From contig NZ_CP039250.1 in assembly GCF_004795895.1 (NCBI RefSeq), positions 248,001-312,000 on the forward strand: DNA of 64,000 nt. The letters are read 5' to 3'. The notes beneath the pieces were generated by a model. That model saw only the letters and a list, made by a program, of their open reading frames with translations. It ran no database searches and had not been told where the DNA came from. The DNA is from Sphingopyxis sp. PAMC25046. Lineage in GTDB: Bacteria > Pseudomonadota > Alphaproteobacteria > Sphingomonadales > Sphingomonadaceae. The position numbers were made by a program, and so were the translations under genes. Shown here piece after piece: positions 1 to 64,000 of this stretch (the first letter of the stretch is position 1; every line of letters begins with the position of its first letter).

Positions 1-225
1 CTGATCCGCAGCCGCGCCGACACCGTCTATCACCCTGTCGGCACGTGCCGGATGGGCAGCGATGCCGATGCGGTGGTCGATCCGGCGCTGAAGCTGAACG
101 GCGTCGACGGACTGTGGGTCGCCGACGCGAGCATCATGCCGCGGCTGGTCAGCGGCAACACCAACGCGCCGAGCATCATGATCGGCGAACGCGCGGCTGA
201 CTTCGTGAAGGCGGCGCTGGCCTGA
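1..225 (+). CDS. GMC-family FAD oxidoreductase (choline dehydrogenase-like), C-terminal fragment
   Basis: The window opens inside this gene; only the last 74 codons are present, in frame from base 1. They contain the C-terminal hallmark of glucose-methanol-choline oxidoreductases: [10 protein letters not shown] with the active-site His, then [13 protein letters not shown], and [17 protein letters not shown] with the conserved Asn. In this family the flavoenzyme oxidises an alcohol to an aldehyde. The substrate cannot be told from this fragment. It is followed within 4 nt by the stop codon of the convergent regulator gene. Confidence 0.9.
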
Positions 226-228
226 GGG

Positions 229-783
229 CTAAGAGCAAGCGGCCGCCAACAATCGCCCGTTGCCCGTCAGGTCATACCGACTCGCCGGCGGGCGCATGTC
301 GATCACCTCGCGCGTCACCAGCCCATGGCGCCCAAGCGCAGCCAGCCCCTGCGACAGCGCGCGCGGTGTCGCAGGGGCGAGCAGACGCGACAGCGCGTTG
401 AAGCGGTCGTGCCCCGCGCCGATGCCGACAACGAGCGGCAGTCCCCAGCGCGTCGCGGCGCCGGACGGCAGGCCGAGCGCGCCATGGGCGTCGGCAATCG
501 TCGCGGCGCGCGCGGCGGCCGCTTGTCCCGTTTCGGTCAATATATATTCAGGGCGGAGCGGGTGGCCGTGACCGGGGTTGCGCCGCACCCAGCCGATCGC
601 CTGCGCGGCCTCCAGTGTCCGCGTCAGGCTGTCGCGGGGCAGTCCCAGCCGGTGGATGAGCTCGACGAAGCGCGCGCCCTTGTGACCAGCGAGATCGGCG
701 AGCAAGGGCACCAGCCAGCGGTGGCTTCCGAGCTGAACCAGAACGGGGTCGGGAGGCAGCGGATCGGACTTGCTTGACGTCAT
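229..783 (-). CDS. Winged-helix (HxlR/MarR-like) transcriptional regulator
   Basis: A protein of 184 residues with no signal peptide or membrane segment. Residues about 15-95 (LGSHRWLVPLLADLAGHKGARFVELIHRL onward, then a basic wing) look like an HxlR/MarR winged helix. Residues about 110-180 appear to repeat the fold (RWGLPLVVGIGAGHDRFNALSRLL), so it may be a tandem winged-helix protein. I chose ATG at 783 over an in-frame TTG at 789. It is divergent from the VOC gene at 845 across 61 bp, so it may control that gene and itself; this is inference. Family-level identification only. Confidence 0.65.
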   Translation of the reverse strand: MTSSKSDPLPPDPVLVQLGSHRWLVPLLADLAGHKGARFVELIHRLGLPRDSLTRTLEAAQAIGWVRRNPGHGHPLRPEYILTETGQAAAARAATIADAHGALGLPSGAATRWGLPLVVGIGAGHDRFNALSRLLAPATPRALSQGLAALGRHGLVTREVIDMRPPASRYDLTGNGRLLAAACS

Positions 784-844
784 TTGCAACTAAATATACA
801 AACCGGACCATCGGTGCAAGGATGCCGGTAGAGGGAGCAAAGAT

Positions 845-1219
845 ATGGCGCTCGAATATGGATCCGAGCTGACCTGCTCGATGGGGGTGAAGGACATGAC
901 CGCGTCGATCGCCTGGTATGAGCGGGTGATGCGCTGCGAACTGCTCTACCGCGCCGACGAGATCGGCTGGTGCGAGCTACGGACGCCAATGGCAGGGGTC
1001 AATATCGGGCTCAGCGAGGTCGAGAGCGTCGTGCAGGGCGGCGGCGCGACCAATGTGTTCGAGGTCGCCGACATCGTCCAGGCCAAGGCGCATCTCGATG
1101 CCGAAGGCGTGCGGCAGGACGGCGATATCCAGCATATCCCCGGGCTGGTGAAGCTGCTCACCTTTTTCGATCCCGACGGCAACGCCTTCATGTTCTCGCA
1201 GTCCGAGATGGCGTCATGA
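845..1219 (+). CDS. VOC (glyoxalase/bleomycin-resistance fold) family protein
   Basis: A 124-residue single-domain protein. It has the VOC pattern of two beta-alpha-beta-beta-beta modules: TCSMGVKDMTASIAWYERVMRCEL at the N-terminus and VKLLTFFDPDGNAFMFSQSEM at the C-terminus, with the usual DPDGN turn. Members are metal-dependent lyases, isomerases or dioxygenases, or drug-binding proteins. The substrate is not deducible here. A GGGAGC ribosome site lies just upstream. Its stop overlaps the next start as ATGA, so the two are probably co-translated. Confidence 0.8.
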   Translation: MALEYGSELTCSMGVKDMTASIAWYERVMRCELLYRADEIGWCELRTPMAGVNIGLSEVESVVQGGGATNVFEVADIVQAKAHLDAEGVRQDGDIQHIPGLVKLLTFFDPDGNAFMFSQSEMAS

Positions 1220-1695
1220 CAGCGCTCGGCTGGGCGGCTGCGGCGCTTCTCGCGTCCGCGGCGCCCGCCGCCGGCGCACCGTCGCTGGCCGCCTGGCACG
1301 GAAGCTGGGTCGGCGAAGGTGAAGCGTTCGGCAAGCCCGCGACCGCGACGCTCGAGATCGCGCCGGGCGAGGGCGGCGCAACGACGCTTGCCTATCGGCT
1401 GCGCATCGAGCGAACCCCGCCCGTCACCTACTCGGCCGAGGCGAGCTATACCGTCGATGCGAAGGGGCGCGTCCGCGGGAAATGGACCGACAGCACGGGG
1501 CGCACGCGCGCGATTGCGGGCGGGGTGAATGCGGCGAAATGGTGGACGCATTGGGGCAGCGCCGATGTCGAGATCGGCCGCTCGACCTATGTCCTTAAAG
1601 AGGGTGGGCGGCTCCTCGTCAGCGATTCGGTTCTACGGGAAGATGGTAGCTGGCACGTCTTCGCCGTGCTGCGCTACACGCGCAAAAACCCCTGA
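1216..1695 (+). CDS. Secreted protein of unknown function
   Basis: 159 residues starting at the ATG that overlaps the preceding stop. The N-terminus MTALGWAAAALLASAAPAAGAPS is a short signal peptide with an AXA-type cleavage site. The mature part (WHGSWVGEGEAFGKPATATLEI, and WTDSTGRTRAIAGG) looks like a small antiparallel beta barrel of the kind used for ligand binding. I do not recognise a named family. Coupling with the VOC gene suggests a shared task that cannot be named. Confidence 0.65.
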   Translation: MTALGWAAAALLASAAPAAGAPSLAAWHGSWVGEGEAFGKPATATLEIAPGEGGATTLAYRLRIERTPPVTYSAEASYTVDAKGRVRGKWTDSTGRTRAIAGGVNAAKWWTHWGSADVEIGRSTYVLKEGGRLLVSDSVLREDGSWHVFAVLRYTRKNP

Positions 1696-1740
1696 AAGCC
1701 GCCACTTTTCAGGCGGGCGCATGTTGCGCACAAAAAAAGA

Positions 1741-1764
1741 GGGCCGGGACTTGCGTCCCGGCCC
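1741..1764 (-). terminator. Hairpin of the ggccgggac family with A/T run
   Basis: A perfect 10-bp stem (gggccgggac / gtcccggccc) with a TTGC loop. On the minus strand it is followed by TCTTTTTTT, the intrinsic-terminator arrangement. It lies between the convergent secreted-protein gene and the TonB receptor and could stop both transcripts. The core is the same as in the tandem terminators at 4441-4589. Confidence 0.75.
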
Positions 1765-1847
1765 AGCCTTTCAGGCTCTCCCCTCCTGAAACTGTTGACC
1801 CAATGAATGCCACATTAATGTCATGTTGGAAAGGCTAAAATTGCGGC

Positions 1848-1874
1848 AATGCTGCACAAAATTTGTGCAGCATT
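1848..1874. repeat. 27-bp near-perfect palindrome
   Basis: Two 13-bp arms (aatgctgcacaaa and its complement) around a single central base. It lies between the hairpins at 1741-1764 and 1883-1920, in the convergent intergenic region downstream of the TonB receptor gene. Symmetry without a loop is more typical of a protein-binding site than of a terminator, but no gene start is near it. Confidence 0.6.
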
Positions 1875-1882
1875 TCAGTTGA

Positions 1883-1920
1883 GAAAGGGGCCGGCGCGCA
1901 CCTGCGATCCGGCCCCTTTC
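1883..1920 (-). terminator. Probable terminator of the TonB receptor gene
   Basis: A perfect 12-bp inverted repeat (gaaaggggccgg / ccggcccctttc) with a 14-nt loop, beginning 9 nt after the receptor stop codon on the minus strand. The base of the stem supplies a short CTTTC tract rather than a long T-run. Confidence 0.6.
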
Positions 1921-1928
1921 GCGGCCGC

Positions 1929-4319
1929 TTAAAAGCCCTTTCGCACCGTGACGCCGAAGGTGCGCGGCTGGTTCGTCGCAAAGCCGAGCCGTGCGCGCCC
2001 GCCGCGTTCGCGGTCGAAGGCGAGTAGCGCATTTTCGTCGAGCAGATTGTTCACATAGACCGAGATTTCGAGTTCGTCGGGGAATTCGATCCCGGCGCCG
2101 AGATTGACCAGCTGATAGTCGGGCAGCTTGAGTTCGAGCGTCGTCGCCGAGCCGATCGGCGCGCCGCCGAAGGTGAAGCCGTGGACGAAGGTGCGCGGGT
2201 TGTTCTCCTGGTCCCCCGGCTGCGTATAGCGGCTGCCGACATGCTGGAAGGAGGCGGTGACGAAGGCGTTGCTGTTCCCCGATGCGTCGATCGGGAAGCT
2301 GTAGGTCGCGTTCGCCGCCATCTGGAACTTCGGTACCGAGGGCAGGCGGTTGCCGTCGCGTATGCCCTCGATCACCGTGCCGTTCGGGCGCGTCAGCGTC
2401 GAATCGAACTCGGCCTCGACATAGCTGCCCGACAATCCGAGATCGAGCCCGGTGACGGGGCTCGCCGACAGCTCGAATTCCAGCCCCATCGTATGCGCGT
2501 CGGCGTTGAACACGATGCGCGACGAGCAACTGCCGGCGTCGGCGGTGACCTGCAGATTGTTGATCTTGGTATAGAAGCCGGCGGCGTTGAAGGTGATGCC
2601 GCCGAACTGCGCCTTTACCCCGCCTTCGTAGTTCCACAGCGTTTCGTCGTCGTAGCGCGGCCGGCCGCCGAAGGTCTCGGCATCGGGGCCGTTCGGAACC
2701 CCGCCGTCGCATAGCGGAAGGTTCAGCGGATCGTTGACGCCGCCGAGGCGGAAGCCCTTCGACGCCTGCGCGTTGAGCGTGACCCCGTCGGCCACGTCGT
2801 AGCTCAAGAGCAGGCGCGGCGAAAAGCCGGTCGACGAGGTCTTGTCGCGGTCATTGTCGCCGTTCGTAAACAGCCCGCCCGATACGAAGCGCCGCGTTTC
2901 GTCGAAGGCATAATAGCGCCCGCCCACCGTTGCGGTGAGGCGCTCGGTGAAATCATAGCTGAGTTCGCCGAAAATCGCGATCTGCGACAGGTCATAGGGA
3001 ATGTCGGCGTTGTAGGGCGAATCGGGGCCGAAGCCATTCGCCACCGCAGCCGAAGTTCCGGCGCCGAGGGTCGCGTCGGTGAAGCCATCATAACCGGGCG
3101 TCGGCAGGCGCTGGGCATAGTCGCGTTTGACGTTCGCATAATAGCCGCCGACGAGCCATTGGAAGGGGCCTTCGCCTGCCGAGTTCACGCGAAGTTCCTG
3201 CGTGAACTGCTTGACCCCCGTCGTGTCGACGAGGTTCGACGGGAGCAGGATACCCGCGTCGGGGAAGGCGAGATCGGCTGACACGCTGCCCGTGAGCGCG
3301 CTCGCATCGCGGCTGACGAGGATGTCGCGATCGGTATAGCTCGTGACCGAGGTCAGGCCGATCGTGTCGCCGCCATAGTTCATCGTGAGATCGAAGAGCT
3401 TGACCTCGTCCTCGAACGCTTCGTCGAGCAGCAGATATTGCTGGCGCTCCTCGAACGCCACCTGCGGGCGCGTTGTCGTGAACTGGTTGGCGAAGAGATT
3501 ATAGACTTCCTGCCGGTTGAAACCGTCGGTCGTAACCTTTTGGTAAAGGAAGCGCGGGGTGATCGAGAGATTCTCGGCCGGTTCCCAGCGGAGCGACACG
3601 CGGCCGCCATAGCGTTCGCCGCTGTTGACGTCCTCTGTGACCCCGCCGCCTTCGCGCAGCGCATCGATGAAACCGCCGTAGCGCGTGTAATAGCCGACCG
3701 CGCGCATCGCGAGGTTGGAGCTCAGGGGCAGGTTGATCGCACCCTTGAGATGGCCGCCGAAATCGTCGCCGTCGACGAGGTTCACATTGCCCTCGACCTT
3801 GCCTTCCACACGGTCGGTGGTCGGCTGATTGGTGATATAGCGCAGCGTGCCGCCGACCGAACCCGAGCCGAAGAGCGTGCCTTGCGGCCCGCGCAGCGTT
3901 TCGACGCGGTTCAAATCGAACAGGTCGAGGTCCGGGGTGAACAGCGACAGCGAGACGACCGATTCGTCGAGGTAGACGCCGACCTGTTCCTTGACGCCCG
4001 GCTGGTCGCGCGCGATCTGCCCGGCGGAAACGCCGCGTACCGACACCTGGCTCTGCCCGGGCCCGAGATTCTGGACGGTCAGCCCCGCGACGTTGCGCGA
4101 CAGATCCTCGATCGTGCTCGCATTGGCGCGCTCGATCGCCTGCTCGGTCTGGGCGTTGATCGAAAAGGGAACGTCCTGAAGGCTGGCGTCGCGCTTGGTC
4201 GCGGTGACGATGATCTCGTTGCCGTCATAGCTGCCCGATGGCGCGTCCTGCGCCGCTGCCGGGACGCTTGCGAGCGCAAGGTACGACAAGCCAGCGAGCA
4301 AAGATGCTCGTGCATTCAT
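1929..4319 (-). CDS. TonB-dependent outer-membrane receptor
   Basis: 796 residues, a 22-strand-type outer-membrane gate that imports a ligand using TonB/ExbBD energy. Start chosen at MNARASLLAGLSYLALASVPAAAQ: it gives a clean signal peptide and is preceded by a strong AGGAGGAGG ribosome site at 4321-4334; an upstream extension reads through repeats. The sequence EIIVTATKRDASLQDVPFSI is the TonB-box and plug start. The plug carries RNVAGLTVQNLGPGQSQVSVRGV and VETLRGPQGTLFGSGSVGGTLRY. The barrel ends in Phe (TVRKGF), the usual Bam signal. The GTLFG/GGTLRYITNQP type is the sphingomonad family often linked to plant-derived or aromatic substrates rather than siderophores, but the ligand is unknown. 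Confidence 0.93.
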   Translation of the reverse strand: MNARASLLAGLSYLALASVPAAAQDAPSGSYDGNEIIVTATKRDASLQDVPFSINAQTEQAIERANASTIEDLSRNVAGLTVQNLGPGQSQVSVRGVSAGQIARDQPGVKEQVGVYLDESVVSLSLFTPDLDLFDLNRVETLRGPQGTLFGSGSVGGTLRYITNQPTTDRVEGKVEGNVNLVDGDDFGGHLKGAINLPLSSNLAMRAVGYYTRYGGFIDALREGGGVTEDVNSGERYGGRVSLRWEPAENLSITPRFLYQKVTTDGFNRQEVYNLFANQFTTTRPQVAFEERQQYLLLDEAFEDEVKLFDLTMNYGGDTIGLTSVTSYTDRDILVSRDASALTGSVSADLAFPDAGILLPSNLVDTTGVKQFTQELRVNSAGEGPFQWLVGGYYANVKRDYAQRLPTPGYDGFTDATLGAGTSAAVANGFGPDSPYNADIPYDLSQIAIFGELSYDFTERLTATVGGRYYAFDETRRFVSGGLFTNGDNDRDKTSSTGFSPRLLLSYDVADGVTLNAQASKGFRLGGVNDPLNLPLCDGGVPNGPDAETFGGRPRYDDETLWNYEGGVKAQFGGITFNAAGFYTKINNLQVTADAGSCSSRIVFNADAHTMGLEFELSASPVTGLDLGLSGSYVEAEFDSTLTRPNGTVIEGIRDGNRLPSVPKFQMAANATYSFPIDASGNSNAFVTASFQHVGSRYTQPGDQENNPRTFVHGFTFGGAPIGSATTLELKLPDYQLVNLGAGIEFPDELEISVYVNNLLDENALLAFDRERGGRARLGFATNQPRTFGVTVRKGF

Positions 4320-4440
4320 GATAATCCTCCTCCTGGTGGCCAATCTGACGCTGGTCCGTCCGGGAGCGTGCGCCTCTTGCGATTGATCTGCAATGGGGGA
4401 CGATTCACGCGCAATAAAATTACCCGAACCTGTTGCGTCG

Positions 4441-4589
4441 CGGCCACAGTAAAAAATGGCCGGGGACCTCGATCCCGCGCCCGTGGCCCTTCCGTCCACA
4501 ATCAAAAAAAGGCCGGGACGTCGGTCCCGGGCCCGTGGCCCTTCCGGCCACAGTCAAAAAAAGGCCGGGACGTCGGTCCCGGCCAGTGG
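4441..4589 (-). repeat. Tandem 52-bp repeat, about 2.9 copies, each an intrinsic terminator
   Basis: Three head-to-tail units start at 4441, 4493 and 4545. Units 2 and 3 carry a 9-bp stem ggccgggac / gtcccggcc with a 4-nt loop, next to a run of seven A on the plus strand, i.e. seven T after the hairpin on the minus strand. Unit 1 is degenerate in the stem. The array lies about 80 bp downstream of amtB on the minus strand, so it forms a triple terminator for glnK-amtB. The rest of the 350-bp gap (4320-4669) must hold the TonB-receptor promoter; I see no clear -35/-10 there. Confidence 0.85.
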
Positions 4590-4669
4590 TTCGCAGGAGG
4601 AACCTGGTGAGGATCCCGCCGCCGCCGATTGAAAGGAGAGAGACGTGCGGCGACGGGTATCCTGTCTCG

Positions 4670-6034
4670 TCAATAATTATAGGCGCGCTCGCCGTGCTCG
4701 CCGAGGTCGAGGCCTTCGCGCTCGACCTCTTCGGAGACGCGCCCGCCGGTGACCGCCTTGGCGATATAGAAGGCGATGGCCGACCCGACACCGGACCAAA
4801 GGATCGCGACGAGGACCGACTTGATCTGGATCCAGAGCTGGCTGCCGAGGACATAATCGTCGCCTGCGGGGCCGCCGAGCGCGGCGAGCATCGTCACCGC
4901 GGTGCCGACCGAACCGATGATGCCGCCGAGACCGTGGATGCCGAAGACGTCGAGCGAATCGTCGAAGCCGAGTTTGGGTTTCACCTTCATCACGAACCAG
5001 CAGCAGACGATGCCCGCGATCGCGCCGAGCAGGATCGCGCCGAACGGACCCGAGTTGCCCGCGGCCGGGGTGACGGCGACGAGGCCGGCGATCGCGCCCG
5101 AACAGGCGCCGAGCAGCGAGCCCTTGTGACCGAGAACGCGTTCGGTGAGCATCCAGAAGAGCACGCCGGCGGCGGTCGCGGTGAAAGTGTTGATGAGGGC
5201 CAGGCCGGCCGAACCATTGGCTTCGAGCGCCGAGCCGGCGTTGAAGCCGAACCAGCCCACCCAAAGGAGGCCGGTGCCGATCAGCGTCATGGTCAGCGAG
5301 TGCGGCGCCATGATGTCCTTCTGGTAGCCGCTGCGCTTGCCGATGATGAAGCCACCGACGAGCGCCGCGACACCCGCGTTGATGTGGACGACGGTGCCGC
5401 CCGCGAAGTCGAGCGCGCCCCAGCCGAAGATCAGGCCGGTCGAGGCATCGTCGCCGCCGAGATACCAGACCATATGCGCGATCGGGTAATAGACGATGGT
5501 CAGCCAGACGATCGCGAAGACCATCACCGCCGAGAATTTCATCCGCTCGACGAGGCCGCCGAGCACCAGCGCGACGGTGATCGCCGAGAAGGTCATCTGG
5601 AAGGCAATGAACACGAATTCGGGGATGACGACACCATCGGTGAAGGTCGCGACGGTCGAATCCGCTGTCACGCCGGCGAGAAACGTCTTTCCGGCCGAGA
5701 TGAATTGGTTGGCGTCGCCGCCGAAGGCGAGGCTGTAGCCGTACATGACCCAGAGGATCATCGCGAGCGCCGCGACCGCGAGCACCTGCGTGAGGACCGA
5801 AGCCATATTCTTCGTGCGGACGAGCCCGCCGTAGAATAGCGCGAGGCCAGGAACGATCATCGCCATGACGAGCACGGTGGAAATCATCATCCAGGCGGTG
5901 TCACCCTTGTCGGCTGTCGGCGCGGCGGCCTCTGCGACGGCGGGCGCCGCTTCTTGGGCCCAGGCGGGCAGCGCGGCGAACAGCGAGAGGCCGACGGCCC
6001 CGGCGCTCGCCGCAATCTTGTTTGCGAACGTCAT
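4670..6034 (-). CDS. amtB: Ammonium transporter AmtB
   Basis: 454 residues: a cleavable signal peptide (first 28 residues, ending AWAQ), then eleven hydrophobic helices typical of the Amt/Rh channel. Diagnostic motifs seen: FYGGLVRTKN, the first pore His in VHINAGVAALVGG and the second in FGIHGLGGIIGS. It conducts ammonium/ammonia across the inner membrane. Start at 6034 is favoured by AAGGGGG seven bases upstream; an alternative ATG at 6052 would overlap the glnK stop. It lies 17 nt after glnK, the classic operon in which GlnK plugs the channel when nitrogen is plentiful. It ends in front of the triple terminator. Confidence 0.96.
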   Translation of the reverse strand: MTFANKIAASAGAVGLSLFAALPAWAQEAAPAVAEAAAPTADKGDTAWMMISTVLVMAMIVPGLALFYGGLVRTKNMASVLTQVLAVAALAMILWVMYGYSLAFGGDANQFISAGKTFLAGVTADSTVATFTDGVVIPEFVFIAFQMTFSAITVALVLGGLVERMKFSAVMVFAIVWLTIVYYPIAHMVWYLGGDDASTGLIFGWGALDFAGGTVVHINAGVAALVGGFIIGKRSGYQKDIMAPHSLTMTLIGTGLLWVGWFGFNAGSALEANGSAGLALINTFTATAAGVLFWMLTERVLGHKGSLLGACSGAIAGLVAVTPAAGNSGPFGAILLGAIAGIVCCWFVMKVKPKLGFDDSLDVFGIHGLGGIIGSVGTAVTMLAALGGPAGDDYVLGSQLWIQIKSVLVAILWSGVGSAIAFYIAKAVTGGRVSEEVEREGLDLGEHGERAYNY

Positions 6035-6051
6035 AGTTTCCCCCTTCGTCA

Positions 6052-6462
<411 letters not shown>

Positions 6463-6568
6463 TTAACATTTTGTGACGGTTTTGGAGTCGCGGACGCACC
6501 AGATCGTGCGTTCGGTGGGCAGGCGAGGCAGTGCTTTGCCTAAATTTTAGGCAGCAGCGGCGGGCGGA

Positions 6569-7267
6569 CTAGGACGCCTTCGTAAATCGCGCCCAGATGG
6601 GCAAATGATCCGACGCGCGCGCCGCGAGCGCGCTGCGGTGGACGCCCGCCTCGACCGCTTCGAGGTCGGGGGTGGCGAAAATCCGGTCGAGCTTCGCGAC
6701 GGGGCGGCGGCTGTGAAAGCTGTGGCCGGTGTCGACGAGGCGGTGCTGCGCGCCGAAATCGGCCAGGCATCCTCCCGTCGCGCGCCATTCGTTGCAGTCG
6801 CCCATCAGGATCGTCGGCAAGGGCTCGCCCTCGGCGACATGGTTCAGGATCGCGCGCGCCTGCTGGCGGCGGCGGAGCCCCGAAATGTCGAGGTGCATGC
6901 CCACGACGCGGAGCCGCGTGTCGCCGATGCGCACCGTCGCCGCGACGGCTCCTCGGGGTTCGAGCGTCGGCAGGTGGAGCGCATGGCTTTCCTCGACCTC
7001 GGCGCCCTTGCGGACGAGCAGCGCATTGCCGTGCCAGCCGATCGCATAGGGGCGCCCGCTGAGCAGGTCGACGGGGACATAATCGCTATGATCCGCGAAC
7101 ATGTGCGGCGGGATCGCGCTCGCGCGCGTCCCGAAACGCCGGTCGGCTTCCTGCAGCGCGACGATATCGGCGTCGAGCTCGCCGAGCACCGAGAGCACCC
7201 GGCCGGGGTCGCGGCGGCGATCGAGCCCGATGCCCTTGCGCATATTGTAACTGGCGACCTTGATCAT
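6569..7267 (-). CDS. Endonuclease/exonuclease/phosphatase (EEP) family hydrolase
   Basis: 232 residues with the DNase I-like EEP fold. Motifs: KVASYNMRKGIG at the start, IVALQEADRRFG (catalytic Glu), VVGMHLD, ILMGDCNEW (Asp/Asn pair), and the final ARASDHLPIWARF with the catalytic Asp-His. These are Mg-dependent phosphodiesterases or phosphatases. No signal peptide, so probably cytoplasmic; the substrate is open. It is the last gene of a tight minus-strand group (8079 to 6569) and starts 18 nt after the DUF2007 gene. Confidence 0.85.
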   Translation of the reverse strand: MIKVASYNMRKGIGLDRRRDPGRVLSVLGELDADIVALQEADRRFGTRASAIPPHMFADHSDYVPVDLLSGRPYAIGWHGNALLVRKGAEVEESHALHLPTLEPRGAVAATVRIGDTRLRVVGMHLDISGLRRRQQARAILNHVAEGEPLPTILMGDCNEWRATGGCLADFGAQHRLVDTGHSFHSRRPVAKLDRIFATPDLEAVEAGVHRSALAARASDHLPIWARFTKAS

Positions 7268-7285
7268 GACGTGCTTTTCAAGCGC

Positions 7286-7516
7286 TCAGGCCGCGTTTCC
7301 GTTCCCGCCGCCCTCGAATTCGGCGACCAGCGCCCGCGCTTCGGCAAGGTCTTCGTCGAGCACCATGATACGGACGGGGATGAGCAGGCCGACGCTTTCG
7401 GCGATGTTCATGCCCGCGTCGAAGCAGACGGCATGGACCCCCGCGCTCTCGAGCCGGCCGCGCAGTAATTCGGCTTCGGCGCCATTGGGAAGCCGGACAA
7501 GCTCGACGAGCGGCAT
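7286..7516 (-). CDS. DUF2007-like small protein
   Basis: 76 residues. MPLVELVRLPNGAEAELLRGRLESAGVHAVCFD followed by a VPVRIMV-type strand and a helix (LAEARALVAEF) matches the DUF2007 'putative signal transducing protein' pattern. This is a small ferredoxin-like domain that in other proteins accompanies membrane transporters. The start overlaps the stop of the preceding gene (TGATG), implying translational coupling. No activity can be assigned. Confidence 0.7.
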   Translation of the reverse strand: MPLVELVRLPNGAEAELLRGRLESAGVHAVCFDAGMNIAESVGLLIPVRIMVLDEDLAEARALVAEFEGGGNGNAA

Positions 7517-8079
7517 CAGGCGTCGCCCGTTATGAAACGATCGGTCGGGCGCGTCGGCAGGCCGTCGATGCTCCGGTCGCGTTCCTTGAATTTCTCGACC
7601 CACAGGGCGCGGTCGGCCTGGCGGTGATATTTCTGCAGCGTGTCGCGTTCGTGTTGCAATTCCATCATCGGCACACCCCAGCCGCAGCTCGTCTGCACGC
7701 TTTCGACGTCGATCACGAAAATCTGGCGCGTGCCGGGAAGCAGCGTGAAATGGGTGGCGAGCGCGTCCCATTCCCCGTCTTGCGGCAACACCGGGCGGCC
7801 GCGGCCATAGATACGCAGGATCAGCGCGCTGCGATCGAAGGCGCAGAACATGATCGTGATGCGCCCGTCGGCGGCGAGGTGCGCGTGGGTTTCGTTTCCC
7901 GATCCGCCGAGGTCGAGATAGGCGACCTGATTTTCGGAAAGGACGCGGAAACTGTCGGCATAGCCCTTTGGCGACAGGTTGATCCGGCCGTCGGCGGCGG
8001 CGGTCGCGGTGAAAAAGACCGGCTGCTTCGCGATGAAGGCGATATGCTTTTCGGTCAGCGTATCGGTGAATTCGGCCAT
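7516..8079 (-). CDS. Pyridoxamine 5'-phosphate oxidase-family (FMN-binding split barrel) protein
   Basis: 187 residues. FTDTLTEKHIAFIAKQPVFFTATAAADGRINLSPKGYADSF is the start of the flavin-reductase-like split barrel of the PPOX family, and RITIMFCAFDRSALILRIYGRGR supplies the following strands. The family includes true PNPOx enzymes and many FMN- or F420-binding oxidoreductases. This is the short form, without the PNPOx C-terminal dimerisation region, so it is unlikely to be PdxH. Start ATG at 8079. Confidence 0.82.
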   Translation of the reverse strand: MAEFTDTLTEKHIAFIAKQPVFFTATAAADGRINLSPKGYADSFRVLSENQVAYLDLGGSGNETHAHLAADGRITIMFCAFDRSALILRIYGRGRPVLPQDGEWDALATHFTLLPGTRQIFVIDVESVQTSCGWGVPMMELQHERDTLQKYHRQADRALWVEKFKERDRSIDGLPTRPTDRFITGDA

Positions 8080-8107
8080 GGCTGTTCTCCGGTTCGCGCC
8101 CGCCCTA

Positions 8108-8683
8108 TCACCAATTCTTTCCTTCTTCTATCGCGGCTTCCTCGTCGGGCCGGGTCGCGCGGCCGAGGGCTTCGTTGCGATGCGGGAAGCGGCCGAAGCG
8201 GTCGACGATGTCGAAATGTTTCTTGGCGTAATCCTGGAACATCGGGTCGTCGAACGCCGCGAACAGGCGCAGCGATTCGCGCTGGTCGCCGAGATCCTCG
8301 CTGTGCTGGAAGGGCAGGCAGGCGAACTGGCGGCGCTCGTCGGGCCAGCCCTCGTGCCAGCCGCGCGCGACGATGCCATGCGCGATCGCGCGGGCGAGGC
8401 TGTCGGTCGCGAAGGCGTCGGCGTGGCCGCGATAGATGTTGCGCGGCACCTGATCGAACAGGATCGTCGCCGCGAGCGCGGTGTCGGGTTCGGTCAGAAA
8501 GGCCTCGGCGGGCTGCGAACGGAGGGCCTCGTGCCAGCCTTCGGCAAGATCGCGGACCTCGGCATCGAAATCGGGGCCGCCGCCGTACCAGTCGTCCATG
8601 CCATGGTCGTCGAACCAGAAGGCGAGCAGTTGCTTGGCCCAGTCGGCGGGGGGAGGGGCGGGCGCTTGGGAATCACTTGTCAT
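8108..8683 (-). CDS. DUF924 family protein
   Basis: 191 residues, all-helical, cytoplasmic. The recognisable signature is LLAFWFDDHGMDDWYGGGPDFDAEVRD near the N-terminus, ILFDQVPRNIYRGHADAFATD in the middle and FACLPFQHSEDLGDQ later, all typical of DUF924 (a TPR-like fold of unknown activity). The ATG at 8683 lies inside a dispersed repeat element (8679-8706). The in-frame upstream reading to 8707 is entirely repeat sequence, so 8683 is preferred. Confidence 0.8.
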   Translation of the reverse strand: MTSDSQAPAPPPADWAKQLLAFWFDDHGMDDWYGGGPDFDAEVRDLAEGWHEALRSQPAEAFLTEPDTALAATILFDQVPRNIYRGHADAFATDSLARAIAHGIVARGWHEGWPDERRQFACLPFQHSEDLGDQRESLRLFAAFDDPMFQDYAKKHFDIVDRFGRFPHRNEALGRATRPDEEAAIEEGKNW

Positions 8684-8706
8684 TGCGAGCGCAGCCAAGC
8701 AATCCA
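8679..8706. repeat. Dispersed 'cattgcgagcg...caatcc' repeat element
   Basis: The stretch matches the well-known bacterial intergenic element with the pattern gtcattgcgagcg-n-agc-aagcaatcca, frequent in sphingomonad genomes. Here it provides the start codon of the DUF924 gene on the minus strand. Confidence 0.6.
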
Positions 8707-8752
8707 TAGCGGTTTGCGCAACCCTGGATAGCTTAGCTGTGCGCTCGCGAAG

Positions 8753-9154
8753 CTATTCGCCCTTCGCTTTGCGGTACGGCACGAACTCGCCGAGCGAAAC
8801 GAAGCCGCTGTACATCCGACTCGTCCGATCGTGCAGTTCGAGCGTGTCGATGCTGCACAGCTGGCTCCCCGACGTCCTGAGGACGAGGATATCGTCGTCG
8901 TCGAGCGATTCGGCGCCGCCCTTCGGCCGGTTGACCCAATAGGTGCTGCCGACCTTGTAGACGATCGCCGTCTTGTCGATGATCTGCGAGCTGCGCGCGG
9001 TCGACAGCGGGATGCAGCTCTGCGGTTCGCCGGCGACGCGGCCTTCGAGCAGCTTGGCAAGCTCGGCCTCGGGATCGAGCTTCTCGCGCGCGGTCGCGGC
9101 GGGGGCGGCTGCTACGGCCGCGGCGGCAATGAGCGCCGGGATGAGGTGACGCAT
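8753..9154 (-). CDS. Secreted protein of unknown function
   Basis: 133 residues starting at ATG 9154 (AGGAGT ribosome site upstream). The signal peptide MRHLIPALIAAAAVAAAPAATA is followed by a mature part of about 110 residues with two cysteines (EPQSCIPL and GSQLCSID), probably a disulfide. The text SSQIIDKTAIVYKVGSTYWVN and a block of aspartates are conserved-looking, but I know no named domain. Similar short periplasmic proteins are common in Sphingomonadales. A longer frame to 9319 has no signal peptide and is rejected. Confidence 0.7.
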   Translation of the reverse strand: MRHLIPALIAAAAVAAAPAATAREKLDPEAELAKLLEGRVAGEPQSCIPLSTARSSQIIDKTAIVYKVGSTYWVNRPKGGAESLDDDDILVLRTSGSQLCSIDTLELHDRTSRMYSGFVSLGEFVPYRKAKGE

Positions 9155-9236
9155 GGTTCGACTCCTGTCTTCATCATAGCCTACCCGGCGCCCGTTTACG
9201 CGATTGTGCGTGAACAGGGGCTGACTCGCCGCTGTT

Positions 9237-10472
9237 TCAGCACGCTCCGTCGGGGAGCGGAATGCCGAATGGGCCCTTGCATTTCTTCTTTTTCGCGGGC
9301 TCGGCGGGGGTGCTGCCACCCGTGTTCGAGCCGCTCATGCCGCCGAAGTCGGCGCCGATCATCAGCATCGTGTGCGATCGGAAACGGACTTTCGCGGTCC
9401 AGTCGATGTTCCACACGGCATTGCCCGCCGGCTTTGGCGGATAGGAGAAATTGGCTTCGGGCCCGAAGGCGTTCAAATTGCCGATCATCATCTCGCCCGA
9501 TGCCTTCTTGACCTCGGCGGGGATCTGGCAGCTCGTCTGCGACGGCGGCATCACGATCTTTTTGGTGATCAGGTTCGCGACGACCGACGGCGGCAGCCAG
9601 TCCCACAGGCCGCCGCCGAATTCGCGCGCGTTGCTGCTCGTCCACCACACCATGTCGCCGTTCCCGCCGCCGCGGTCCATGCCGCCGAACGCCCAGGCGA
9701 CATAGCCGGTCGCCGGCTGGAGTGCGTTCCAACGGATCATCACCGACCCGTCGCCCTGCATCGTGGTCGAGGCACCCAGCGCGGGCATATAGTCCTGCGC
9801 AAGCGTGAAATTGATCTCCGGCCCCACATTCCCCGCGATGCGGTGCGCGCCGAGCAGCGAGCTGTCCTTCGGCACCGCTTTCGACGATTTGCGGTTCGGC
9901 CAGTCGGCATAGGAGGCGCTGTTCGACGTCATCACCTCGCGGATGCGCGGGACGGTCGAGGTAAAAAGGTTCGGCGGCACTTGCCCCGCCGCGACCTTGG
10001 CAAAATCGATCACGACGGGCTGCCCCGGCCCGGCCTTGGCGCCGCAGCCCCAGAACAGCAGCAGGCGACCCTTGGGGCGCTCGAAATTGTCGGGCATTTC
10101 GTTGCCGTCCTCGCGCTGACGCGGCTGGCCGGGCTCGGGGCCCCATAGCGGCAATGACGCGCCAAGCTTCGCCTGCGGCTGGAAAAAATGATCGGCGCGC
10201 GCGGGCGGCTTGGTCGGCGGCAGGTTCGCCCCGAGCCGGAGTTCGATCGTGCGCGCGACCTGATTTTCGGGGCCGCCGCCGAACATCATCCCCATCATGC
10301 CGCCCACGCCGGGTTTGCGTCCGCCCGCGGTCATCGCGGCGAAACCCGACATCGTCGCGACGTCCATCTCGTATCGTTCCTTGGGGCCGGTCGTTTTTTG
10401 CGCCGAACCGGGAACGGCGACGAGCGTCGCGGCGACGGCGGCCGCGGAAACGAAACGCAGAGTCGAACGCAT
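9237..10472 (-). CDS. Secreted protein of unknown function, 411 residues
   Basis: A signal peptide (MRSTLRFVSAAAVAATLVAVPGSAQ) precedes a mature protein with a Gly/Met-rich patch (VGGMMGMMFGGG, residues about 56-68), a beta-rich middle with several WxxG turns, and a basic tail ending KKKKCKGPFGIPLPDGAC. The two cysteines in the tail and others (FWGCG, TSCQIP) suggest disulfides. I do not recognise the family. It looks like a periplasmic or cell-surface protein of the sphingomonad pan-genome. Start ATG 10472. Confidence 0.7.
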   Translation of the reverse strand: MRSTLRFVSAAAVAATLVAVPGSAQKTTGPKERYEMDVATMSGFAAMTAGGRKPGVGGMMGMMFGGGPENQVARTIELRLGANLPPTKPPARADHFFQPQAKLGASLPLWGPEPGQPRQREDGNEMPDNFERPKGRLLLFWGCGAKAGPGQPVVIDFAKVAAGQVPPNLFTSTVPRIREVMTSNSASYADWPNRKSSKAVPKDSSLLGAHRIAGNVGPEINFTLAQDYMPALGASTTMQGDGSVMIRWNALQPATGYVAWAFGGMDRGGGNGDMVWWTSSNAREFGGGLWDWLPPSVVANLITKKIVMPPSQTSCQIPAEVKKASGEMMIGNLNAFGPEANFSYPPKPAGNAVWNIDWTAKVRFRSHTMLMIGADFGGMSGSNTGGSTPAEPAKKKKCKGPFGIPLPDGAC

Positions 10473-10630
10473 ATTATCCTCCCTATTGCGAGGGATTCCC
10501 CCACGGATGATGCGACCGAATCATGTTTCTGTTTGGTTATCCTATATGCGCGGCGAGGCGGGACGCCAAGTGAGGGCGATCACTCCGGTCGCCCTCCCCC
10601 TCGACGGCGCCTTGCGGCAAGGCTGCATAT

Positions 10631-10653
10631 CCTTCTCCCGTTAAGCGAGAAGG
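10631..10653 (-). terminator. Hairpin downstream of tldD
   Basis: Inverted repeat ccttctc / gagaagg with a 9-nt loop, 3 nt beyond the tldD stop codon on the minus strand. No T-run follows, so it may be only a 3'-stabilising stem. It resembles the short 'cttctcccgttaagc-gagaag' intergenic repeat seen in related bacteria. Confidence 0.4.
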
Positions 10654-10656
10654 AAT

Positions 10657-12099
10657 CTAGGCCGTCCCGCCGACGGTCAGCCCGCTCACCAGCAAGGTCG
10701 GCTGGCCGACGCCCGCGGGGACGCTCTGGCCGCCCTTGCCGCAGATGCCGATGCCTTCGTCGATCGCCATGTCGTTGCCGATACCCGTGACCTTGGTCAG
10801 CACGCTCGGCCCGTCGCCGATCAGCGTTGCGCCCTTGATCGAGTCGCCCAATTTGCCGTTCTCGATCTTGTACGCCTCGGTGCAGGAAAAAACGAACTTG
10901 CCCGACACGATGTCGACCTGTCCGCCGCCAAAGCTCTTGGCGAAGATACCGTTCTTGACGCGGCTCAGAAGCTCGGCGGGATCGTCATTCCCGCCGCGCA
11001 TGAAGGTGTTGGTCATCCGCGGCATCGGCGCGTGCGCGAAGCTCTCGCGGCGCCCGTTGCCGGTGGGTTCGACACCCATCAGCCGCGCGTTGAGGCGGTC
11101 CTGCATATAGCCTTTGAGGATCCCGTCCTCGATCAGCACCGTTTCGCTCGTCGGCGTGCCCTCGTCGTCGATGCTGAGCGAGCCGCGGCGGCCGCCGCCG
11201 ACCGGGCTTTCCATCGCACCGTCGTCGACCACGGTGACGCCCGGCGCCGCTACGCGTTCGCCGATCCGGCCCGAAAAGGCGCTGGTGCCCTTGCGGTTGA
11301 AATCGCCCTCGAGCCCGTGACCGACGGCTTCGTGGAGCAGCACGCCGGGCCAGCCGGGGCCGAGCAGCACGGTGAACTCGCCCGCAGGGGCGTCGACCGC
11401 GCGCAGATTGACGAGCGCCTGGTTCAGCGCCTCGTCGATCGCGCGGTTCCACTGCGCCTCCTCGAACAGATGATCGTACATGTAGCGGCCGCCGAGGCCG
11501 AAATAGCCGCTCTCGCGCCGCCCGTTCTCCTCGACCACGATCGAGACGTTGAGGCGGACGAGCGGGCGGATGTCGGTCGCGAGGAAGCCGTCGGCGCGGA
11601 CGATCTCGACCACCGACCAGCTCCCGGCGAGCGCGACCGAGACCTGTACGACGCGCGGATCGCGCGCGCGCGCGGCCGCGTCGACCTTCTGGCAAAGCTC
11701 GACCTTCTTCGCGAAGGGGATGAGGTCGAGCGGGTTCGCCTCGTCGTAAAGGTGGCGGTTGGTGCGCGGCGGCGGGCCGGCGGGGGCTTGGCTGGCGGGA
11801 TCGAGCAGCGCGAGCGTCTCGGCGGCGCGGCGGATCGCCCCCGCGCTGACGTCGCTGGCATGGGCAAAGCCCGTCATCTCGCCCGACACGGCGCGGAGGC
11901 CAAAACCGGCGTCGGTCGAATAATCGGCGGTCTTGAGGCGCCCGTCGTCGAAGCCGAAGCTCTCGGTCGCGCGATATTGCAGGTAAAGTTCGCCGTCGTC
12001 GGCCTTGGCGAGCGCTTCGCGCGCGAGCTTCTGCGCCAGATCGGGGTCGAGCGCGTCGGCACGGTAGAGGAAGCGGCGGGGATCGGTCGGGCTTGTCAT
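10657..12099 (-). CDS. tldD: Metalloprotease TldD
   Basis: 480 residues, the usual TldD length. The zinc-binding motif HEAVGHGLEGD sits near residue 255, with a downstream metal ligand expected in the C-terminal domain (FVFSCTEAYKIENGKLG). TldD works with PmbA/TldE as a cytoplasmic heterodimeric protease that degrades unfolded peptides and matures some RiPPs. PmbA is not in this window, which is normal. Start ATG at 12099; the gene is divergent from ung. Confidence 0.95.
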   Translation of the reverse strand: MTSPTDPRRFLYRADALDPDLAQKLAREALAKADDGELYLQYRATESFGFDDGRLKTADYSTDAGFGLRAVSGEMTGFAHASDVSAGAIRRAAETLALLDPASQAPAGPPPRTNRHLYDEANPLDLIPFAKKVELCQKVDAAARARDPRVVQVSVALAGSWSVVEIVRADGFLATDIRPLVRLNVSIVVEENGRRESGYFGLGGRYMYDHLFEEAQWNRAIDEALNQALVNLRAVDAPAGEFTVLLGPGWPGVLLHEAVGHGLEGDFNRKGTSAFSGRIGERVAAPGVTVVDDGAMESPVGGGRRGSLSIDDEGTPTSETVLIEDGILKGYMQDRLNARLMGVEPTGNGRRESFAHAPMPRMTNTFMRGGNDDPAELLSRVKNGIFAKSFGGGQVDIVSGKFVFSCTEAYKIENGKLGDSIKGATLIGDGPSVLTKVTGIGNDMAIDEGIGICGKGGQSVPAGVGQPTLLVSGLTVGGTA

Positions 12100-12203
12100 C
12101 GGAGTGATATAGGGAAGCGAGCCGATGAGGCAAAGGCCCGTTCGCCGCGCGGGGGGAATAGAAGGCTGGACAAGTCCGCAACGCTCTGGTGAAGCCCATG
12201 GGC

Positions 12204-12908
12204 ATGGCCGAGGTCAAATTGCATCCCGACTGGCTCGCCCGCATCGGCGGCGAGTTCGAGCAGCCCTATATGGCGGCGCTCAAGCAATTTCTGGCGGGCG
12301 AGCGCGATAAGGGGAAGGCGATCTTTCCGCGCCCACGCGACTGGTTCGCCGCGCTCGACGCGACGCCGCCGCAGGACGTGCGCGTCGTGATCCTGGGGCA
12401 GGACCCCTATCACGGGCCGGGACAGGCGCACGGGCTCTGCTTTTCGGTGCAACCCGGCGTGCGCACCCCGCCGAGCCTCGTCAACATCTACAAGGAAATG
12501 AAGAGCGACCTTGGTATCGCGCCCGCTTCGCACGGCTATCTCAAACATTGGGCGAGCCAGGGCGTGCTGCTGCTCAACAATTGCCTGACGGTCGAGGCGG
12601 GGATGGCCGCATCGCATCAGGGCAAGGGGTGGGAGAAGTTCACCGACGCCGCGGTCGCCGCGGTCGCCGCCGACCCGGCGCCCAAGGTCTTCATCCTGTG
12701 GGGCAGCCACGCGCAGAAGAAGGCGGCGAATGTGCCGGGGCTGGGGCCCGACGGCCCGCACCTGATCCTGCGCGCGCCGCACCCCTCGCCGCTGTCGGCG
12801 CACAACGGCTTTTTCGGGTCGCGGCCGTTCAGCCAAGCGAACGCATTTCTCGAGGCGAAGGGACGCGGCGCGATCGACTGGCGCCTGCCCGACAATCCCG
12901 ACGCATGA
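12204..12908 (+). CDS. ung: Uracil-DNA glycosylase (family 1)
   Basis: 234 residues. It removes uracil from DNA as the first step of base-excision repair. Motifs: GQDPYHGPGQAHGL from about residue 65 (catalytic Asp), LLLNNCLTVE (uracil-binding Asn) and HPSPLSA from about residue 193 (catalytic His). The start is uncertain: ATG 12204 is best spaced from GGTGAAG, ATG 12198 and GTG 12189 are in frame upstream. The TSUP gene follows after 10 nt. Confidence 0.95.
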   Translation: MAEVKLHPDWLARIGGEFEQPYMAALKQFLAGERDKGKAIFPRPRDWFAALDATPPQDVRVVILGQDPYHGPGQAHGLCFSVQPGVRTPPSLVNIYKEMKSDLGIAPASHGYLKHWASQGVLLLNNCLTVEAGMAASHQGKGWEKFTDAAVAAVAADPAPKVFILWGSHAQKKAANVPGLGPDGPHLILRAPHPSPLSAHNGFFGSRPFSQANAFLEAKGRGAIDWRLPDNPDA

Positions 12909-12918
12909 GCCCCGCCGC

Positions 12919-13677
12919 ATGAGCATATTGGCCGATCCGGCAACGCTGGCGATTCTGGTCGTCGCGGTCGTGCTGCTCGGCATGGCGAAGGGCGGGCTCG
13001 CCGGGGTCGGCGCGCTCGCGACGCCCCTGGCAGCCCTCGTGCTGCCGCCCGCGACCGCGGCGGCGCTGCTGCTGCCCGTCCTGATCGTTCAGGACGTGAT
13101 CAGCGTCTGGTCGTTCCGCAAGACGTGGGACGGCTGGATCATCGGCTGGATGCTGCCCGGCGCTGCGCTCGGCATCCTCGCGGGCTGGTATTATGCCGAA
13201 CGGGTGAACGAGGCGCAGCTGATGGCGGCGCTGGGCGCGATCACGCTCGCCTTCGGGCTTTACCGTCTGTGGGTCGAGCGCGGCGGGCGGATCGTCGCGG
13301 CGTCGCAGTCGCCGGGCTGGGTCGGCAGCCTGTTCGGCTTTGCGACCGGGCTGACGAGCCAGATCGCGCACGCCGGCGGCCCGCCGTTCCAGATGTGGGT
13401 GACGCTGCGCCGCCTGCCGCATCTCGTCTTCATCGGGACGAGTTCGGTGCTCTTCGCGCTGATCAACTGGATGAAGGTGCCCGCCTATCTCGCGCTCGGC
13501 GCCTTTCCGCACGAGGTGGTCGTCGCGGCGCTGCTGCTGATGCCGCTCGCGATCGTGTCGACGCTGCTGACCGTGCGCTGGATGAAGCGGATGAATCCCG
13601 AACGCTTCTATGTGCTCATCTATGCGCTGATGGTGTTGCTCGGCGCCAAGCTGCTCTGGGACGGGCTCGCGGGATGA
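12919..13677 (+). CDS. TSUP-family membrane transporter (TauE/SafE)
   Basis: 252 residues with about eight hydrophobic helices and the TSUP twin Gly-rich segments: [23 protein letters not shown] in the first half and [19 protein letters not shown] in the second half. Members export sulfite, sulfoacetate or other organosulfur anions; the substrate here is not known. It overlaps the next gene by four bases (ATGA) and follows ung after 10 nt, so the three are probably one transcript without an evident functional link. Confidence 0.87.
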
Positions 13678-14132
13678 GCGCGCCCGTGATCCTCGTCGAT
13701 GCCGACGCCTGCCCGGTGAAGGACGAAATCTATCGCGTCGCGTGGCGGCACGAGGTGCCGGTCAAGGTCGTGAGCAACAGCCGCCTGCGCGTGCCCGAGC
13801 ATCCGCTGATCGAGCGCGTTACCGTCTCGGACGGCTTCGACGCCGCCGACGACTGGATCGCCGAAGCGGCGGATGCGAAGAGCATCGTGATCACCGCCGA
13901 CATATTGCTCGCCGACCGCGCGCTGAAAGCGGGGGCGAGCGTGCTCGGCCCGAACGGCAAGCCCTTCACGGCGGCATCGATCGGCCCCGCGATCGCGACC
14001 CGCGCGATCATGGCCGACCTGCGCGCGGGAATGGACGGCCGGGTCGGCGGACCGCCGCCCTTTTCGAAGGCCGATCGCTCGCAATTCCTGCAGGCGCTCG
14101 ATACGGCGCTGGTGCGTTTGAAGCGCGGATAG
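13674..14132 (+). CDS. DUF188 (YaiI/YqxD) family protein
   Basis: 152 residues, the family's typical length. The PIN-like signature [18 protein letters not shown] opens the protein; [16 protein letters not shown] and [13 protein letters not shown] supply the other conserved acidic residues, and the C-terminus has the [14 protein letters not shown] block. A PIN-like nuclease fold is inferred for this family, but the activity is unproven. Start ATG at 13674 overlaps the previous stop. Confidence 0.9.
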
Positions 14133-14287
14133 AAAGTTTCTTTCTTTTTTTCAAATCTTTGTGAGTTTTTCTGCGGCGAGTGATGGCGATCACGGCCGGG
14201 CGCGACCCCGCGCGGCATAAGCCGGGTCATCGGGAAATACCCGAGCCCAATTCGACGACTTTGAACCGATTCTGAAAGGAAATGACG

Positions 14288-14467
14288 ATGAACAGGAAGA
14301 TGATCGCCCCCGTCCTCGCGCTCGCCATCCTCGCCTCGGCGACCCCCGCGATGGCGCAGTCGGCGCAGCCCGCGCAGGGCGGCATGACGCTGACCTCGAA
14401 CCCGATCCAGATCCTGATCGGCCTGCTGCTCCCCGCAGTGCAGAAGGTGCGCGAAGCCGCGCGCTAG
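14288..14467 (+). CDS. Small secreted protein with a planctomycete prepilin-like tail
   Basis: 59 residues starting at ATG 14288, which is 7 nt from GAAAGGA (an in-frame ATG at 14282 is too close). The signal peptide [24 protein letters not shown] leaves a mature peptide of about 35 residues. Its last 18 residues, [18 protein letters not shown], match the segment that follows the N-terminal helix of DUF1559-type prepilins in Planctomycetes. No prepilin peptidase site (GFTLIE) is present. A strong terminator follows. Function unknown. It may be an amphipathic, membrane-active or Bam/pilin-mimicking peptide; that is speculation. Confidence 0.65.
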   Translation: [59 protein letters not shown]

Positions 14468-14517
14468 GCCCGACCGGTTTCCTATCCGGGCCGCCCCACC
14501 ACGGCGGTCCGGAACCA

Positions 14518-14554
14518 CAGCCCTCCCGCCCCTGCGACCCAGGCGGGAGGGCTG
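14518..14554. terminator. Strong hairpin between convergent genes
   Basis: A perfect 13-bp stem (cagccctcccgcc / ggcgggagggctg) with an 11-nt loop, followed on the plus strand by TCTCGTTTTCG. It terminates the small-protein transcript and may also serve the convergent GST gene. Confidence 0.8.
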
Positions 14555-14575
14555 TCTCGTTTTCGAGTTCTGCTT

Positions 14576-15217
14576 CTAGCCCGCGGTGCCCGCCGCCTGC
14601 ATCTCGGCGATCAGGCCGTTGTCGATTTCTTTCGCGCGCTGGTAGGCCGGGCGTTCGCGAAGTCCGGCGGCATAGGCCTCGAACGCCGGGCGCAGCGCGA
14701 TGGTGCCGAACTGCAGCCCCCAGTCGATCTGGCTGCCGACATAGACGTCGGCGGCACTGAACCGCTCGCCCGCGACGAAGGCCTTGCCCGCAACCGCGCT
14801 TTCGAGTGTGTCGAGCGCCGCGGCGAGCGAGCCGAAGCCCGCCATACGCTGCTGGTCGGCGTCGGGCTCGAATCCGAAATTTTTGGCGGTGATCGCCTGC
14901 TCGACGGGGCCCGCGGTGAAGAAGAGCCAGCGATAATAATCGGCGCGGTCGGCCGGGTCGGGGGCGAGCCCGGCTTCGGGAAAGGCGTCGGCGAGATAGG
15001 CGCAGATCGCGGCGCATTCGGTGACGGCCTTGCCATTGTGGACGATCGCCGGAACCTTGCCCATCGGGTTCACCTTGAGATATTCGGCGTCCTTCATCGT
15101 CGTCCCATAATCGAGGATGCGCGGCTCGTAAGGCACGCCGACCTCTTCGAGCATCCAGCGCGCGATCTGTCCGCGCGACATCGGGTTGGTATAGAAAATC
15201 AGTTCGTCGGCCACCAT
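14576..15217 (-). CDS. Glutathione S-transferase family protein
   Basis: 213 residues. The N-terminal thioredoxin-like domain contains LIFYTNPMSRGQIARWMLEEVGVPYE with the catalytic Ser in the MSRG turn, then KVPAIVHNGKAVTECAAICAYLAD with the cis-Pro and the glutathione-binding Glu-Cys/Ser region. The helical C-terminal domain follows. It conjugates or reduces substrates with glutathione; the substrate is unknown. Start ATG 15217 has GGGAGAAG just upstream. Confidence 0.9.
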   Translation of the reverse strand: MVADELIFYTNPMSRGQIARWMLEEVGVPYEPRILDYGTTMKDAEYLKVNPMGKVPAIVHNGKAVTECAAICAYLADAFPEAGLAPDPADRADYYRWLFFTAGPVEQAITAKNFGFEPDADQQRMAGFGSLAAALDTLESAVAGKAFVAGERFSAADVYVGSQIDWGLQFGTIALRPAFEAYAAGLRERPAYQRAKEIDNGLIAEMQAAGTAG

Positions 15218-15315
15218 GCTTCTCCCATTGGATCGATTCGGGTAGGAACATATCAAGAACAATGTTCGACTGCCAGCGGACTTGTTTTGTCATGCCAGCG
15301 GGCTAAGGCAAAGCG

Positions 15316-16077
15316 ATGAGCGACGAACGCATCTGGACCGCCGCCGTGCTGGTGATCGGCGACGAGATTCTCTCGGGCCGAACGCAGGACAAGAATGTAT
15401 CGCAGATCGCGACCTGGCTCGACGTGCAGGGGATCAGGCTGCGCGAGGTGCGCATCGTTCCCGATGTCGAGGACGAGATCGTCGACGCGCTGAACGCGAT
15501 CCGTGCGCGCTACGACTATGTCTTCACCACCGGCGGCATCGGCCCGACACACGACGACATCACCGTCGATGCGGTGGCGAAGGCGCTCGGCGTCGGCGTC
15601 ATCGTCCATCCAGAGGCGCGCGCGATCCTCGAGGGCTATTACAGCAAACGCGGCGGCGAACTGACCGAAGCGCGGCTGCGCATGGCGCGCACCCCCGAAG
15701 GCGCCGAGCTGATCCCCAACCGCATGTCGGGCGCGCCGGGTATCCGCATCGGCAATCTGTTCGTGATGGCCGGGGTACCGCACATCACCGCGGGGATGCT
15801 CGACGCGCTGACTGGTGAGCTCGAAGGCGGCAAGCCGCTCGTCGCGCATACGATCGGCGCCTGGGCGCCCGAGAGCGAAATCGCCGACCTGCTCCGCCTC
15901 GGCGAAAAGGAGCATCCGGGGGTCGCGATCGGCAGCTACCCCTTCTTTCGCGATGGCAAGGTCGGCGCGAATTTCGTCATTCGCTCGGTCGACGGCGCCG
16001 AGGTCGCGGCGTGCACCCAGATGCTGACCGCCGGCTTCGATGCGCTCGGCTACGCGGTGACCGACGGCGGGATCTGA
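15316..16077 (+). CDS. Molybdopterin-binding (CinA N-terminal-like) protein
   Basis: 253 residues. AAVLVIGDEILSGRTQDKNVSQIATWL and VFTTGGIGPTHDDITVDAVAKAL are the MoaB/MogA-like signature of CinA proteins. The C-terminal amidase domain of full CinA (about 160 residues more) is absent, as in the stand-alone 'competence/damage-inducible protein A' homologues. Family relatives hydrolyse ADP-ribose or NAD-derived compounds. The 3' end overlaps the convergent MFS gene by 28 bp. Confidence 0.88.
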   Translation: MSDERIWTAAVLVIGDEILSGRTQDKNVSQIATWLDVQGIRLREVRIVPDVEDEIVDALNAIRARYDYVFTTGGIGPTHDDITVDAVAKALGVGVIVHPEARAILEGYYSKRGGELTEARLRMARTPEGAELIPNRMSGAPGIRIGNLFVMAGVPHITAGMLDALTGELEGGKPLVAHTIGAWAPESEIADLLRLGEKEHPGVAIGSYPFFRDGKVGANFVIRSVDGAEVAACTQMLTAGFDALGYAVTDGGI

Positions 16078-17285
16078 TCGGCCGGCTGCGCGCGCGGCAG
16101 GCGGCGGAGCATGGCAATCGCCAGCAGGCCAAAGATGGCGGCGACGATGAAGGCGGCACCCGGAAAATGCACCGGCGCCTTGTCGGCGGTGAAATAAGCC
16201 ATCGTTCCCGTGAGCAGCAGCGGCGCGACGAGCTGTCCCAGCCCCATCGCCATCGCCGAAATACCCTGCACCTCGCCCTGCGTCTCCGCGGTGGCCCGGC
16301 GCGACATCATCGCCATCAGCGACGGCTGGACGGGGGCCTGCAACGCGACGGGGATCAAGAGCAGGAAGGCGCCGATCGTCGAGGTGGTGAAGGCATAGCT
16401 AACGTAAACCGCGACTGCGACAAGGATGCCGAGCGTCGCCGCGTCGCGTTCGCCGAAGCGCGCGACCGCGGGGCCGACGACGAAGACCTGCCCCAATGCG
16501 ATCATCACCCCGACCGCGGCGAGGCTCGCGCCGATCATCCCCGGCGTCCAGCCGAGCTGTGCGATGCAGTAAAAGCTCCATGTCATCGGATAGACGAGGC
16601 TCGCGATCTGCCACAGCACGAGCACTCCGGCGACGCCGTCCATGCCGGGCAGCGCGCGCATCGTCTGCCACGCGCCGAGCGGATTGGCGCGGCGCCAGTC
16701 GAAGGCGCGGCGGCGCTCGGGCGGCAGCGTTTCGGGGAAGATGAACAGGCCATAGAGCATGTTCGCGGCTGCGAGGATCGCGGCGGCGACGAAGGGCGCA
16801 CGCGGGCTCATCTCGCCGAGGAAGCCGCCGATCGCGGGCCCGGCGACGAAACCGATCCCGAACGCCGCGCCGACGAAGCCGAAGTTGCGCGCGCGCTCCT
16901 GCGGAGCCGTGATGTCGGCGATCGCCGCCTGCGCCGCGGCGTAGCTGCCGCCGAAAATGCCCGACAGCGCGCGCGCGACGAACAGCCAGGGCAGGGTCTC
17001 GACGATCGTCAGCAGCGCGTAATCGACCGCGAGCCCGCCCAATGCGAGGAGCAGCACGCGCCGCCGCCCGAAATGGTCGGAGAGATTGCCGAGCACGGGC
17101 GAGGCGATAAAGGTCGCGACCGCCATGACGAGCCCGATCCACGCGCCGACCTCAATCGCGTGCGGCAGGTCGATCTTGCCGACCTCCATCACAAGCTGCG
17201 GCAAGACCGGCATGATGATGCCGAAGCCGACCGCATCCATGAAAATCGTCGCGACGATGAAGGGGATGGTGCGCGAAGGCGTCAC
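16050..17285 (-). CDS. MFS transporter, TetA-like drug:H+ antiporter family
   Basis: 411 residues with about 12 membrane helices. IPFIVATIFMDAVGFGIIMPVLPQL in helix 1 and SPVLGNLSDHFGRRRVLLLAL (the loop 2-3 motif) are those of the TCR/Tet antiporters; GAAFGIGFVAGPAIGGFL is the antiporter motif C of helix 5. A drug or metabolite exporter is likely, but tetracycline specificity is not supported. Start is GTG at 17285, with AAGGGAAAAG upstream. Its stop lies inside the convergent CinA-like gene. Confidence 0.88.
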   Translation of the reverse strand: MTPSRTIPFIVATIFMDAVGFGIIMPVLPQLVMEVGKIDLPHAIEVGAWIGLVMAVATFIASPVLGNLSDHFGRRRVLLLALGGLAVDYALLTIVETLPWLFVARALSGIFGGSYAAAQAAIADITAPQERARNFGFVGAAFGIGFVAGPAIGGFLGEMSPRAPFVAAAILAAANMLYGLFIFPETLPPERRRAFDWRRANPLGAWQTMRALPGMDGVAGVLVLWQIASLVYPMTWSFYCIAQLGWTPGMIGASLAAVGVMIALGQVFVVGPAVARFGERDAATLGILVAVAVYVSYAFTTSTIGAFLLLIPVALQAPVQPSLMAMMSRRATAETQGEVQGISAMAMGLGQLVAPLLLTGTMAYFTADKAPVHFPGAAFIVAAIFGLLAIAMLRRLPRAQPADQIPPSVTA

Positions 17286-17357
17286 TTGTTCTTTTCCCTT
17301 GTCCCGGCCTTTGTCCTATTAAGTGCCACCGAACCCTCCTTGATGCGTTGCCGATAG

Positions 17358-18134
17358 ATGAAACTCGAAATCTCCGCCTCCCTAAATTACCGGCTGTCCG
17401 AACCCGTCGACCTGATGCTCCAGATCGAGGCGGCGAACGGCGGCGGCCAGCGTGTCGAGGACGCCTCGCTCGACCTCGGCGAGCCCGAATCCATTTCGCG
17501 CGTCCCCGCGCCCGACGGCATCTGCGACCCGATCTGGCTGCGCGCCGAGGGCACGCTCCGCGCCGAATATCGCGCGCGCGTCGTGGTGGACCGCCCCGAC
17601 ATCGACCTCGCGTCGCTGGCCGAAGTGCCGCTGCACCGCCTGCCGGCCGAGGCGGTGCCCTATCTCAACGAATCGCGCTATTGCCCGTCGAACAAGTTTC
17701 ACGCCTTCGTCGACCGCCGCTTCGGCGAGCTCGAAGGCGGCGCGAAGATCGTCCGCATGCGCGACTGGATCGAGAGCCGCTTCACCTATGTCGCGGGCAC
17801 CAGCACCATCGATACCGGCGCGCTCGACAGCTTCGTCGAGCGGCGCGGTGTGTGCCGCGACTATGCGCATGTGATGATCGCGCTCGCGCGCGCCGCGCAT
17901 ATCCCGGCGCGCATGGCGAGCGTCTACGCGCTCGGCGTCCGGCCCATGGACTTCCATGCCGTCGCCGAAGTCTATCTGGATGGCGACTGGCATATGGTCG
18001 ACGCGACGGGGATGACGAGGCCGTCGGGATGCGCGCGCATCTGCATCGGCCGCGACGCCGCCGACATCGCTTTTCTGACCGCCTATCGCGAGATCCAGCT
18101 GGTCGAGCAGTCGGTGACGGTGGAGAAGGTTTAG
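17358..18134 (+). CDS. Transglutaminase-like cysteine protease family protein
   Basis: 258 residues. The N-terminal half is a beta-rich region (residues 1-120); the transglutaminase core follows with the catalytic Cys in ERRGVCRDYAHVMIALARA, the His in MDFHAVAEVYLDGDWHMVD and the Asp in the VDATGM turn, so the Cys-His-Asp triad is complete. These bacterial enzymes act as proteases or amide-bond-forming enzymes. There is no signal peptide. The gene stands alone, divergent from the MFS gene. Confidence 0.87.
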   Translation: MKLEISASLNYRLSEPVDLMLQIEAANGGGQRVEDASLDLGEPESISRVPAPDGICDPIWLRAEGTLRAEYRARVVVDRPDIDLASLAEVPLHRLPAEAVPYLNESRYCPSNKFHAFVDRRFGELEGGAKIVRMRDWIESRFTYVAGTSTIDTGALDSFVERRGVCRDYAHVMIALARAAHIPARMASVYALGVRPMDFHAVAEVYLDGDWHMVDATGMTRPSGCARICIGRDAADIAFLTAYREIQLVEQSVTVEKV

Positions 18135-18230
18135 GGGGGGGGCGTGGCAAAGCCACGCTGTCAGTCCCGCTGTGCGGACTGGCCGGACTTTCGCGGATCG
18201 CGATAGCGGGGCCAAATCGCTGCGAAAATC

Positions 18231-18304
18231 TGGAGCGGGTGAAGGGAATCGAACCCTCGTCGTAAGCTTGGGAAGCTTCTGCTCTACCATTGAGCTACAC
18301 CCGC
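18231..18304 (-). tRNA. tRNA-Gly(CCC)
   Basis: A complete cloverleaf on the minus strand: acceptor gcgggtg / cacccgc, D arm agctcaatggtagagc, anticodon loop TTCCCAA (anticodon CCC), T arm gagggTTCGATTccctt, and an encoded CCA at 18231-18233. It decodes GGG. Confidence 0.95.
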
Positions 18305-18350
18305 GCGCCGTTTCTGGCCTTTGCCGCCTTCCGGCGCGGCGGTCAATCCT

Positions 18351-18821
18351 TCAGCGCGCCGCTTCGCGGATCGTCTCCATCGCGACGAAGGTCGAAGTGC
18401 TCGCGACGTGCGGCAGGCTCGAGATTTTTTCGCCGAGGACGATACGATAGCGACGGATGTCGGGGGTGCGGACCTTGAGCAGATAATCGAAGCTGCTCGC
18501 GATCATATGGCATTCCTCGACCTCGGGAATCTGCCGCACGGCCTTGTTGAACTGCTTGAGCGCCTCTTCGCGGGTGTCCGACAGCTTGACCTCGGTGAAG
18601 GCGACATGGTCGAGCCCCACCTTGGCTGGATCGACGATCGCGCGAAAACCGGTGATCAGCCCGCTGTCGACGAGGCGCTTCACGCGCTGCTGACACGGCG
18701 TTTTCGAAAGGCCGACCTGCACGGCCAGCTCGGTGAAGGTGATCCGCCCGTCGCGTCCCAGAATCGCGAGGATCTTGCGATCGAATTCGTCCAATTCGAC
18801 TATCAATGGGCTATTTTTCAT
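18351..18821 (-). CDS. Lrp/AsnC-family regulator, probable proline-dependent regulator of putA
   Basis: 156 residues. N-terminal HTH: ELDEFDRKILAILGRDGRITFTELAVQVGLSKTPCQQRVKRL, then the RAM/ACT-like effector domain (VAFTEVKLSDTREEALKQF, and GSSFDYLLKVRTPDIRRYRIVLGEKI). The gene is divergent from putA across about 100 bp. That is the classic arrangement of PutR, which activates putA in alphaproteobacteria when proline is present; assignment by context. Confidence 0.88.
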   Translation of the reverse strand: MKNSPLIVELDEFDRKILAILGRDGRITFTELAVQVGLSKTPCQQRVKRLVDSGLITGFRAIVDPAKVGLDHVAFTEVKLSDTREEALKQFNKAVRQIPEVEECHMIASSFDYLLKVRTPDIRRYRIVLGEKISSLPHVASTSTFVAMETIREAAR

Positions 18822-18918
18822 CTGAATCGACTAATATGTGCTCAAATCTTGGTCAATTCATATGTCACTTGCTATCAAACAAGTCGTATCGACTTCAGTC
18901 AATATGGTAGAAGCTGCC

Positions 18919-21900
18919 ATGATCCCAAGCCCCGACCGCGCCGCCATCCGCGCCCTCGCCCGCCGCAGCGAATCCGACATCGTCGCCGAGCTGCGCGCTG
19001 CCCTCGCAACCTCTTCGGCGAGCGTCGATGCCGTGACGCGCCGCGGGCTCGACCTGATCCGCAAGGCGAAGGCCGAGGGCGAGCGCGAAACGCTCGTCGC
19101 GCAGTTGATGAACCGTTATCGCCTGTCGACCGAGGAAGGCGTCGTGCTTATGTGCCTTGCCGAGGCGCTGCTGCGCGTTCCCGACAATGCAACCGCCAAC
19201 GCGCTGATCCGCGACAAGATCGCCGGGCGCCACTGGGCCGAGGGCGACGATGACGACAGCCCGCTGGTCGTTGCGCTGTCGGCGCGCGGCCTGTCGCTCG
19301 GTTCGGCGACGTTGATGCTCGATGCGATGGGCAGCAAGGCGAAACCGCTGAACCTGCTCAAATCGATGATCCGCCGCTCGGGCGAGCCGGTGATCCGTCA
19401 GGCCGCGCTCGCCGCGATGAAGCTGCTCGGCCAGCAGTTCGTGATGGGCGAGACGATCGACGCCGCGGTCAAGCGCGCCGACAAGGAAAAGAGCGAGCTC
19501 GCGAGTTTCGACATGCTCGGCGAAGCGGCGCGCACAGCGGATGACGCGCTACGCTATTTCGACAGCTATGCCGCGGCGATCGCGCGCATCGGCAAGGGCG
19601 CGAAGCCTGGCGACCCGCATGCCAACCACGGCATTTCGATCAAGCTGTCGGCGCTCCACCCGCGCTACGAATATCTGCAAACAGCGCGCGTGCGCGATGA
19701 GCTGATCCCGCGCGTGATCGAACTCGCGAAGGCGGCGCGCGCGGTGAATATCCCGCTGATGATCGACGCCGAGGAAAGCGACCGGCTGGAACCGCATGTG
19801 GACGTGTTCGCGGCGCTGATCGACGCCGGTATCGCCGACGGCTGGACCGGGCTCGGCATCGTCATTCAGGCGTATCAGAAGCGCGCGCCGGCGGTGATCG
19901 ACTGGCTCGCGAACCGCGCGCGGGCGCGCGGGGTCAAACTGTCGATGCGGCTCGTCAAGGGCGCCTATTGGGATACCGAGATCAAGCGCGCGCAGACGCT
20001 GGGCTTAAGCGACTTTCCTGTATTCACCGCCAAGCTGCACACCGACCTCAATTACATGCGCTGCGCGCAACTGCTGCGCGACTGCCAGGATTGCATCTAT
20101 CCGGCGTTCGCGAGCCATAATGCGATGACGCTTGCGTTCGTCGCCGAGCTGTTCGCGGGCGCCGATTACGAGCTGCAGCGGCTGCACGGCATGGGCGAGG
20201 GCGCGCACGACGCGCTCGTCGCGCTCTTCCCGCCGCCGCGTCCGGTGCGCGTCTATGCGCCGGTCGGCACGCATCGCGATCTGCTTGCCTATCTCGTTCG
20301 CCGCCTGCTCGAAAATGGCGCCAACTCCAGCTTCGTGCATCAATTCTCCGACCCCGACGTCAGCGCCGAACAGCTTGCGGTCGACCCGCGCAGCGTCGCG
20401 AGCGCGGCGTCGTCAAACATTGCAACCGGGCTCGAATTATTCGAGCCGGCGCGGCGCAATTCGCGCGGCTACGACCTTGGCGATCCGGGCGTGCCCGAGG
20501 CGCTGGTCGCGGCGATCGGCGCGGCGCGGCGCGCGGACCTGGTCGCGGCGCCGATCGTCGGCGGCGTCGCGCGCAAGGGCAAGGCGGATCCGGTGCGCAA
20601 TCCCGCGACGGGTGCGGTGGTCGGGCAGGTGATCGAGGCTGATGCCGCCACTGTCGCCGATGCCGTTGCTGCCGCGCGTAAAGCGCGGGACAATTGGAGC
20701 CTCGCGGGGGGCGCTTTCCGGGCCGGGCGGCTCGAACGCGCCGCCGACCTGCTCGAGGAGCATGACGCGCTCTTCCTCGGCCTCGCGATCGACGAGGCGG
20801 GCAAAACGCTCGTCGACGCGGTCGCCGAGGTGCGCGAGGCGGTCGATTTCCTCCGTTATTACGCCGCGCAGGCGCGCGCCGATTTCACCTATCCGGTCGC
20901 GCTTCCCGGCCCGACGGGCGAGCGCAACGAGCTGATGCTCGAAGGCAAGGGCGTGTTCGTTGCGATCAGCCCGTGGAACTTCCCGCTCGCGATCTTCTTG
21001 GGGCAGGTGTCGGCGGCGCTCGCCGCCGGCAATGCGGTGCTCGCGAAACCCGCCGAGCAGACGCCGCTGATCGCGCACGCCGCGGTCGAGCTGCTGCTCG
21101 AAGCGGGGATTCCGGGCGATGTGCTCCATTACCTCCCGGGCCGCGGCGAAACCGTCGGCGCGGCGCTGACAAGCCACGACGACATCATCGGCGTCGCCTT
21201 CACCGGATCGACCGAGGTCGCGCGAATGATCAACCGCAGCCTTGCGGGGCGCGACGGCCCGATCGCGACGCTGATCGCCGAAACGGGTGGCGCGAATGCG
21301 ATGATCGTCGATTCGACCGCGCTTCCCGAACAGGTGGCGCGCGACGCCGTTGCCTCGGCTTTTCAATCGGCGGGCCAGCGCTGTTCGGCGCTGCGGCTGC
21401 TGTGCGTGCAGGACGATGTCGCTGACACGATGATCGAGATGGTGGCGGGCGCGATGGCCGAACTCAACGTCGGCGACCCGTCGATCCTTGCGACCGACGT
21501 CGGCCCGATTATCGACGACGAAGCGCAGGCCAACATCGCCGCCTATGTCGCCGAAGCGCGCGCCGCTGGGCGGGTGATCGCCGAGGCGACGCGAACCAAC
21601 CTGCCCGCGGGCGGTCATTTCGTGCCGCCGGTGCTGATCCGGCTCGACCATGTCACCGATCTGAAGCGTGAGATTTTCGGCCCGGTTTTGCATGTCGCGA
21701 CATGGAAAGGCGGCGAGCTCGACGCGCTGATCGACGCGATCAACGCCTCGGGCTATGGCCTGACGCTCGGCGTTCACACGCGCATCGACGGTGTGGCGGC
21801 GCGTGTCGCGGCGCGAGCGGCGGTCGGCAACGTCTATGTCAACCGCAACCAGATCGGTGCGATCGTCGGCTCGCAGCCCTTTGGCGGGCGCGGGCTGTCG

Positions 21901-22014
21901 GGGACGGGGCCCAAGGCAGGCGGCCCGCATTATCTGCACCGCTTCGCCGAGGAAAAGTCGATCTCGACCGACATCACCGCGGCGGGCGGCAATGCGGCGC
22001 TGATGGCGGGGTGA
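18919..22014 (+). CDS. putA: Bifunctional proline dehydrogenase / L-glutamate gamma-semialdehyde dehydrogenase
   Basis: About 1031 residues. It oxidises proline to glutamate in two steps and channels the intermediate. A helical N-terminal part is followed by the FAD PRODH barrel (SIKLSALHPRYEYLQ, MRLVKGAYWDTEIKRAQ, ASHNAMTLAFVAELF; residues about 150-480). The ALDH domain follows (AISPWNFPLAIFLGQV, FTGSTEVARMINRSL, ETGGANAMIVD, catalytic Cys in SAGQRCSALRLL). The DNA-binding ribbon-helix-helix of enterobacterial PutA is absent, so it is not its own repressor; the divergent Lrp protein takes that role. Start ATG 18919 is preferred over 18904 and a frame opening at 18838; none has a strong ribosome site. 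Confidence 0.95.
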   Translation: MIPSPDRAAIRALARRSESDIVAELRAALATSSASVDAVTRRGLDLIRKAKAEGERETLVAQLMNRYRLSTEEGVVLMCLAEALLRVPDNATANALIRDKIAGRHWAEGDDDDSPLVVALSARGLSLGSATLMLDAMGSKAKPLNLLKSMIRRSGEPVIRQAALAAMKLLGQQFVMGETIDAAVKRADKEKSELASFDMLGEAARTADDALRYFDSYAAAIARIGKGAKPGDPHANHGISIKLSALHPRYEYLQTARVRDELIPRVIELAKAARAVNIPLMIDAEESDRLEPHVDVFAALIDAGIADGWTGLGIVIQAYQKRAPAVIDWLANRARARGVKLSMRLVKGAYWDTEIKRAQTLGLSDFPVFTAKLHTDLNYMRCAQLLRDCQDCIYPAFASHNAMTLAFVAELFAGADYELQRLHGMGEGAHDALVALFPPPRPVRVYAPVGTHRDLLAYLVRRLLENGANSSFVHQFSDPDVSAEQLAVDPRSVASAASSNIATGLELFEPARRNSRGYDLGDPGVPEALVAAIGAARRADLVAAPIVGGVARKGKADPVRNPATGAVVGQVIEADAATVADAVAAARKARDNWSLAGGAFRAGRLERAADLLEEHDALFLGLAIDEAGKTLVDAVAEVREAVDFLRYYAAQARADFTYPVALPGPTGERNELMLEGKGVFVAISPWNFPLAIFLGQVSAALAAGNAVLAKPAEQTPLIAHAAVELLLEAGIPGDVLHYLPGRGETVGAALTSHDDIIGVAFTGSTEVARMINRSLAGRDGPIATLIAETGGANAMIVDSTALPEQVARDAVASAFQSAGQRCSALRLLCVQDDVADTMIEMVAGAMAELNVGDPSILATDVGPIIDDEAQANIAAYVAEARAAGRVIAEATRTNLPAGGHFVPPVLIRLDHVTDLKREIFGPVLHVATWKGGELDALIDAINASGYGLTLGVHTRIDGVAARVAARAAVGNVYVNRNQIGAIVGSQPFGGRGLSGTGPKAGGPHYLHRFAEEKSISTDITAAGGNAALMAG

Positions 22015-22194
22015 AACGCGGACGCAGGTCGGGCATCAGTTAAAACCACGAGGCCCGATACAGAGTGGACAGCTGTCCCGGGCAATACGTCCGAAAGCGT
22101 CTCGCGGCAGAATGCCGCGGCGACCCTATATTATGGTTGCCCCCCGCAGCGGCTCCCGGATTAGCCGTTTCGGGGCGGCGCGCCAATGGGCATT

Positions 22195-23145
22195 TTACGC
22201 GCCCGGCACGCCGAGAAGCTGCGCCTGCGCCTTGAGCCGTCCCGCTTCGGCCGGGTTGGCGGCGATGCCATCCTTCAGCGCCTGCGCGGCCTTCGCCGTT
22301 TCGCCCAGAGTCATGCGGCTGCGCATCAGCATGATCCAGCGGTCGACGTCGGCCGGATTGGCCTTGAGCTTGGCTTCGAGGCCGCTCACCATGCCTTCGA
22401 TCATCGCGTCCTGCTGACCTTTGGGAAGCTGCGACGCGGCTTCCATGTCGGCGCGGCTCGGCCCCGGGATCGCGCGCGCGGCGACGGGCATTTCGTCGGC
22501 GGTCAGCGCGCGCGGCTGCGTGGCGGCAAGCCGCTCGGCGACGTCGATCTTGTGGATCTGCCCGACCTGTTCGATCGTGCGGCGCAGATCGGCTTCCCAC
22601 GGCGCCCCCTGCGGCGTGTCGGCGAGCAGTGCGAACCAATCGTCGAGCGCGCCTTTGTGATCGCCGCCGATGTCCTTTTTCACCGCGAGGAAATAGCGCG
22701 CGCGCGGGTCCTTCGCGTCGAGCGCGATTGCCTTGTCGAAAGCATCCGAAGCGGCGGCGGGCATCGGGTCGCTGTCGCTCGCCATCACCCGCGCTTCGCC
22801 GAGCGCCGACCACAGGCCCGCCGATTCGGGCGAAAGCGCGACGGCTTTTTCATATGCCGCGATCGCCCCCGCGAAATCGCCGAGGTCGAATTTCGCGGCT
22901 CCGAGCGCCGTCCACGCGTCGGCACTGTCCGGTTCGCGCTGCGTCCGCGCTTCGAGGTCGGCGAGCTGGTCGGATGGCGCGGCGGCGGCTTCGCTGGCCG
23001 GACCCGTGGCGGACGGCGTGGAATCGCGCCAGATCGCATAGCCGATCGCTGCGGCGAGCAGGATGAAGGCGGCGATCAATATCGCGCGATTGGTGCCTGT
23101 CATGCCGCCGGTCGCGGTTCCCGTCATCTTGTTGCCCTCGCTCAT
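22195..23145 (-). CDS. Membrane-anchored TPR protein (CcmI/NrfG-like)
   Basis: 316 residues. One membrane helix (AILIAAFILLAAAIGYAIW, about 20-38) anchors a periplasmic region with tetratricopeptide repeats: DSADAWTALGAAKFDLGDFAGAIAAYEKAVALSPESAGLWSALGEARV and later ARYFLAVKKDIGGDHKGALDDWFALLAD. This is the architecture of CcmI/CycH (NrfG), which escorts apocytochrome c to the heme lyase. The general cytochrome-c cluster lies 1.5 kb away, but the link is inference only, since no other ccm gene is in the window. Confidence 0.75.
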   Translation of the reverse strand: MSEGNKMTGTATGGMTGTNRAILIAAFILLAAAIGYAIWRDSTPSATGPASEAAAAPSDQLADLEARTQREPDSADAWTALGAAKFDLGDFAGAIAAYEKAVALSPESAGLWSALGEARVMASDSDPMPAAASDAFDKAIALDAKDPRARYFLAVKKDIGGDHKGALDDWFALLADTPQGAPWEADLRRTIEQVGQIHKIDVAERLAATQPRALTADEMPVAARAIPGPSRADMEAASQLPKGQQDAMIEGMVSGLEAKLKANPADVDRWIMLMRSRMTLGETAKAAQALKDGIAANPAEAGRLKAQAQLLGVPGA

Positions 23146-23301
23146 TTTTGCCCCTCTTTTACGGCCTGCAAAAAATGCGGGCTGTGCGCGCGGTCATATT
23201 GCCTTTGCTTGGCGATGGTGTAGCCTTTGGTCTGTAAGGTCGGTCAACGATAAAATCGTCAGGGGTCGCACCGGCTTTCCCAGTCGTCAGGGGAGGGGTG
23301 C

Positions 23302-24657
23302 ATGGCAGTTTCGGATCACGTCGATTTTGCGACGTTCATGGAAGGCGTGAAGCGACGCAATCCGGGGCAACCCGAATTCGTCCAAGCGGTGCAGGAAGTG
23401 TCCGAGGACATTTTCGATTTCATCGCCGACAAGGAAGAATATCACGCGCAACAGATTTTGCGGCGCATCGCCGAACCCGACCGGGTCGTCTCCTTCCGCG
23501 TCTGCTGGGAGGACGATAACGGCAATATCCGCGTTCAGCGCGGCTGGCGCGTCCAGAACAACAATGCCATCGGCCCGTACAAGGGCGGCATCCGCTTTCA
23601 CCCCAGCGTCACCGAAAGCGTGCTCAAATTCCTGGCGTTCGAACAGACGTTCAAAAATGCGCTCACCGGCCTGCCCATGGGCGGCGGCAAGGGCGGATCG
23701 AACTTCAACCCCAAGGGCAAGAGCGTGCGCGAGATCATGCGCTTCTGCCAGAGCTTCATGACCGAACTCTATCGCCACATCGGCGCCGACATAGACGTGC
23801 CCGCGGGCGATATCGGCGTCGGCGGGCGCGAAATCGGCTTCATGTTCGGCCAGTACAAGCGCATCACCAACGAGTTTACCGGGGTGCTCACCGGCAAGGG
23901 GCTCGAATGGGGTGGCTCGCTGATCCGCACCGAGGCGACGGGTTATGGTGCGGTCTATTTCCTCGCCAACATGCTCGCGGCGAAGGGGCAGGATCTGGTC
24001 GGCAAGAGCGCGGTGATTTCGGGATCGGGCAATGTCGCGACGCACGCCGCCGAAAAGATCGTCCAGCTCGGCGGCAAGGTGCTGACGCTGTCCGATTCGG
24101 GCGGTTTCATCCATGATCCCGACGGCATCACCCAGGACAAGATCGACTGGGTGAAGGCACACAAGACGCATCGTCGCGGGCGGATCGAGGAATATTGCGA
24201 AGAGTTCAAGACCGCGACCTTCACGCCCGGCAAGACGCCGTGGGGCGTGAAGTGCGACGTGGCCTTGCCCTGCGCGACGCAGAACGAGCTGCTCGGCGAA
24301 GATGCGAAGACGCTGGTCAAGAACGGCTGCATCGCGGTCAGCGAGGGCGCCAACATGCCGACCAACCTCGAGGGTGTGCACGTCTTCAAGGATGCGAAGA
24401 TCATGTTCGCGCCGGGCAAGGCCGCCAATGCCGGCGGCGTCGCGGTGTCGGGCCTCGAAATGAGCCAGAACAGCGGCCGGCGTGCGTGGAGCGAGGGCGA
24501 GCTGCAACAGATGCTCAAGGACATCATGGACGGTATCCACAAGAATTGCCTGACCTATGGCGATCAGGGCAACGGCTATATCGACTATGTGAAGGGCGCC
24601 AATATCGCGGGATTCAAGAAGGTTGCCGACGCGATGCTGGCTTTCGGGGTGGTGTAA
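23302..24657 (+). CDS. gdhA: NADP-specific glutamate dehydrogenase
   Basis: 451 residues, the short hexameric class I length. The substrate-binding motif PMGGGKGGSNFNPKGKS (catalytic Lys) is at about residue 125, and the Rossmann GSGNVATHAAEKIVQLG at about 240. It aminates 2-oxoglutarate to glutamate, in line with the ammonium uptake genes elsewhere in the window and with putA upstream, which also ends in glutamate. ATG at 23302 follows GGGAGGGG. The next gene begins 50 nt on, with no strong terminator between them. Confidence 0.95.
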   Translation: MAVSDHVDFATFMEGVKRRNPGQPEFVQAVQEVSEDIFDFIADKEEYHAQQILRRIAEPDRVVSFRVCWEDDNGNIRVQRGWRVQNNNAIGPYKGGIRFHPSVTESVLKFLAFEQTFKNALTGLPMGGGKGGSNFNPKGKSVREIMRFCQSFMTELYRHIGADIDVPAGDIGVGGREIGFMFGQYKRITNEFTGVLTGKGLEWGGSLIRTEATGYGAVYFLANMLAAKGQDLVGKSAVISGSGNVATHAAEKIVQLGGKVLTLSDSGGFIHDPDGITQDKIDWVKAHKTHRRGRIEEYCEEFKTATFTPGKTPWGVKCDVALPCATQNELLGEDAKTLVKNGCIAVSEGANMPTNLEGVHVFKDAKIMFAPGKAANAGGVAVSGLEMSQNSGRRAWSEGELQQMLKDIMDGIHKNCLTYGDQGNGYIDYVKGANIAGFKKVADAMLAFGVV

Positions 24658-24707
24658 ATCGATCCAGGGCGTAATAAGCGCCGGATTGGGCAAAAGGGGT
24701 ACTGCGG

Positions 24708-26171
24708 ATGACGGCGCACGCTGGGAAGGAGCGCGGCGATCGGCCTTGGGCGGCATTTGCCGCCCGTCTTCCCACGCGCGCGGCATTTGCCGTTCTGGCG
24801 GCGATGTTTCTCGCGCTCGCCATTGCGGCGTTCGTCTTTGCGCCGCCCGCGCGGTCGCAGGGCGAAAGCGGCGCGCGCTATACCGGCGTTGCCTCGTGCG
24901 CTGGCTCGACCTGCCACGGCCGGATGGAGGGTGACGGCACCGTCGTCCGTCAGGACGAGCTGATGAAATGGCAGGAGCCCTCGACCCCGGGCGGTGCGCA
25001 CAGCCGGGCCTGGGCGGTCCTCAATAACAATCGCAGCCAGTTCATCGCGCGCAATCTCGGCATCGGCGATCCCGCCAAGGCGCAGATGTGCCTCGGTTGC
25101 CACAGCACCGCGGGCACCGCGCGCGCGGTGCCGGCCGAGGATGGCGTCGGCTGCGAATCGTGTCACGGCCCCGCGGGCGGCTGGCTCGCGAGCCATTATG
25201 CCGGGGTGGGCACCAACGCCGATCCCGACCGCGAAATGCGCGACAAGCATCTCGCCAACCTGTCGGCGGGGCTCAAGAAGCTCGAGGATCCGGTGGTCCG
25301 CGCGGGCGTTTGCGTCGACTGTCACTTCGGTTCGGCCGCCGACGGTCAGTTCGTGACGCACCGCATCATGGCGGCGGGGCACCCGCGCATATCGTTCGAG
25401 CTCGACCTTTTTTCCTCGCTGCAGGCGCATCATCAGGAGGATGCCGATTACGGCTGGCGCAAGTTCGGCGCGCCGGGCGGCCGCACCGATCATGTCCAGA
25501 TGTGGGCGGTGGGACAGGCGACCGCGATCGAGCGCAGCCTCGCGCTGTTCCAGACGCGGCGCGGGACCGAGGGGATCTTCCCCGAATTCTACTTCCTCGA
25601 CTGCCACAGCTGCCACCGCCGCATCTTCGATCAGGCAAAGCCGGTGCGCACCGGGCTCGACAATGCAGGACGCAACCTTCCCGAAGGCATGCCGCCTTAT
25701 AATGACGAGAATCTGATCATGCTCGCCGCGGCGGCGCGCATGGCGTCGCCCGTGCTCGCCGATCAGCTCGCCGCGCGCACCGCGGCGTTCCACAAGGCGA
25801 TGGCGAGCGACCGGGCGAGCACGGTGCAGGCCGCGGCGGAGCTGTCGCAGACGGTCGCGTCGCTCAAGCGCGCGTTCGCCTCGCGCAGCTTCTCGGGCGC
25901 CGATGCCTTCGCGATGGTCGACGCGATTTCGGCGAAGGCGATCAGCGACCGCTACACCGACTATTCGGGGTCGCAGCAGGCGGTGATGGGGGTCGACACC
26001 CTGCTCAACGCGATGGTGTCGTCAGGGCGCATAACGGTGGGCGCGGCGGCGGGCATCCGCGGTGACATCGACCGCGCCTATGCCGCGGTCAAGGATCCCA
26101 ACGCCTATAAGCCGTCCGAATTCCAGGCCTCTTTCGGCAGCGCGGTGCGCGCGATCGGGGCGTTGCGGTAA
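24708..26171 (+). CDS. Pentaheme c-type cytochrome (cytochrome c554-like family)
   Basis: 487 residues. An N-terminal hydrophobic segment (about 27-47) acts as signal or anchor. Heme sites: an unusual CX4CH (CAGSTCH, near residue 64) and four CXXCH (CLGCH 128, CESCH 149, CVDCH 202, CHSCH 299). Extra histidines (HSRAW, GHPRISFELD, LQAHHQED) can serve as distal ligands. The C-terminal 170 residues are helical with no heme site. It is first in a four-gene operon: the GlcG lipoprotein starts 4 nt after its stop. Probably a periplasmic electron carrier to the outer-membrane partner genes; no reductase or oxidase active site is assigned. Confidence 0.9.
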   Translation: MTAHAGKERGDRPWAAFAARLPTRAAFAVLAAMFLALAIAAFVFAPPARSQGESGARYTGVASCAGSTCHGRMEGDGTVVRQDELMKWQEPSTPGGAHSRAWAVLNNNRSQFIARNLGIGDPAKAQMCLGCHSTAGTARAVPAEDGVGCESCHGPAGGWLASHYAGVGTNADPDREMRDKHLANLSAGLKKLEDPVVRAGVCVDCHFGSAADGQFVTHRIMAAGHPRISFELDLFSSLQAHHQEDADYGWRKFGAPGGRTDHVQMWAVGQATAIERSLALFQTRRGTEGIFPEFYFLDCHSCHRRIFDQAKPVRTGLDNAGRNLPEGMPPYNDENLIMLAAAARMASPVLADQLAARTAAFHKAMASDRASTVQAAAELSQTVASLKRAFASRSFSGADAFAMVDAISAKAISDRYTDYSGSQQAVMGVDTLLNAMVSSGRITVGAAAGIRGDIDRAYAAVKDPNAYKPSEFQASFGSAVRAIGALR

Positions 26172-26175
26172 GATC

Positions 26176-28185
26176 ATGCCAAACAAAAACCGTCTTTTCC
26201 GTTCGGTTGCCCTTGCTGCGATGGGTGCGCTGTTGCTGACATCGTGCGGCGGCGGAGGTGGCGGCACGCCGACGCCGAGCCCGACACCGACCCCCACGCC
26301 GACCCCGACCCCGACGGGCAGCGTTTTCCAGATTCCCGCGCTGACCAACCTCACCACCGGCGACATCGAGCGGATCATCGCCCAAGGCGTCGCCGAGGCG
26401 CAGGCGCAGAATTTTCGCGCAGGTTTCGTCGTCATCGACCGCGTGGGCAATGTGCTCGCGGTCTTCGCGATGAACGGCGCCGACCTGAGCTTGCGCACGC
26501 CGCGCGCGCCCGACGGCAGCGCCACCGACCTGCAAGGGCTCGACCTTCCCGCGCCCGCAGCCCTCGCGGGCGGCATATCGAAGGCGCTGACCTCTTCCTA
26601 TTTCTCGTCGGTCGGCGGCGCCTTTTCCAGCCGCACCGCCAACGACATCGTCCAGGAAAATTTCCCGCCGTCGCGCCTCACGCGCGGGCTCGAAAGCGGC
26701 GCGCTGTTCAGCGTCCAGCTTAGCCAGCTTCCCTGTTCGGACGTGTCGCGGCGTTTCCTCGGCGTGGGCGTCCCAGGCAATCTGGCGGGAACGAAGCGCG
26801 GGCCGCTCGGCGTCGGCGCCGATGCGGGCGCCTTCCCGCTCTACAAGAATGGAGCGGTGGTCGGTTCGGTCGCGGTGATCGGCGACGGCGTCTATGGCTT
26901 CGACACCGAATATCGCGAACGCGACACCGATCTGCGCGAGGAAATCGTCGCGCTCGCGGCGACCCGCGGGTTCGAACCCTCCGAGGAAATCCGCGCCGAC
27001 CGCATCAGCATCGACGGCACGCTGCTGCGCTATTCCGAAGCGACATCGGCCGACATCAGGAGCGCAGCATCCGCGGCGCCCGCCTTCGCCTCGATCAACG
27101 GCGTGGTCGGCGCGCTCGTTTCGGTGCGGGGATATTATGACGCGGCAACGGGAATCGTTGCGGGTTCGGTTTATGGCGCCGAGGAATCGGGCGTACGCCC
27201 CGCCAAGGCGAGCGACGGTTATAATGATCCCGACATCTGGGTGGTCAGCGACGGCCAGGGCAATACCCGCTTTCTGCCCAAGGCGGGAACCGACGCCGCG
27301 ACGGTCGCGCAGCCGCTGACCGCCGCCGAAGTGCGCACGATGCTCGTCGAGGCGTTCGACGTCCAGCGCCGCGCGCGCGCGCAGGTTCGCCGCCCGGTCG
27401 ACAACCGCGCACAGAACACGATCGCGGTGGTCGATACAAACGGCGAGATATTGGGGCTTGTCCGCGGCCCCGACGCGCTCGTCGACGCGATCGACGCGGT
27501 GCCGCAGAAGGCGCGCACGACGGTCTTCTTCTCGAACGCGCTCGCCGCTGGCGACCTCTCGGCCAATGGCGACCCCGCGATCCTGCCGTTTGTTAGCGCA
27601 TTCCGGGGCTTTCTGAACGATCCCGGCGCGCTGACCGGGGCGACCGCCTTTTCCGGCCGCGCGGTCGGCAATCTGTCGCGCCCGAACTTTCCCGATGCCG
27701 AGGTCGGGCGGCCGCCGGGGCCGCTTTCGGTGCCCGAGGCGAGCTTCAGCATATTTTCGACCGGGCTGCAGTCGCGGCTGGTGACCCCCGACATCGTCGC
27801 ACATGTCGAATATATACTGGGTGCGCGACCCGCCGACGTGCCGCAAAGCTGTTCGCAAAGCCCGGTGGTTCCGGTGACGGGACGCAACCGCATCAACAAC
27901 GGCCTCACGCTGTTCGCGGGCGGGGTCCCCATCTATCGCGGGGGCCAGCTCGTGGGTGCGATCGCCGCGTCGGGCGACGGCGACGACCAGAGCGACATGA
28001 TCGCCTTCCTCGGCCTATATAACGCCGGACAAAAGCTCGGCACGCTCGGCCCGCCCGATCGTTCGATCCGGTCGGACCAGATCGTCGTCCCGCTTCCCGG
28101 CGGCAGCCAGCGGCTGACCTTCATCGCCTGTCCGTTCGCGCCCTTCGTCGGTTCGAACCAGCAAAATGTCTGCAGCGGGCTATAG
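26176..28185 (+). CDS. Lipoprotein with two GlcG/HbpS-type heme-binding-like domains
   Basis: 669 residues. The signal peptide ends in the lipobox LLTSC, with lipidated Cys24; a Gly run and a Pro-Thr linker (TPTPTPT, residues about 31-48) space the protein from the membrane. Two GlcG-like modules follow: LTTGDIERIIAQGVAEAQAQ with FVVIDRVGNVLAVF, then a second one from about residue 380 (LTAAEVRTMLVEAFDVQ, IAVVDTNGEILGLVRG, and GGVPIYRGGQLVGAIAASGDGDDQ near the end). GlcG/HbpS proteins bind heme or corrinoids. In this operon the protein could ferry or store heme, or act as a redox sensor. Second of four tightly packed genes; the next start is 6 nt away. Confidence 0.87.
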   Translation: MPNKNRLFRSVALAAMGALLLTSCGGGGGGTPTPSPTPTPTPTPTPTGSVFQIPALTNLTTGDIERIIAQGVAEAQAQNFRAGFVVIDRVGNVLAVFAMNGADLSLRTPRAPDGSATDLQGLDLPAPAALAGGISKALTSSYFSSVGGAFSSRTANDIVQENFPPSRLTRGLESGALFSVQLSQLPCSDVSRRFLGVGVPGNLAGTKRGPLGVGADAGAFPLYKNGAVVGSVAVIGDGVYGFDTEYRERDTDLREEIVALAATRGFEPSEEIRADRISIDGTLLRYSEATSADIRSAASAAPAFASINGVVGALVSVRGYYDAATGIVAGSVYGAEESGVRPAKASDGYNDPDIWVVSDGQGNTRFLPKAGTDAATVAQPLTAAEVRTMLVEAFDVQRRARAQVRRPVDNRAQNTIAVVDTNGEILGLVRGPDALVDAIDAVPQKARTTVFFSNALAAGDLSANGDPAILPFVSAFRGFLNDPGALTGATAFSGRAVGNLSRPNFPDAEVGRPPGPLSVPEASFSIFSTGLQSRLVTPDIVAHVEYILGARPADVPQSCSQSPVVPVTGRNRINNGLTLFAGGVPIYRGGQLVGAIAASGDGDDQSDMIAFLGLYNAGQKLGTLGPPDRSIRSDQIVVPLPGGSQRLTFIACPFAPFVGSNQQNVCSGL

Positions 28186-28191
28186 GCGGTG

Positions 28192-30123
28192 ATGGAAGGG
28201 GGCAGCCTTTGGCCGATCATCGCGACGCTTGCGGCGCAGGGCGCGCCCGGCGCCGATGTACCGCCGCCGCCGGTCGATCCGGCGGTCGCCGCCGATGACG
28301 CATCCGAACCCGCGACAACACAGCAGCCCGCCGACGAACTGACCCCGCCGCCGCCGCCCGTCGAATGGAAGGAAACGGTCGGCGACGATCTGATGAGCCA
28401 GATCATCGAGGGCCGCCGCCGACCCGGCTATCGGCCCGATCTTCCCGACCAATTGTCGCAGGACAATGAGGGCGCGCTGCGTCCGCCGCCCCCGCAGGCC
28501 TTTCCGGGGATGGAGGACCAGCTTCCCGTTCCCGACCGCTGGCGCCTCATCGAGACGCTGGGTGTGGTCAAGGAACGCTGGTTCGATCCCTATCACCAAA
28601 ATACGCTGAAGGGCGACCGGCCGATCGACCGCGCGAAGGTGCCGTGGCTGCCGATCAAGGGCGACGACTGGTTCTTTGCGCTGAACGCGGTGTCGGACAG
28701 CGTGCTCGAACCGCGCACCTTCCCGATCCCCGTCGGCATCCAATATCCCGACCGGCCGGGCAGCAACGACGTCTTCGGCCGGCCCGAAAGCCTCGTCGCC
28801 TCGCAGACCTTCATCGTCGGCGCGGCGCTGATCAAAGGCAACACGACCTACAAGCCGCCCGATGTCGAATATCGCCTGACGCTGGCGTACAACCTGAATT
28901 ATGTCGAGGTCCCCGAAAGGCGCATCCTTTTCGTCGAGCCGTCGAAGGGGAAGACGCGCTTCGACAGCTTTCTGGGCGTCCAGGAAGCCTTCATCGACTA
29001 TCATCTGCAGAACACGTCGGATCGCTACGACTTCGATTCGGTGCGCGTCGGTATCCAGCCGTTCCAGGCCGATTTCCGTGGCTTTCTGTTTCAGGACAGC
29101 CAGCTCAGCTACCGCCTGTTCGGCAACCGCGACAACAACCGCATCCAGTATAATCTGGTCGCCGTCTGGCGGCTCGAAAAGGACACGAACAGCGGGCTCA
29201 ACGACCTGACCCAGTCGCCGCGGCGCGACTGGGTCCTGCACGCCAATCTGTATCGGCAGGATTTCCCCTTCGTCGGGCTGACCAGCGAAATTTCGGCGAC
29301 GTGGAACATCAACCGCGAAGCGAACCGCGTCCAGATCGACGACAATGGCTTTCCCGTGCGGCCGGCGCTGATCGGCAATCTGCAGGGCCGCGACTATGAC
29401 GCGATCTATCTCGGCTATGGCGTCGACGGCCGGATCGGCCGGATCAACGTCACCGCGATGGGCTATGCCGCGCTGGGCAGCGACCGCGACAATGTGTTCA
29501 CGGGGCGCAAGGCGGACATCCGATCCTATTTCGGGGCGGCCGAGCTCAGCTACGATCATGACTGGATGCGTTTCCGCCTGTCGGGCCTCTATGCGACGGG
29601 CGACAAGGACCCCTTCGACGACAAGCAGACGGGCTTCGACGCGATCTTCGAAAATCCGGTCTTCGCGGGGGCCGACACCAGCTACTGGATTCGCCAGGCG
29701 GTGCCCTTCATCGGCGGCGGTCGCGCGATCGGGCTGACCGGACGCAACGGCCTGCTCAACTCGCTGCGCTCGTCGAAGGAAGAGGGGCAGTCGAACTTCG
29801 TCAATCCCGGCACGGTGCTGCTCGGCGCCGGCGCCGATTTCGACCTGACACCGCAATTCCGCCTTTCGGCCAACGCCAACCATCTCTGGTTCGACAACAC
29901 CAAGATACTGCAGGTGCTGCGCAGCGAAGGGTCGATCCCGAAAGCGATCGGCTGGGACCTGTCGGCGGCGGCGATCTGGCGGCCGAAGGCGACGCAGAAT
30001 ATCGTCGGGCGGCTCAGCGGCGCGGTGCTGCTGCCCGGCGCGGGGTTCAAGGATCTGTTCGAGAACCAGCGGCGCGACAAGGCCTATGTGTCGATCCTGG
30101 CCAATGTGATTTTGAGTTTCTAG
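28192..30123 (+). CDS. Outer-membrane beta-barrel protein of the cytochrome operon
   Basis: 643 residues. After a Pro-rich, disordered N-terminal region (PPPPVDP and LTPPPPPVEW, residues 20-60) the rest is alternating beta strands with aromatic girdles (VEYRLTLAYNLNYVEV, QLSYRLFGNRDNNRIQYNLVAVWRL, IRSYFGAAELSYDHDWMRFRLSGLYATGD). It ends in SILANVILSF, with the terminal Phe of Bam-inserted barrels. There are no cysteines, so it is not MtrB itself (which has a CXXC), though a similar role as a porin sheath for the cytochromes is plausible. N-terminal secretion signal is weak (MEGGSLWPIIATLAAQG), so the start needs checking; GTG at 28189 is the alternative. Third of four genes. Confidence 0.8.
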   Translation: MEGGSLWPIIATLAAQGAPGADVPPPPVDPAVAADDASEPATTQQPADELTPPPPPVEWKETVGDDLMSQIIEGRRRPGYRPDLPDQLSQDNEGALRPPPPQAFPGMEDQLPVPDRWRLIETLGVVKERWFDPYHQNTLKGDRPIDRAKVPWLPIKGDDWFFALNAVSDSVLEPRTFPIPVGIQYPDRPGSNDVFGRPESLVASQTFIVGAALIKGNTTYKPPDVEYRLTLAYNLNYVEVPERRILFVEPSKGKTRFDSFLGVQEAFIDYHLQNTSDRYDFDSVRVGIQPFQADFRGFLFQDSQLSYRLFGNRDNNRIQYNLVAVWRLEKDTNSGLNDLTQSPRRDWVLHANLYRQDFPFVGLTSEISATWNINREANRVQIDDNGFPVRPALIGNLQGRDYDAIYLGYGVDGRIGRINVTAMGYAALGSDRDNVFTGRKADIRSYFGAAELSYDHDWMRFRLSGLYATGDKDPFDDKQTGFDAIFENPVFAGADTSYWIRQAVPFIGGGRAIGLTGRNGLLNSLRSSKEEGQSNFVNPGTVLLGAGADFDLTPQFRLSANANHLWFDNTKILQVLRSEGSIPKAIGWDLSAAAIWRPKATQNIVGRLSGAVLLPGAGFKDLFENQRRDKAYVSILANVILSF

Positions 30124-30126
30124 CCC

Positions 30127-33100
30127 ATGATGCGCACGCTCCTCTTCCTGTTTATCCTTATGGCGACGGCGCTGTTCGCGGGTGCGGCGGACCTTGGCGC
30201 GGCCGAAAAGGAAAAGCCGGTGAAGGTCGAATATCGCTTCACCCCGCCCGCGCCGCGCGAGCAGGGCGATGCCGAGGTCGCGGCGAAATCGAACGGCTGC
30301 TATTCGTGCCACACGCGCACCGACCAGCCGTCGATGCACGCGACCCCCGCGGTCAAGCTCGGCTGCACCGATTGCCACGGCGGCGATTCACTGTCGCCCG
30401 CCGCCTTCGGCAAGCCCGAGCTCGGTTACAAGCATCCCGACAATATCGCCGCGATGAAGGCCGCGCACCCGCAGCCGACCTATCCGAAGAGCTGGGGCGA
30501 CACCTCGGCCAATCCGGTGCGCAGCTATACATTGCTCAACCGCGAGGCGCCCGAATTCATCCGCTTCGTCAATCCCAGCGATTACCGCGTCGCGCGCGAG
30601 GCGTGCGGGGCGTGTCATCTCGAGGTGATCGAGGCGGCCGAACGCTCGCTGATGTCCACCGGCGCGATGCTGTGGGGCGGTGCGGCGTACAACAACGGCA
30701 TCGTCCCCTATAAGAATTACGTGTTCGGCGAGGCCTATACACGCACCGGCGAAGCGGCGTGCATCCTCTCGCCCTCGTCGCGTCTGACCGCCGAGGAATA
30801 TAAGGAGGCGTGCAAGCCGAGCTTCGGTTTCGACAAGATCCTGACCGATCAGGAGAAAAAGCGCGGCGCGCTCGCCAAAATGTATCCGCTGCCGCGCTGG
30901 AACGTCATTCCGCCCGGCGACGTCTTCCGCGTCTTCGAACGCGGCGGGCGCAACATCAATTCGCAATTCGCCGAGGTCGGCCTGCCGAACCCGACCGGCA
31001 GCATCCAGCGGCTCGAGGAGCCGGGGCGCCCCGACCTCAAACAGTCGAACCGCGGCCCGGGCACGGGCCTGCGCGTCTCGATCCCCGTGCTCAACATCCA
31101 CAAGACGCGGCTCAACGATCCCTTGATGTGGTTCATGGGAACGAACGACCAGCCCGGCGACTATCGCCATTCGGGCTGTTCGGGCTGCCACGTCGTCTAT
31201 GCCAACGACCGCGAGCCGCGCCACAGCCTGACCTATGCGCAGTTCGGCCGCGACGGCGAAACCGCGACGATCGATCCGACGATCGCCGAAAAGAAACGGA
31301 AGCCCGCGGGTTATGGCGACGGACATGGCGGCGAAGACGACCACCAGGCCGGCGGCGGCCATGGTTCGTTGATCGATCCCGCCGATCCCGATGTCCCGGC
31401 GCGCCCCGGATCGCCGGCGCGCGGCGAATCGGGCCATCCGATCAGTCACGCCTTCACGCGCGCGATTCCGACCTCGCAGTGCATGTCGTGCCACATGCAC
31501 CAGCCGAACATCTTCCTCAATTCCTACCTCGGCTACACGATGTGGGATTATGAATCGGACGCGCCGCAGATGTGGCCCGGCCCCGACAATAGTGCGCCGC
31601 GCCCGCCGGGGATGAGCGACGAGGAGTATCAAAAGAAATATAAGGAGCAGCGCTATCCGACCGCCGCCGAGGTCCACAAGGTGCTCGAACGCAATCCCGA
31701 AGGCGCATCGGCGCGCGGTCTCTGGTCCGACGTCGAATTCCTGCGCGACGTCTATGACGTCAACGATACGAACAAGGATACGCAGTTCGCCGACTATCAC
31801 GGCCACGGCTGGAACTTTCGCGGCATCTTCAAGCGCGACCGCAACGGCAATCTGCTGAACGCCGAGGGCAATATGGCGACTTACGGCACCGACACCGCCA
31901 ACATCGTCGACCCGAAGGACCCCGAAAAGTGGCGCAAGAGTTGTAGCCATTATAGCGACGCCAAGGAGCGCGAGCTCTGCCTTGCGAGCGCCGATTCCGG
32001 GAGGCCTGGCGTCGAGGGCAAGTTCGTCCCGCCCGGGCTCAACCCCGGCAAGACGGTTCATATGATGGACATTCACGCCGAAAAGGGCATGCAATGCGCG
32101 GACTGCCACTTCGCGCAGGACAGCCATGGCAACGGCTATATCCAGGGCGAGGTGGCGAACGCGGTCGAGATCGGCTGCAAGGACTGCCACGGCACCGCCG
32201 ACGCCTTCCCGAACCTCTTGACCTCGAACGTCGCGGCGCGGCCGCAGGGGACCAACCTTGCGCTGCTCCGCAATCCCGACGGCCGCCGACGCTTCGAATT
32301 CCAGTATAATGACGATGCCGAGGTGATCGGGCTGATCCAGCGATCGATCGTCGACCCCAAGCTCGAATGGCAGGTCAGCCTGGTCAAACAGGCGGTGACC
32401 CCGGGGCCGCATTTCAACGCCAAGGCGGCGCGCGCCAAGCTGATGGCGCGTTCGGGATCGGACGACGGCAAGTTCGAATGGGGTCCAGGCGTCGCACGCG
32501 AAGACCGCGCGCACGGCGACGACAAGATGACCTGCTTCACCTGTCACCTCTCATGGACGACGAGTTGCGGTGGCTGCCATTTGCCGATCGAGGCGAACTG
32601 GAAGACCACGACGCACCATTTCGAGGGCGAGGAGACGCGCAATTTCGCGACCTATAATCCGCAGGTGGCGCGCGACGAGATGTTCCAGCTCGGCCGGCAT
32701 CAACTCACCAAGCCCGGCGAGCCCGGCCCGAACGGCGAAGCGCGCGGCATCATCACCCCGGTGCGATCGACCTCGGCGCTGGTACTGTCGTCGACCAACG
32801 TCAACCGCGAGCGCATCTATGTGCAGCAGCCGCCGATCTCCTCGGCGGGCTATTCGAGCCAGGCCTTTGCGCCGCATTTCCCGCACACGGTCCGCCGGTC
32901 GGAAACCAAGCAATGCTCGGATTGCCACCTGTCGGCCGCCGACGACAATAATGCGATCATGTCGCAGTTGCTGCTGCTCGGCACCAATTTCGTCAATTTC
33001 GTCGGCCTCAATGTCTGGTCGGGGATGGAAGACGGTTTCCAGGCGACGCGCGTCACCGAATGGGACGAGCCGCAGGCGGTGATCGGCAGCTATCTGCAGA

Positions 33101-34419
33101 AATATGCCTATCCCGACTATTGGAAGCTGCACGTCGAGCAGAATGGGCGCGAGCTCAAGAACTGGGTGCGCGGCAAGATCCTCGACAAGAAGCTGTCGGG
33201 CGAAACCCGCGCGCTCGAGGAATTCGCCAACATCGTGCAGGACACCAGCGGCCGGGTGAACTGCCTCCAGCAGCGCGGCGAATATATGTATGTGGCGGAG
33301 GGCAAGGGCGGTTTCCGCGTCTATGACGTCGCGTCGATCGGCAACAAGGGCTTCTCCGAACGCATCGTCCGCGCCCCCTTCTCACCGATGGGGCACGACA
33401 CGCATGTGAAGACGAAGAACGCGACCTGCATGGCGATCGCGACGACGCAGCCGATCAGCGTGTCGCGCAACGAGAATATCGTGAAGAATTTCCCCGAGAA
33501 TCACGAACAGGCGATGCACGACATCTATCGTTACGCGGTGATCACCGACAGCGTCGAGGGACTGGTGCTCGTCGACATCGACACGATGGCCGACGGCGAA
33601 TTCCGCAACAACAAGCTGAAACGCGCGCTGACATGGAACGAGGGCAATGTCCTTGCGGGCGCGCGGCACATCACGCTCGCGGGCAACATCGCCTATGTCA
33701 CCACCGACGCCGGGCTTGTCGTGCTCGACCTGACGGTGCCGCTCCAGCCGAAGGTCACGGCGCAGCTGCCGCTGACCGATGCACGCGCGAGCGCGGTGCA
33801 GTTCCGCTATCTCTGGGTCACCGACGCCGAGGGGGTGAAGCTGTTCGACGTCACCGATCTGGCGCAGCCGGTCGCGGTGCCCGCAGGCACGGTGCGGCTC
33901 GCCAATGCGCGCAAAATCTATCTTGCGCGCACCTATATGTATGTCGCGGCAAAGGCCGACGGGCTCGTGATCGTCGATGTGACGCGCCCTGCGGCGCCGG
34001 TCGTCTGGCCGGGGCTGACCTTCGGCGGCACGCTCAACGATGCCGAGGATGTGATCGTCGCGTCGACCAACGCCTCGCTGTTCGGCTATGTCGCCGACGG
34101 GCGGAACGGCATCAAGGTCCTCCAGCTCACCAGCCCCGACAATCCGGGGCTCTACGGCTTCTCGCCCAAACCGACCCCCGAACTGATCGCCTGGGCAAAG
34201 ACGCCGTCGCCGGCGCTCGCGCTGTCGAAGGGGCTCGACCGCGACCGCGCGGTCGACGAGACGGGCGGCCAGATGGCGGTGTTCGGCCGCCTCGGCTCGC
34301 GTCCCTTCACGCGGGGCGAGATGGAGAAGCTGTTCCTGAACAGCAAGGGGACCGTGTACAAGGTTCGCGACGAGGTCGACGAGAGCGCGTGGCGGCCGCC
34401 GCTGTTGTACGCGAATTGA
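30127..34419 (+). CDS. Giant decaheme cytochrome c fused to an LVIVD-repeat beta-propeller
   Basis: 1430 residues with a signal peptide (MMRTLLFLFILMATALFAGAADLGAA). Ten CXXCH heme sites lie at about residues 58, 80, 160, 351, 452, 657, 684, 803, 814 and 930. Between them are a His-rich loop (GDGHGGEDDHQAGGGHG, about 398-416) and long non-heme inserts. From about residue 1050 the sequence shows blades of LVIVD type: GFRVYDVASIG, GLVLVDIDTM, GLVVLDLTVP, GVKLFDVTD, GLVIVDVTRP, GIKVLQLTSP, six in all, as in a six-bladed propeller for cell-surface or ligand binding. Fourth and last gene of the operon, 3 nt after the barrel gene. An exposed terminal reductase or an adhesion/electron-transfer protein is likely; direct substrate unknown. 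Confidence 0.9.
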   Translation: MMRTLLFLFILMATALFAGAADLGAAEKEKPVKVEYRFTPPAPREQGDAEVAAKSNGCYSCHTRTDQPSMHATPAVKLGCTDCHGGDSLSPAAFGKPELGYKHPDNIAAMKAAHPQPTYPKSWGDTSANPVRSYTLLNREAPEFIRFVNPSDYRVAREACGACHLEVIEAAERSLMSTGAMLWGGAAYNNGIVPYKNYVFGEAYTRTGEAACILSPSSRLTAEEYKEACKPSFGFDKILTDQEKKRGALAKMYPLPRWNVIPPGDVFRVFERGGRNINSQFAEVGLPNPTGSIQRLEEPGRPDLKQSNRGPGTGLRVSIPVLNIHKTRLNDPLMWFMGTNDQPGDYRHSGCSGCHVVYANDREPRHSLTYAQFGRDGETATIDPTIAEKKRKPAGYGDGHGGEDDHQAGGGHGSLIDPADPDVPARPGSPARGESGHPISHAFTRAIPTSQCMSCHMHQPNIFLNSYLGYTMWDYESDAPQMWPGPDNSAPRPPGMSDEEYQKKYKEQRYPTAAEVHKVLERNPEGASARGLWSDVEFLRDVYDVNDTNKDTQFADYHGHGWNFRGIFKRDRNGNLLNAEGNMATYGTDTANIVDPKDPEKWRKSCSHYSDAKERELCLASADSGRPGVEGKFVPPGLNPGKTVHMMDIHAEKGMQCADCHFAQDSHGNGYIQGEVANAVEIGCKDCHGTADAFPNLLTSNVAARPQGTNLALLRNPDGRRRFEFQYNDDAEVIGLIQRSIVDPKLEWQVSLVKQAVTPGPHFNAKAARAKLMARSGSDDGKFEWGPGVAREDRAHGDDKMTCFTCHLSWTTSCGGCHLPIEANWKTTTHHFEGEETRNFATYNPQVARDEMFQLGRHQLTKPGEPGPNGEARGIITPVRSTSALVLSSTNVNRERIYVQQPPISSAGYSSQAFAPHFPHTVRRSETKQCSDCHLSAADDNNAIMSQLLLLGTNFVNFVGLNVWSGMEDGFQATRVTEWDEPQAVIGSYLQKYAYPDYWKLHVEQNGRELKNWVRGKILDKKLSGETRALEEFANIVQDTSGRVNCLQQRGEYMYVAEGKGGFRVYDVASIGNKGFSERIVRAPFSPMGHDTHVKTKNATCMAIATTQPISVSRNENIVKNFPENHEQAMHDIYRYAVITDSVEGLVLVDIDTMADGEFRNNKLKRALTWNEGNVLAGARHITLAGNIAYVTTDAGLVVLDLTVPLQPKVTAQLPLTDARASAVQFRYLWVTDAEGVKLFDVTDLAQPVAVPAGTVRLANARKIYLARTYMYVAAKADGLVIVDVTRPAAPVVWPGLTFGGTLNDAEDVIVASTNASLFGYVADGRNGIKVLQLTSPDNPGLYGFSPKPTPELIAWAKTPSPALALSKGLDRDRAVDETGGQMAVFGRLGSRPFTRGEMEKLFLNSKGTVYKVRDEVDESAWRPPLLYAN

Positions 34420-34471
34420 AGGCGAAGCGGGTTTCGGGCGATTGCGGACATAAGGGGGAACAGCCCCTCCC

Positions 34472-34593
34472 CTTCAGGGGAGGGGCAACGTAGACTTGGC
34501 AGCTTGCTGCCTAGTCGTAGTGGGGTGGGGTTTATCGGTGTTGCGCAAGGCCGAGGGACCCCACCCCAACTCCTCCCCTGAAGGGGAGGGGCT
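34472..34593. repeat. Intergenic inverted-repeat element between convergent genes
   Basis: Left arm 34472-34490 and right arm 34575-34593 are exact complements (agcccctccccttcagggg type). Each arm is itself part of a small hairpin such as cccctcccc-ttca-ggggagggg (34474-34495). Inner gtggggtggggtt and accccaccccaac stretches also pair. It resembles REP/MITE-like elements scattered in sphingomonad genomes and can end transcripts from both sides. Confidence 0.75.
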
Positions 34594-34640
34594 TAAATTG
34601 CCGCAACGACAGCTCCCCACCCCGAAACGGACGAAGCCGC

Positions 34641-36734
34641 CTAAAGCCGCTCCGCCTGCACCACGCTGTCCGACGCGCGCAGCGCCGACAGGATGCGCAT
34701 CACATGCTGGACGTCGCGCACCTCGACGACGACGTCATAGGTGTGGAAGCCGCCCTCGCGGTTCGACAGCCGCAAATTGGTGATGTTCGCCATATTGGCG
34801 GCGAGGATGCCCGACATTTCGGCGAGCGTCCCGGGTTCGTTGCGAATGACGATGCACAGCCGCGCGTTGCCGCCCTCGCTGTCCTCCTGCCAGCGCAGGT
34901 CGATCCAGTCGGCATCGATCCCGTCGGCGAGGCTCGGGCAGTCGATGACATGAACTTCGATCCCTTCGCCCGGGCGCGACAGGCCGACGATGCGGTCGCC
35001 GGGCACCGGGTGGCAGCAGTCGGCGAGCTGGTAGGCGACGCCGGGGGTCAGCCCCGCGATCGACACCGCCGCACCCTGCACGAGCTTGCCGGGCTTGGTC
35101 TTCATCTCGGCGGTGATGCCGGGGACGAGCGCCTCGAGGACCGCATTGTCGGTGAGCCGCTGCTTGGCGATCGCGATATAGAGTGCGCTATCGTCGTCGA
35201 GCTTCAGCCGTTCGCGCGCCGCGGCGCGGGCCTTGTCGCCGACCTTGTTCGGGAGCCGCGCAACCATCTCGTCATACATCGTGCGACCCAGCGCGGCGAG
35301 TTCGACCTTTTCCTTCGAGCGCACATGGCGGCGAATCGCGGCGCGCGCCTTGCCCGTCACCGCGAAGCCGAGCCAGGCGGGCTGCGGCGTCTGTTTGTCC
35401 GACGACAGGATTTCGACGGTATCGCCGTTCGAAAGCTGGGTGCGCAACGGGACGAGCCGGCCGTTGACCTTTGCCCCCACCGTGCGGTCGCCGAGCCCCG
35501 TGTGGACGGCATAGGCGAAATCGACCGGGGTCGCGCCCTTGGGAAGCTGGTGCAGGCTGCCCTTCGGCGTGAAGGCGAAGATGCGGTCCTGATACATCGC
35601 GATGCGCGTGTTTTCGAGGAACTCCTCGGGGTCGTGCGTCTGTTCGAGAATCTCGATGAGATCGCGAATCCACCCGGCCTGGCCGTCGGGGGTGCTGCCG
35701 CCCTGCTTGTACGCCCAGTGCGCGGCGAGCCCGAATTCGGACTGCTGGTGCATGCCGAGGCTGCGGAGCTGGATTTCGATCCGCATATTCTGCTGGTGCA
35801 TGATCGTCGTGTGCAGCGACTTGTAGCCGTTGCGCTTCGGGGTCGAGATATAATCCTTGAAGCGGCCGGGGACCATTTTCCACTTGCGGTGGATCAGGCC
35901 CAGCGCGGCATAGCAGTCGGCGTCGGTCGGGGTGACGATGCGAAAGGCGATGATGTCGGTCACCTGCTCGAAGCTGACGTGGCGTTCCTGCATCTTGCGC
36001 CAGATCGAATAGGGATGCTTCTCGCGCCCCGACACCTCGGCCTCGATCCCCGCGGCGGCGAGCAGCTCCTTGAACTCGCGGGTGATCGCGGCGACCTTAT
36101 CCTTGCCCCCCGCGGTCAGCTTGGCGAGGCGGCCGGTGATCGTCGCATAGGCCTCGGGCTCGAGCTCGCGAAAGGCGAGCAGCTGCATCTCGCGCATATA
36201 TTCATACATGCCGATCCGCTCGGCGAGCGGGGCATAGATGTCCATCGTCTCCTTGGCGATGCGGCGGCGCTTGTCGGGATTCTTGATGAAATGCAGCGTG
36301 CGCATATTGTGCAGCCGGTCGGCGAGCTTGACGAGCAGCACGCGGATGTCGTCCGACATGGCGAGCAGGAATTTGCGCAGATTTTCCGCGGCGCGCTCAT
36401 TCTCGGTCTGCGCCTCGATCTTGCTGAGCTTGGTCACGCCATCGACGAGCCGGCCGACGTCGCTGCCGAAGAGCCGCTCGATCTCCTCGGGGGTCGTCAG
36501 CGTATCCTCGAGCGTGTCGTGGAGCAGCGCGGTGACGATCGTCTCGCTGTCGAGGTGGAGATCGGTCAGGATGCCCGCCACCTCTACCGGATGGCTGAAA
36601 TAGGGGTCGCCCGACGCGCGCTTCTGGCTCCCATGCTTCTGCACGGTGAACACATAGGCGCGGTTGAGCAGCGCCTCGTCGACGTCGGGATCATAAGCGC
36701 GCACGCGCTCGACAAGTTCATATTGCCTCAGCAT
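34641..36734 (-). CDS. rsh: Bifunctional (p)ppGpp synthetase/hydrolase (Rsh)
   Basis: 697 residues, the single long RelA/SpoT-homolog of alphaproteobacteria. The HD hydrolase motif FSHPVEVAGIL with LLHDTLEDT sits at about 45-75. The synthetase domain follows (DIIAFRIV, GRFKDYISTPKRNGYKSLHTT, about 230-330), then TGS (IFAFTPKGSLHQLPKGATPVDFAYAVHTGLGDR, about 380-440) and a C-terminal ACT domain (RNEPGTLAEMSGILAANMANITNL). It makes and breaks the alarmone that signals starvation. Start ATG 36734; the TTG nine bases upstream is less likely. Its 3' end faces the inverted-repeat element and the giant cytochrome gene. Confidence 0.96.
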   Translation of the reverse strand: MLRQYELVERVRAYDPDVDEALLNRAYVFTVQKHGSQKRASGDPYFSHPVEVAGILTDLHLDSETIVTALLHDTLEDTLTTPEEIERLFGSDVGRLVDGVTKLSKIEAQTENERAAENLRKFLLAMSDDIRVLLVKLADRLHNMRTLHFIKNPDKRRRIAKETMDIYAPLAERIGMYEYMREMQLLAFRELEPEAYATITGRLAKLTAGGKDKVAAITREFKELLAAAGIEAEVSGREKHPYSIWRKMQERHVSFEQVTDIIAFRIVTPTDADCYAALGLIHRKWKMVPGRFKDYISTPKRNGYKSLHTTIMHQQNMRIEIQLRSLGMHQQSEFGLAAHWAYKQGGSTPDGQAGWIRDLIEILEQTHDPEEFLENTRIAMYQDRIFAFTPKGSLHQLPKGATPVDFAYAVHTGLGDRTVGAKVNGRLVPLRTQLSNGDTVEILSSDKQTPQPAWLGFAVTGKARAAIRRHVRSKEKVELAALGRTMYDEMVARLPNKVGDKARAAARERLKLDDDSALYIAIAKQRLTDNAVLEALVPGITAEMKTKPGKLVQGAAVSIAGLTPGVAYQLADCCHPVPGDRIVGLSRPGEGIEVHVIDCPSLADGIDADWIDLRWQEDSEGGNARLCIVIRNEPGTLAEMSGILAANMANITNLRLSNREGGFHTYDVVVEVRDVQHVMRILSALRASDSVVQAERL

Positions 36735-36862
36735 CACACTCAATGTCGTTCATGCTGCATATATTGCAATGCGAAATTTGATTGCGCCCGGCGCCAATAC
36801 GTTAGCAACTTTGGTAAAGCCCGTTGGAAGCATCGTTCGTCGCGGGTAGGAGATTCCGCGAG

Positions 36863-37747
36863 ATGGGGACCGAAGCTCTCGATTCGACCGCGCCGCCGCG
36901 GGTGTCGATGGTGATGCCCGTGCACAATGGTGCGCGCTGGCTCGCCGAGGCGATCGATTCGGTGCTGGTGCAGGATTTCGGCGATTTCGAACTGATCCTC
37001 GTCGACGATGCGTCGCGCGACGCCTCGCCTGCGATCATGGCGGAGGCCGCGGCGCGCGACCCGCGCGTGCGGCTGTTGCGGCTCGACACCAACGTCGGGC
37101 TGCCCGCGGCGCTCAATCACGGCTTTGCCGCGGCGCGCGGCGAACTGCACAGCTGGACCTCGGACGACAATCTGCTTCGGCCGCAGATGCTGGCGCGGCT
37201 CGTCGCCGTGCTGGACGCGCAGCCCGGCGCCGACATCGCCCACGCCGATTTCACGCTGATCGACGATGCGGGGGGCGAACTAGGCCGCTCGCGCGTCGGC
37301 CCGGTCGAACGGTTGCTCTATGGCAACAATGTCGGCGCCTGTTTCCTCTATCGCGCGCGCGTGACCGAGGCGCTCGGCGGCTATGACACCGCGCTGTTCG
37401 GCGTCGAGGATTACGACTTCTGGTTGCGTGCCGCGCGGCGCTTCACCTTCGTCACGCTGCACGAGGACCTCTACCTTTATCGCAAGCATGGCGGCAGCCT
37501 GACGAGCCAACGCGCCGAGCATATCCAGGCGCTGACCGCCGAGATCGTCGAACGCGCGCTGCCCGACGCGCTGCCCGTGCGCAGTCGCAGCGAAATCCTG
37601 CTCGGGCTGGCGCTGCGCAGCCAGCATCGCTGGCGGTTCGACCTGGTGCGCCGCGCGTTTCGGGCCGATCCGGCGCATGTCGCGACGCGGCTGCCCGCGA
37701 TCGCGCGCTGGTCGCTCGTCGTCGCGCGCAACCGCATCGCCGCCTGA
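36863..37747 (+). CDS. Family 2 glycosyltransferase
   Basis: 294 residues. The GT-A fold begins VSMVMPVHNGARWLAEAIDSVLVQDFGDFELILVDDASRD, with the nucleotide-binding DD; a metal-binding D-x-D-like IAHADFTLID and the acceptor-region GGYDTALFGVEDYDFWLRAARRF follow (catalytic ED). No transmembrane helices. It transfers a sugar to a lipid, glycan or protein acceptor; no polysaccharide cluster is adjacent, so the acceptor is unknown. Start ATG 36863 has AGGAG ten bases upstream; the frame is open from a TTG at 36824. Confidence 0.9.
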   Translation: MGTEALDSTAPPRVSMVMPVHNGARWLAEAIDSVLVQDFGDFELILVDDASRDASPAIMAEAAARDPRVRLLRLDTNVGLPAALNHGFAAARGELHSWTSDDNLLRPQMLARLVAVLDAQPGADIAHADFTLIDDAGGELGRSRVGPVERLLYGNNVGACFLYRARVTEALGGYDTALFGVEDYDFWLRAARRFTFVTLHEDLYLYRKHGGSLTSQRAEHIQALTAEIVERALPDALPVRSRSEILLGLALRSQHRWRFDLVRRAFRADPAHVATRLPAIARWSLVVARNRIAA

Positions 37748-37821
37748 CCGGCCAACCCCGGACGTGAAAAGGCGGCCGCCCCTCGCCGAGAGGTACGGCC
37801 GCCCTCTTTGGGGTTGTCCGG
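37748..37821. terminator. Two-layer hairpin between convergent genes
   Basis: The outer arms ccggccaacccc (37748-37759) and ggggttgtccgg (37810-37821) pair with two mismatches, and an inner stem ggcggccg / cggccgcc (37771-37778 / 37796-37803) lies within. It fills the whole space between the glycosyltransferase stop and the CC_3452-type stop and is probably a bidirectional terminator. Confidence 0.7.
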
Positions 37822-38157
37822 TTATTTCGTTTCGTTGCAGCGGGCGAGTTCGTCGGCGTCGAGCGCCTTGCCGCCGGCGGTGAAACTCGCGACCGGACCG
37901 GCCGCCTTGGCGAGCGCGGCGCACATGATCAGCGGACGGCTCGTCCCCTGGCCCGCGGTGCAGCCGGCATCCTTGCACGCCCAGACGACGTCGCGCGCGA
38001 CGAAACGGGCCTTGGGCGCGGGGGCCGCAAGTTCGGCGCGATAATAAACGCCTCCCGCCGCCGTCGCTGCGGCCGGGACAAGCGCAAGGCCGCCGATCAG
38101 CGCGGTGCCGGCGAGCGGAAGCGGGGCGAAGAGGGGAGAAAGTTTGAAAATGGGCAT
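37822..38157 (-). CDS. CC_3452-family small secreted protein
   Basis: 111 residues. A signal peptide (hydrophobic PLPLAGTALIGGLALVPAAATAAG) leads to a mature domain with the pattern W-C-x-x-A-x-C (VWACKDAGCTAG), a central RPLIMCAALAKAAGPVASF, and the end LARCN. This spacing of four cysteines is that of the small CC_3452-type proteins of alphaproteobacteria, whose function is unknown. Start ATG 38157; a reading to 38253 lacks a signal peptide. Upstream is the operator pair shared with the divergent HxlR gene, which suggests that regulator controls it. Confidence 0.8.
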   Translation of the reverse strand: MPIFKLSPLFAPLPLAGTALIGGLALVPAAATAAGGVYYRAELAAPAPKARFVARDVVWACKDAGCTAGQGTSRPLIMCAALAKAAGPVASFTAGGKALDADELARCNETK

Positions 38158-38189
38158 CTGGACCTCCTGTTTTGCGCAACCCCAAAAGG

Positions 38190-38229
38190 GTTGCGAATCG
38201 CAACTAGCGTTTGAGTTGCGAAATGCAAC
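38190..38229. promoter_or_regulatory. Two palindromic operators between the HxlR gene and the CC_3452-type gene
   Basis: Site 1 at 38190-38204 is gttgcgaatcgcaac, a perfect palindrome around a central base. Site 2 at 38215-38229 is gttgcgaaatgcaac. Centres are 25 bp apart. A third half-site (gcgcaac) lies about 16 bp further left at 38174-38180. They sit between the two divergent starts at 38157 and 38284, where a winged-helix dimer would repress both promoters. Confidence 0.8.
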
Positions 38230-38283
38230 GGAGGCCCTATATTTTTTTGGCACGCCGGCAGATTTTACGTTAGGGCATTGGGC

Positions 38284-38805
38284 ATGGGAAAATTACGCGA
38301 AGTATTGAACGACCTGCACGGGGACAATTGCGCCCTGCCGCTCGCGCTCGAGGCGATGGGCGAGCGATGGTCGTTCATGATCCTGCGCGCGGCGTTCAAC
38401 GGCGTGCATCATTTCGAGGAGTTCCAGCAGGAACTGAGCATCGCGCGCAACATATTGTCGAACCGGCTGTCGAAGCTCGTCGACCATGGCATCATGGCGC
38501 GCGAGGTGATGGCCGAGGATCGGCGCAAGGTCCGCTACCAGCTCACCGACAAGGGAATCGAACTGCTCCCCGCGATGATCGCGCTGCGCCAATGGGGCGA
38601 AAAATGGGGCGCGGGCGTGCCCTCGACCCCGGTGCTGGTCGATGCGCGCGACGAACAGCCGATCGGTCCCGTCACGCTGACCGCGCACGACGGGCGGGTG
38701 ATCGGTTACAAGGAATTGCTGTGGAAGCATCGTTCGGAATTGCAGCCGCTCGGGCAAGCGCGCGTGCGCGCCGACGCGCCCGCGGCGGCGGTCGCGGCCG
38801 AATGA
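38284..38805 (+). CDS. HxlR-family transcriptional regulator
   Basis: 173 residues. The HxlR winged helix covers residues about 12-110: CALPLALEAMGERWSFMILRAAFNGVHHFEEFQQELSIARNILSNRLSKLVDHGIM, then the wing and YQLTDKGIELLPAMIALRQWGEKW. The remaining 60 residues form an unusual C-terminal tail with an Ala-rich end. The Cys near the N-terminus could be a redox switch, as in the thiol-responsive HxlR proteins. Start ATG 38284 rather than TTG 38278. Autoregulation is suggested by the operator pair directly upstream. Confidence 0.88.
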   Translation: MGKLREVLNDLHGDNCALPLALEAMGERWSFMILRAAFNGVHHFEEFQQELSIARNILSNRLSKLVDHGIMAREVMAEDRRKVRYQLTDKGIELLPAMIALRQWGEKWGAGVPSTPVLVDARDEQPIGPVTLTAHDGRVIGYKELLWKHRSELQPLGQARVRADAPAAAVAAE

Positions 38806-38868
38806 CGCGCCCCCCCGCCGCCCGCCTTCGCGCGCGCAGCCACTGACATCGCCAACCCACGGACCCTC

Positions 38869-39993
38869 ATGCCGCTGTTTCGCCTGACTTCGCCCGGGCC
38901 CTTCTTCGACAACAAGGTGCGGGCCTTCTGGAATTTGCAGATATTGGGCTGGGCCGCGTGGCTCGGGCTGCGCGGCGTGTCGGGGCTCGCCAACGGGCAG
39001 GCCTTCACCTTTTTCATTCCGCAGACGATTTCGGCAATCACCGGCTTTTCGCTGACGCTGATCCTGTCGGTCTGTTACCGCGCGCTGATCAGCCGACGCC
39101 CGCTCTTGATGTGGGGGGTCAGCTTCGGCCTCGCCGGCGTCGCGACCGCGCTCTGGGCCTTCATCGATGCGTGGGTGGCACAGATCCAGAACCCGGCGAG
39201 CGAGGCGGGCTTCACGAGTCTTTTGCTCGGCGCGATGTATATCGACGCGACGTCGCTCGCGGCCTGGTCGGCGCTTTATTTCGCGATCAACTATTTCCTC
39301 CAGCTCGAGGAACAGAATGATCGCGTGCTGCGGCTCGAGGCGCAGGCAGCCTCGGCACAGCTCGCGATGCTGCGTTACCAGCTCAACCCGCATTTCCTGT
39401 TCAACACCTTGAACAGCATTTCGACTCTCGTGCTCCTGAAACAGGCCGAGCCCGCCAATGCGATGCTGTCGCGCCTCTCGGCTTTCCTTCGCTACACGCT
39501 CGCCAACGAGCCGACCGCGCAGGTGACGCTGGCGCAGGAGATCGAGACGCTGAAGCTCTATCTCGACATCGAGAAGATGCGTTTCGAGGAGCGGCTGCGT
39601 CCCCATTTTATGATCGATCCGGCGGTTTCGCGCGCGCGTTTGCCGTCGCTTCTGCTTCAGCCGCTCATCGAAAACGCGATCAAATATGCGGTGACGCCGC
39701 AGGAGGAAGGCGCCGATATCACGATTTCCGCACAGCTGGCCGGTCAAAATGTCCGGATCACCGTGTCCGACACCGGCGCGGGATTGTCAGCCGACCCCAC
39801 CGACCCCACCACTGGCGTTGCAACGGAATCGACCGGTGTGGGTTTAGCCAACATCAGGGACCGGCTGGCGCAGGCTTTCGGCGATCAGCAACGGTTCGAC
39901 GTCCATATGGGCGCTGATGGCGGATTCACGGTGGTGATCGAGTTTCCGTTCCAGCCCGACGGGCAAATGACGATTGGAACCGAACGCACATGA
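38869..39993 (+). CDS. LytS-like sensor histidine kinase
   Basis: 374 residues. Four hydrophobic helices in the first 140 residues form the sensor; the LytS-family H-box QLNPHFLFNTLNSIS (phosphorylated His near 174) follows. The HATPase region has ENAIKYAV and the Gly boxes TVSDTGAGLS and GVGLANIRDRLAQAFG. The kinase passes phosphate to the response regulator encoded next, whose start codon overlaps this stop (ATGA). Stimulus unknown. Confidence 0.92.
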   Translation: MPLFRLTSPGPFFDNKVRAFWNLQILGWAAWLGLRGVSGLANGQAFTFFIPQTISAITGFSLTLILSVCYRALISRRPLLMWGVSFGLAGVATALWAFIDAWVAQIQNPASEAGFTSLLLGAMYIDATSLAAWSALYFAINYFLQLEEQNDRVLRLEAQAASAQLAMLRYQLNPHFLFNTLNSISTLVLLKQAEPANAMLSRLSAFLRYTLANEPTAQVTLAQEIETLKLYLDIEKMRFEERLRPHFMIDPAVSRARLPSLLLQPLIENAIKYAVTPQEEGADITISAQLAGQNVRITVSDTGAGLSADPTDPTTGVATESTGVGLANIRDRLAQAFGDQQRFDVHMGADGGFTVVIEFPFQPDGQMTIGTERT

Positions 39994-40796
39994 CGATTAG
40001 AACCATCCTGGTGGATGATGAAAAATTGGCGACCCAGGGCCTGCAACTCAGGCTCGAAGCGCATGGCGATGTCGAAGTTGTCGACACCGCACAGAACGGC
40101 CGCGAGGCCATAAGGAAAATCAAGACGCATAAACCCGACCTCGTTTTCCTCGACATCCAGATGCCGGGGTTCGACGGTTTTTCGGTGATCCAGGGGTTGA
40201 TGGAGGTCGAGCCGCCGCTCGTCGTGTTCGTCACCGCCTATTCGGATCATGCGATCCGCGCCTTCGAGGCACAGGCGGTCGACTATCTGGTGAAGCCCGT
40301 CGAGCCCGAGCGGCTGGCGGATGCGCTCGACCGCGTCCGCCAGCGCCTTACCGAAAAGCGCGGGGCGGCCGAGGTCGAACGGCTGAAGACCGTGCTCGCC
40401 GAAGTCGCGCCCGAAGCGGTCGAGGATTATGACGCCGAGACGCAGCCCGACGCGCACGCCGCCGACCGCTATGAAAAGATGATCAACATCAAGGATCGCG
40501 GCCAGATCTTCCGCGTCGACGTCGACAGCATCGAGCGGATCGATGCGGCGGGCGACTATATGTGCATCTATACCGCCGACAACAGCCTGATCCTGCGCGA
40601 GACGATGAAGGATCTGGAAAAGCGGCTCGACCCGCGCAATTTCCAGCGCGTCCACCGCTCGACGATCGTCAACCTCAGTCAGGTCAAGCAGGTCAAGCCG
40701 CACACCAACGGCGAATGCTTCCTCGTGCTCGGTTCTGGCGCGCAGGTGAAGGTCAGCCGCAGCTACCGCGATGTGGTGGCGCGCTTCGTGCATTGA
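39990..40796 (+). CDS. LytTR-type response regulator
   Basis: 268 residues. Receiver domain with the acid pair in ILVDDEKLA, the phospho-acceptor Asp in LVFLDIQMPGFDGF and the switch Lys in YLVKPVEPERL. Residues about 160-265 are a LytTR DNA-binding domain (VDSIERIDAAGDYMCIYTADNSLILRETMKDLEKRL, then FQRVHRSTIVNLSQV). It binds direct repeats upstream of target promoters. The pair is probably one operon; its targets cannot be seen here. Confidence 0.93.
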   Translation: MTIRTILVDDEKLATQGLQLRLEAHGDVEVVDTAQNGREAIRKIKTHKPDLVFLDIQMPGFDGFSVIQGLMEVEPPLVVFVTAYSDHAIRAFEAQAVDYLVKPVEPERLADALDRVRQRLTEKRGAAEVERLKTVLAEVAPEAVEDYDAETQPDAHAADRYEKMINIKDRGQIFRVDVDSIERIDAAGDYMCIYTADNSLILRETMKDLEKRLDPRNFQRVHRSTIVNLSQVKQVKPHTNGECFLVLGSGAQVKVSRSYRDVVARFVH

Positions 40797-40802
40797 ACAA
40801 AT

Positions 40803-40880
40803 CGTCGCCCCCGCGAAGGCGGGGGCCGCCGGCAGCCTTGCGCGACGCCGATAGCGGCCCCCGCCTTCGCGGGGGCGACG
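40803..40880. repeat. Perfect 27-bp inverted repeat (bidirectional terminator-like element)
   Basis: Arms 40803-40829 and 40854-40880 are exact complements with a 24-bp spacer. The sequence is of the 'cgtcgcccccgcgaaggcgggggcc' type, a common sphingomonad intergenic repeat. It sits 6 nt from the response-regulator stop and 4 nt from the ribA stop, so it probably ends both transcripts. Confidence 0.85.
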
Positions 40881-40884
40881 TGTT

Positions 40885-41948
<1,064 letters not shown>

Positions 41949-41952
<4 letters not shown>

Positions 41953-42743
41953 AAGTCGAACTCGGTGATCAGCGGGATATGGTCCGACGGCCGTTCCCAG
42001 CTACGCGCCGGCTGGACGATGCGGTGCGACACCGCCTTTCCCTTCAGGTCGGGGGTCACCCACATATGGTCGAGCCGTCGCCCGCGGTTCGACGCTTCCC
42101 AGTCTTTCGCGCGGTAGCTCCACCAGGTGTAGAGCGGCGTCGGCGCTTCGATGAAGTGGCGACCGAGATCGACCCAGTTCGATGCCGCCTGCAGCCTTGC
42201 CAGCGTTTCGACCTCGATCGGCGTGTGACTGACGACGTCGAGCAGCGCCTTGTGGTTCCAGACGTCGCTTTCGAGCGGCGCGACGTTGAAATCGCCCGTC
42301 AGCACCGTCGGCGTGCCGTTCAGCGCGCCCGACCATTCGGTCATGCGGCCGAAGAAGTCGAGCTTCTGCCCGAATTTGGGATTGAGATCGCGGTCGGGAA
42401 TATCGCCGCCCGCGGGAATATAGACATTGTCGAGCCGCACCCCAGACGGCAGCGTCACCCCGACGTGGCGCGCCTCGCCATTCGCCTGCCAGTCATATTT
42501 GCGCACGTCGGCGAGCGGAACCTTGCTGACGATCGCGACGCCATGGTGCATGCGCTGGCCGTGGGTGACGATATGTTCATAGCCCAGCCGCCGGAACATC
42601 TCCGGCGGGAACAGGCCGCATTCGACCTTGGTTTCCTGAAGGCAGAGGATGTCGGGGGCTTCTTCGCGCAGGAATTTTTCGACGATGCCGATGCGCGCGC
42701 GAACGCTGTTGATGTTCCACGATGCGATGCTGGTGCGAGTCAT
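41949..42743 (-). CDS. xth: Exodeoxyribonuclease III
   Basis: 264 residues of the DNase I-like fold. Motifs: IASWNINSVRARI, LCLQETKVE (catalytic Glu), GVAIVSKVPL, VLTGDFNVAP (Asp-Asn), and the final SWERPSDHIPLITEF with the catalytic Asp-His. It is an AP endonuclease/3'-exonuclease of base-excision repair, complementing ung in the window. Start ATG 42743; overlaps ribA by four bases. Confidence 0.93.
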
Positions 42744-42840
42744 GGGTCGGCTCTATCGGCGCGCGGTTCGGTTCGCAATGCGGTTGCTTGCCGGTGCGGC
42801 CATGCCGCGTCGGCGGCCGAAAAATGCGCCGGACAAATTA

Positions 42841-42873
42841 AACCCCCGTCCCAGGGGCGGTGGAACGGGGGTT
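42841..42873 (-). terminator. Second terminator downstream of lolA
   Basis: Stem aacccccgt / acgggggtt (9 bp) with a 15-nt loop; on the minus strand the stem itself ends in TTT and is followed by AATTTG. It separates lolA from xth. The 378-bp gap 42744-43121 holds this and the hairpin at 43017-43033; I see no gene or RNA in it. Confidence 0.65.
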
Positions 42874-43016
42874 CAAGGTCAGCGTTCGTCACGCTCTTGA
42901 ATGAAGGTGCCTGGCAGCCCGGGAGGGGCAACAGGGGGAAACCCAAATCCGGGGGCCGTGTTGGCGCCTTCGAGAGTTGGAATAGCGCGTGTTCCCTGTC
43001 GCCAAGCTGAACAAAA

Positions 43017-43033
43017 AGGCGCGTTCGGCGCCT
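43017..43033 (-). terminator. Intrinsic terminator of lolA
   Basis: Stem aggcgc / gcgcct with a 5-nt loop, followed on the minus strand by TTTTGTTC, about 90 nt after the lolA stop codon. Confidence 0.6.
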
Positions 43034-43121
43034 GTCCTGCAGTTCGTCGATAGCGGGCGACGGTTGGTCTGGAAAAATGGCTGCGTTTCCGAAGGGAGTG
43101 CAGCCACGCCGGCCTCGACGG

Positions 43122-43763
43122 TTAGCGGCCGCGCCGCTTCGGGCGGGGATCGGTCCAGCGGAAAGCCGAATCGGCGACCGCAACGTTGAACTTCTGGTTG
43201 CTGAGATCGATCCGCGTGCGGTTGTTCTGCGAATCGAGCGCGACCCAGCCGCGCAGGCGCAGCCCGCCCGGCGCCGCGCCGTCGCGGACGAACACCATGG
43301 TGATCGTGCCATATTCGGGGCGCTTCGGATCCTTGACCTCGACGCTCAGCACGTCGTCGTTCCCGGTCGGCAGGATCTTGGCATATTTCGACAGGTCGCG
43401 ATCGGGGTCGAGCAGCGCGCCGAGCGGCGAATTCTTCACCGGCCAGCTCTGCACCTGGTTGACCTCATAATCGATCATCGTCAGCCGGCTGCCGTCGCCG
43501 ACGATCAGCAGCGGCACGCCCTTTTGATACTGGAACCGGATCTTGCCCGGACGCTTGAGGGTCAGCTTCCCCGACACGCGCTGGCCGTTGCGGTCGGTCT
43601 GCACGAAGTCGGAGGTCATCGAACTGGTCGATTTGAGGTGCGACTGCACCGACGCCAGCGCGCTCGCCGACTGGGCGATCGCGGGCGCGCCGGCGGCGAG
43701 GCCGGCGACGGCAGCGGGGGCGAGCATCCAGGCGGCAAGGCGGATCATCGTCTTCTTGGTCAT
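43122..43763 (-). CDS. lolA: Outer-membrane lipoprotein carrier LolA
   Basis: 213 residues. Signal peptide (LAAWMLAPAAVAGLAAGAPAIAQ), then LASVQSHLKSTSSMTSDFVQTDRNGQRVSGKLTLKRPGKIRFQYQKG, the characteristic LolA start, and the open beta-barrel that shields lipid. It receives lipoproteins from LolCDE and carries them across the periplasm, which is relevant for the lipoproteins of the cytochrome and metal clusters. Start ATG 43763; an upstream reading to 43811 is not supported. Confidence 0.93.
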   Translation of the reverse strand: MTKKTMIRLAAWMLAPAAVAGLAAGAPAIAQSASALASVQSHLKSTSSMTSDFVQTDRNGQRVSGKLTLKRPGKIRFQYQKGVPLLIVGDGSRLTMIDYEVNQVQSWPVKNSPLGALLDPDRDLSKYAKILPTGNDDVLSVEVKDPKRPEYGTITMVFVRDGAAPGGLRLRGWVALDSQNNRTRIDLSNQKFNVAVADSAFRWTDPRPKRRGR

Positions 43764-43873
43764 TTGGCTCTCATTCTCGCTTTTTTCAGCCCGTTTTTCG
43801 CAACCGGGCATTTAACCCGCGCTGAACCCGGCGGTTAGACGCTGTTCAAGTCGCGGGGCGGGGAAAAGGTTCC

Positions 43874-46186
43874 TCAGCGCGGCTGACCATATTGATCGGT
43901 GAGCACGTCGCGGCGGCCGACATGGTTCGGCGGGCTGACAATGCCTTCCTCCTCCATCCGCTCGATGAGGCGGGCCGCGCTATTGTAGCCGATGCGGAGT
44001 TGCCGCTGGAGCCAGCTCGTCGAGGCTTTCTGGCTCTCGGCGACGATCTGGCAGGCCTTCGCGTACATGCGATCCTCTGCGCTGTCGCCGCCGGCGGGGG
44101 CGCCCTCCATCGCGAAGCCGCCGTCCTCGGGATCCTCGGTGACGCTTTCGACATAGTCGGGGCGGCCCTGCCCCTTCCAGTGATCGGCGACCGCGCGCAC
44201 CTCGTCGTCGGAGACGAAGGGGCCGTGGATACGCGTGATCTGCTTGCCGCCGGGGACATAGAGCATGTCGCCCTTACCGAGCAGTTGCTCGGCGCCCGCT
44301 TCGCCCAAAATGGTGCGGCTGTCGATCTTCGATGTGACGTTGAAGCTGATGCGCGTCGGCAGATTCGCCTTGATCACGCCGGTGATGACGTCGACCGACG
44401 GACGCTGCGTCGCGAGGATCAGGTGGATGCCCGCCGCGCGCGCTTTTTGCGCCAATCGCTGGATCAGGAATTCGACCTCCTTGCCGGCGGTCATCATCAA
44501 ATCGGCGAGCTCGTCGACGATGACGACGATCTGCGGCAGCGGCTGGTAATCGAGCGTCTCTTCCTCATAGACCGGCTGGCCGGTCTCGGGGTCGTAGCCG
44601 GTCTGGACGCGGCGCCCGAGCGACTTGCCCTTGGCGAGCGCGCCGCGCACCTTGTCATTGTAGGAGGCGAGGTTGCGCACCGACAGCGACGACATCATCC
44701 TGTAGCGGTCCTCCATCTGCTCGACCGCCCATTTGAGCGCGCGGATCGCCTTCTTGGGTTCGGTGACGACGGGGGCGAGCAGGTGCGGAATATCGTCATA
44801 GACGCTCAGTTCGAGCATCTTCGGGTCGATCATGATCATCTTCACCTGGTCGGGGCCAAGGCGATAGAGCAGCGAGAGGATCATCGCGTTCAAACCGACC
44901 GACTTGCCCGAGCCGGTGGTGCCCGCGATCAGCAAGTGCGGCATCGGCGCGAGGTCGGCGATCATCGCGTCGCCGCTGATATTTTTGCCGAGGATGATCG
45001 GCAGCGCGCCGGTCTGGTCTTGGAACAGCGCGCTGCCGATGATTTCGTGCAGCACCACCGCTTCGCGCTGCGCGTTGGGCAGCTCGATGCCGATGACGGT
45101 GCGCCCCGGGATCGGAGCGATGCGCGCCGACAGCGCCGACATGTTGCGCGCGATATCGTCGGCGAGGTTCGACACGCGGCTCGCCTTGGTGCCCGGCGCG
45201 GGTTCGAGTTCGTACATGGTGACGACCGGGCCCGGACGCACCGCGGTGACGACGCCCTTCACCTGGAAATCCTCGAGCACCGATTCGAGCAGGCGCGCGT
45301 TGCGCTCGAGCGCCGCCTTGTCGATCTGGCCCGCCGGCCGGTCGGGCGCGGGGGCGAGCAGGTCGATCGAGGGCAGCTGGTAATTGGTGAACAGCTCGGT
45401 CTGCGGTTTGGGCCGGGGTTTCGAGGGCGCGCTACGCTGCGCGGGGTCGGCGATTTCGGGCGGCGCGCGGTCGACGGGCTCGGCCACGGCGCGCGGGCGC
45501 ACGGCGGGCTCCAGCGGGCCCGGCACCCGGTCGTCGGCGCGCGGCGCGCGGACGGGCTCGGCGATGCGGCTGCTAGTCGGGGCGGGCAATCGGAACCGCG
45601 ATGCCCAGCCCTTTTCGAGCCGGAGCGCGCGCCACGCGAGCCACAGCCCCAGCCCGACGAGCAGAAGGATCGTCGCGAAGCGGATCAGCGCCGCGGCGGG
45701 CTCGCCAGCCTGTGCGAACAGCGGCGCGATCGCGCCGCCGAGCAGCAGCGCGATGATCCCGCCCCAGCCCGCGGGCAGCGGCGCGTTGGTCGCCGGCGAC
45801 CAGAGCTCGGCGCCGAGCCCGACGAAGAGGATGCCGATAAAGCTGTAGGCGAGCTGGCGCGGCCAATAGGGCTGCGCCTCGCCGGTCCACAGCCGCCAGG
45901 CGATGATGCCCAGCAGCGGCAGCAACAGCGCGACGCCGACGCCGCCGATCGACAGGCCGAGGTCGGCGAACCAGGCCCCCGCGCTCCCCATCCAGTTGGA
46001 CGCGGTGCCGTGCGCCGCGGTGTTGAGCGCGGCGTCGGTGCTGTCGTAGGTGATCAGCGCGAGCGTCAGGAACAGCGTGAAGAGCCCAAGCGCCACCGCC
46101 GACGCGATCACCAGCGATCGCGCGATGCTTTGGCGGAAAACGGTGCGCCAATCGGCCTTTGCGGGTGCGGCCTTGCGGCTAGCCAT
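43874..46186 (-). CDS. ftsK: DNA translocase FtsK
   Basis: 770 residues. N-terminal four or five membrane helices (to about 190), a Pro/Arg-rich linker, and the motor. Walker A GTTGSGKSVGLN at about 422 and Walker B VVIVDELADLMM around 560 sit in the RecA-like beta domain; the C-terminal gamma domain (SWLQRQLRIGYNSAARLIERMEEEGIV) reads KOPS sites. It pumps the terminus through the septum for dimer resolution. Start ATG 46186 follows GGAAGAG; a much longer frame to 47659 overlaps the ubi gene and is not real. Confidence 0.95.
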   Translation of the reverse strand: MASRKAAPAKADWRTVFRQSIARSLVIASAVALGLFTLFLTLALITYDSTDAALNTAAHGTASNWMGSAGAWFADLGLSIGGVGVALLLPLLGIIAWRLWTGEAQPYWPRQLAYSFIGILFVGLGAELWSPATNAPLPAGWGGIIALLLGGAIAPLFAQAGEPAAALIRFATILLLVGLGLWLAWRALRLEKGWASRFRLPAPTSSRIAEPVRAPRADDRVPGPLEPAVRPRAVAEPVDRAPPEIADPAQRSAPSKPRPKPQTELFTNYQLPSIDLLAPAPDRPAGQIDKAALERNARLLESVLEDFQVKGVVTAVRPGPVVTMYELEPAPGTKASRVSNLADDIARNMSALSARIAPIPGRTVIGIELPNAQREAVVLHEIIGSALFQDQTGALPIILGKNISGDAMIADLAPMPHLLIAGTTGSGKSVGLNAMILSLLYRLGPDQVKMIMIDPKMLELSVYDDIPHLLAPVVTEPKKAIRALKWAVEQMEDRYRMMSSLSVRNLASYNDKVRGALAKGKSLGRRVQTGYDPETGQPVYEEETLDYQPLPQIVVIVDELADLMMTAGKEVEFLIQRLAQKARAAGIHLILATQRPSVDVITGVIKANLPTRISFNVTSKIDSRTILGEAGAEQLLGKGDMLYVPGGKQITRIHGPFVSDDEVRAVADHWKGQGRPDYVESVTEDPEDGGFAMEGAPAGGDSAEDRMYAKACQIVAESQKASTSWLQRQLRIGYNSAARLIERMEEEGIVSPPNHVGRRDVLTDQYGQPR

Positions 46187-46309
46187 GCTCTCTTCCGGTC
46201 CCTGTGAGTTGGTCCGGCGATATGCGCATGCAGCGGACTCGCCGTCAAGCGCGGCCCCGCGCTCGCCCACAGCCTTTCCAACCGCCCTGCCGCACGCTAG
46301 GGCGAAGCG

Positions 46310-47551
46310 ATGAAAGAAACGCTGCGCAGCGATGTCCTGATTTCGGGCGGCGGCCTTGTCGGCCAGGCGCTCGCCCTTGCCCTCGCCCGTCACGGCCTGT
46401 CGGTCCAGATCGTCGATCCCGCCGACCCCACCCGGACGATCGCCCCCGGCTTCGACGGCCGCGCCTCGGCGATCGCGAGCGCGACGTGGCAGATGTTCGA
46501 GGTGCTGGGGATCGCCGATCGCCTCGCAGGTCACGGCTGCCCGATCCGCGCCATCAAGGTGGGCGACGGCGCCCCCGACAGCGGCCGCGGCGGCGAACTC
46601 GACTTCGTCACCGCCGACGGCGACCCGCCGCTCGGCACGATGGTCGAAAACCGCCAGCTCCGCCTCGCGCTCGCCGCCGCGCTCGCCGATGCGCCGCTGG
46701 TGCGGTTCTGGATGCCGGCGACCGTCGTGTCGCGCGCGATCGACGGTCATGGCGTCACGCTGACGCTCGCCGACGGCACCACCCTTGCGGCGCCGCTGCT
46801 GATCGTCGCCGAGGGCCGCCGCTCGCCGACGCGCGACGCTACGGGGTTCAGCATCGCCAACTGGTCCTACCACCATCATGCGATGATCGGCGCGGTCGCG
46901 CACGAAAAGCCGCATGGCAATGTCGCGCACGAAATCTTCTATCCTTCGGGGCCGTTTGCCTTGCTCCCGCTCGTCGACGATGCGCAGGGGCGGCATCGCT
47001 CCGCCTTCGTCTGGACCGTATCCGAAAAGGATGGTCCCGGCTTTGCCAAGCTGGGTGAGCGCGGCTTCGCCGCCGAGCTCGAAAAGCGTGCGGGCGGCGT
47101 GCTGGGCGCGATGCAGCTCGTCGCGCCGCGCATGACCTATCCGCTCGGCTTCCACCACAGCGCCTCGATCGTCGCCGACCGCATCGCGCTCGTTGGCGAC
47201 GCGGCACACGGCATCCACCCGATTGCGGGGCAGGGGCTGAATCTCGGGCTGCGCGACGTCGCGGCGCTGACGGAAGTGCTCGTCGAGGGCGCGCGGCTGG
47301 GGCTCGACCTTGGCGACGCCGCGCTCCTCGCGCGCTACCAGCGCTGGCGCGGGCTCGACAATATGATGGTCAGCATCGCGACTGACGGGCTGACGCGGCT
47401 GTTCGGCATCCCGGGGCGCACCGCCGCCGCGATCCGCCGCACCGGGCTCGGCGCGGTGCAGCATATGCCGATGCTCAAGCGCTTCTTCATGGACGAGGCG
47501 CGCGGCGAGGCGGGCGACCTGCCGCGCCTGCTCGCGGGCGCCGAGGTCTAA
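46310..47551 (+). CDS. FAD-dependent ubiquinone-biosynthesis hydroxylase (UbiH/UbiF/Coq6 family)
   Basis: 413 residues. The FAD dinucleotide fold opens with DVLISGGGLVGQALALALARHGLSV; the second flavin contact is LVGDAAHGIHPIAGQGLNLGLRDVAAL, the family's GD motif, near residue 300. These class A monooxygenases hydroxylate the ring of ubiquinone precursors. The position hydroxylated (C5, C6 or C1) cannot be read here, so UbiH, UbiI and UbiL remain possible. Divergent from ftsK. Confidence 0.9.
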   Translation: MKETLRSDVLISGGGLVGQALALALARHGLSVQIVDPADPTRTIAPGFDGRASAIASATWQMFEVLGIADRLAGHGCPIRAIKVGDGAPDSGRGGELDFVTADGDPPLGTMVENRQLRLALAAALADAPLVRFWMPATVVSRAIDGHGVTLTLADGTTLAAPLLIVAEGRRSPTRDATGFSIANWSYHHHAMIGAVAHEKPHGNVAHEIFYPSGPFALLPLVDDAQGRHRSAFVWTVSEKDGPGFAKLGERGFAAELEKRAGGVLGAMQLVAPRMTYPLGFHHSASIVADRIALVGDAAHGIHPIAGQGLNLGLRDVAALTEVLVEGARLGLDLGDAALLARYQRWRGLDNMMVSIATDGLTRLFGIPGRTAAAIRRTGLGAVQHMPMLKRFFMDEARGEAGDLPRLLAGAEV

Positions 47552-47560
47552 ACGCAATCT

Positions 47561-47645
47561 TTCACTCCGTTCGTGGCGAACGAAGTCGAGACACCCTGCG
47601 GCGCGGCGCAAGGTCGATGGGCATCTCGACCTCGCTCGATGCGAA
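47561..47645. repeat. Imperfect inverted repeat, 'ttcgtggcgaacgaagtcgagac' type
   Basis: An arm with ttcgtggcgaacgaagtcgagac around 47570-47592 and a complementary arm gcatctcgacctcgctcgatgcgaa at 47621-47645. About three quarters of the bases pair. The type recurs in sphingomonad intergenic regions and probably forms a 3' stem after the ubi gene. Confidence 0.6.
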
Positions 47646-47755
47646 GGGGGTTTGGCCAAGTATTATTACCTAGGCCGCCGGCAGCCCGGCGCTAAGCATG
47701 ACCGCCTATCCCTACCCAAGCGGCAACCATGCCGCGGCAGGATGGGGGTAGGGCC

Positions 47756-48439
47756 ATGTCAGCAAAAAGCGATGCGCTCGAAACGGCGGTAACCGATTAT
47801 ATCCGGGCGCGAATGGCGCTCGACGCGGCGCCGGGCGCACGGACACGTGCGCTCGCCGATCGCAGCTTTGTGCGGCTCGCGGCGTTGGCGGGACCGCGGA
47901 TCCGCTATTTCACGCGCCGCTATGGTCTTACCGACGTCGCCGAGGATGCGGCGCAGGCGTGCGCGATCGCGCTCCACCGCGCCGCCGAACATTATGACCC
48001 CGCGCGGGCGCGCTTCACCACTTATGTGACCTGGCAATTCCGTGCCGAACTGCAGGCGCTGCGCCACCGCCTCCACGGCGACCAGCGCTGCGCGGGCCGC
48101 CGTCACGTCACCGCGACGCTGTCGATCGACGCGTTGCCGGCGGAAGACCGCGACGAGTGGCTGGTCGATCCCGCCGCCGAAATCGAAACCGAACAGGGCG
48201 CCGCCGACAATCTCGCCGTGCGTCTCGCCGACCGGCTGGTCGCGGATTGGGCCGACCGCCGCGGCGCCCGGTCATGCGGGCCGCGCGGCAATGCACGGCT
48301 TGCGGCCGAGAAGGAACTCGTTCGCCGCCATCTGACGGTAAGCGACGCCGCCGAACGTCTGCGCGAAAGCGACCGTCATATCGTGCGCCGGGCGCTCGCC
48401 GACATCGCCCGGCACGCGCCGGTCCGCAAGCTTCACTGA
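47756..48439 (+). CDS. Sigma-70-like protein of unknown class
   Basis: 227 residues. Residues about 45-115 match sigma region 2: SFVRLAALAGPRIRYFTRRYGLTDVAEDAAQACAIALHRAAEHYDPARARFTTYVTWQFRAELQALRH, with the core-binding and -10-recognition helices. A short acidic linker follows. The C-terminal SDAAERLRESDRHIVRRALADIARH keeps a region-4-like HTH frame but without the usual basic recognition helix. It may be a small alternative sigma factor or a sigma-derived regulator. Start ATG 47756 has GGGGGTAGGG upstream. Confidence 0.65.
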   Translation: MSAKSDALETAVTDYIRARMALDAAPGARTRALADRSFVRLAALAGPRIRYFTRRYGLTDVAEDAAQACAIALHRAAEHYDPARARFTTYVTWQFRAELQALRHRLHGDQRCAGRRHVTATLSIDALPAEDRDEWLVDPAAEIETEQGAADNLAVRLADRLVADWADRRGARSCGPRGNARLAAEKELVRRHLTVSDAAERLRESDRHIVRRALADIARHAPVRKLH

Positions 48440-48442
48440 AAG

Positions 48443-49093
48443 TTATTGCAGCGTCGCGCGCCCGTCGTCGCTGTCGAAGCGGCCGAAGAATTGCATAAGC
48501 TGGACGACGAGCTCGGCGCGCGCGTCGATCGGCGACGCTTCGAGCAGCGCCTGTTTCGCCGCGGCATCGAAGGGCGCGACCTGCGCGATGCCGTTGACGA
48601 GCGTCGCATCGTCGAGCTGGCCGACCGAATCCCAGTCGACGACATAGCCCTGTCGCTGCGCAAACCGCTTCGCCTCGCGTTCGAGGCTGGCGCGCTCGAT
48701 GCTCGCGAGCACGGCGTCATCCTCGCTTTCGACTTCGATCTCGGCCTCGACCTGCCGGAAGGGCGTCGTGACGTCGAGTTCGCGCCGGACGCGAAAGCGC
48801 GCGACGCCTTCGAGGACGAGGTTGAAGCGCCCTTCGTCGAGCGCTTCGACATCGATGATCCGCCCGACACAGCCGACGTCATAGAGCGCCGGCGGCTCGC
48901 GATCCTCTTCGCCCGGAATCTGGCGCGGCTGGATCATTCCGATCTGCCGGTCGCGCGCCAGCACCTCCTGCACCATCGCCGAATAGCGCGGCTCGAAAAT
49001 ATGTAGCGGCAGGTGTAGCCCGGGAAACAGCACCGCGCCGGTGAGCGGAAAGATCGCGATCCGCTGGATGGTGAGAGGCGCGTCGGTGTTCAT
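48443..49093 (-). CDS. Lon N-terminal (substrate-binding) domain protein
   Basis: 216 residues with no protease domain. IAIFPLTGAVLFPGLHLPLHIFEPRYSAMVQEVLA and YDVGCVGRIIDVEALDEGRFNLVLEGVARFRV are the LON-SB signature; the second half is helical. Stand-alone proteins of this type are common in alphaproteobacteria and are thought to bind proteins or peptides. The start overlaps the stop of the thioredoxin-TPR gene (TGATG), implying co-translation with a chaperone-like partner. Confidence 0.88.
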   Translation of the reverse strand: MNTDAPLTIQRIAIFPLTGAVLFPGLHLPLHIFEPRYSAMVQEVLARDRQIGMIQPRQIPGEEDREPPALYDVGCVGRIIDVEALDEGRFNLVLEGVARFRVRRELDVTTPFRQVEAEIEVESEDDAVLASIERASLEREAKRFAQRQGYVVDWDSVGQLDDATLVNGIAQVAPFDAAAKQALLEASPIDARAELVVQLMQFFGRFDSDDGRATLQ

Positions 49094-50004
49094 CAGCCGA
49101 AGAGGATCAGCGACAGACGGCGGCGCTGTGCGGCGACCCACGGGTCCTCAAGCCCGACGGCTTCGAACAGCGACAGCAATTTCGCGCGCGCCGCATCGTC
49201 ATTCCATTCGCGGTCGGCGCCGACGATGTGGAGCAGATTGTCGGCGGCGGCGTCGCGCTGCCCCGCGCCGATCTGCGCGCTCGCGAGGTCGAATCGCGCT
49301 TGGTGATCGCCGGGGTTCGCCGCGACCGCTGCCTCGAATGCGGCGAGTTCGCCCGCGTCGGGGGCATCGGCGGCGAGCGCAAGCGCGCTCTTCGCCTGCG
49401 CGATCGCGGGATCGGCCGCGATCTCGGCGGGCAGCGCGTCGAGCGCCGTCTGGGCATTCTCGACATCGTCCGTCAGAACGAGCGCGCGAATCAGCCCGCC
49501 GTGCGCCGCGGCATTGTCGGGCGCCATCTCGATGATCTGCGCAAAGATGCTCGCGGCGCGTGCGCCGTCGCCTTCGGCGAGCACGCTTTCGCCCATTTCG
49601 ATCAGCGGCGCGATCTCGACCGCCAGATCCTTCGCCGCGCTTTCGATCGGCAGTTGCGCGAGCAACTGGTCGAGAATCGCCTTGAGCTGGCTTTCGGTGC
49701 GCGCATTGGTCAGGTTGGCGACCGGCTGCCCCTGAAAGATTGCATAAACGGTCGGGATCGACTGGACCTGGAATTGGCCGGCGATGAAGCGATTCGCATC
49801 GACGTCGACCTTGACCAGGATGACGCCCTTGTCTGCATAGTCGGCGGCGACCTTTTCGAGCACGGGGCCGAGCTGCTTGCACGGGCCGCACCATTCGGCC
49901 CAGAAATCGAGGATGACCAGGCTGGTCATCGACGGGTCTACGACATCGCGGCGAAACGCTTCGACTGCTTCCTTTTCCTGCGGGTTCAGACCGAGAGTGG
50001 CCAC
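49093..50004 (-). CDS. Thioredoxin-TPR protein (CnoX/YbbN-like)
   Basis: 303 residues starting at GTG 50004, eight bases from AGGAG. Thioredoxin domain with LVILDFWAEWCGPCKQL (Cys39/Cys42), PTVYAIFQG as cis-Pro loop, followed by TPR-like helices (APLIEMGESVLAEGDGARAASIFAQIIEMAPDN, and a tail ending RRRLSLILFG). In CnoX proteins the thioredoxin domain protects clients from overoxidation and hands them to GroEL. The CGPC site is retained here, so it may be redox active. Couples to the Lon-N gene. Confidence 0.9.
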   Translation of the reverse strand: MATLGLNPQEKEAVEAFRRDVVDPSMTSLVILDFWAEWCGPCKQLGPVLEKVAADYADKGVILVKVDVDANRFIAGQFQVQSIPTVYAIFQGQPVANLTNARTESQLKAILDQLLAQLPIESAAKDLAVEIAPLIEMGESVLAEGDGARAASIFAQIIEMAPDNAAAHGGLIRALVLTDDVENAQTALDALPAEIAADPAIAQAKSALALAADAPDAGELAAFEAAVAANPGDHQARFDLASAQIGAGQRDAAADNLLHIVGADREWNDDAARAKLLSLFEAVGLEDPWVAAQRRRLSLILFG

Positions 50005-50197
50005 GAAACATGCTCCTGCTTTTTGATTTCCCGCCTTTTCCACGCCAGCGGAAAGGCCTCTTGCCTTGCTTATGTGGGATTTGCGGGCGATATGCCAACC
50101 CTTCGGAGAAAAAGCGCATTCAGGGGTTGCCGAGTCAAAAAGCCGGTGCTAATCGCCCGCCTCACCCGCTGGAACCGACCGGTTTCCAGCCGCCAGA

Positions 50198-50272
50198 GCG
50201 GGCGTAGCTCAGGGGTAGAGCACAACCTTGCCAAGGTTGGGGTCGAGGGTTCGAATCCCTTCGCCCGCTCCA
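50198..50272 (+). tRNA. tRNA-Gly(GCC)
   Basis: Cloverleaf: acceptor gcgggcg / cgcccgc, D arm agctcaggggtagagc, anticodon loop TTGCCAA (anticodon GCC), T arm gagggTTCGAATcccttc, and an encoded CCA at 50270-50272. It decodes GGC/GGU. It sits exactly where the metal-efflux region begins. Confidence 0.95.
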
Positions 50273-50467
50273 GTTTTCCTAACAATTTCAGACACTTACG
50301 CCGAATGGCGGCGTAATACGCGTCGTTACGTGGGCTCGATTTTTGCCTCGCGTAATAAGGACGTAATATGATGGGAGCGAGCTGTCGGGTGCCTCTAGGG
50401 CAGGATCGGCGACGTTGTTCGCAGAGGTCCGAACATTCTTCCGCCGATCCGACACGCCTCACATGCT

Positions 50468-51064
50468 CTAATCTTTCTGCTGTTTGGCCTCTTGGCGGGC
50501 GTCGCGAAGGATTTCGATGCCGCCCTTGATCGCGATCAGCGCAGTCGCAAATCCAACCAGAAGGTCCGGCCAGTTCGTACCGAGCCACCAGACGAGGACA
50601 CCCGCGATCAGGATGCCGCCGTTCGAGATGAAGTCGTTGTAGCTGAAGGTTGTCGCGGCTCTGAGGTTGACGTCCGGATCCTGAATGCGCTGCAAGAGCT
50701 TCAGACAAGCATAGTTCACCACCGCAGCGACGGCCGACATGATCATCATTGTCGGACCGATCGGTTCGCTGCCTTCGAAATAGCGCCGTCCTACATCGAA
50801 CAGGACGCCGGCCGCGAAGACCAGCAGCATGACACCCGATGCCGTGGCAGCACGGGTTTTCCATTTCAGGCCGTGGCTGAGCGCAACGAGGCTCAAGGCA
50901 TAGACCGCGGCGTCGGACAGATTGTCGAGCCCATTGGCGATGAGCGCGCTCGAATCGCCGAGCCCGCCGGTTACGAGGAAGGCGATCGCGATAGCCGAGT
51001 TCAGGACGAGAACGATCTGGAGCGTTCGCTTTTCGCGTTCGCTCCCGGATGCTTTTTCATTCAT
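50468..51064 (-). CDS. Short cation-diffusion-facilitator (CDF) transporter
   Basis: 198 residues with about six membrane helices and no cytoplasmic C-terminal domain. TM2 keeps DNLSDA, the DxxxD metal site; the TM5 counterpart is FSYND, where the expected HxxxD His is missing. It probably exports Zn or another divalent cation across the inner membrane, but the missing His makes this uncertain. Start ATG 51064 has GAGGAGC upstream. It lies after czcA1, with a terminator hairpin in between. Confidence 0.85.
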   Translation of the reverse strand: MNEKASGSEREKRTLQIVLVLNSAIAIAFLVTGGLGDSSALIANGLDNLSDAAVYALSLVALSHGLKWKTRAATASGVMLLVFAAGVLFDVGRRYFEGSEPIGPTMMIMSAVAAVVNYACLKLLQRIQDPDVNLRAATTFSYNDFISNGGILIAGVLVWWLGTNWPDLLVGFATALIAIKGGIEILRDARQEAKQQKD

Positions 51065-51099
51065 TGCAAGCTCCTCAATCCTCACCATCCCTAAAAGGA

Positions 51100-51123
51100 G
51101 GCGGAACCCGCTTGGGTTCCGCC
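51100..51123 (-). terminator. Terminator between czcA1 and the CDF gene
   Basis: A 10-bp perfect stem ggcggaaccc / gggttccgcc with a GCTT loop, followed on the minus strand by TCCTTTTAG. It sits between the czcA1 stop at 51182 and the CDF ribosome site, so the CDF gene may be mostly transcribed by its own promoter or by read-through. Confidence 0.75.
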
Positions 51124-51181
51124 CCAGTCAGCACTCTCGGTTGCCGCCGACAGGGGGGAATGGCGGCCATCCGGGAGTGTC

Positions 51182-55619
<4,438 letters not shown>

Positions 55620-55623
<4 letters not shown>

Positions 55624-56855
55624 GGAATATTCTCCGCAAGGGGAGCCGCATCGAAGCGGCCGGTCAGGCGATCGATCTCCGCGAGCAAATCGCGGTAGCG
55701 TGTCATGGCCTCGGCCCACTGACCCTGGATCTGGATGATGACGTCGGCGGCATCCTGTACGTCGGCGAACAGGAACCCGCCGCGGGCATAGCCTTCGCGC
55801 ACCTGGCCGAGCGTCTTCACCGCCTTGGGATAGACGTCGTTCATGATGCCCTCGGCCCGGACGCGTGCGGCGTCGGCATCGGCGCGCAGCGACGCGAGGC
55901 GCCGCAGCCGCTCGAGCCGGCTCGCTTCGGATTGGAACTCGAGCTGCCGCCGTTCGGCCTGCGCCCGGGCGATATTGCCCTGGTTGCGGTCGAACCGTCC
56001 GAGCGGGATCGAGATGCCGCCAAGAACGGCGACATCATTGGTCTCGCGAAGAAAGCGCGTGCCGCCCGAGACCGTATAGTCTTGGTGCGCACGGCTCTGC
56101 TCGACGACGACCTGCGCGCGGGCCCGGTCGACGGCGGCGTCGAAGACCGCCGCGTCGGCTTCGGCGAGCGGCGGATCGCGCGGATCGGGTTTCTCGATCC
56201 CCTCGGCGATAACGAGGCTGTCAGGCGTGCCGCCCCAGAAGGAGGTGAGCAATGCGCGTGCGGACTGCCGCTTCGCCTGGGCTTCCTTCAGGGCCAGTTC
56301 GGCTTCGAGAATGCGGGCATCGGCGCGCGTCTCGACGAAGAGCGGATCCTTGTAGCCGCGCACGCGCCTGATCGCTTCGGTCCGCATCTCCTTTTCAAGT
56401 TTGACGCGATCCTCTGCGATCCAGACCATCTGCTCGGCGATCTGGACGTCGATATAGGCGCGCTGCACTTCCTGGGCGATGTCGAGCCGGACGAGCCGCC
56501 ACTGCGCCTCGGCGAGAACGACACCGCGCTCGGCAAGCGCCATTCGCGCCTCGCGCTTGCCCCCGCGTTCGAGCGGCTGCGAATAGGTGACGGTGAGTTC
56601 CGATTGCCGGAACAGGCCATAGCCGCCCGTCCCGACGCCATTGTCCATGTCGACCGACACGGTCGGATTGGGACGGACGCGGGCTTGCAGCTGGTCGGCG
56701 CGCGCGGCGTCGACCCCCGCTTCGCCCGCTCTAAGCTCGGGCGATGCAGCGATGGCCCGCTCGACCGCCTGGTCGAGCGTTAGCGGCTGGGCCCAAACGG
56801 ACCCCGCCAGCAGCGCAGCCCCGGCCAACAGGGCGGCGCGCATATGGATATGCAT
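55620..56855 (-). CDS. czcC: TolC-family outer-membrane factor, CzcC-like
   Basis: 411 residues. Signal peptide (MRAALLAGAALLAGSVWAQ), then LTLDQAVERAIAASPELRAGEAGVDAARA and the long helices with periodic hydrophobics of the outer-membrane factor fold. The second half repeats the first, with SIPLGRFDRNQGNIARAQAERRQLEFQ. ATG 56855 has AGGAG nine bases upstream. Forms the exit duct of the czcCBA pump. The gap to the small secreted protein gene is 65 nt. Confidence 0.92.
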
Positions 56856-56920
56856 GAATGATCACTCCTGAACGATTCGACTGAGCGCAGGCCGAAAAGG
56901 GGCCGCGCGGCAGGCGGCGT

Positions 56921-57259
56921 TCAGGCGAGGGGAGGGTTCAGGGGCGGTGCGAGCGCGCGCGAAGCGAGGCGCGTCGCGGGCAACGCAAAGTGCAGGCCGC
57001 CGGAAAAACAGGACAGATCGTCATGACCCGAAAGGGCCTGATCGGATGCGACCGGGCAATTATGGTGACTGCCGTGGAGGTCGGCGTCCTGCTGACCTTT
57101 TTGCGTGTCCTTGTCCGACGCATGGCCCGGCTCGACATGGTGCGAAAGATGCGAATCCGTCGCATGGTGCGTCATGCCCGCCATCGCCGGCGCAGCATTG
57201 TGGAGCCCGCTGAGCAGCAGGATGAACACAAGCAACAGGCGAAGGGTAGCGCCGGACAT
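56921..57259 (-). CDS. His-rich secreted protein (CzcI-like)
   Basis: 112 residues from ATG 57259. The signal sequence RLLLVFILLLSGLHNAAPAMA precedes a His/Asp-rich mature part (THHATDSHLSHHVEPGHASDKD, and LHGSHHNCPVASDQALSGHDDLSCFSGGL). It matches the size and position of the CzcI/periplasmic metal-binding proteins that precede czcCBA in other bacteria. No defined domain. It would bind metals or sense them. Confidence 0.7.
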   Translation of the reverse strand: MSGATLRLLLVFILLLSGLHNAAPAMAGMTHHATDSHLSHHVEPGHASDKDTQKGQQDADLHGSHHNCPVASDQALSGHDDLSCFSGGLHFALPATRLASRALAPPLNPPLA

Positions 57260-57308
57260 GGTCGCGCCCCTAACAGCGAATGACCCGTTCCGGAAGTCCA
57301 AAACCGGA

Positions 57309-57713
57309 TCAATCGGTTCGCGCAGCGCGGCTCTCCGTCGACCGGGCCGTTTCGATCAGCGCTTCGAGGGCCTGCGGCATCGGCATCGGCTCGAAGGCGC
57401 TCACCCGCGCGCGACCATTATTCCCTGCGGGGAGGCGGCCGGTCAGCGAACCGAGCGGGACGAGCAGGAACCGCATTGCCTGACCGGTAGCTTCACGGGC
57501 ATCGCCGAGCTCGATCGCATAGCGAAACATGTGCCAGTGGGAGGCGAGATGCGCGCCCATATAGGGCTGGCTCAATATATGTTCCCATTCCAGCGCCTGC
57601 CACGCAGCGGCTTCATCTCCGATTCGGCGTGATTCGCAAAACAGGCGATATTGCTCGCGCAGCAGCGGCTCGATGACGGCCATGCTCACGGGATTTACTG
57701 TCGGCGGCACCAT
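57309..57713 (-). CDS. DUF3703 family protein
   Basis: 134 residues from ATG 57713. The core LFCESRRIGDEAAAWQALEWEHILSQPYMGAHLASHWHMFRYAIELGDAREATGQAMRFLLVPLG, with conserved EHI, H and GQ, and the tail RLPAGNNGRARVSAFEPMPMPQAL are those of DUF3703, a helical domain of unknown activity that often accompanies czc operons. It is the first gene after the MerR-type promoter. The start is set by the promoter position; the in-frame ATG 57683 is possible. Confidence 0.75.
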   Translation of the reverse strand: MVPPTVNPVSMAVIEPLLREQYRLFCESRRIGDEAAAWQALEWEHILSQPYMGAHLASHWHMFRYAIELGDAREATGQAMRFLLVPLGSLTGRLPAGNNGRARVSAFEPMPMPQALEALIETARSTESRAARTD

Positions 57714-57750
57714 CCTCTTTCCCCCTTTTTTGTGCAGGGCAGGCTCTTGC

Positions 57751-57774
57751 ACCCTGTAGTAGATACAGGGTCAA
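57751..57774 (-). promoter_or_regulatory. MerR-type (CadR/PbrR-like) operator-promoter
   Basis: The minus strand has TTGACC (57774-57769) as -35. It is followed by a near-perfect palindrome at 57751-57771 with half-sites ACCCTGTA / TACAGGGT. This is the box bound by the Cd/Zn/Pb regulators of the MerR family. The -10 falls about 20 bp on, near 57743-57749, with only weak matches. The first gene start is 38 bp further (57713). No MerR gene exists in the window. Confidence 0.85.
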
Positions 57775-57913
57775 GCCCTGATGTTCCGGCAGGACGCTGT
57801 GCCGCTCTGCGTCCGATTTACCCCCTCGTCTCACGGGAAGCATATCGCTCGAATGTCGTCCCGAACAAAGGAGGCGGGGGCCAATAGCGAAGCGATAGAA
57901 ATAAGAGTGAAAG

Positions 57914-57932
57914 ACAATTGTAGAATTATTGT
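57914..57932. promoter_or_regulatory. AT-rich inverted repeat in the divergent czc control region
   Basis: ACAAT-N9-ATTGT in the AT-rich part of the 416-bp gap (57714-58129) between the two czc operons. It might be a regulator site for the plus-strand operon. No confident promoter is visible for that operon; the rest of the gap shows no gene. Confidence 0.35.
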
Positions 57933-58129
57933 GCTTAACGCGTGATTGTTCGGCCGATATCCTGTTTCTTGAGGCGCATCTGCAACTATAGAGGGGCAAG
58001 GTGCACTGCTCTCTTACCTCCATGAGATAAAATTACGGAGCCGGTTCGGGGGTTCGAAGAGTGCCGCCGAAGTTGATTGAAAATCTTCTACTTTTCACCG
58101 CGCCGTTTCGATGCTAGGGGCCGGTTTCA

Positions 58130-58492
58130 ATGCGACGGGTGATCCTCTTCCTCCTGACCCTTCTCCTTGCATCCGGAACGGTTGCGGGGTCGCTCGCACA
58201 TGCGACCGAGGATCGGGCCGAGGCGAGCCTTTTCGTTGCTGTGATCGAAGCCGGCTGCGTTCCCGCACCGGCGATCGAAGGCGCCGAAGTCGACAAGAAA
58301 AAATCCTCTCCCGGCGAAAAGCAGCAGGTGCCTGCCGCCGCTCATGGCTGCCACGGTCACCATTCGGGCGTCCCGGCGGAATCGCTGTCGGCAGCGACCG
58401 AAACGCCTGCCCCTGAAGCGCATACGCGCATCCTGACGGCCGCCTTGCCGCCCGTCGCCTATATCGGGACGTTCCGCCCTCCAATCGCCTGA
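58130..58492 (+). CDS. Small secreted metal-binding-like protein (second CzcI-like)
   Basis: 120 residues. Signal peptide (VILFLLTLLLASGTVAGSLAHA), then a low-complexity part with AAHGCHGHHSG and scattered Ser/Glu. It occupies the same place before czcC2 as the His-rich protein before czcC1 and is similar in length and composition, though not clearly alignable. It would be first in the plus-strand operon. Function inferred only. Confidence 0.65.
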   Translation: MRRVILFLLTLLLASGTVAGSLAHATEDRAEASLFVAVIEAGCVPAPAIEGAEVDKKKSSPGEKQQVPAAAHGCHGHHSGVPAESLSAATETPAPEAHTRILTAALPPVAYIGTFRPPIA

Positions 58493-58557
58493 CGCTCTAG
58501 GTCTGCGCGTGCCCTTCGCGTGCGCTTCTCCCTGGAAACGTCAGGAGTCTCCTTTTC

Positions 58558-59865
58558 ATGAAATCCATAGTTGTCGCCGCGAGTCTCGTGGCGCTCGTTG
58601 CAGGCTCAAATTCCGCGCCCGCCGCTGCCCAGTCGGCAGCGACGGAGCTGGTGGGACCGCCTTCTTCCGCAGGCGAGGCCGTGCGTACCGGCCCGCTTCC
58701 CGCTCGATTGTCCCTCGCGCAGGCGATGGAGGAAGCCGACGCGCGCTCGCCGCGCGTGGTTGCCGCCGAAGCCGAAGTGGAGGCCGCTCGCGGTCGCCAG
58801 CGTCAGGCGGGCTATCGCTACAATCCGACGCTCAATGTCGATGTCGAGAATTTCGCAGGCACCGGCCCCTACTCGGGCCTGAACGGTCTCGAAACGACCG
58901 TGTCGGTCAATCAGCGTCTCGATATCGGGGGCCGGCGCCGGTCGCGCATGACGCTCGCCGACGCCGAGTTTCTGGCCGCGAAGTACAAGTTGGAGATTGC
59001 ACGCGCAGATCTTGCGCTCGATGTCCGCAACCAGTTCGCGACCGCTCTCGCGGCCCGCGATAGCCTCGCGCTCGCACGCGAAAATGAAGCGCGTGCCCGC
59101 GAACTCGTCCGCGTGGCACAGGCCATGGTCGATACCGGCAACGAGCCGCCGCTCCGTGCGTTCCGCGCCAATGCGGCTCTCGTTCAGGCCACCGCCGAGC
59201 TACGCACGGCCGAGGCCGAAGAAAGGACCGCCCGGCGTTCGCTCGCGGCGCTCCTTGGAAGCTCGGTCCCGCCTGCCGAGTTGATGGAAGGCGATATGTG
59301 GGTGGCACCGGAGACGGTGGACTCGCTCGCGACGCTCGACGTTCGCTTGGCAGAAACCGAGAAGCTGATTGCTGAAGCGCGGCTCCAGGGGCAGCGCGCC
59401 GATGGCCGGCTCGATCCGTCGGTCGGCTTCGGGGTGCGTCAGCTTCGCGACACCGGCGATCGCGCATTGATCGCCAATGTTTCCGTGCCGCTCCCCGTCT
59501 TCGACCGCAACCGCGGCAACATCTCGGCAGCCAAATCCGATGTCGCCGCCGCCATTGCGCGGCGCGAGAATGCAGTGGTCAATGCTCAGGCGGAGATCGC
59601 CAATGCGCAGGCCGAACTCGAAGCCGCAGAGGCCCGCCTCGCGGCGCTTGAGGGTAGCGGCATCGAGCAGGCGCGCGAAGGTGTCCGGCTCGCCGAACTC
59701 AGCTACCGCGCCGGCAAGTCCTCGCTCGTCGAATATATCGACGCGCAGCAGGCCTATGCGGCAACGCAGGCCGAACTGATCGCGGCGCGCCAGGCCCGGG
59801 CCGAAGCCCGCGCCATCCTATCGCGCCAGGCAGCCGCCGACGGCGATGCGGATCATCAGCCATGA
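58558..59865 (+). CDS. czcC: TolC-family outer-membrane factor, second CzcC-like
   Basis: 435 residues. Signal peptide (VVAASLVALVAGSNSAPAAAQ), then LSLAQAMEEADARSPRVVAAEAEVEAARGRQRQAGYRYNPTLNVDVENFAG and the second repeat with VSVPLPVFDRNRGNISAAKSDVAAA. Distinct in sequence from czcC1, so the pumps are diverged paralogues and not a recent duplication. The gap to czcB2 is 109 nt with no hairpin. Confidence 0.9.
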   Translation: MKSIVVAASLVALVAGSNSAPAAAQSAATELVGPPSSAGEAVRTGPLPARLSLAQAMEEADARSPRVVAAEAEVEAARGRQRQAGYRYNPTLNVDVENFAGTGPYSGLNGLETTVSVNQRLDIGGRRRSRMTLADAEFLAAKYKLEIARADLALDVRNQFATALAARDSLALARENEARARELVRVAQAMVDTGNEPPLRAFRANAALVQATAELRTAEAEERTARRSLAALLGSSVPPAELMEGDMWVAPETVDSLATLDVRLAETEKLIAEARLQGQRADGRLDPSVGFGVRQLRDTGDRALIANVSVPLPVFDRNRGNISAAKSDVAAAIARRENAVVNAQAEIANAQAELEAAEARLAALEGSGIEQAREGVRLAELSYRAGKSSLVEYIDAQQAYAATQAELIAARQARAEARAILSRQAAADGDADHQP

Positions 59866-59974
59866 GCGCGCCGAGCCTTCCAGTGGACGGAGGCGCCTTC
59901 GCCATCGTCCTTCCAAGTCAACAGGGGTGCGCCGCCGGTCGGCGCGCGAACCGCATCAACAGCGGAGATAGAAT

Positions 59975-61144
59975 ATGATCACCAAGGACAAGCGTCTCCT
60001 CGGCACTGTCGCGGGCGCCATGATACTCGCTGCCGTCACGGGCTTCGGCGTTGCACGCTGCACCGCCGACCCGGCCGCCGCGCCGGCTGCCGAAGGCGAA
60101 AAGGAAGCGGCGAGCGAAGCCCTTCCGAGCAGCCTCGCCATCACGCCCGAAGCGATCAAGGCCGCCGAGATCGGCGTCGAGACGATCGGCGCCGGCGGAC
60201 TCGGTTCGGAAATCATCTCGCAAGCGACCGTTACCGCCGCGCCGAGCGGCGAGGCGATCGTCACCGCCCGCGCGGGCGGCGCGGTCACCCGTCTCTTCAA
60301 GCGGCTCGGCGATCCGGTCAGCGCCGGTGAGACGATCGCGATCGTGCAAAGCCGCGACGCCGCCCAGATTGCGGCCGAACGGATTGCCGCCGATGCGCGC
60401 TCGACGCTCGCGCAGAAAAATCTCCACCGCGAGAAGACCCTGTTCGACCAGAAGGTGTCGGCGCGCGTCGACTATGAGCAGGCGCAAGCCGAAGCCGCGG
60501 CCGCCGCGGCCGAAGCGCAGCGCGCGCGTGCCGCAGCGAGCGCCGCGCAGGTCACGCGCGATGGCAGCAGCGTCATCGTGGCAAGCCCGATCTCGGGACG
60601 GATCACGGCCGAGAACGCCAGCCTTGGCGCCTTCGTTCAGCCCGAAACCGAATTGTTCCGCGTTGCCGATCCCAGCAAGGTGCAGATCGAGGCCGCCGTC
60701 GGTCCGGCCGATGCCCAGCGGCTCTCGCCCGGAGACCGTGCGATCATCGAACTTCCCGACGGACGGACGATCGATGCCCGCGTGCGCGCCGTCACGCCCG
60801 GCCTGTCGGGCGACACGCGCTCGGCAACCGCCGTGCTCGACGTACCCGGGGCGCTCCAGCCGGGCTTGGCGGTCCGGGTGCGGCTGCTTCCGAGCCGCGG
60901 CGCCGAAACCGGTGGGCCGGCCCGTATCGTGATCGCGGACGAAGCCCTCCAGACGCTCGAAGGCCGCGACGTGGTGTTCGTCCGCACGAAGGACGGCTTC
61001 CGCGCGCAGCAGGTGACCGTCGGCCAGCGCAGCGCGGGCCGTGTCGAAATCCTCGCCGGGCTGAAGCCGGGCCAGATCGTCGCGACCAAGAACGCATTCC
61101 TGCTCAAGGCCGAACTCGGCAAGGGCGCGGGCGAGGAGGAATAA
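59975..61144 (+). CDS. czcB: Heavy-metal RND periplasmic adaptor, second CzcB-like
   Basis: 389 residues. One hydrophobic N-terminal segment (LGTVAGAMILAAVTGFGVA) then a Cys that could be lipidated. Helical hairpin and lipoyl sequences: SEIISQATVTAAPSGEAIVTARAGGAVTRLFKRLGDPVSAGETIAIVQSRD, then a coiled Ala/Glu-rich hairpin and the barrel. It lacks the His-rich head of CzcB1. ATG 59975; the pump gene starts 3 nt after its stop. Confidence 0.9.
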   Translation: MITKDKRLLGTVAGAMILAAVTGFGVARCTADPAAAPAAEGEKEAASEALPSSLAITPEAIKAAEIGVETIGAGGLGSEIISQATVTAAPSGEAIVTARAGGAVTRLFKRLGDPVSAGETIAIVQSRDAAQIAAERIAADARSTLAQKNLHREKTLFDQKVSARVDYEQAQAEAAAAAAEAQRARAAASAAQVTRDGSSVIVASPISGRITAENASLGAFVQPETELFRVADPSKVQIEAAVGPADAQRLSPGDRAIIELPDGRTIDARVRAVTPGLSGDTRSATAVLDVPGALQPGLAVRVRLLPSRGAETGGPARIVIADEALQTLEGRDVVFVRTKDGFRAQQVTVGQRSAGRVEILAGLKPGQIVATKNAFLLKAELGKGAGEEE

Positions 61145-61147
61145 ACC

Positions 61148-64000
61148 GTGATCGCGAAACTGATGGCGCTATCCGTCCGCGCGCGCTGGGCGGTACTCTT
61201 TCTCTTCCTCGTGATCGCGGGACTCGGCGTATGGCAGCTCACCAAGCTGCCGATCGACGCGGTTCCCGACATCACCAACAAGCAGGTGCAAATCAACACG
61301 ATCGATCCGCGTCTCTCGCCGGTCGAAATCGAGAAGCTCGTAACCTATCCGATCGAAATCTCGCTCGCCGGCATTCCGGGGCTCGAGACGACACGCTCGA
61401 TCTCGCGCAACGGCTTCAGCCAGGTGACGGCAATCTTCACCGATGAAACCGACCTCTATTTCGCGCGCCAGCAGGTGGGCGAACGGCTTCTCCAGGCGGG
61501 CGAGAATCTTCCCGACGGGGCCCAGCCGCAGATCGGTCCCGTCACGACGGGTCTCGGCGAGGTCGTCATGTACACCGTCGGCTACAAAAATCCCGACGGG
61601 AAGGGCGCCAAGAAGGTCGCGGGCCAACCAGGTTGGCAACCCGACGGCAGCTATCTGACCCCCGAGGGCGATATCCTCACCGACGAGATCGCCAAATCGG
61701 GCTATCTTCGCACGGTCCAGGACTGGATCGTCAGCCCGCAATTGAAGTCGGTCGGCGGCGTCGCCGGCGTCGACTCGATCGGCGGCTATGCCAAGACCTT
61801 CGTGGTCGAACCCGATCCGACCCGCCTCACCAGCTACGGCATTTCCTATAGCGAACTGGGCGAAGCCCTTGAACGCGCCAACCTCGCGGTCGGTGCCAAC
61901 TACTATAACCGGGCAGGCGAGGCCTATCTCGTGCGCGTCGATGCACGCGTCCGCTCGGTCGACGAAATCCGCAACGCCGTCGTCGCGACGCGCGGCGGCG
62001 TGCCCGTGACGGTTGGACAGCTCGCCAATGTGAAGATCGGCGGCGACCTCAGAACCGGTGCGGGCAGCATGAACGGCAAGGAGGCGGTCATCGGGACCGT
62101 GCTCATGCTGATCGGGCAGAATAGCCGCACTGTTGCGGAGGATGTTTCGGCGAAGATCGCGCAGGTGTCGAAGACCCTGCCGCCCGGCGTCGAAGTGAAG
62201 GTGGTACTCGACCGCGCCAAGCTCGTGAACGCAACCGTCGGCACGGTTGAAAAGAACCTCACCGAAGGCGCGCTGCTCGTAGCGGCCGCGCTCTTCTTCC
62301 TGCTCGGCAACTGGCGCGCCGCGATCATCGCGGTGCTCGTCATTCCCTTCTCCTTCCTGATGATGGCGATGGGCATGAACGCCTTCCGGGTCCCCGGTAA
62401 CCTGATGAGCCTCGGCGCGCTCGACTTCGGTCTGATCGTCGACGGGGCGGTGATCATCATCGAAAACTGCCTCGCCAGACTGGCGCACCGGCAGGAGCAT
62501 GAAGGGAGATTGCTCAACCTTCGCGAACGTCTCGAGGAGACGATGCGCGCGAGCCAGGAGATGATCAAACCGACCGTCTTCGGCCAGGCGATCATCCTAC
62601 TGGCCTTCGCGCCGTTGCTGATGTTTACGGGCGTCGAGGGGAAGACCTTCTCGCCGATGGCCATCACCATCATGCTCGCGCTCGTTGCGGCCTTCATTCT
62701 CGCGATCACCCTGGTTCCGGCGCTTGTCGCGCTGATGATTCGCGGCAAGGTTGCCGAGAAGGAAGTCTGGGCGATCCGCAAGTCGAAGGAGCGCTACCTG
62801 CCCTTGCTCGACAAGGCGCTCGCCAAGCCGTGGGCTTTCATCGCCGGCGGCTTTGCCTTCTTCGTCCTTGCGATCCCGGCGTTCGGACTGCTCGGCTCGG
62901 AATTCATTCCGCAGCTCGACGAGAAGAATATGGCGCTTGCCTCGACGCGCGTGCCTTCGGTGAGCCTCGAACAGTCTCTGGTCATGCAGCGCAACGTCGA
63001 GACGGCGATCTCGAGCCTGCCCGAAGTCGAGCTGATGTTTTCGAAGACGGGTACGGCCGAGGTGGCGACCGACCCGATGCCGCCGAACATCTCCGACGGT
63101 TTCGTGATCCTGAAACCCCAGGATCAGTGGCCGGCAGGTGTCGATTCGAAGGCCGATGTCGTCGAGCGTATCGAGAAAGCCGCTGGCGGCCAGCTCGGCC
63201 AGCTTTATGAAGTCAGCCAGCCGATCCAGCTTCGTTTCAACGAACTGATCGCGGGCGTTCGCGGCGACGTGGCCATCAAGCTCTACGGGGACGACCTCGA
63301 CAAGATGTCGCTCGCGGCGAACGAGATGGTGCGCGTGCTCCAGGGCATACCGGGTGCGGGCAGCGTCAAGGCCGACCAAGTGGGCGGCGCTCCGACGCTC
63401 GACGTGAAGCTCGATCGCAATGCGATCGCGCGCTACGGTCTCTCGGTACAGGAGGTTGCCGATACGGTGTCGGCGGCGCTCGGCGGGCGGGAATCCGGCC
63501 TGCTCTATGAGGGCGACAGGCGCTTCGACATCACGGTTCGCGTCCCCGACGCGACCCGGGTCAATCTCGACGACATCCGCGCGCTGCCCGTGTTGCTGCC
63601 CTCCGAGGGCGGCAATCGCGGACAGATACCGCTCGCCCAGGTGGCGCAGATCCGGCTGACCGAAGGGCTCAACCAGATCAGCCGCGAAAATGGCAAGCGG
63701 CGCGTCGTCGTGCAGGTGAACCTCGAAGGCCGCGATGCGGGATCCTTCGTGGCCGAAGCGCAGGCGAAGATCGCCAATGTGAAGCTTCCGGCGGGCTATT
63801 ACCTCGAATGGGGCGGGCAGTTCGAAAGTCTGCAGGCCGCATCGCAGCGGCTCTCGATCGTGGTGCCGCTCTGCTTCGCGGGCATCTTCATCCTGCTTTA
63901 CATGGCGCTCGGCACGTTCGGGCGCGCGACCGCCGTGTTCCTCGCCGTGCCGCTTGGGCTCGCGGGCGGGGTGTTCACTCTCGCGCTTACGGGCATCAAC
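61148..64000 (+). CDS. czcA: Heavy-metal RND efflux pump, second CzcA-like (cut by window edge)
   Basis: 951 codons are present in an open frame to the last base; about 100 more are expected. GTG at 61148 with GGAGGA overlapping the end of czcB2. N-terminal [38 protein letters not shown] is the family's first helix and periplasmic start. The motif [19 protein letters not shown] at about 427 is of HME1 type. It is a paralogue of czcA1, facing the opposite way. Confidence 0.92.
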   Translation, partial: MIAKLMALSVRARWAVLFLFLVIAGLGVWQLTKLPIDAVPDITNKQVQINTIDPRLSPVEIEKLVTYPIEISLAGIPGLETTRSISRNGFSQVTAIFTDETDLYFARQQVGERLLQAGENLPDGAQPQIGPVTTGLGEVVMYTVGYKNPDGKGAKKVAGQPGWQPDGSYLTPEGDILTDEIAKSGYLRTVQDWIVSPQLKSVGGVAGVDSIGGYAKTFVVEPDPTRLTSYGISYSELGEALERANLAVGANYYNRAGEAYLVRVDARVRSVDEIRNAVVATRGGVPVTVGQLANVKIGGDLRTGAGSMNGKEAVIGTVLMLIGQNSRTVAEDVSAKIAQVSKTLPPGVEVKVVLDRAKLVNATVGTVEKNLTEGALLVAAALFFLLGNWRAAIIAVLVIPFSFLMMAMGMNAFRVPGNLMSLGALDFGLIVDGAVIIIENCLARLAHRQEHEGRLLNLRERLEETMRASQEMIKPTVFGQAIILLAFAPLLMFTGVEGKTFSPMAITIMLALVAAFILAITLVPALVALMIRGKVAEKEVWAIRKSKERYLPLLDKALAKPWAFIAGGFAFFVLAIPAFGLLGSEFIPQLDEKNMALASTRVPSVSLEQSLVMQRNVETAISSLPEVELMFSKTGTAEVATDPMPPNISDGFVILKPQDQWPAGVDSKADVVERIEKAAGGQLGQLYEVSQPIQLRFNELIAGVRGDVAIKLYGDDLDKMSLAANEMVRVLQGIPGAGSVKADQVGGAPTLDVKLDRNAIARYGLSVQEVADTVSAALGGRESGLLYEGDRRFDITVRVPDATRVNLDDIRALPVLLPSEGGNRGQIPLAQVAQIRLTEGLNQISRENGKRRVVVQVNLEGRDAGSFVAEAQAKIANVKLPAGYYLEWGGQFESLQAASQRLSIVVPLCFAGIFILLYMALGTFGRATAVFLAVPLGLAGGVFTLALTGIN

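Follow-up and report, generated by a model that had tools for sequence, protein, structure and literature searches.

Two described conduit types, PCC3 and PCC4, have in common an inner-membrane protein with an SGxxG motif and two WX3HX13H motifs, according to the excerpts of He et al. (2017, PMC5566968) used here, which also give medians of 34 and 21 hemes for the PCC3 cytochromes. From karst metagenomes, a 'first group' of PCCs has been described, in which a decaheme of 4-5 kbp adjoins a porin of about 20 strands and a ferredoxin-NADP+ reductase lies nearby in 7 of 11 cases (PMC13264449, in the parts drawn on here). In the part of the open-licence literature covered, no description of the operon reported below was found in sphingomonads, and open-licence searches for LVIVD together with multiheme cytochromes and the outer membrane, or together with Sphingo, returned no paper. 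A single paper, PMC8258643, combines Sphingopyxis with multiheme cytochromes; the consulted part names Sphingopyxis once, about acetate pathways, and a term search of the main text of PMC4245776, as far as covered, gave no 'Sphing'.

A multiheme cytochrome operon in Sphingopyxis

The analyzed window is a stretch of 64,000 nt from Sphingopyxis sp. PAMC25046 (contig NZ_CP039250.1, positions 248,001-312,000, forward strand). Its features are as follows, in window coordinates.

22195..23145, - strand: TPR protein of the CcmH/CycH (cytochrome c maturation) type (PF23914, 66.2 bits, cut-off 42)
23302..24657, + strand: NADP-specific glutamate dehydrogenase, 50 nt upstream of g1 (NF006929, 724 bits)
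24708..26171, + strand: g1, pentaheme c554-like cytochrome, predicted periplasmic (PF13435, 38.5 bits)
24897..24917, + strand: fifth heme site of g1, CAGSTCH (CX4CH), a motif conserved in homologues
26000..30400, + strand: stretch of g2 and g3 whose sliding identity departs from that of the flanking g1 and g4
26176..28185, + strand: g2, HbpS/GlcG-like lipoprotein (PF03928, 61.1 bits; lipobox)
28189..30123, + strand: g3, outer-membrane barrel, 18 main strands modelled at residues 161-643
30127..34419, + strand: g4, 1430-aa decaheme cytochrome with C-terminal LVIVD repeats (PF08309, 42.2 bits; PF14522, 28.2 bits)
33244..34161, + strand: LVIVD-repeat region of g4 (predicted propeller), ends approximate; two PF08309 stretches, the best at residues 1261-1292

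The genes g1 to g4 all lie on the + strand with spacings of 4, 6 and 3 nt. A chance origin of the heme sites of g1 and g4 is very unlikely, since a six-frame reading of the window shows no CxxCH motifs other than their 14. The preliminary description of the four genes, with 15 heme sites, is borne out, the sites being these 14 plus one conserved CX4CH. In g1 the CxxCH motifs start at residues 128, 149, 202 and 299 and the CX4CH at 64; every one of the 68 homologues with the start covered has the latter (67 CX4CHG, one CX4CHS), so that the name pentaheme is reasonable. The sequence match of g1 to the solved structure of cytochrome c554 (E 0.0032) is not convincing. The predicted lipid-anchor Cys24 of g2 is encoded at 26245-26247, and a loose lipobox pattern is present in 65 of 68 homologues; the other three have over-long open frames or masked bases. 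The GlcG domain of g2 gave no functional clue.

All ten CxxCH motifs of g4 are invariant in an alignment of 26 sequences, and among 79 near-full homologues 78 possess ten and one possesses nine. With about 143 aa per heme, g4 is not wire-like. The surface site envisaged for it in the preliminary description is presumed, and a lipobox pattern was found in g4 in none of the 80 related loci. A model of residues 20-1000 was unusable (mean pLDDT 48), and sequence searches for solved structures gave no convincing relative of g4. Assignment of g4 to the Ext proteins of Geobacter was rejected (NF040943 ExtM, 68.7 bits against a cut-off of 800).

The g3 reading frame may start with ATG at 28192 or GTG at 28189, has a Pro-rich N-terminus with low model confidence over most of residues 1-143, and ends in ILSF, thus in the Phe of a barrel. 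Neither a Pfam match at E<=1 nor a convincing solved-structure relative by sequence was found. A fold search with the g3 model returned AlgE first and the OprD/Occ substrate channels next. An 18-strand barrel is, by formula, about 33 Å wide between C-alphas, against 47-50 Å for 26-28 strands, and the cross-section of MtrA is 25 and 50 Å (PMC5971433, in the portion used). Judged by this model, g3 looks narrow for an MtrA-style insertion, and the pentaheme inside the barrel that had been suggested for this locus is unsupported. Since g3 seems too narrow for a multiheme protein, the step that crosses the outer membrane lacks structural support. The MtrB/PioB family (TIGR03509) was not among the matches of g3 at E<=1, nor was any found at E<=1 in the whole genome, where none of 14 controls reached the cut-off; this agrees with the earlier statement that the conduit is built differently from MtrCAB. 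No MtrB appeared among the 50 matches listed in each fold search of g3, which is not counted as a test.

Conservation was read from related loci, the best 80 of 330 relatives, which were split by title and identity into 37 Sphingopyxis-like loci and 43 others. The four genes, whose joint occurrence in order was a check proposed in the preliminary description, are found together and in order in 68 of the 80. Eleven of the remaining 12 are interrupted by contig ends, and one (L088) lacks g1 and g2 over 6.1 kb upstream without gaps. The gene g3 was found in 34 of 36 Sphingopyxis genomes searched. The reading as a multiheme electron-transfer operon with an outer-membrane barrel thus stands in system type and gene order, but not in the geometry of a pentaheme placed in the barrel. 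The operon also occurs in gammaproteobacteria and other alphaproteobacteria, which the preliminary description did not mention. From the course of sequence identity, the g2 and g3 stretch was probably exchanged.

The NADP-specific glutamate dehydrogenase is a recurrent, not universal, neighbour of the operon, and a gene of the aldehyde dehydrogenase family lies near it in 8 of 34 loci, from 4 of 12 genera. Besides these two, the redox set, a phosphoesterase and the TPR protein, no neighbour family was found in at least 4 of 12 genera; one further recurrent row of the tally reflects an operon shadow frame.

The inner-membrane module and its association with the operon

An inner-membrane module, absent from the preliminary description as is its near match to PCC4, is encoded at 3.14 Mb of the same contig, the operon being at 0.27-0.28 Mb. 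It consists of a trio in the order pyridine-nucleotide/cNMP/4Fe-4S protein, membrane protein and membrane-anchored decaheme. The first protein possesses a pyridine-nucleotide/FAD-type domain (PF13738, 113 bits), two cNMP domains and a 4Fe-4S domain; its gene, directly upstream of that of the membrane protein, matches PF13247 with 39.5 bits (cut-off 26.2). Only its domains are named here, and YpdA, the best NCBIfam match, was rejected (128.9 bits against a cut-off of 339.9). In the membrane protein, WX3HX13H motifs at 99 and 267 probably denote two b hemes, and SGLYG stands at 140. Three hydrophobic segments passed a simple scan, and five helices are reported for the PCC3/PCC4 protein in the excerpts of He et al. 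(2017, PMC5566968). The decaheme has ten CxxCH motifs following one transmembrane segment, and an FHA-like N-terminus whose FHA match is below the cut-off (17.7 of 29.2 bits). In the whole genome, matches of c554 type (E<=1) and of c7 type (E<=0.01) were confined to g1, g4 and this decaheme.

In 24 of the 80 loci all three proteins of the trio are encoded 0.9-3.4 kb past g4, at most 4 kb downstream of it; in 19 of the 43 non-Sphingopyxis loci the trio was not found in the fetched flank. Each of the 24 linked loci has a calcineurin-like phosphoesterase beside the trio; it resembles cyclic-nucleotide phosphodiesterases, with scores below the cut-offs of those models. The CcmH/CycH-type TPR protein adjoins the module in 20 of the 24. 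Among 12 gammaproteobacterial loci from 11 genomes, the decaheme and the membrane protein precede g2-g3-g4 in nine of nine testable loci, the other three ending first, and the Fe-S protein follows on in six of the nine. At the two G752 loci it was not seen in 1.2-1.8 kb upstream.

In a screen of 386 alphaproteobacterial genomes, 27 have g4 at E<=1e-30 and 35 have the membrane protein at E<=1e-40; every one of the 27 genomes with g4 has both. The 1e-40 threshold was our choice, and 19 further genomes have weaker matches. Four of the eight genomes with the membrane protein and without g4 show PCC4-type contexts (L194, L196, L197, L198). A relative of g2 stands at the contig end in L195, the locus is cut in L199, and L200 and L201 possess the trio and g1, with no relative of g3 or g4 across 20 kb. 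The two halves are linked in none of the 37 Sphingopyxis loci read, whose 8-kb flanks are in some cases cut. Of 33 Sphingopyxis genomes at least 90% complete, 31 have both halves, two have neither and none has one only, counts of co-occurrence and co-loss that ignore kinship; the absences in G015 and G017 may go back to a single event. In the incomplete genomes G018 and G030, g3 is present and the membrane protein was not found.

Proposed electron pathway and alternative explanations

In our view the operon probably encodes the outer-membrane part of an electron pathway that spans the envelope, is related to PCC4 and most likely runs outward from NAD(P)H. Electrons from cytosolic NAD(P)H would enter the pyridine-nucleotide/FAD-type protein with its cNMP and 4Fe-4S domains, pass to the membrane protein with its two probable b hemes, and then to the FHA-like decaheme, which would reach into the periplasm from its single transmembrane segment. 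The pentaheme g1 would relay them to g4, which the lipoprotein g2 and the barrel g3 would keep at the outer membrane in a putative complex, with presumed heme contacts along the route, and the acceptor would be at or beyond the outer membrane. Gating by cyclic nucleotide and by FHA-read phosphorylation is possible. A more daring extension, which we regard as doubtful, is a cNMP- and phosphorylation-gated trans-envelope NAD(P)H oxidase in aerobic sphingomonads and many marine gammaproteobacteria. Its electrons would travel over b hemes and then 25 c hemes, and at the surface they would reduce metals, quinones or oxygen (extracellular superoxide), a way of dumping excess reductant in cells that are not known to use external acceptors.

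The same parts could serve an inward conduit, in which Fe(II), Mn(II) or another extracellular donor is oxidized and electrons flow to the quinone pool. This direction was proposed for PCC3 and PCC4 from models and host habitats, and the membrane protein was compared with quinone-reactive cytochrome b, in the excerpts of He et al. (PMC5566968). However, the pyridine-nucleotide domain fused to the Fe-S protein and the recurrent glutamate dehydrogenase neighbour fit an NAD(P)H donor better, though both could run reversed. The hosts, moreover, are mostly aerobic heterotrophs, and we hold the inward reading to be unlikely. A transport-coupled redox enzyme of the periplasm or outer membrane, in which g3 passes a polymer or aromatic, g4 and g2 transform it with electrons of the inner module and no electron crosses the outer membrane, is improbable as well. 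It would suit the AlgE and OprD/Occ ranking in the fold search, the lipobox result for g4 (0 of 80), its heme density and the aldehyde dehydrogenase family neighbour at 8 of 34 loci, but the neighbour tally holds no other family, outside the redox set, phosphoesterase, TPR and glutamate dehydrogenase, in at least 4 of 12 genera. Gene content and order recall an MtrCAB-like arrangement, with g1 inserted in g3 and g4 on the surface, as the preliminary description had it; given the roughly 33 Å of the 18-strand g3 beside the MtrA dimensions cited above (PMC5971433) and since no family match to MtrB, MtrA or MtrC reached the curated cut-offs, we assign it a very small probability.

The outward, PCC4-related pathway is a variant of a route so far described by gene comparison alone. 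That almost every Sphingopyxis genome searched and many relatives carry the multiheme pathway intact points to electron exchange across the full envelope in these aerobic degraders. Some sphingomonads are genetically tractable, so that this kind of conduit becomes testable. Judging by the cNMP, FHA and phosphoesterase components, electron export may be controlled by second messengers and phosphorylation, which to our knowledge has no precedent in other conduits.

Comparison with known systems

With MtrCAB and PioAB the operon shares a barrel and multiheme cytochromes, but it has no MtrB/PioB barrel and its large cytochrome carries no lipobox. The score of g4 with the MtrC/OmcA decaheme family is 9.6 bits (PF22113, cut-off 30). 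Those of g1 and the inner decaheme with the MtrA/DmsE type are 13.9 and 18.8 bits (TIGR03508, cut-off 192.2), and g4 is not among the matches listed. The alginate exporter AlgE is an 18-strand barrel, and g3 resembles it in this fold; the identity is 12%, however, g3 belongs to a cytochrome operon, and the AlgE-like fold is no proof of function. The karst 'first group' PCCs are probably the same system as this operon, a likeness by description, not by sequence, to the parts of PMC13264449 used; within those parts, its main text contains no LVIVD, propeller or Sphingo and does not dissect the group. From PCC3 the locus differs in its cytochromes with 10, 10 and 5 hemes.

The likeness to PCC4 comprises the inner-membrane protein with SGxxG and two WX3HX13H in the own genome, the PF13247 Fe-S gene upstream of it as in Subgroup II, a decaheme of the same family as in PCC4-type loci, an outer-membrane barrel, and a tetraheme counterpart belonging to the g1 family (33-37% to L194, L196 and L197, a weaker partial match to L198). 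Filing as PCC4 was rejected and 'PCC4-related' kept, because the second, 5-heme periplasmic cytochrome is absent: PF13435, with which the PCC4-type protein scores 33-34 bits, matches only g1 and g4 in the own genome at E<=1. In Sphingopyxis the halves are unlinked. Profiles of the outer-end proteins gave no match to the PCC4-type pentaheme or barrel, and hhalign of g3 with PCC4-type barrels, from loci recognized by anatomy and not by the gene ids of the paper, gave a probability of 0.4. Where PCC4-type loci have a pentaheme (587-641 aa) and a barrel (526-538 aa), this system has a GlcG lipoprotein, an apparently different barrel and the 1430-aa LVIVD decaheme instead. The outer end thus appears to be exchangeable, one common inner module being combined with two different outer-membrane ends.

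Organization and conservation of the multiheme operon

Four genes lie on the forward strand of the window, which covers 64 kb of the 4.5-Mb single-contig genome, and are separated from each other by 3-6 nt:

24708-26171, + strand: g1, pentaheme c554-like cytochrome (Pfam Cytochrome_C554) with four CxxCH and one CX4CH
26176-28185, + strand: g2, HbpS/GlcG-like lipoprotein (Pfam HbpS/GlcG)
28189/28192-30123, + strand: g3, predicted outer-membrane barrel, for which the Pfam search gave no match
30127-34419, + strand: g4, 1430-aa protein with Pfam LVIVD repeats, c7/c3-type heme domains and ten CxxCH

The four-gene multiheme operon of the preliminary description is confirmed. A six-frame scan found 14 CxxCH motifs in the window, all within g1 (four) and g4 (ten).

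A total of 330 relatives were obtained by scanning genome contigs with g4, the closest named ones being Sphingopyxis, and the best 80 of the 330 were kept for locus analysis. The order g1-g2-g3-g4 on one strand is present in 68 of these 80 loci. Eleven of the other twelve are interrupted by a contig end, and the remaining one, the metagenome-assembled L088, is without g1 and g2. The genera bearing g4 include Sphingopyxis, Sphingobium, Novosphingobium, Sphingorhabdus, Blastomonas, Sphingomonas, Qipengyuania and Croceicoccus. Within the genus, g3 was found in 34 of 36 members searched, with PAMC25046 counted; g4 was matched in 66 of 247 genomes sampled from the order, two of them with short weak matches only. 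Matches across most of g4 were found in 11 of 274 gammaproteobacterial genomes, and Colwellia echini is one gammaproteobacterium with the system. In other alphaproteobacteria and gammaproteobacteria, g4 is kept at ~50-61% identity and g1 at 30-52%. Separate loci from other proteobacteria (L127-L131) encode proteins of ~760-855 aa with 10-12 CxxCH that match the heme parts of g4, not its propeller.

The g2 and g3 region has its own pattern of similarity. Nucleotide identity between the window and the related locus L011 is 64-80% at ~26.0-30.4 kb (g2 and g3), against 87-98% on either side, whereas L021 keeps 79-88% across this whole stretch. The Novosphingobium loci L076 and L077 are 81-84% identical to the window over the first two thirds of g2, 74-78% over its remainder, and ~65% in g1. 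L021 has the same allele as the window in this stretch, and so do L076 and L077 for g2. It seems that g2 was exchanged and differs in ancestry from its Sphingopyxis-like flanks. The barrel gene was probably exchanged together with it. In g3, the identity to the window is 78-83% for the Novosphingobium loci, hardly above the 78-80% of L011. Exchange of the lipoprotein and barrel is as might be expected if they are surface-exposed.

An inner module associated with the operon

In Colwellia, the genes run as Fe-S protein, 294-aa membrane protein, FHA-decaheme, g2, g3, g4 and g1. Among 12 gammaproteobacterial loci (11 genomes), g2-g3-g4 are preceded by the decaheme and membrane protein in nine; the remaining three loci stop short of this region. 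Six of the nine continue with the Fe-S protein, and in one it falls past the contig end; none was seen in the 1.2-1.8 kb upstream at both loci of genome G752. The same trio is present in the PAMC25046 genome at 3.140-3.146 Mb. Its first protein (810 aa) has two cyclic-nucleotide domains besides 4Fe-4S domains and one domain of the pyridine-nucleotide oxidoreductase type; a membrane protein of 293 aa comes second, and the third protein has one transmembrane segment (137-155) followed by ten CxxCH. The N-terminus of this decaheme is weakly FHA-like (17.7 bits, under the cut-off), and that of Colwellia matches PF00498 over the cut-off (23 bits). In 24 of the 80 loci, all three genes lie 0.9-3.4 kb past g4 in convergent orientation; within the fetched flanks, these are 24 of 43 non-Sphingopyxis loci and none of the 37 Sphingopyxis-like ones.

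In raw counts that ignore kinship, the two halves occur together. Of 386 alphaproteobacterial genomes, 27 have g4 (E<=1e-30), and each of these 27 is also among the 35 with the membrane protein (E<=1e-40). Both halves are present in 31 of 33 Sphingopyxis genomes with a completeness of 90% or more, and both are missing from the other two (G015 and G017), with no genome carrying only one; the two absences may reflect a single loss event. Three less complete genomes comprise one with both halves and two with g3 alone. The c554-type and c7-type multiheme matches in PAMC25046 are confined to g1, g4 and the inner decaheme.

Neighbouring genes

The following neighbours were found in the window and in two related loci:

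22195-23145, - strand: CcmH/CycH-type TPR protein, close to the outer half
23302-24657: NADP-specific glutamate dehydrogenase
L172:9889-10737, - strand: calcineurin-like phosphoesterase, adjoining the redox protein with two cyclic-nucleotide domains
L047:1093-2526, + strand: aldehyde-dehydrogenase-family gene upstream of g1

The phosphoesterase adjoins the trio in all 24 linked loci and resembles the cyclic-nucleotide phosphodiesterases SpdA and CpdA, with scores under the cut-offs of those models. The TPR protein is close to the inner module in 20 of the 24. Glutamate dehydrogenase adjoins the trio or the operon in 29 of the 37 loci of Sphingopyxis-like type against 8 of 43 other loci, occurs in only one of 12 gammaproteobacterial loci and was not seen in L202-L204; this neighbour is not universal, but hints at NADPH supply. 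Its arrangement varies among the window, L058, L075, L079, L125, L126 and L154, with other arrangements in the outgroup loci L125, L126/L166 and L154. The aldehyde-dehydrogenase-family gene precedes g1 in 8 of 34 loci and 4 of 12 genera. Elsewhere in the window, 51182-61144 encodes an RND efflux transporter (ACR_tran), two OEP outer-membrane efflux proteins and a CusB/HlyD-type fusion protein, perhaps for metal efflux.

Putative pathway and relation to porin-cytochrome modules

To judge from the fusion of a pyridine-nucleotide domain with Fe-S domains, the cytosolic electron donor is probably NAD(P)H. In the membrane protein, two b hemes would be bound by four histidines, an argument for which He et al. 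(PMC5566968) draw on ferric reductases and on NAD(P)H oxidases. The inner decaheme would span the periplasm, and g1 would pass electrons to g4 at the outer membrane; we infer the direction, the acceptor and the step of crossing this membrane. The cNMP domains, phosphoesterase and FHA-like domain suggest that the pathway is regulated. The operon had been interpreted as a candidate MtrCAB-like conduit of different build, which is right in spirit, but the barrel geometry is without support and half of the pathway was absent from that interpretation.

As outlined by He et al. (PMC5566968), PCC4 has a porin together with 4-, 5- and 10-heme cytochromes; its inner-membrane protein carries SGxxG and two WX3HX13H, and Subgroup II adds a pfam13247 Fe-S gene. 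The membrane protein found here carries these same motifs, with three hydrophobic segments in a simple scan, not five. By anatomy, the PCC4 description fits four loci from alphaproteobacteria (L194, L196, L197 and L198) that encode the membrane protein and lack g4. They contain the membrane protein, a decaheme, a g1-like tetraheme (in L198 no more than a partial match to g1), a pentaheme and a small barrel, and all but one of them the Fe-S protein. Translated search recovered the membrane protein of L196 and L197, which lies outside the gene calls there. The more distant inner-module relatives L205 and L206 (membrane protein 31% and 26%), with 4-, 5- and 10-heme proteins, are possibly PCC4 Subgroup I.

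The PCC4-type loci share the inner module and g1 with the system of PAMC25046, but differ at the outer end. Profile comparison gave no match between g3 and the PCC4-type barrel (probability 0.4), and the match of g4 to the PCC4-type pentaheme spans one heme motif only. No such pentaheme was found in the PAMC25046 genome with PF13435, which detects that protein and matched g1 and g4 only. We therefore regard the system as a PCC4-related variant, not as PCC4. A 2026 metagenomic study (PMC13264449) lists porin-cytochrome modules with a large decaheme beside a ~20-strand porin, often accompanied by a ferredoxin-NADP+ reductase. They probably represent the system described here, which is therefore not entirely unseen before. 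Judged from its genes, it is a real, conserved and incompletely recognised putative electron-transfer system, and a predicted new variant within the porin-cytochrome kind.
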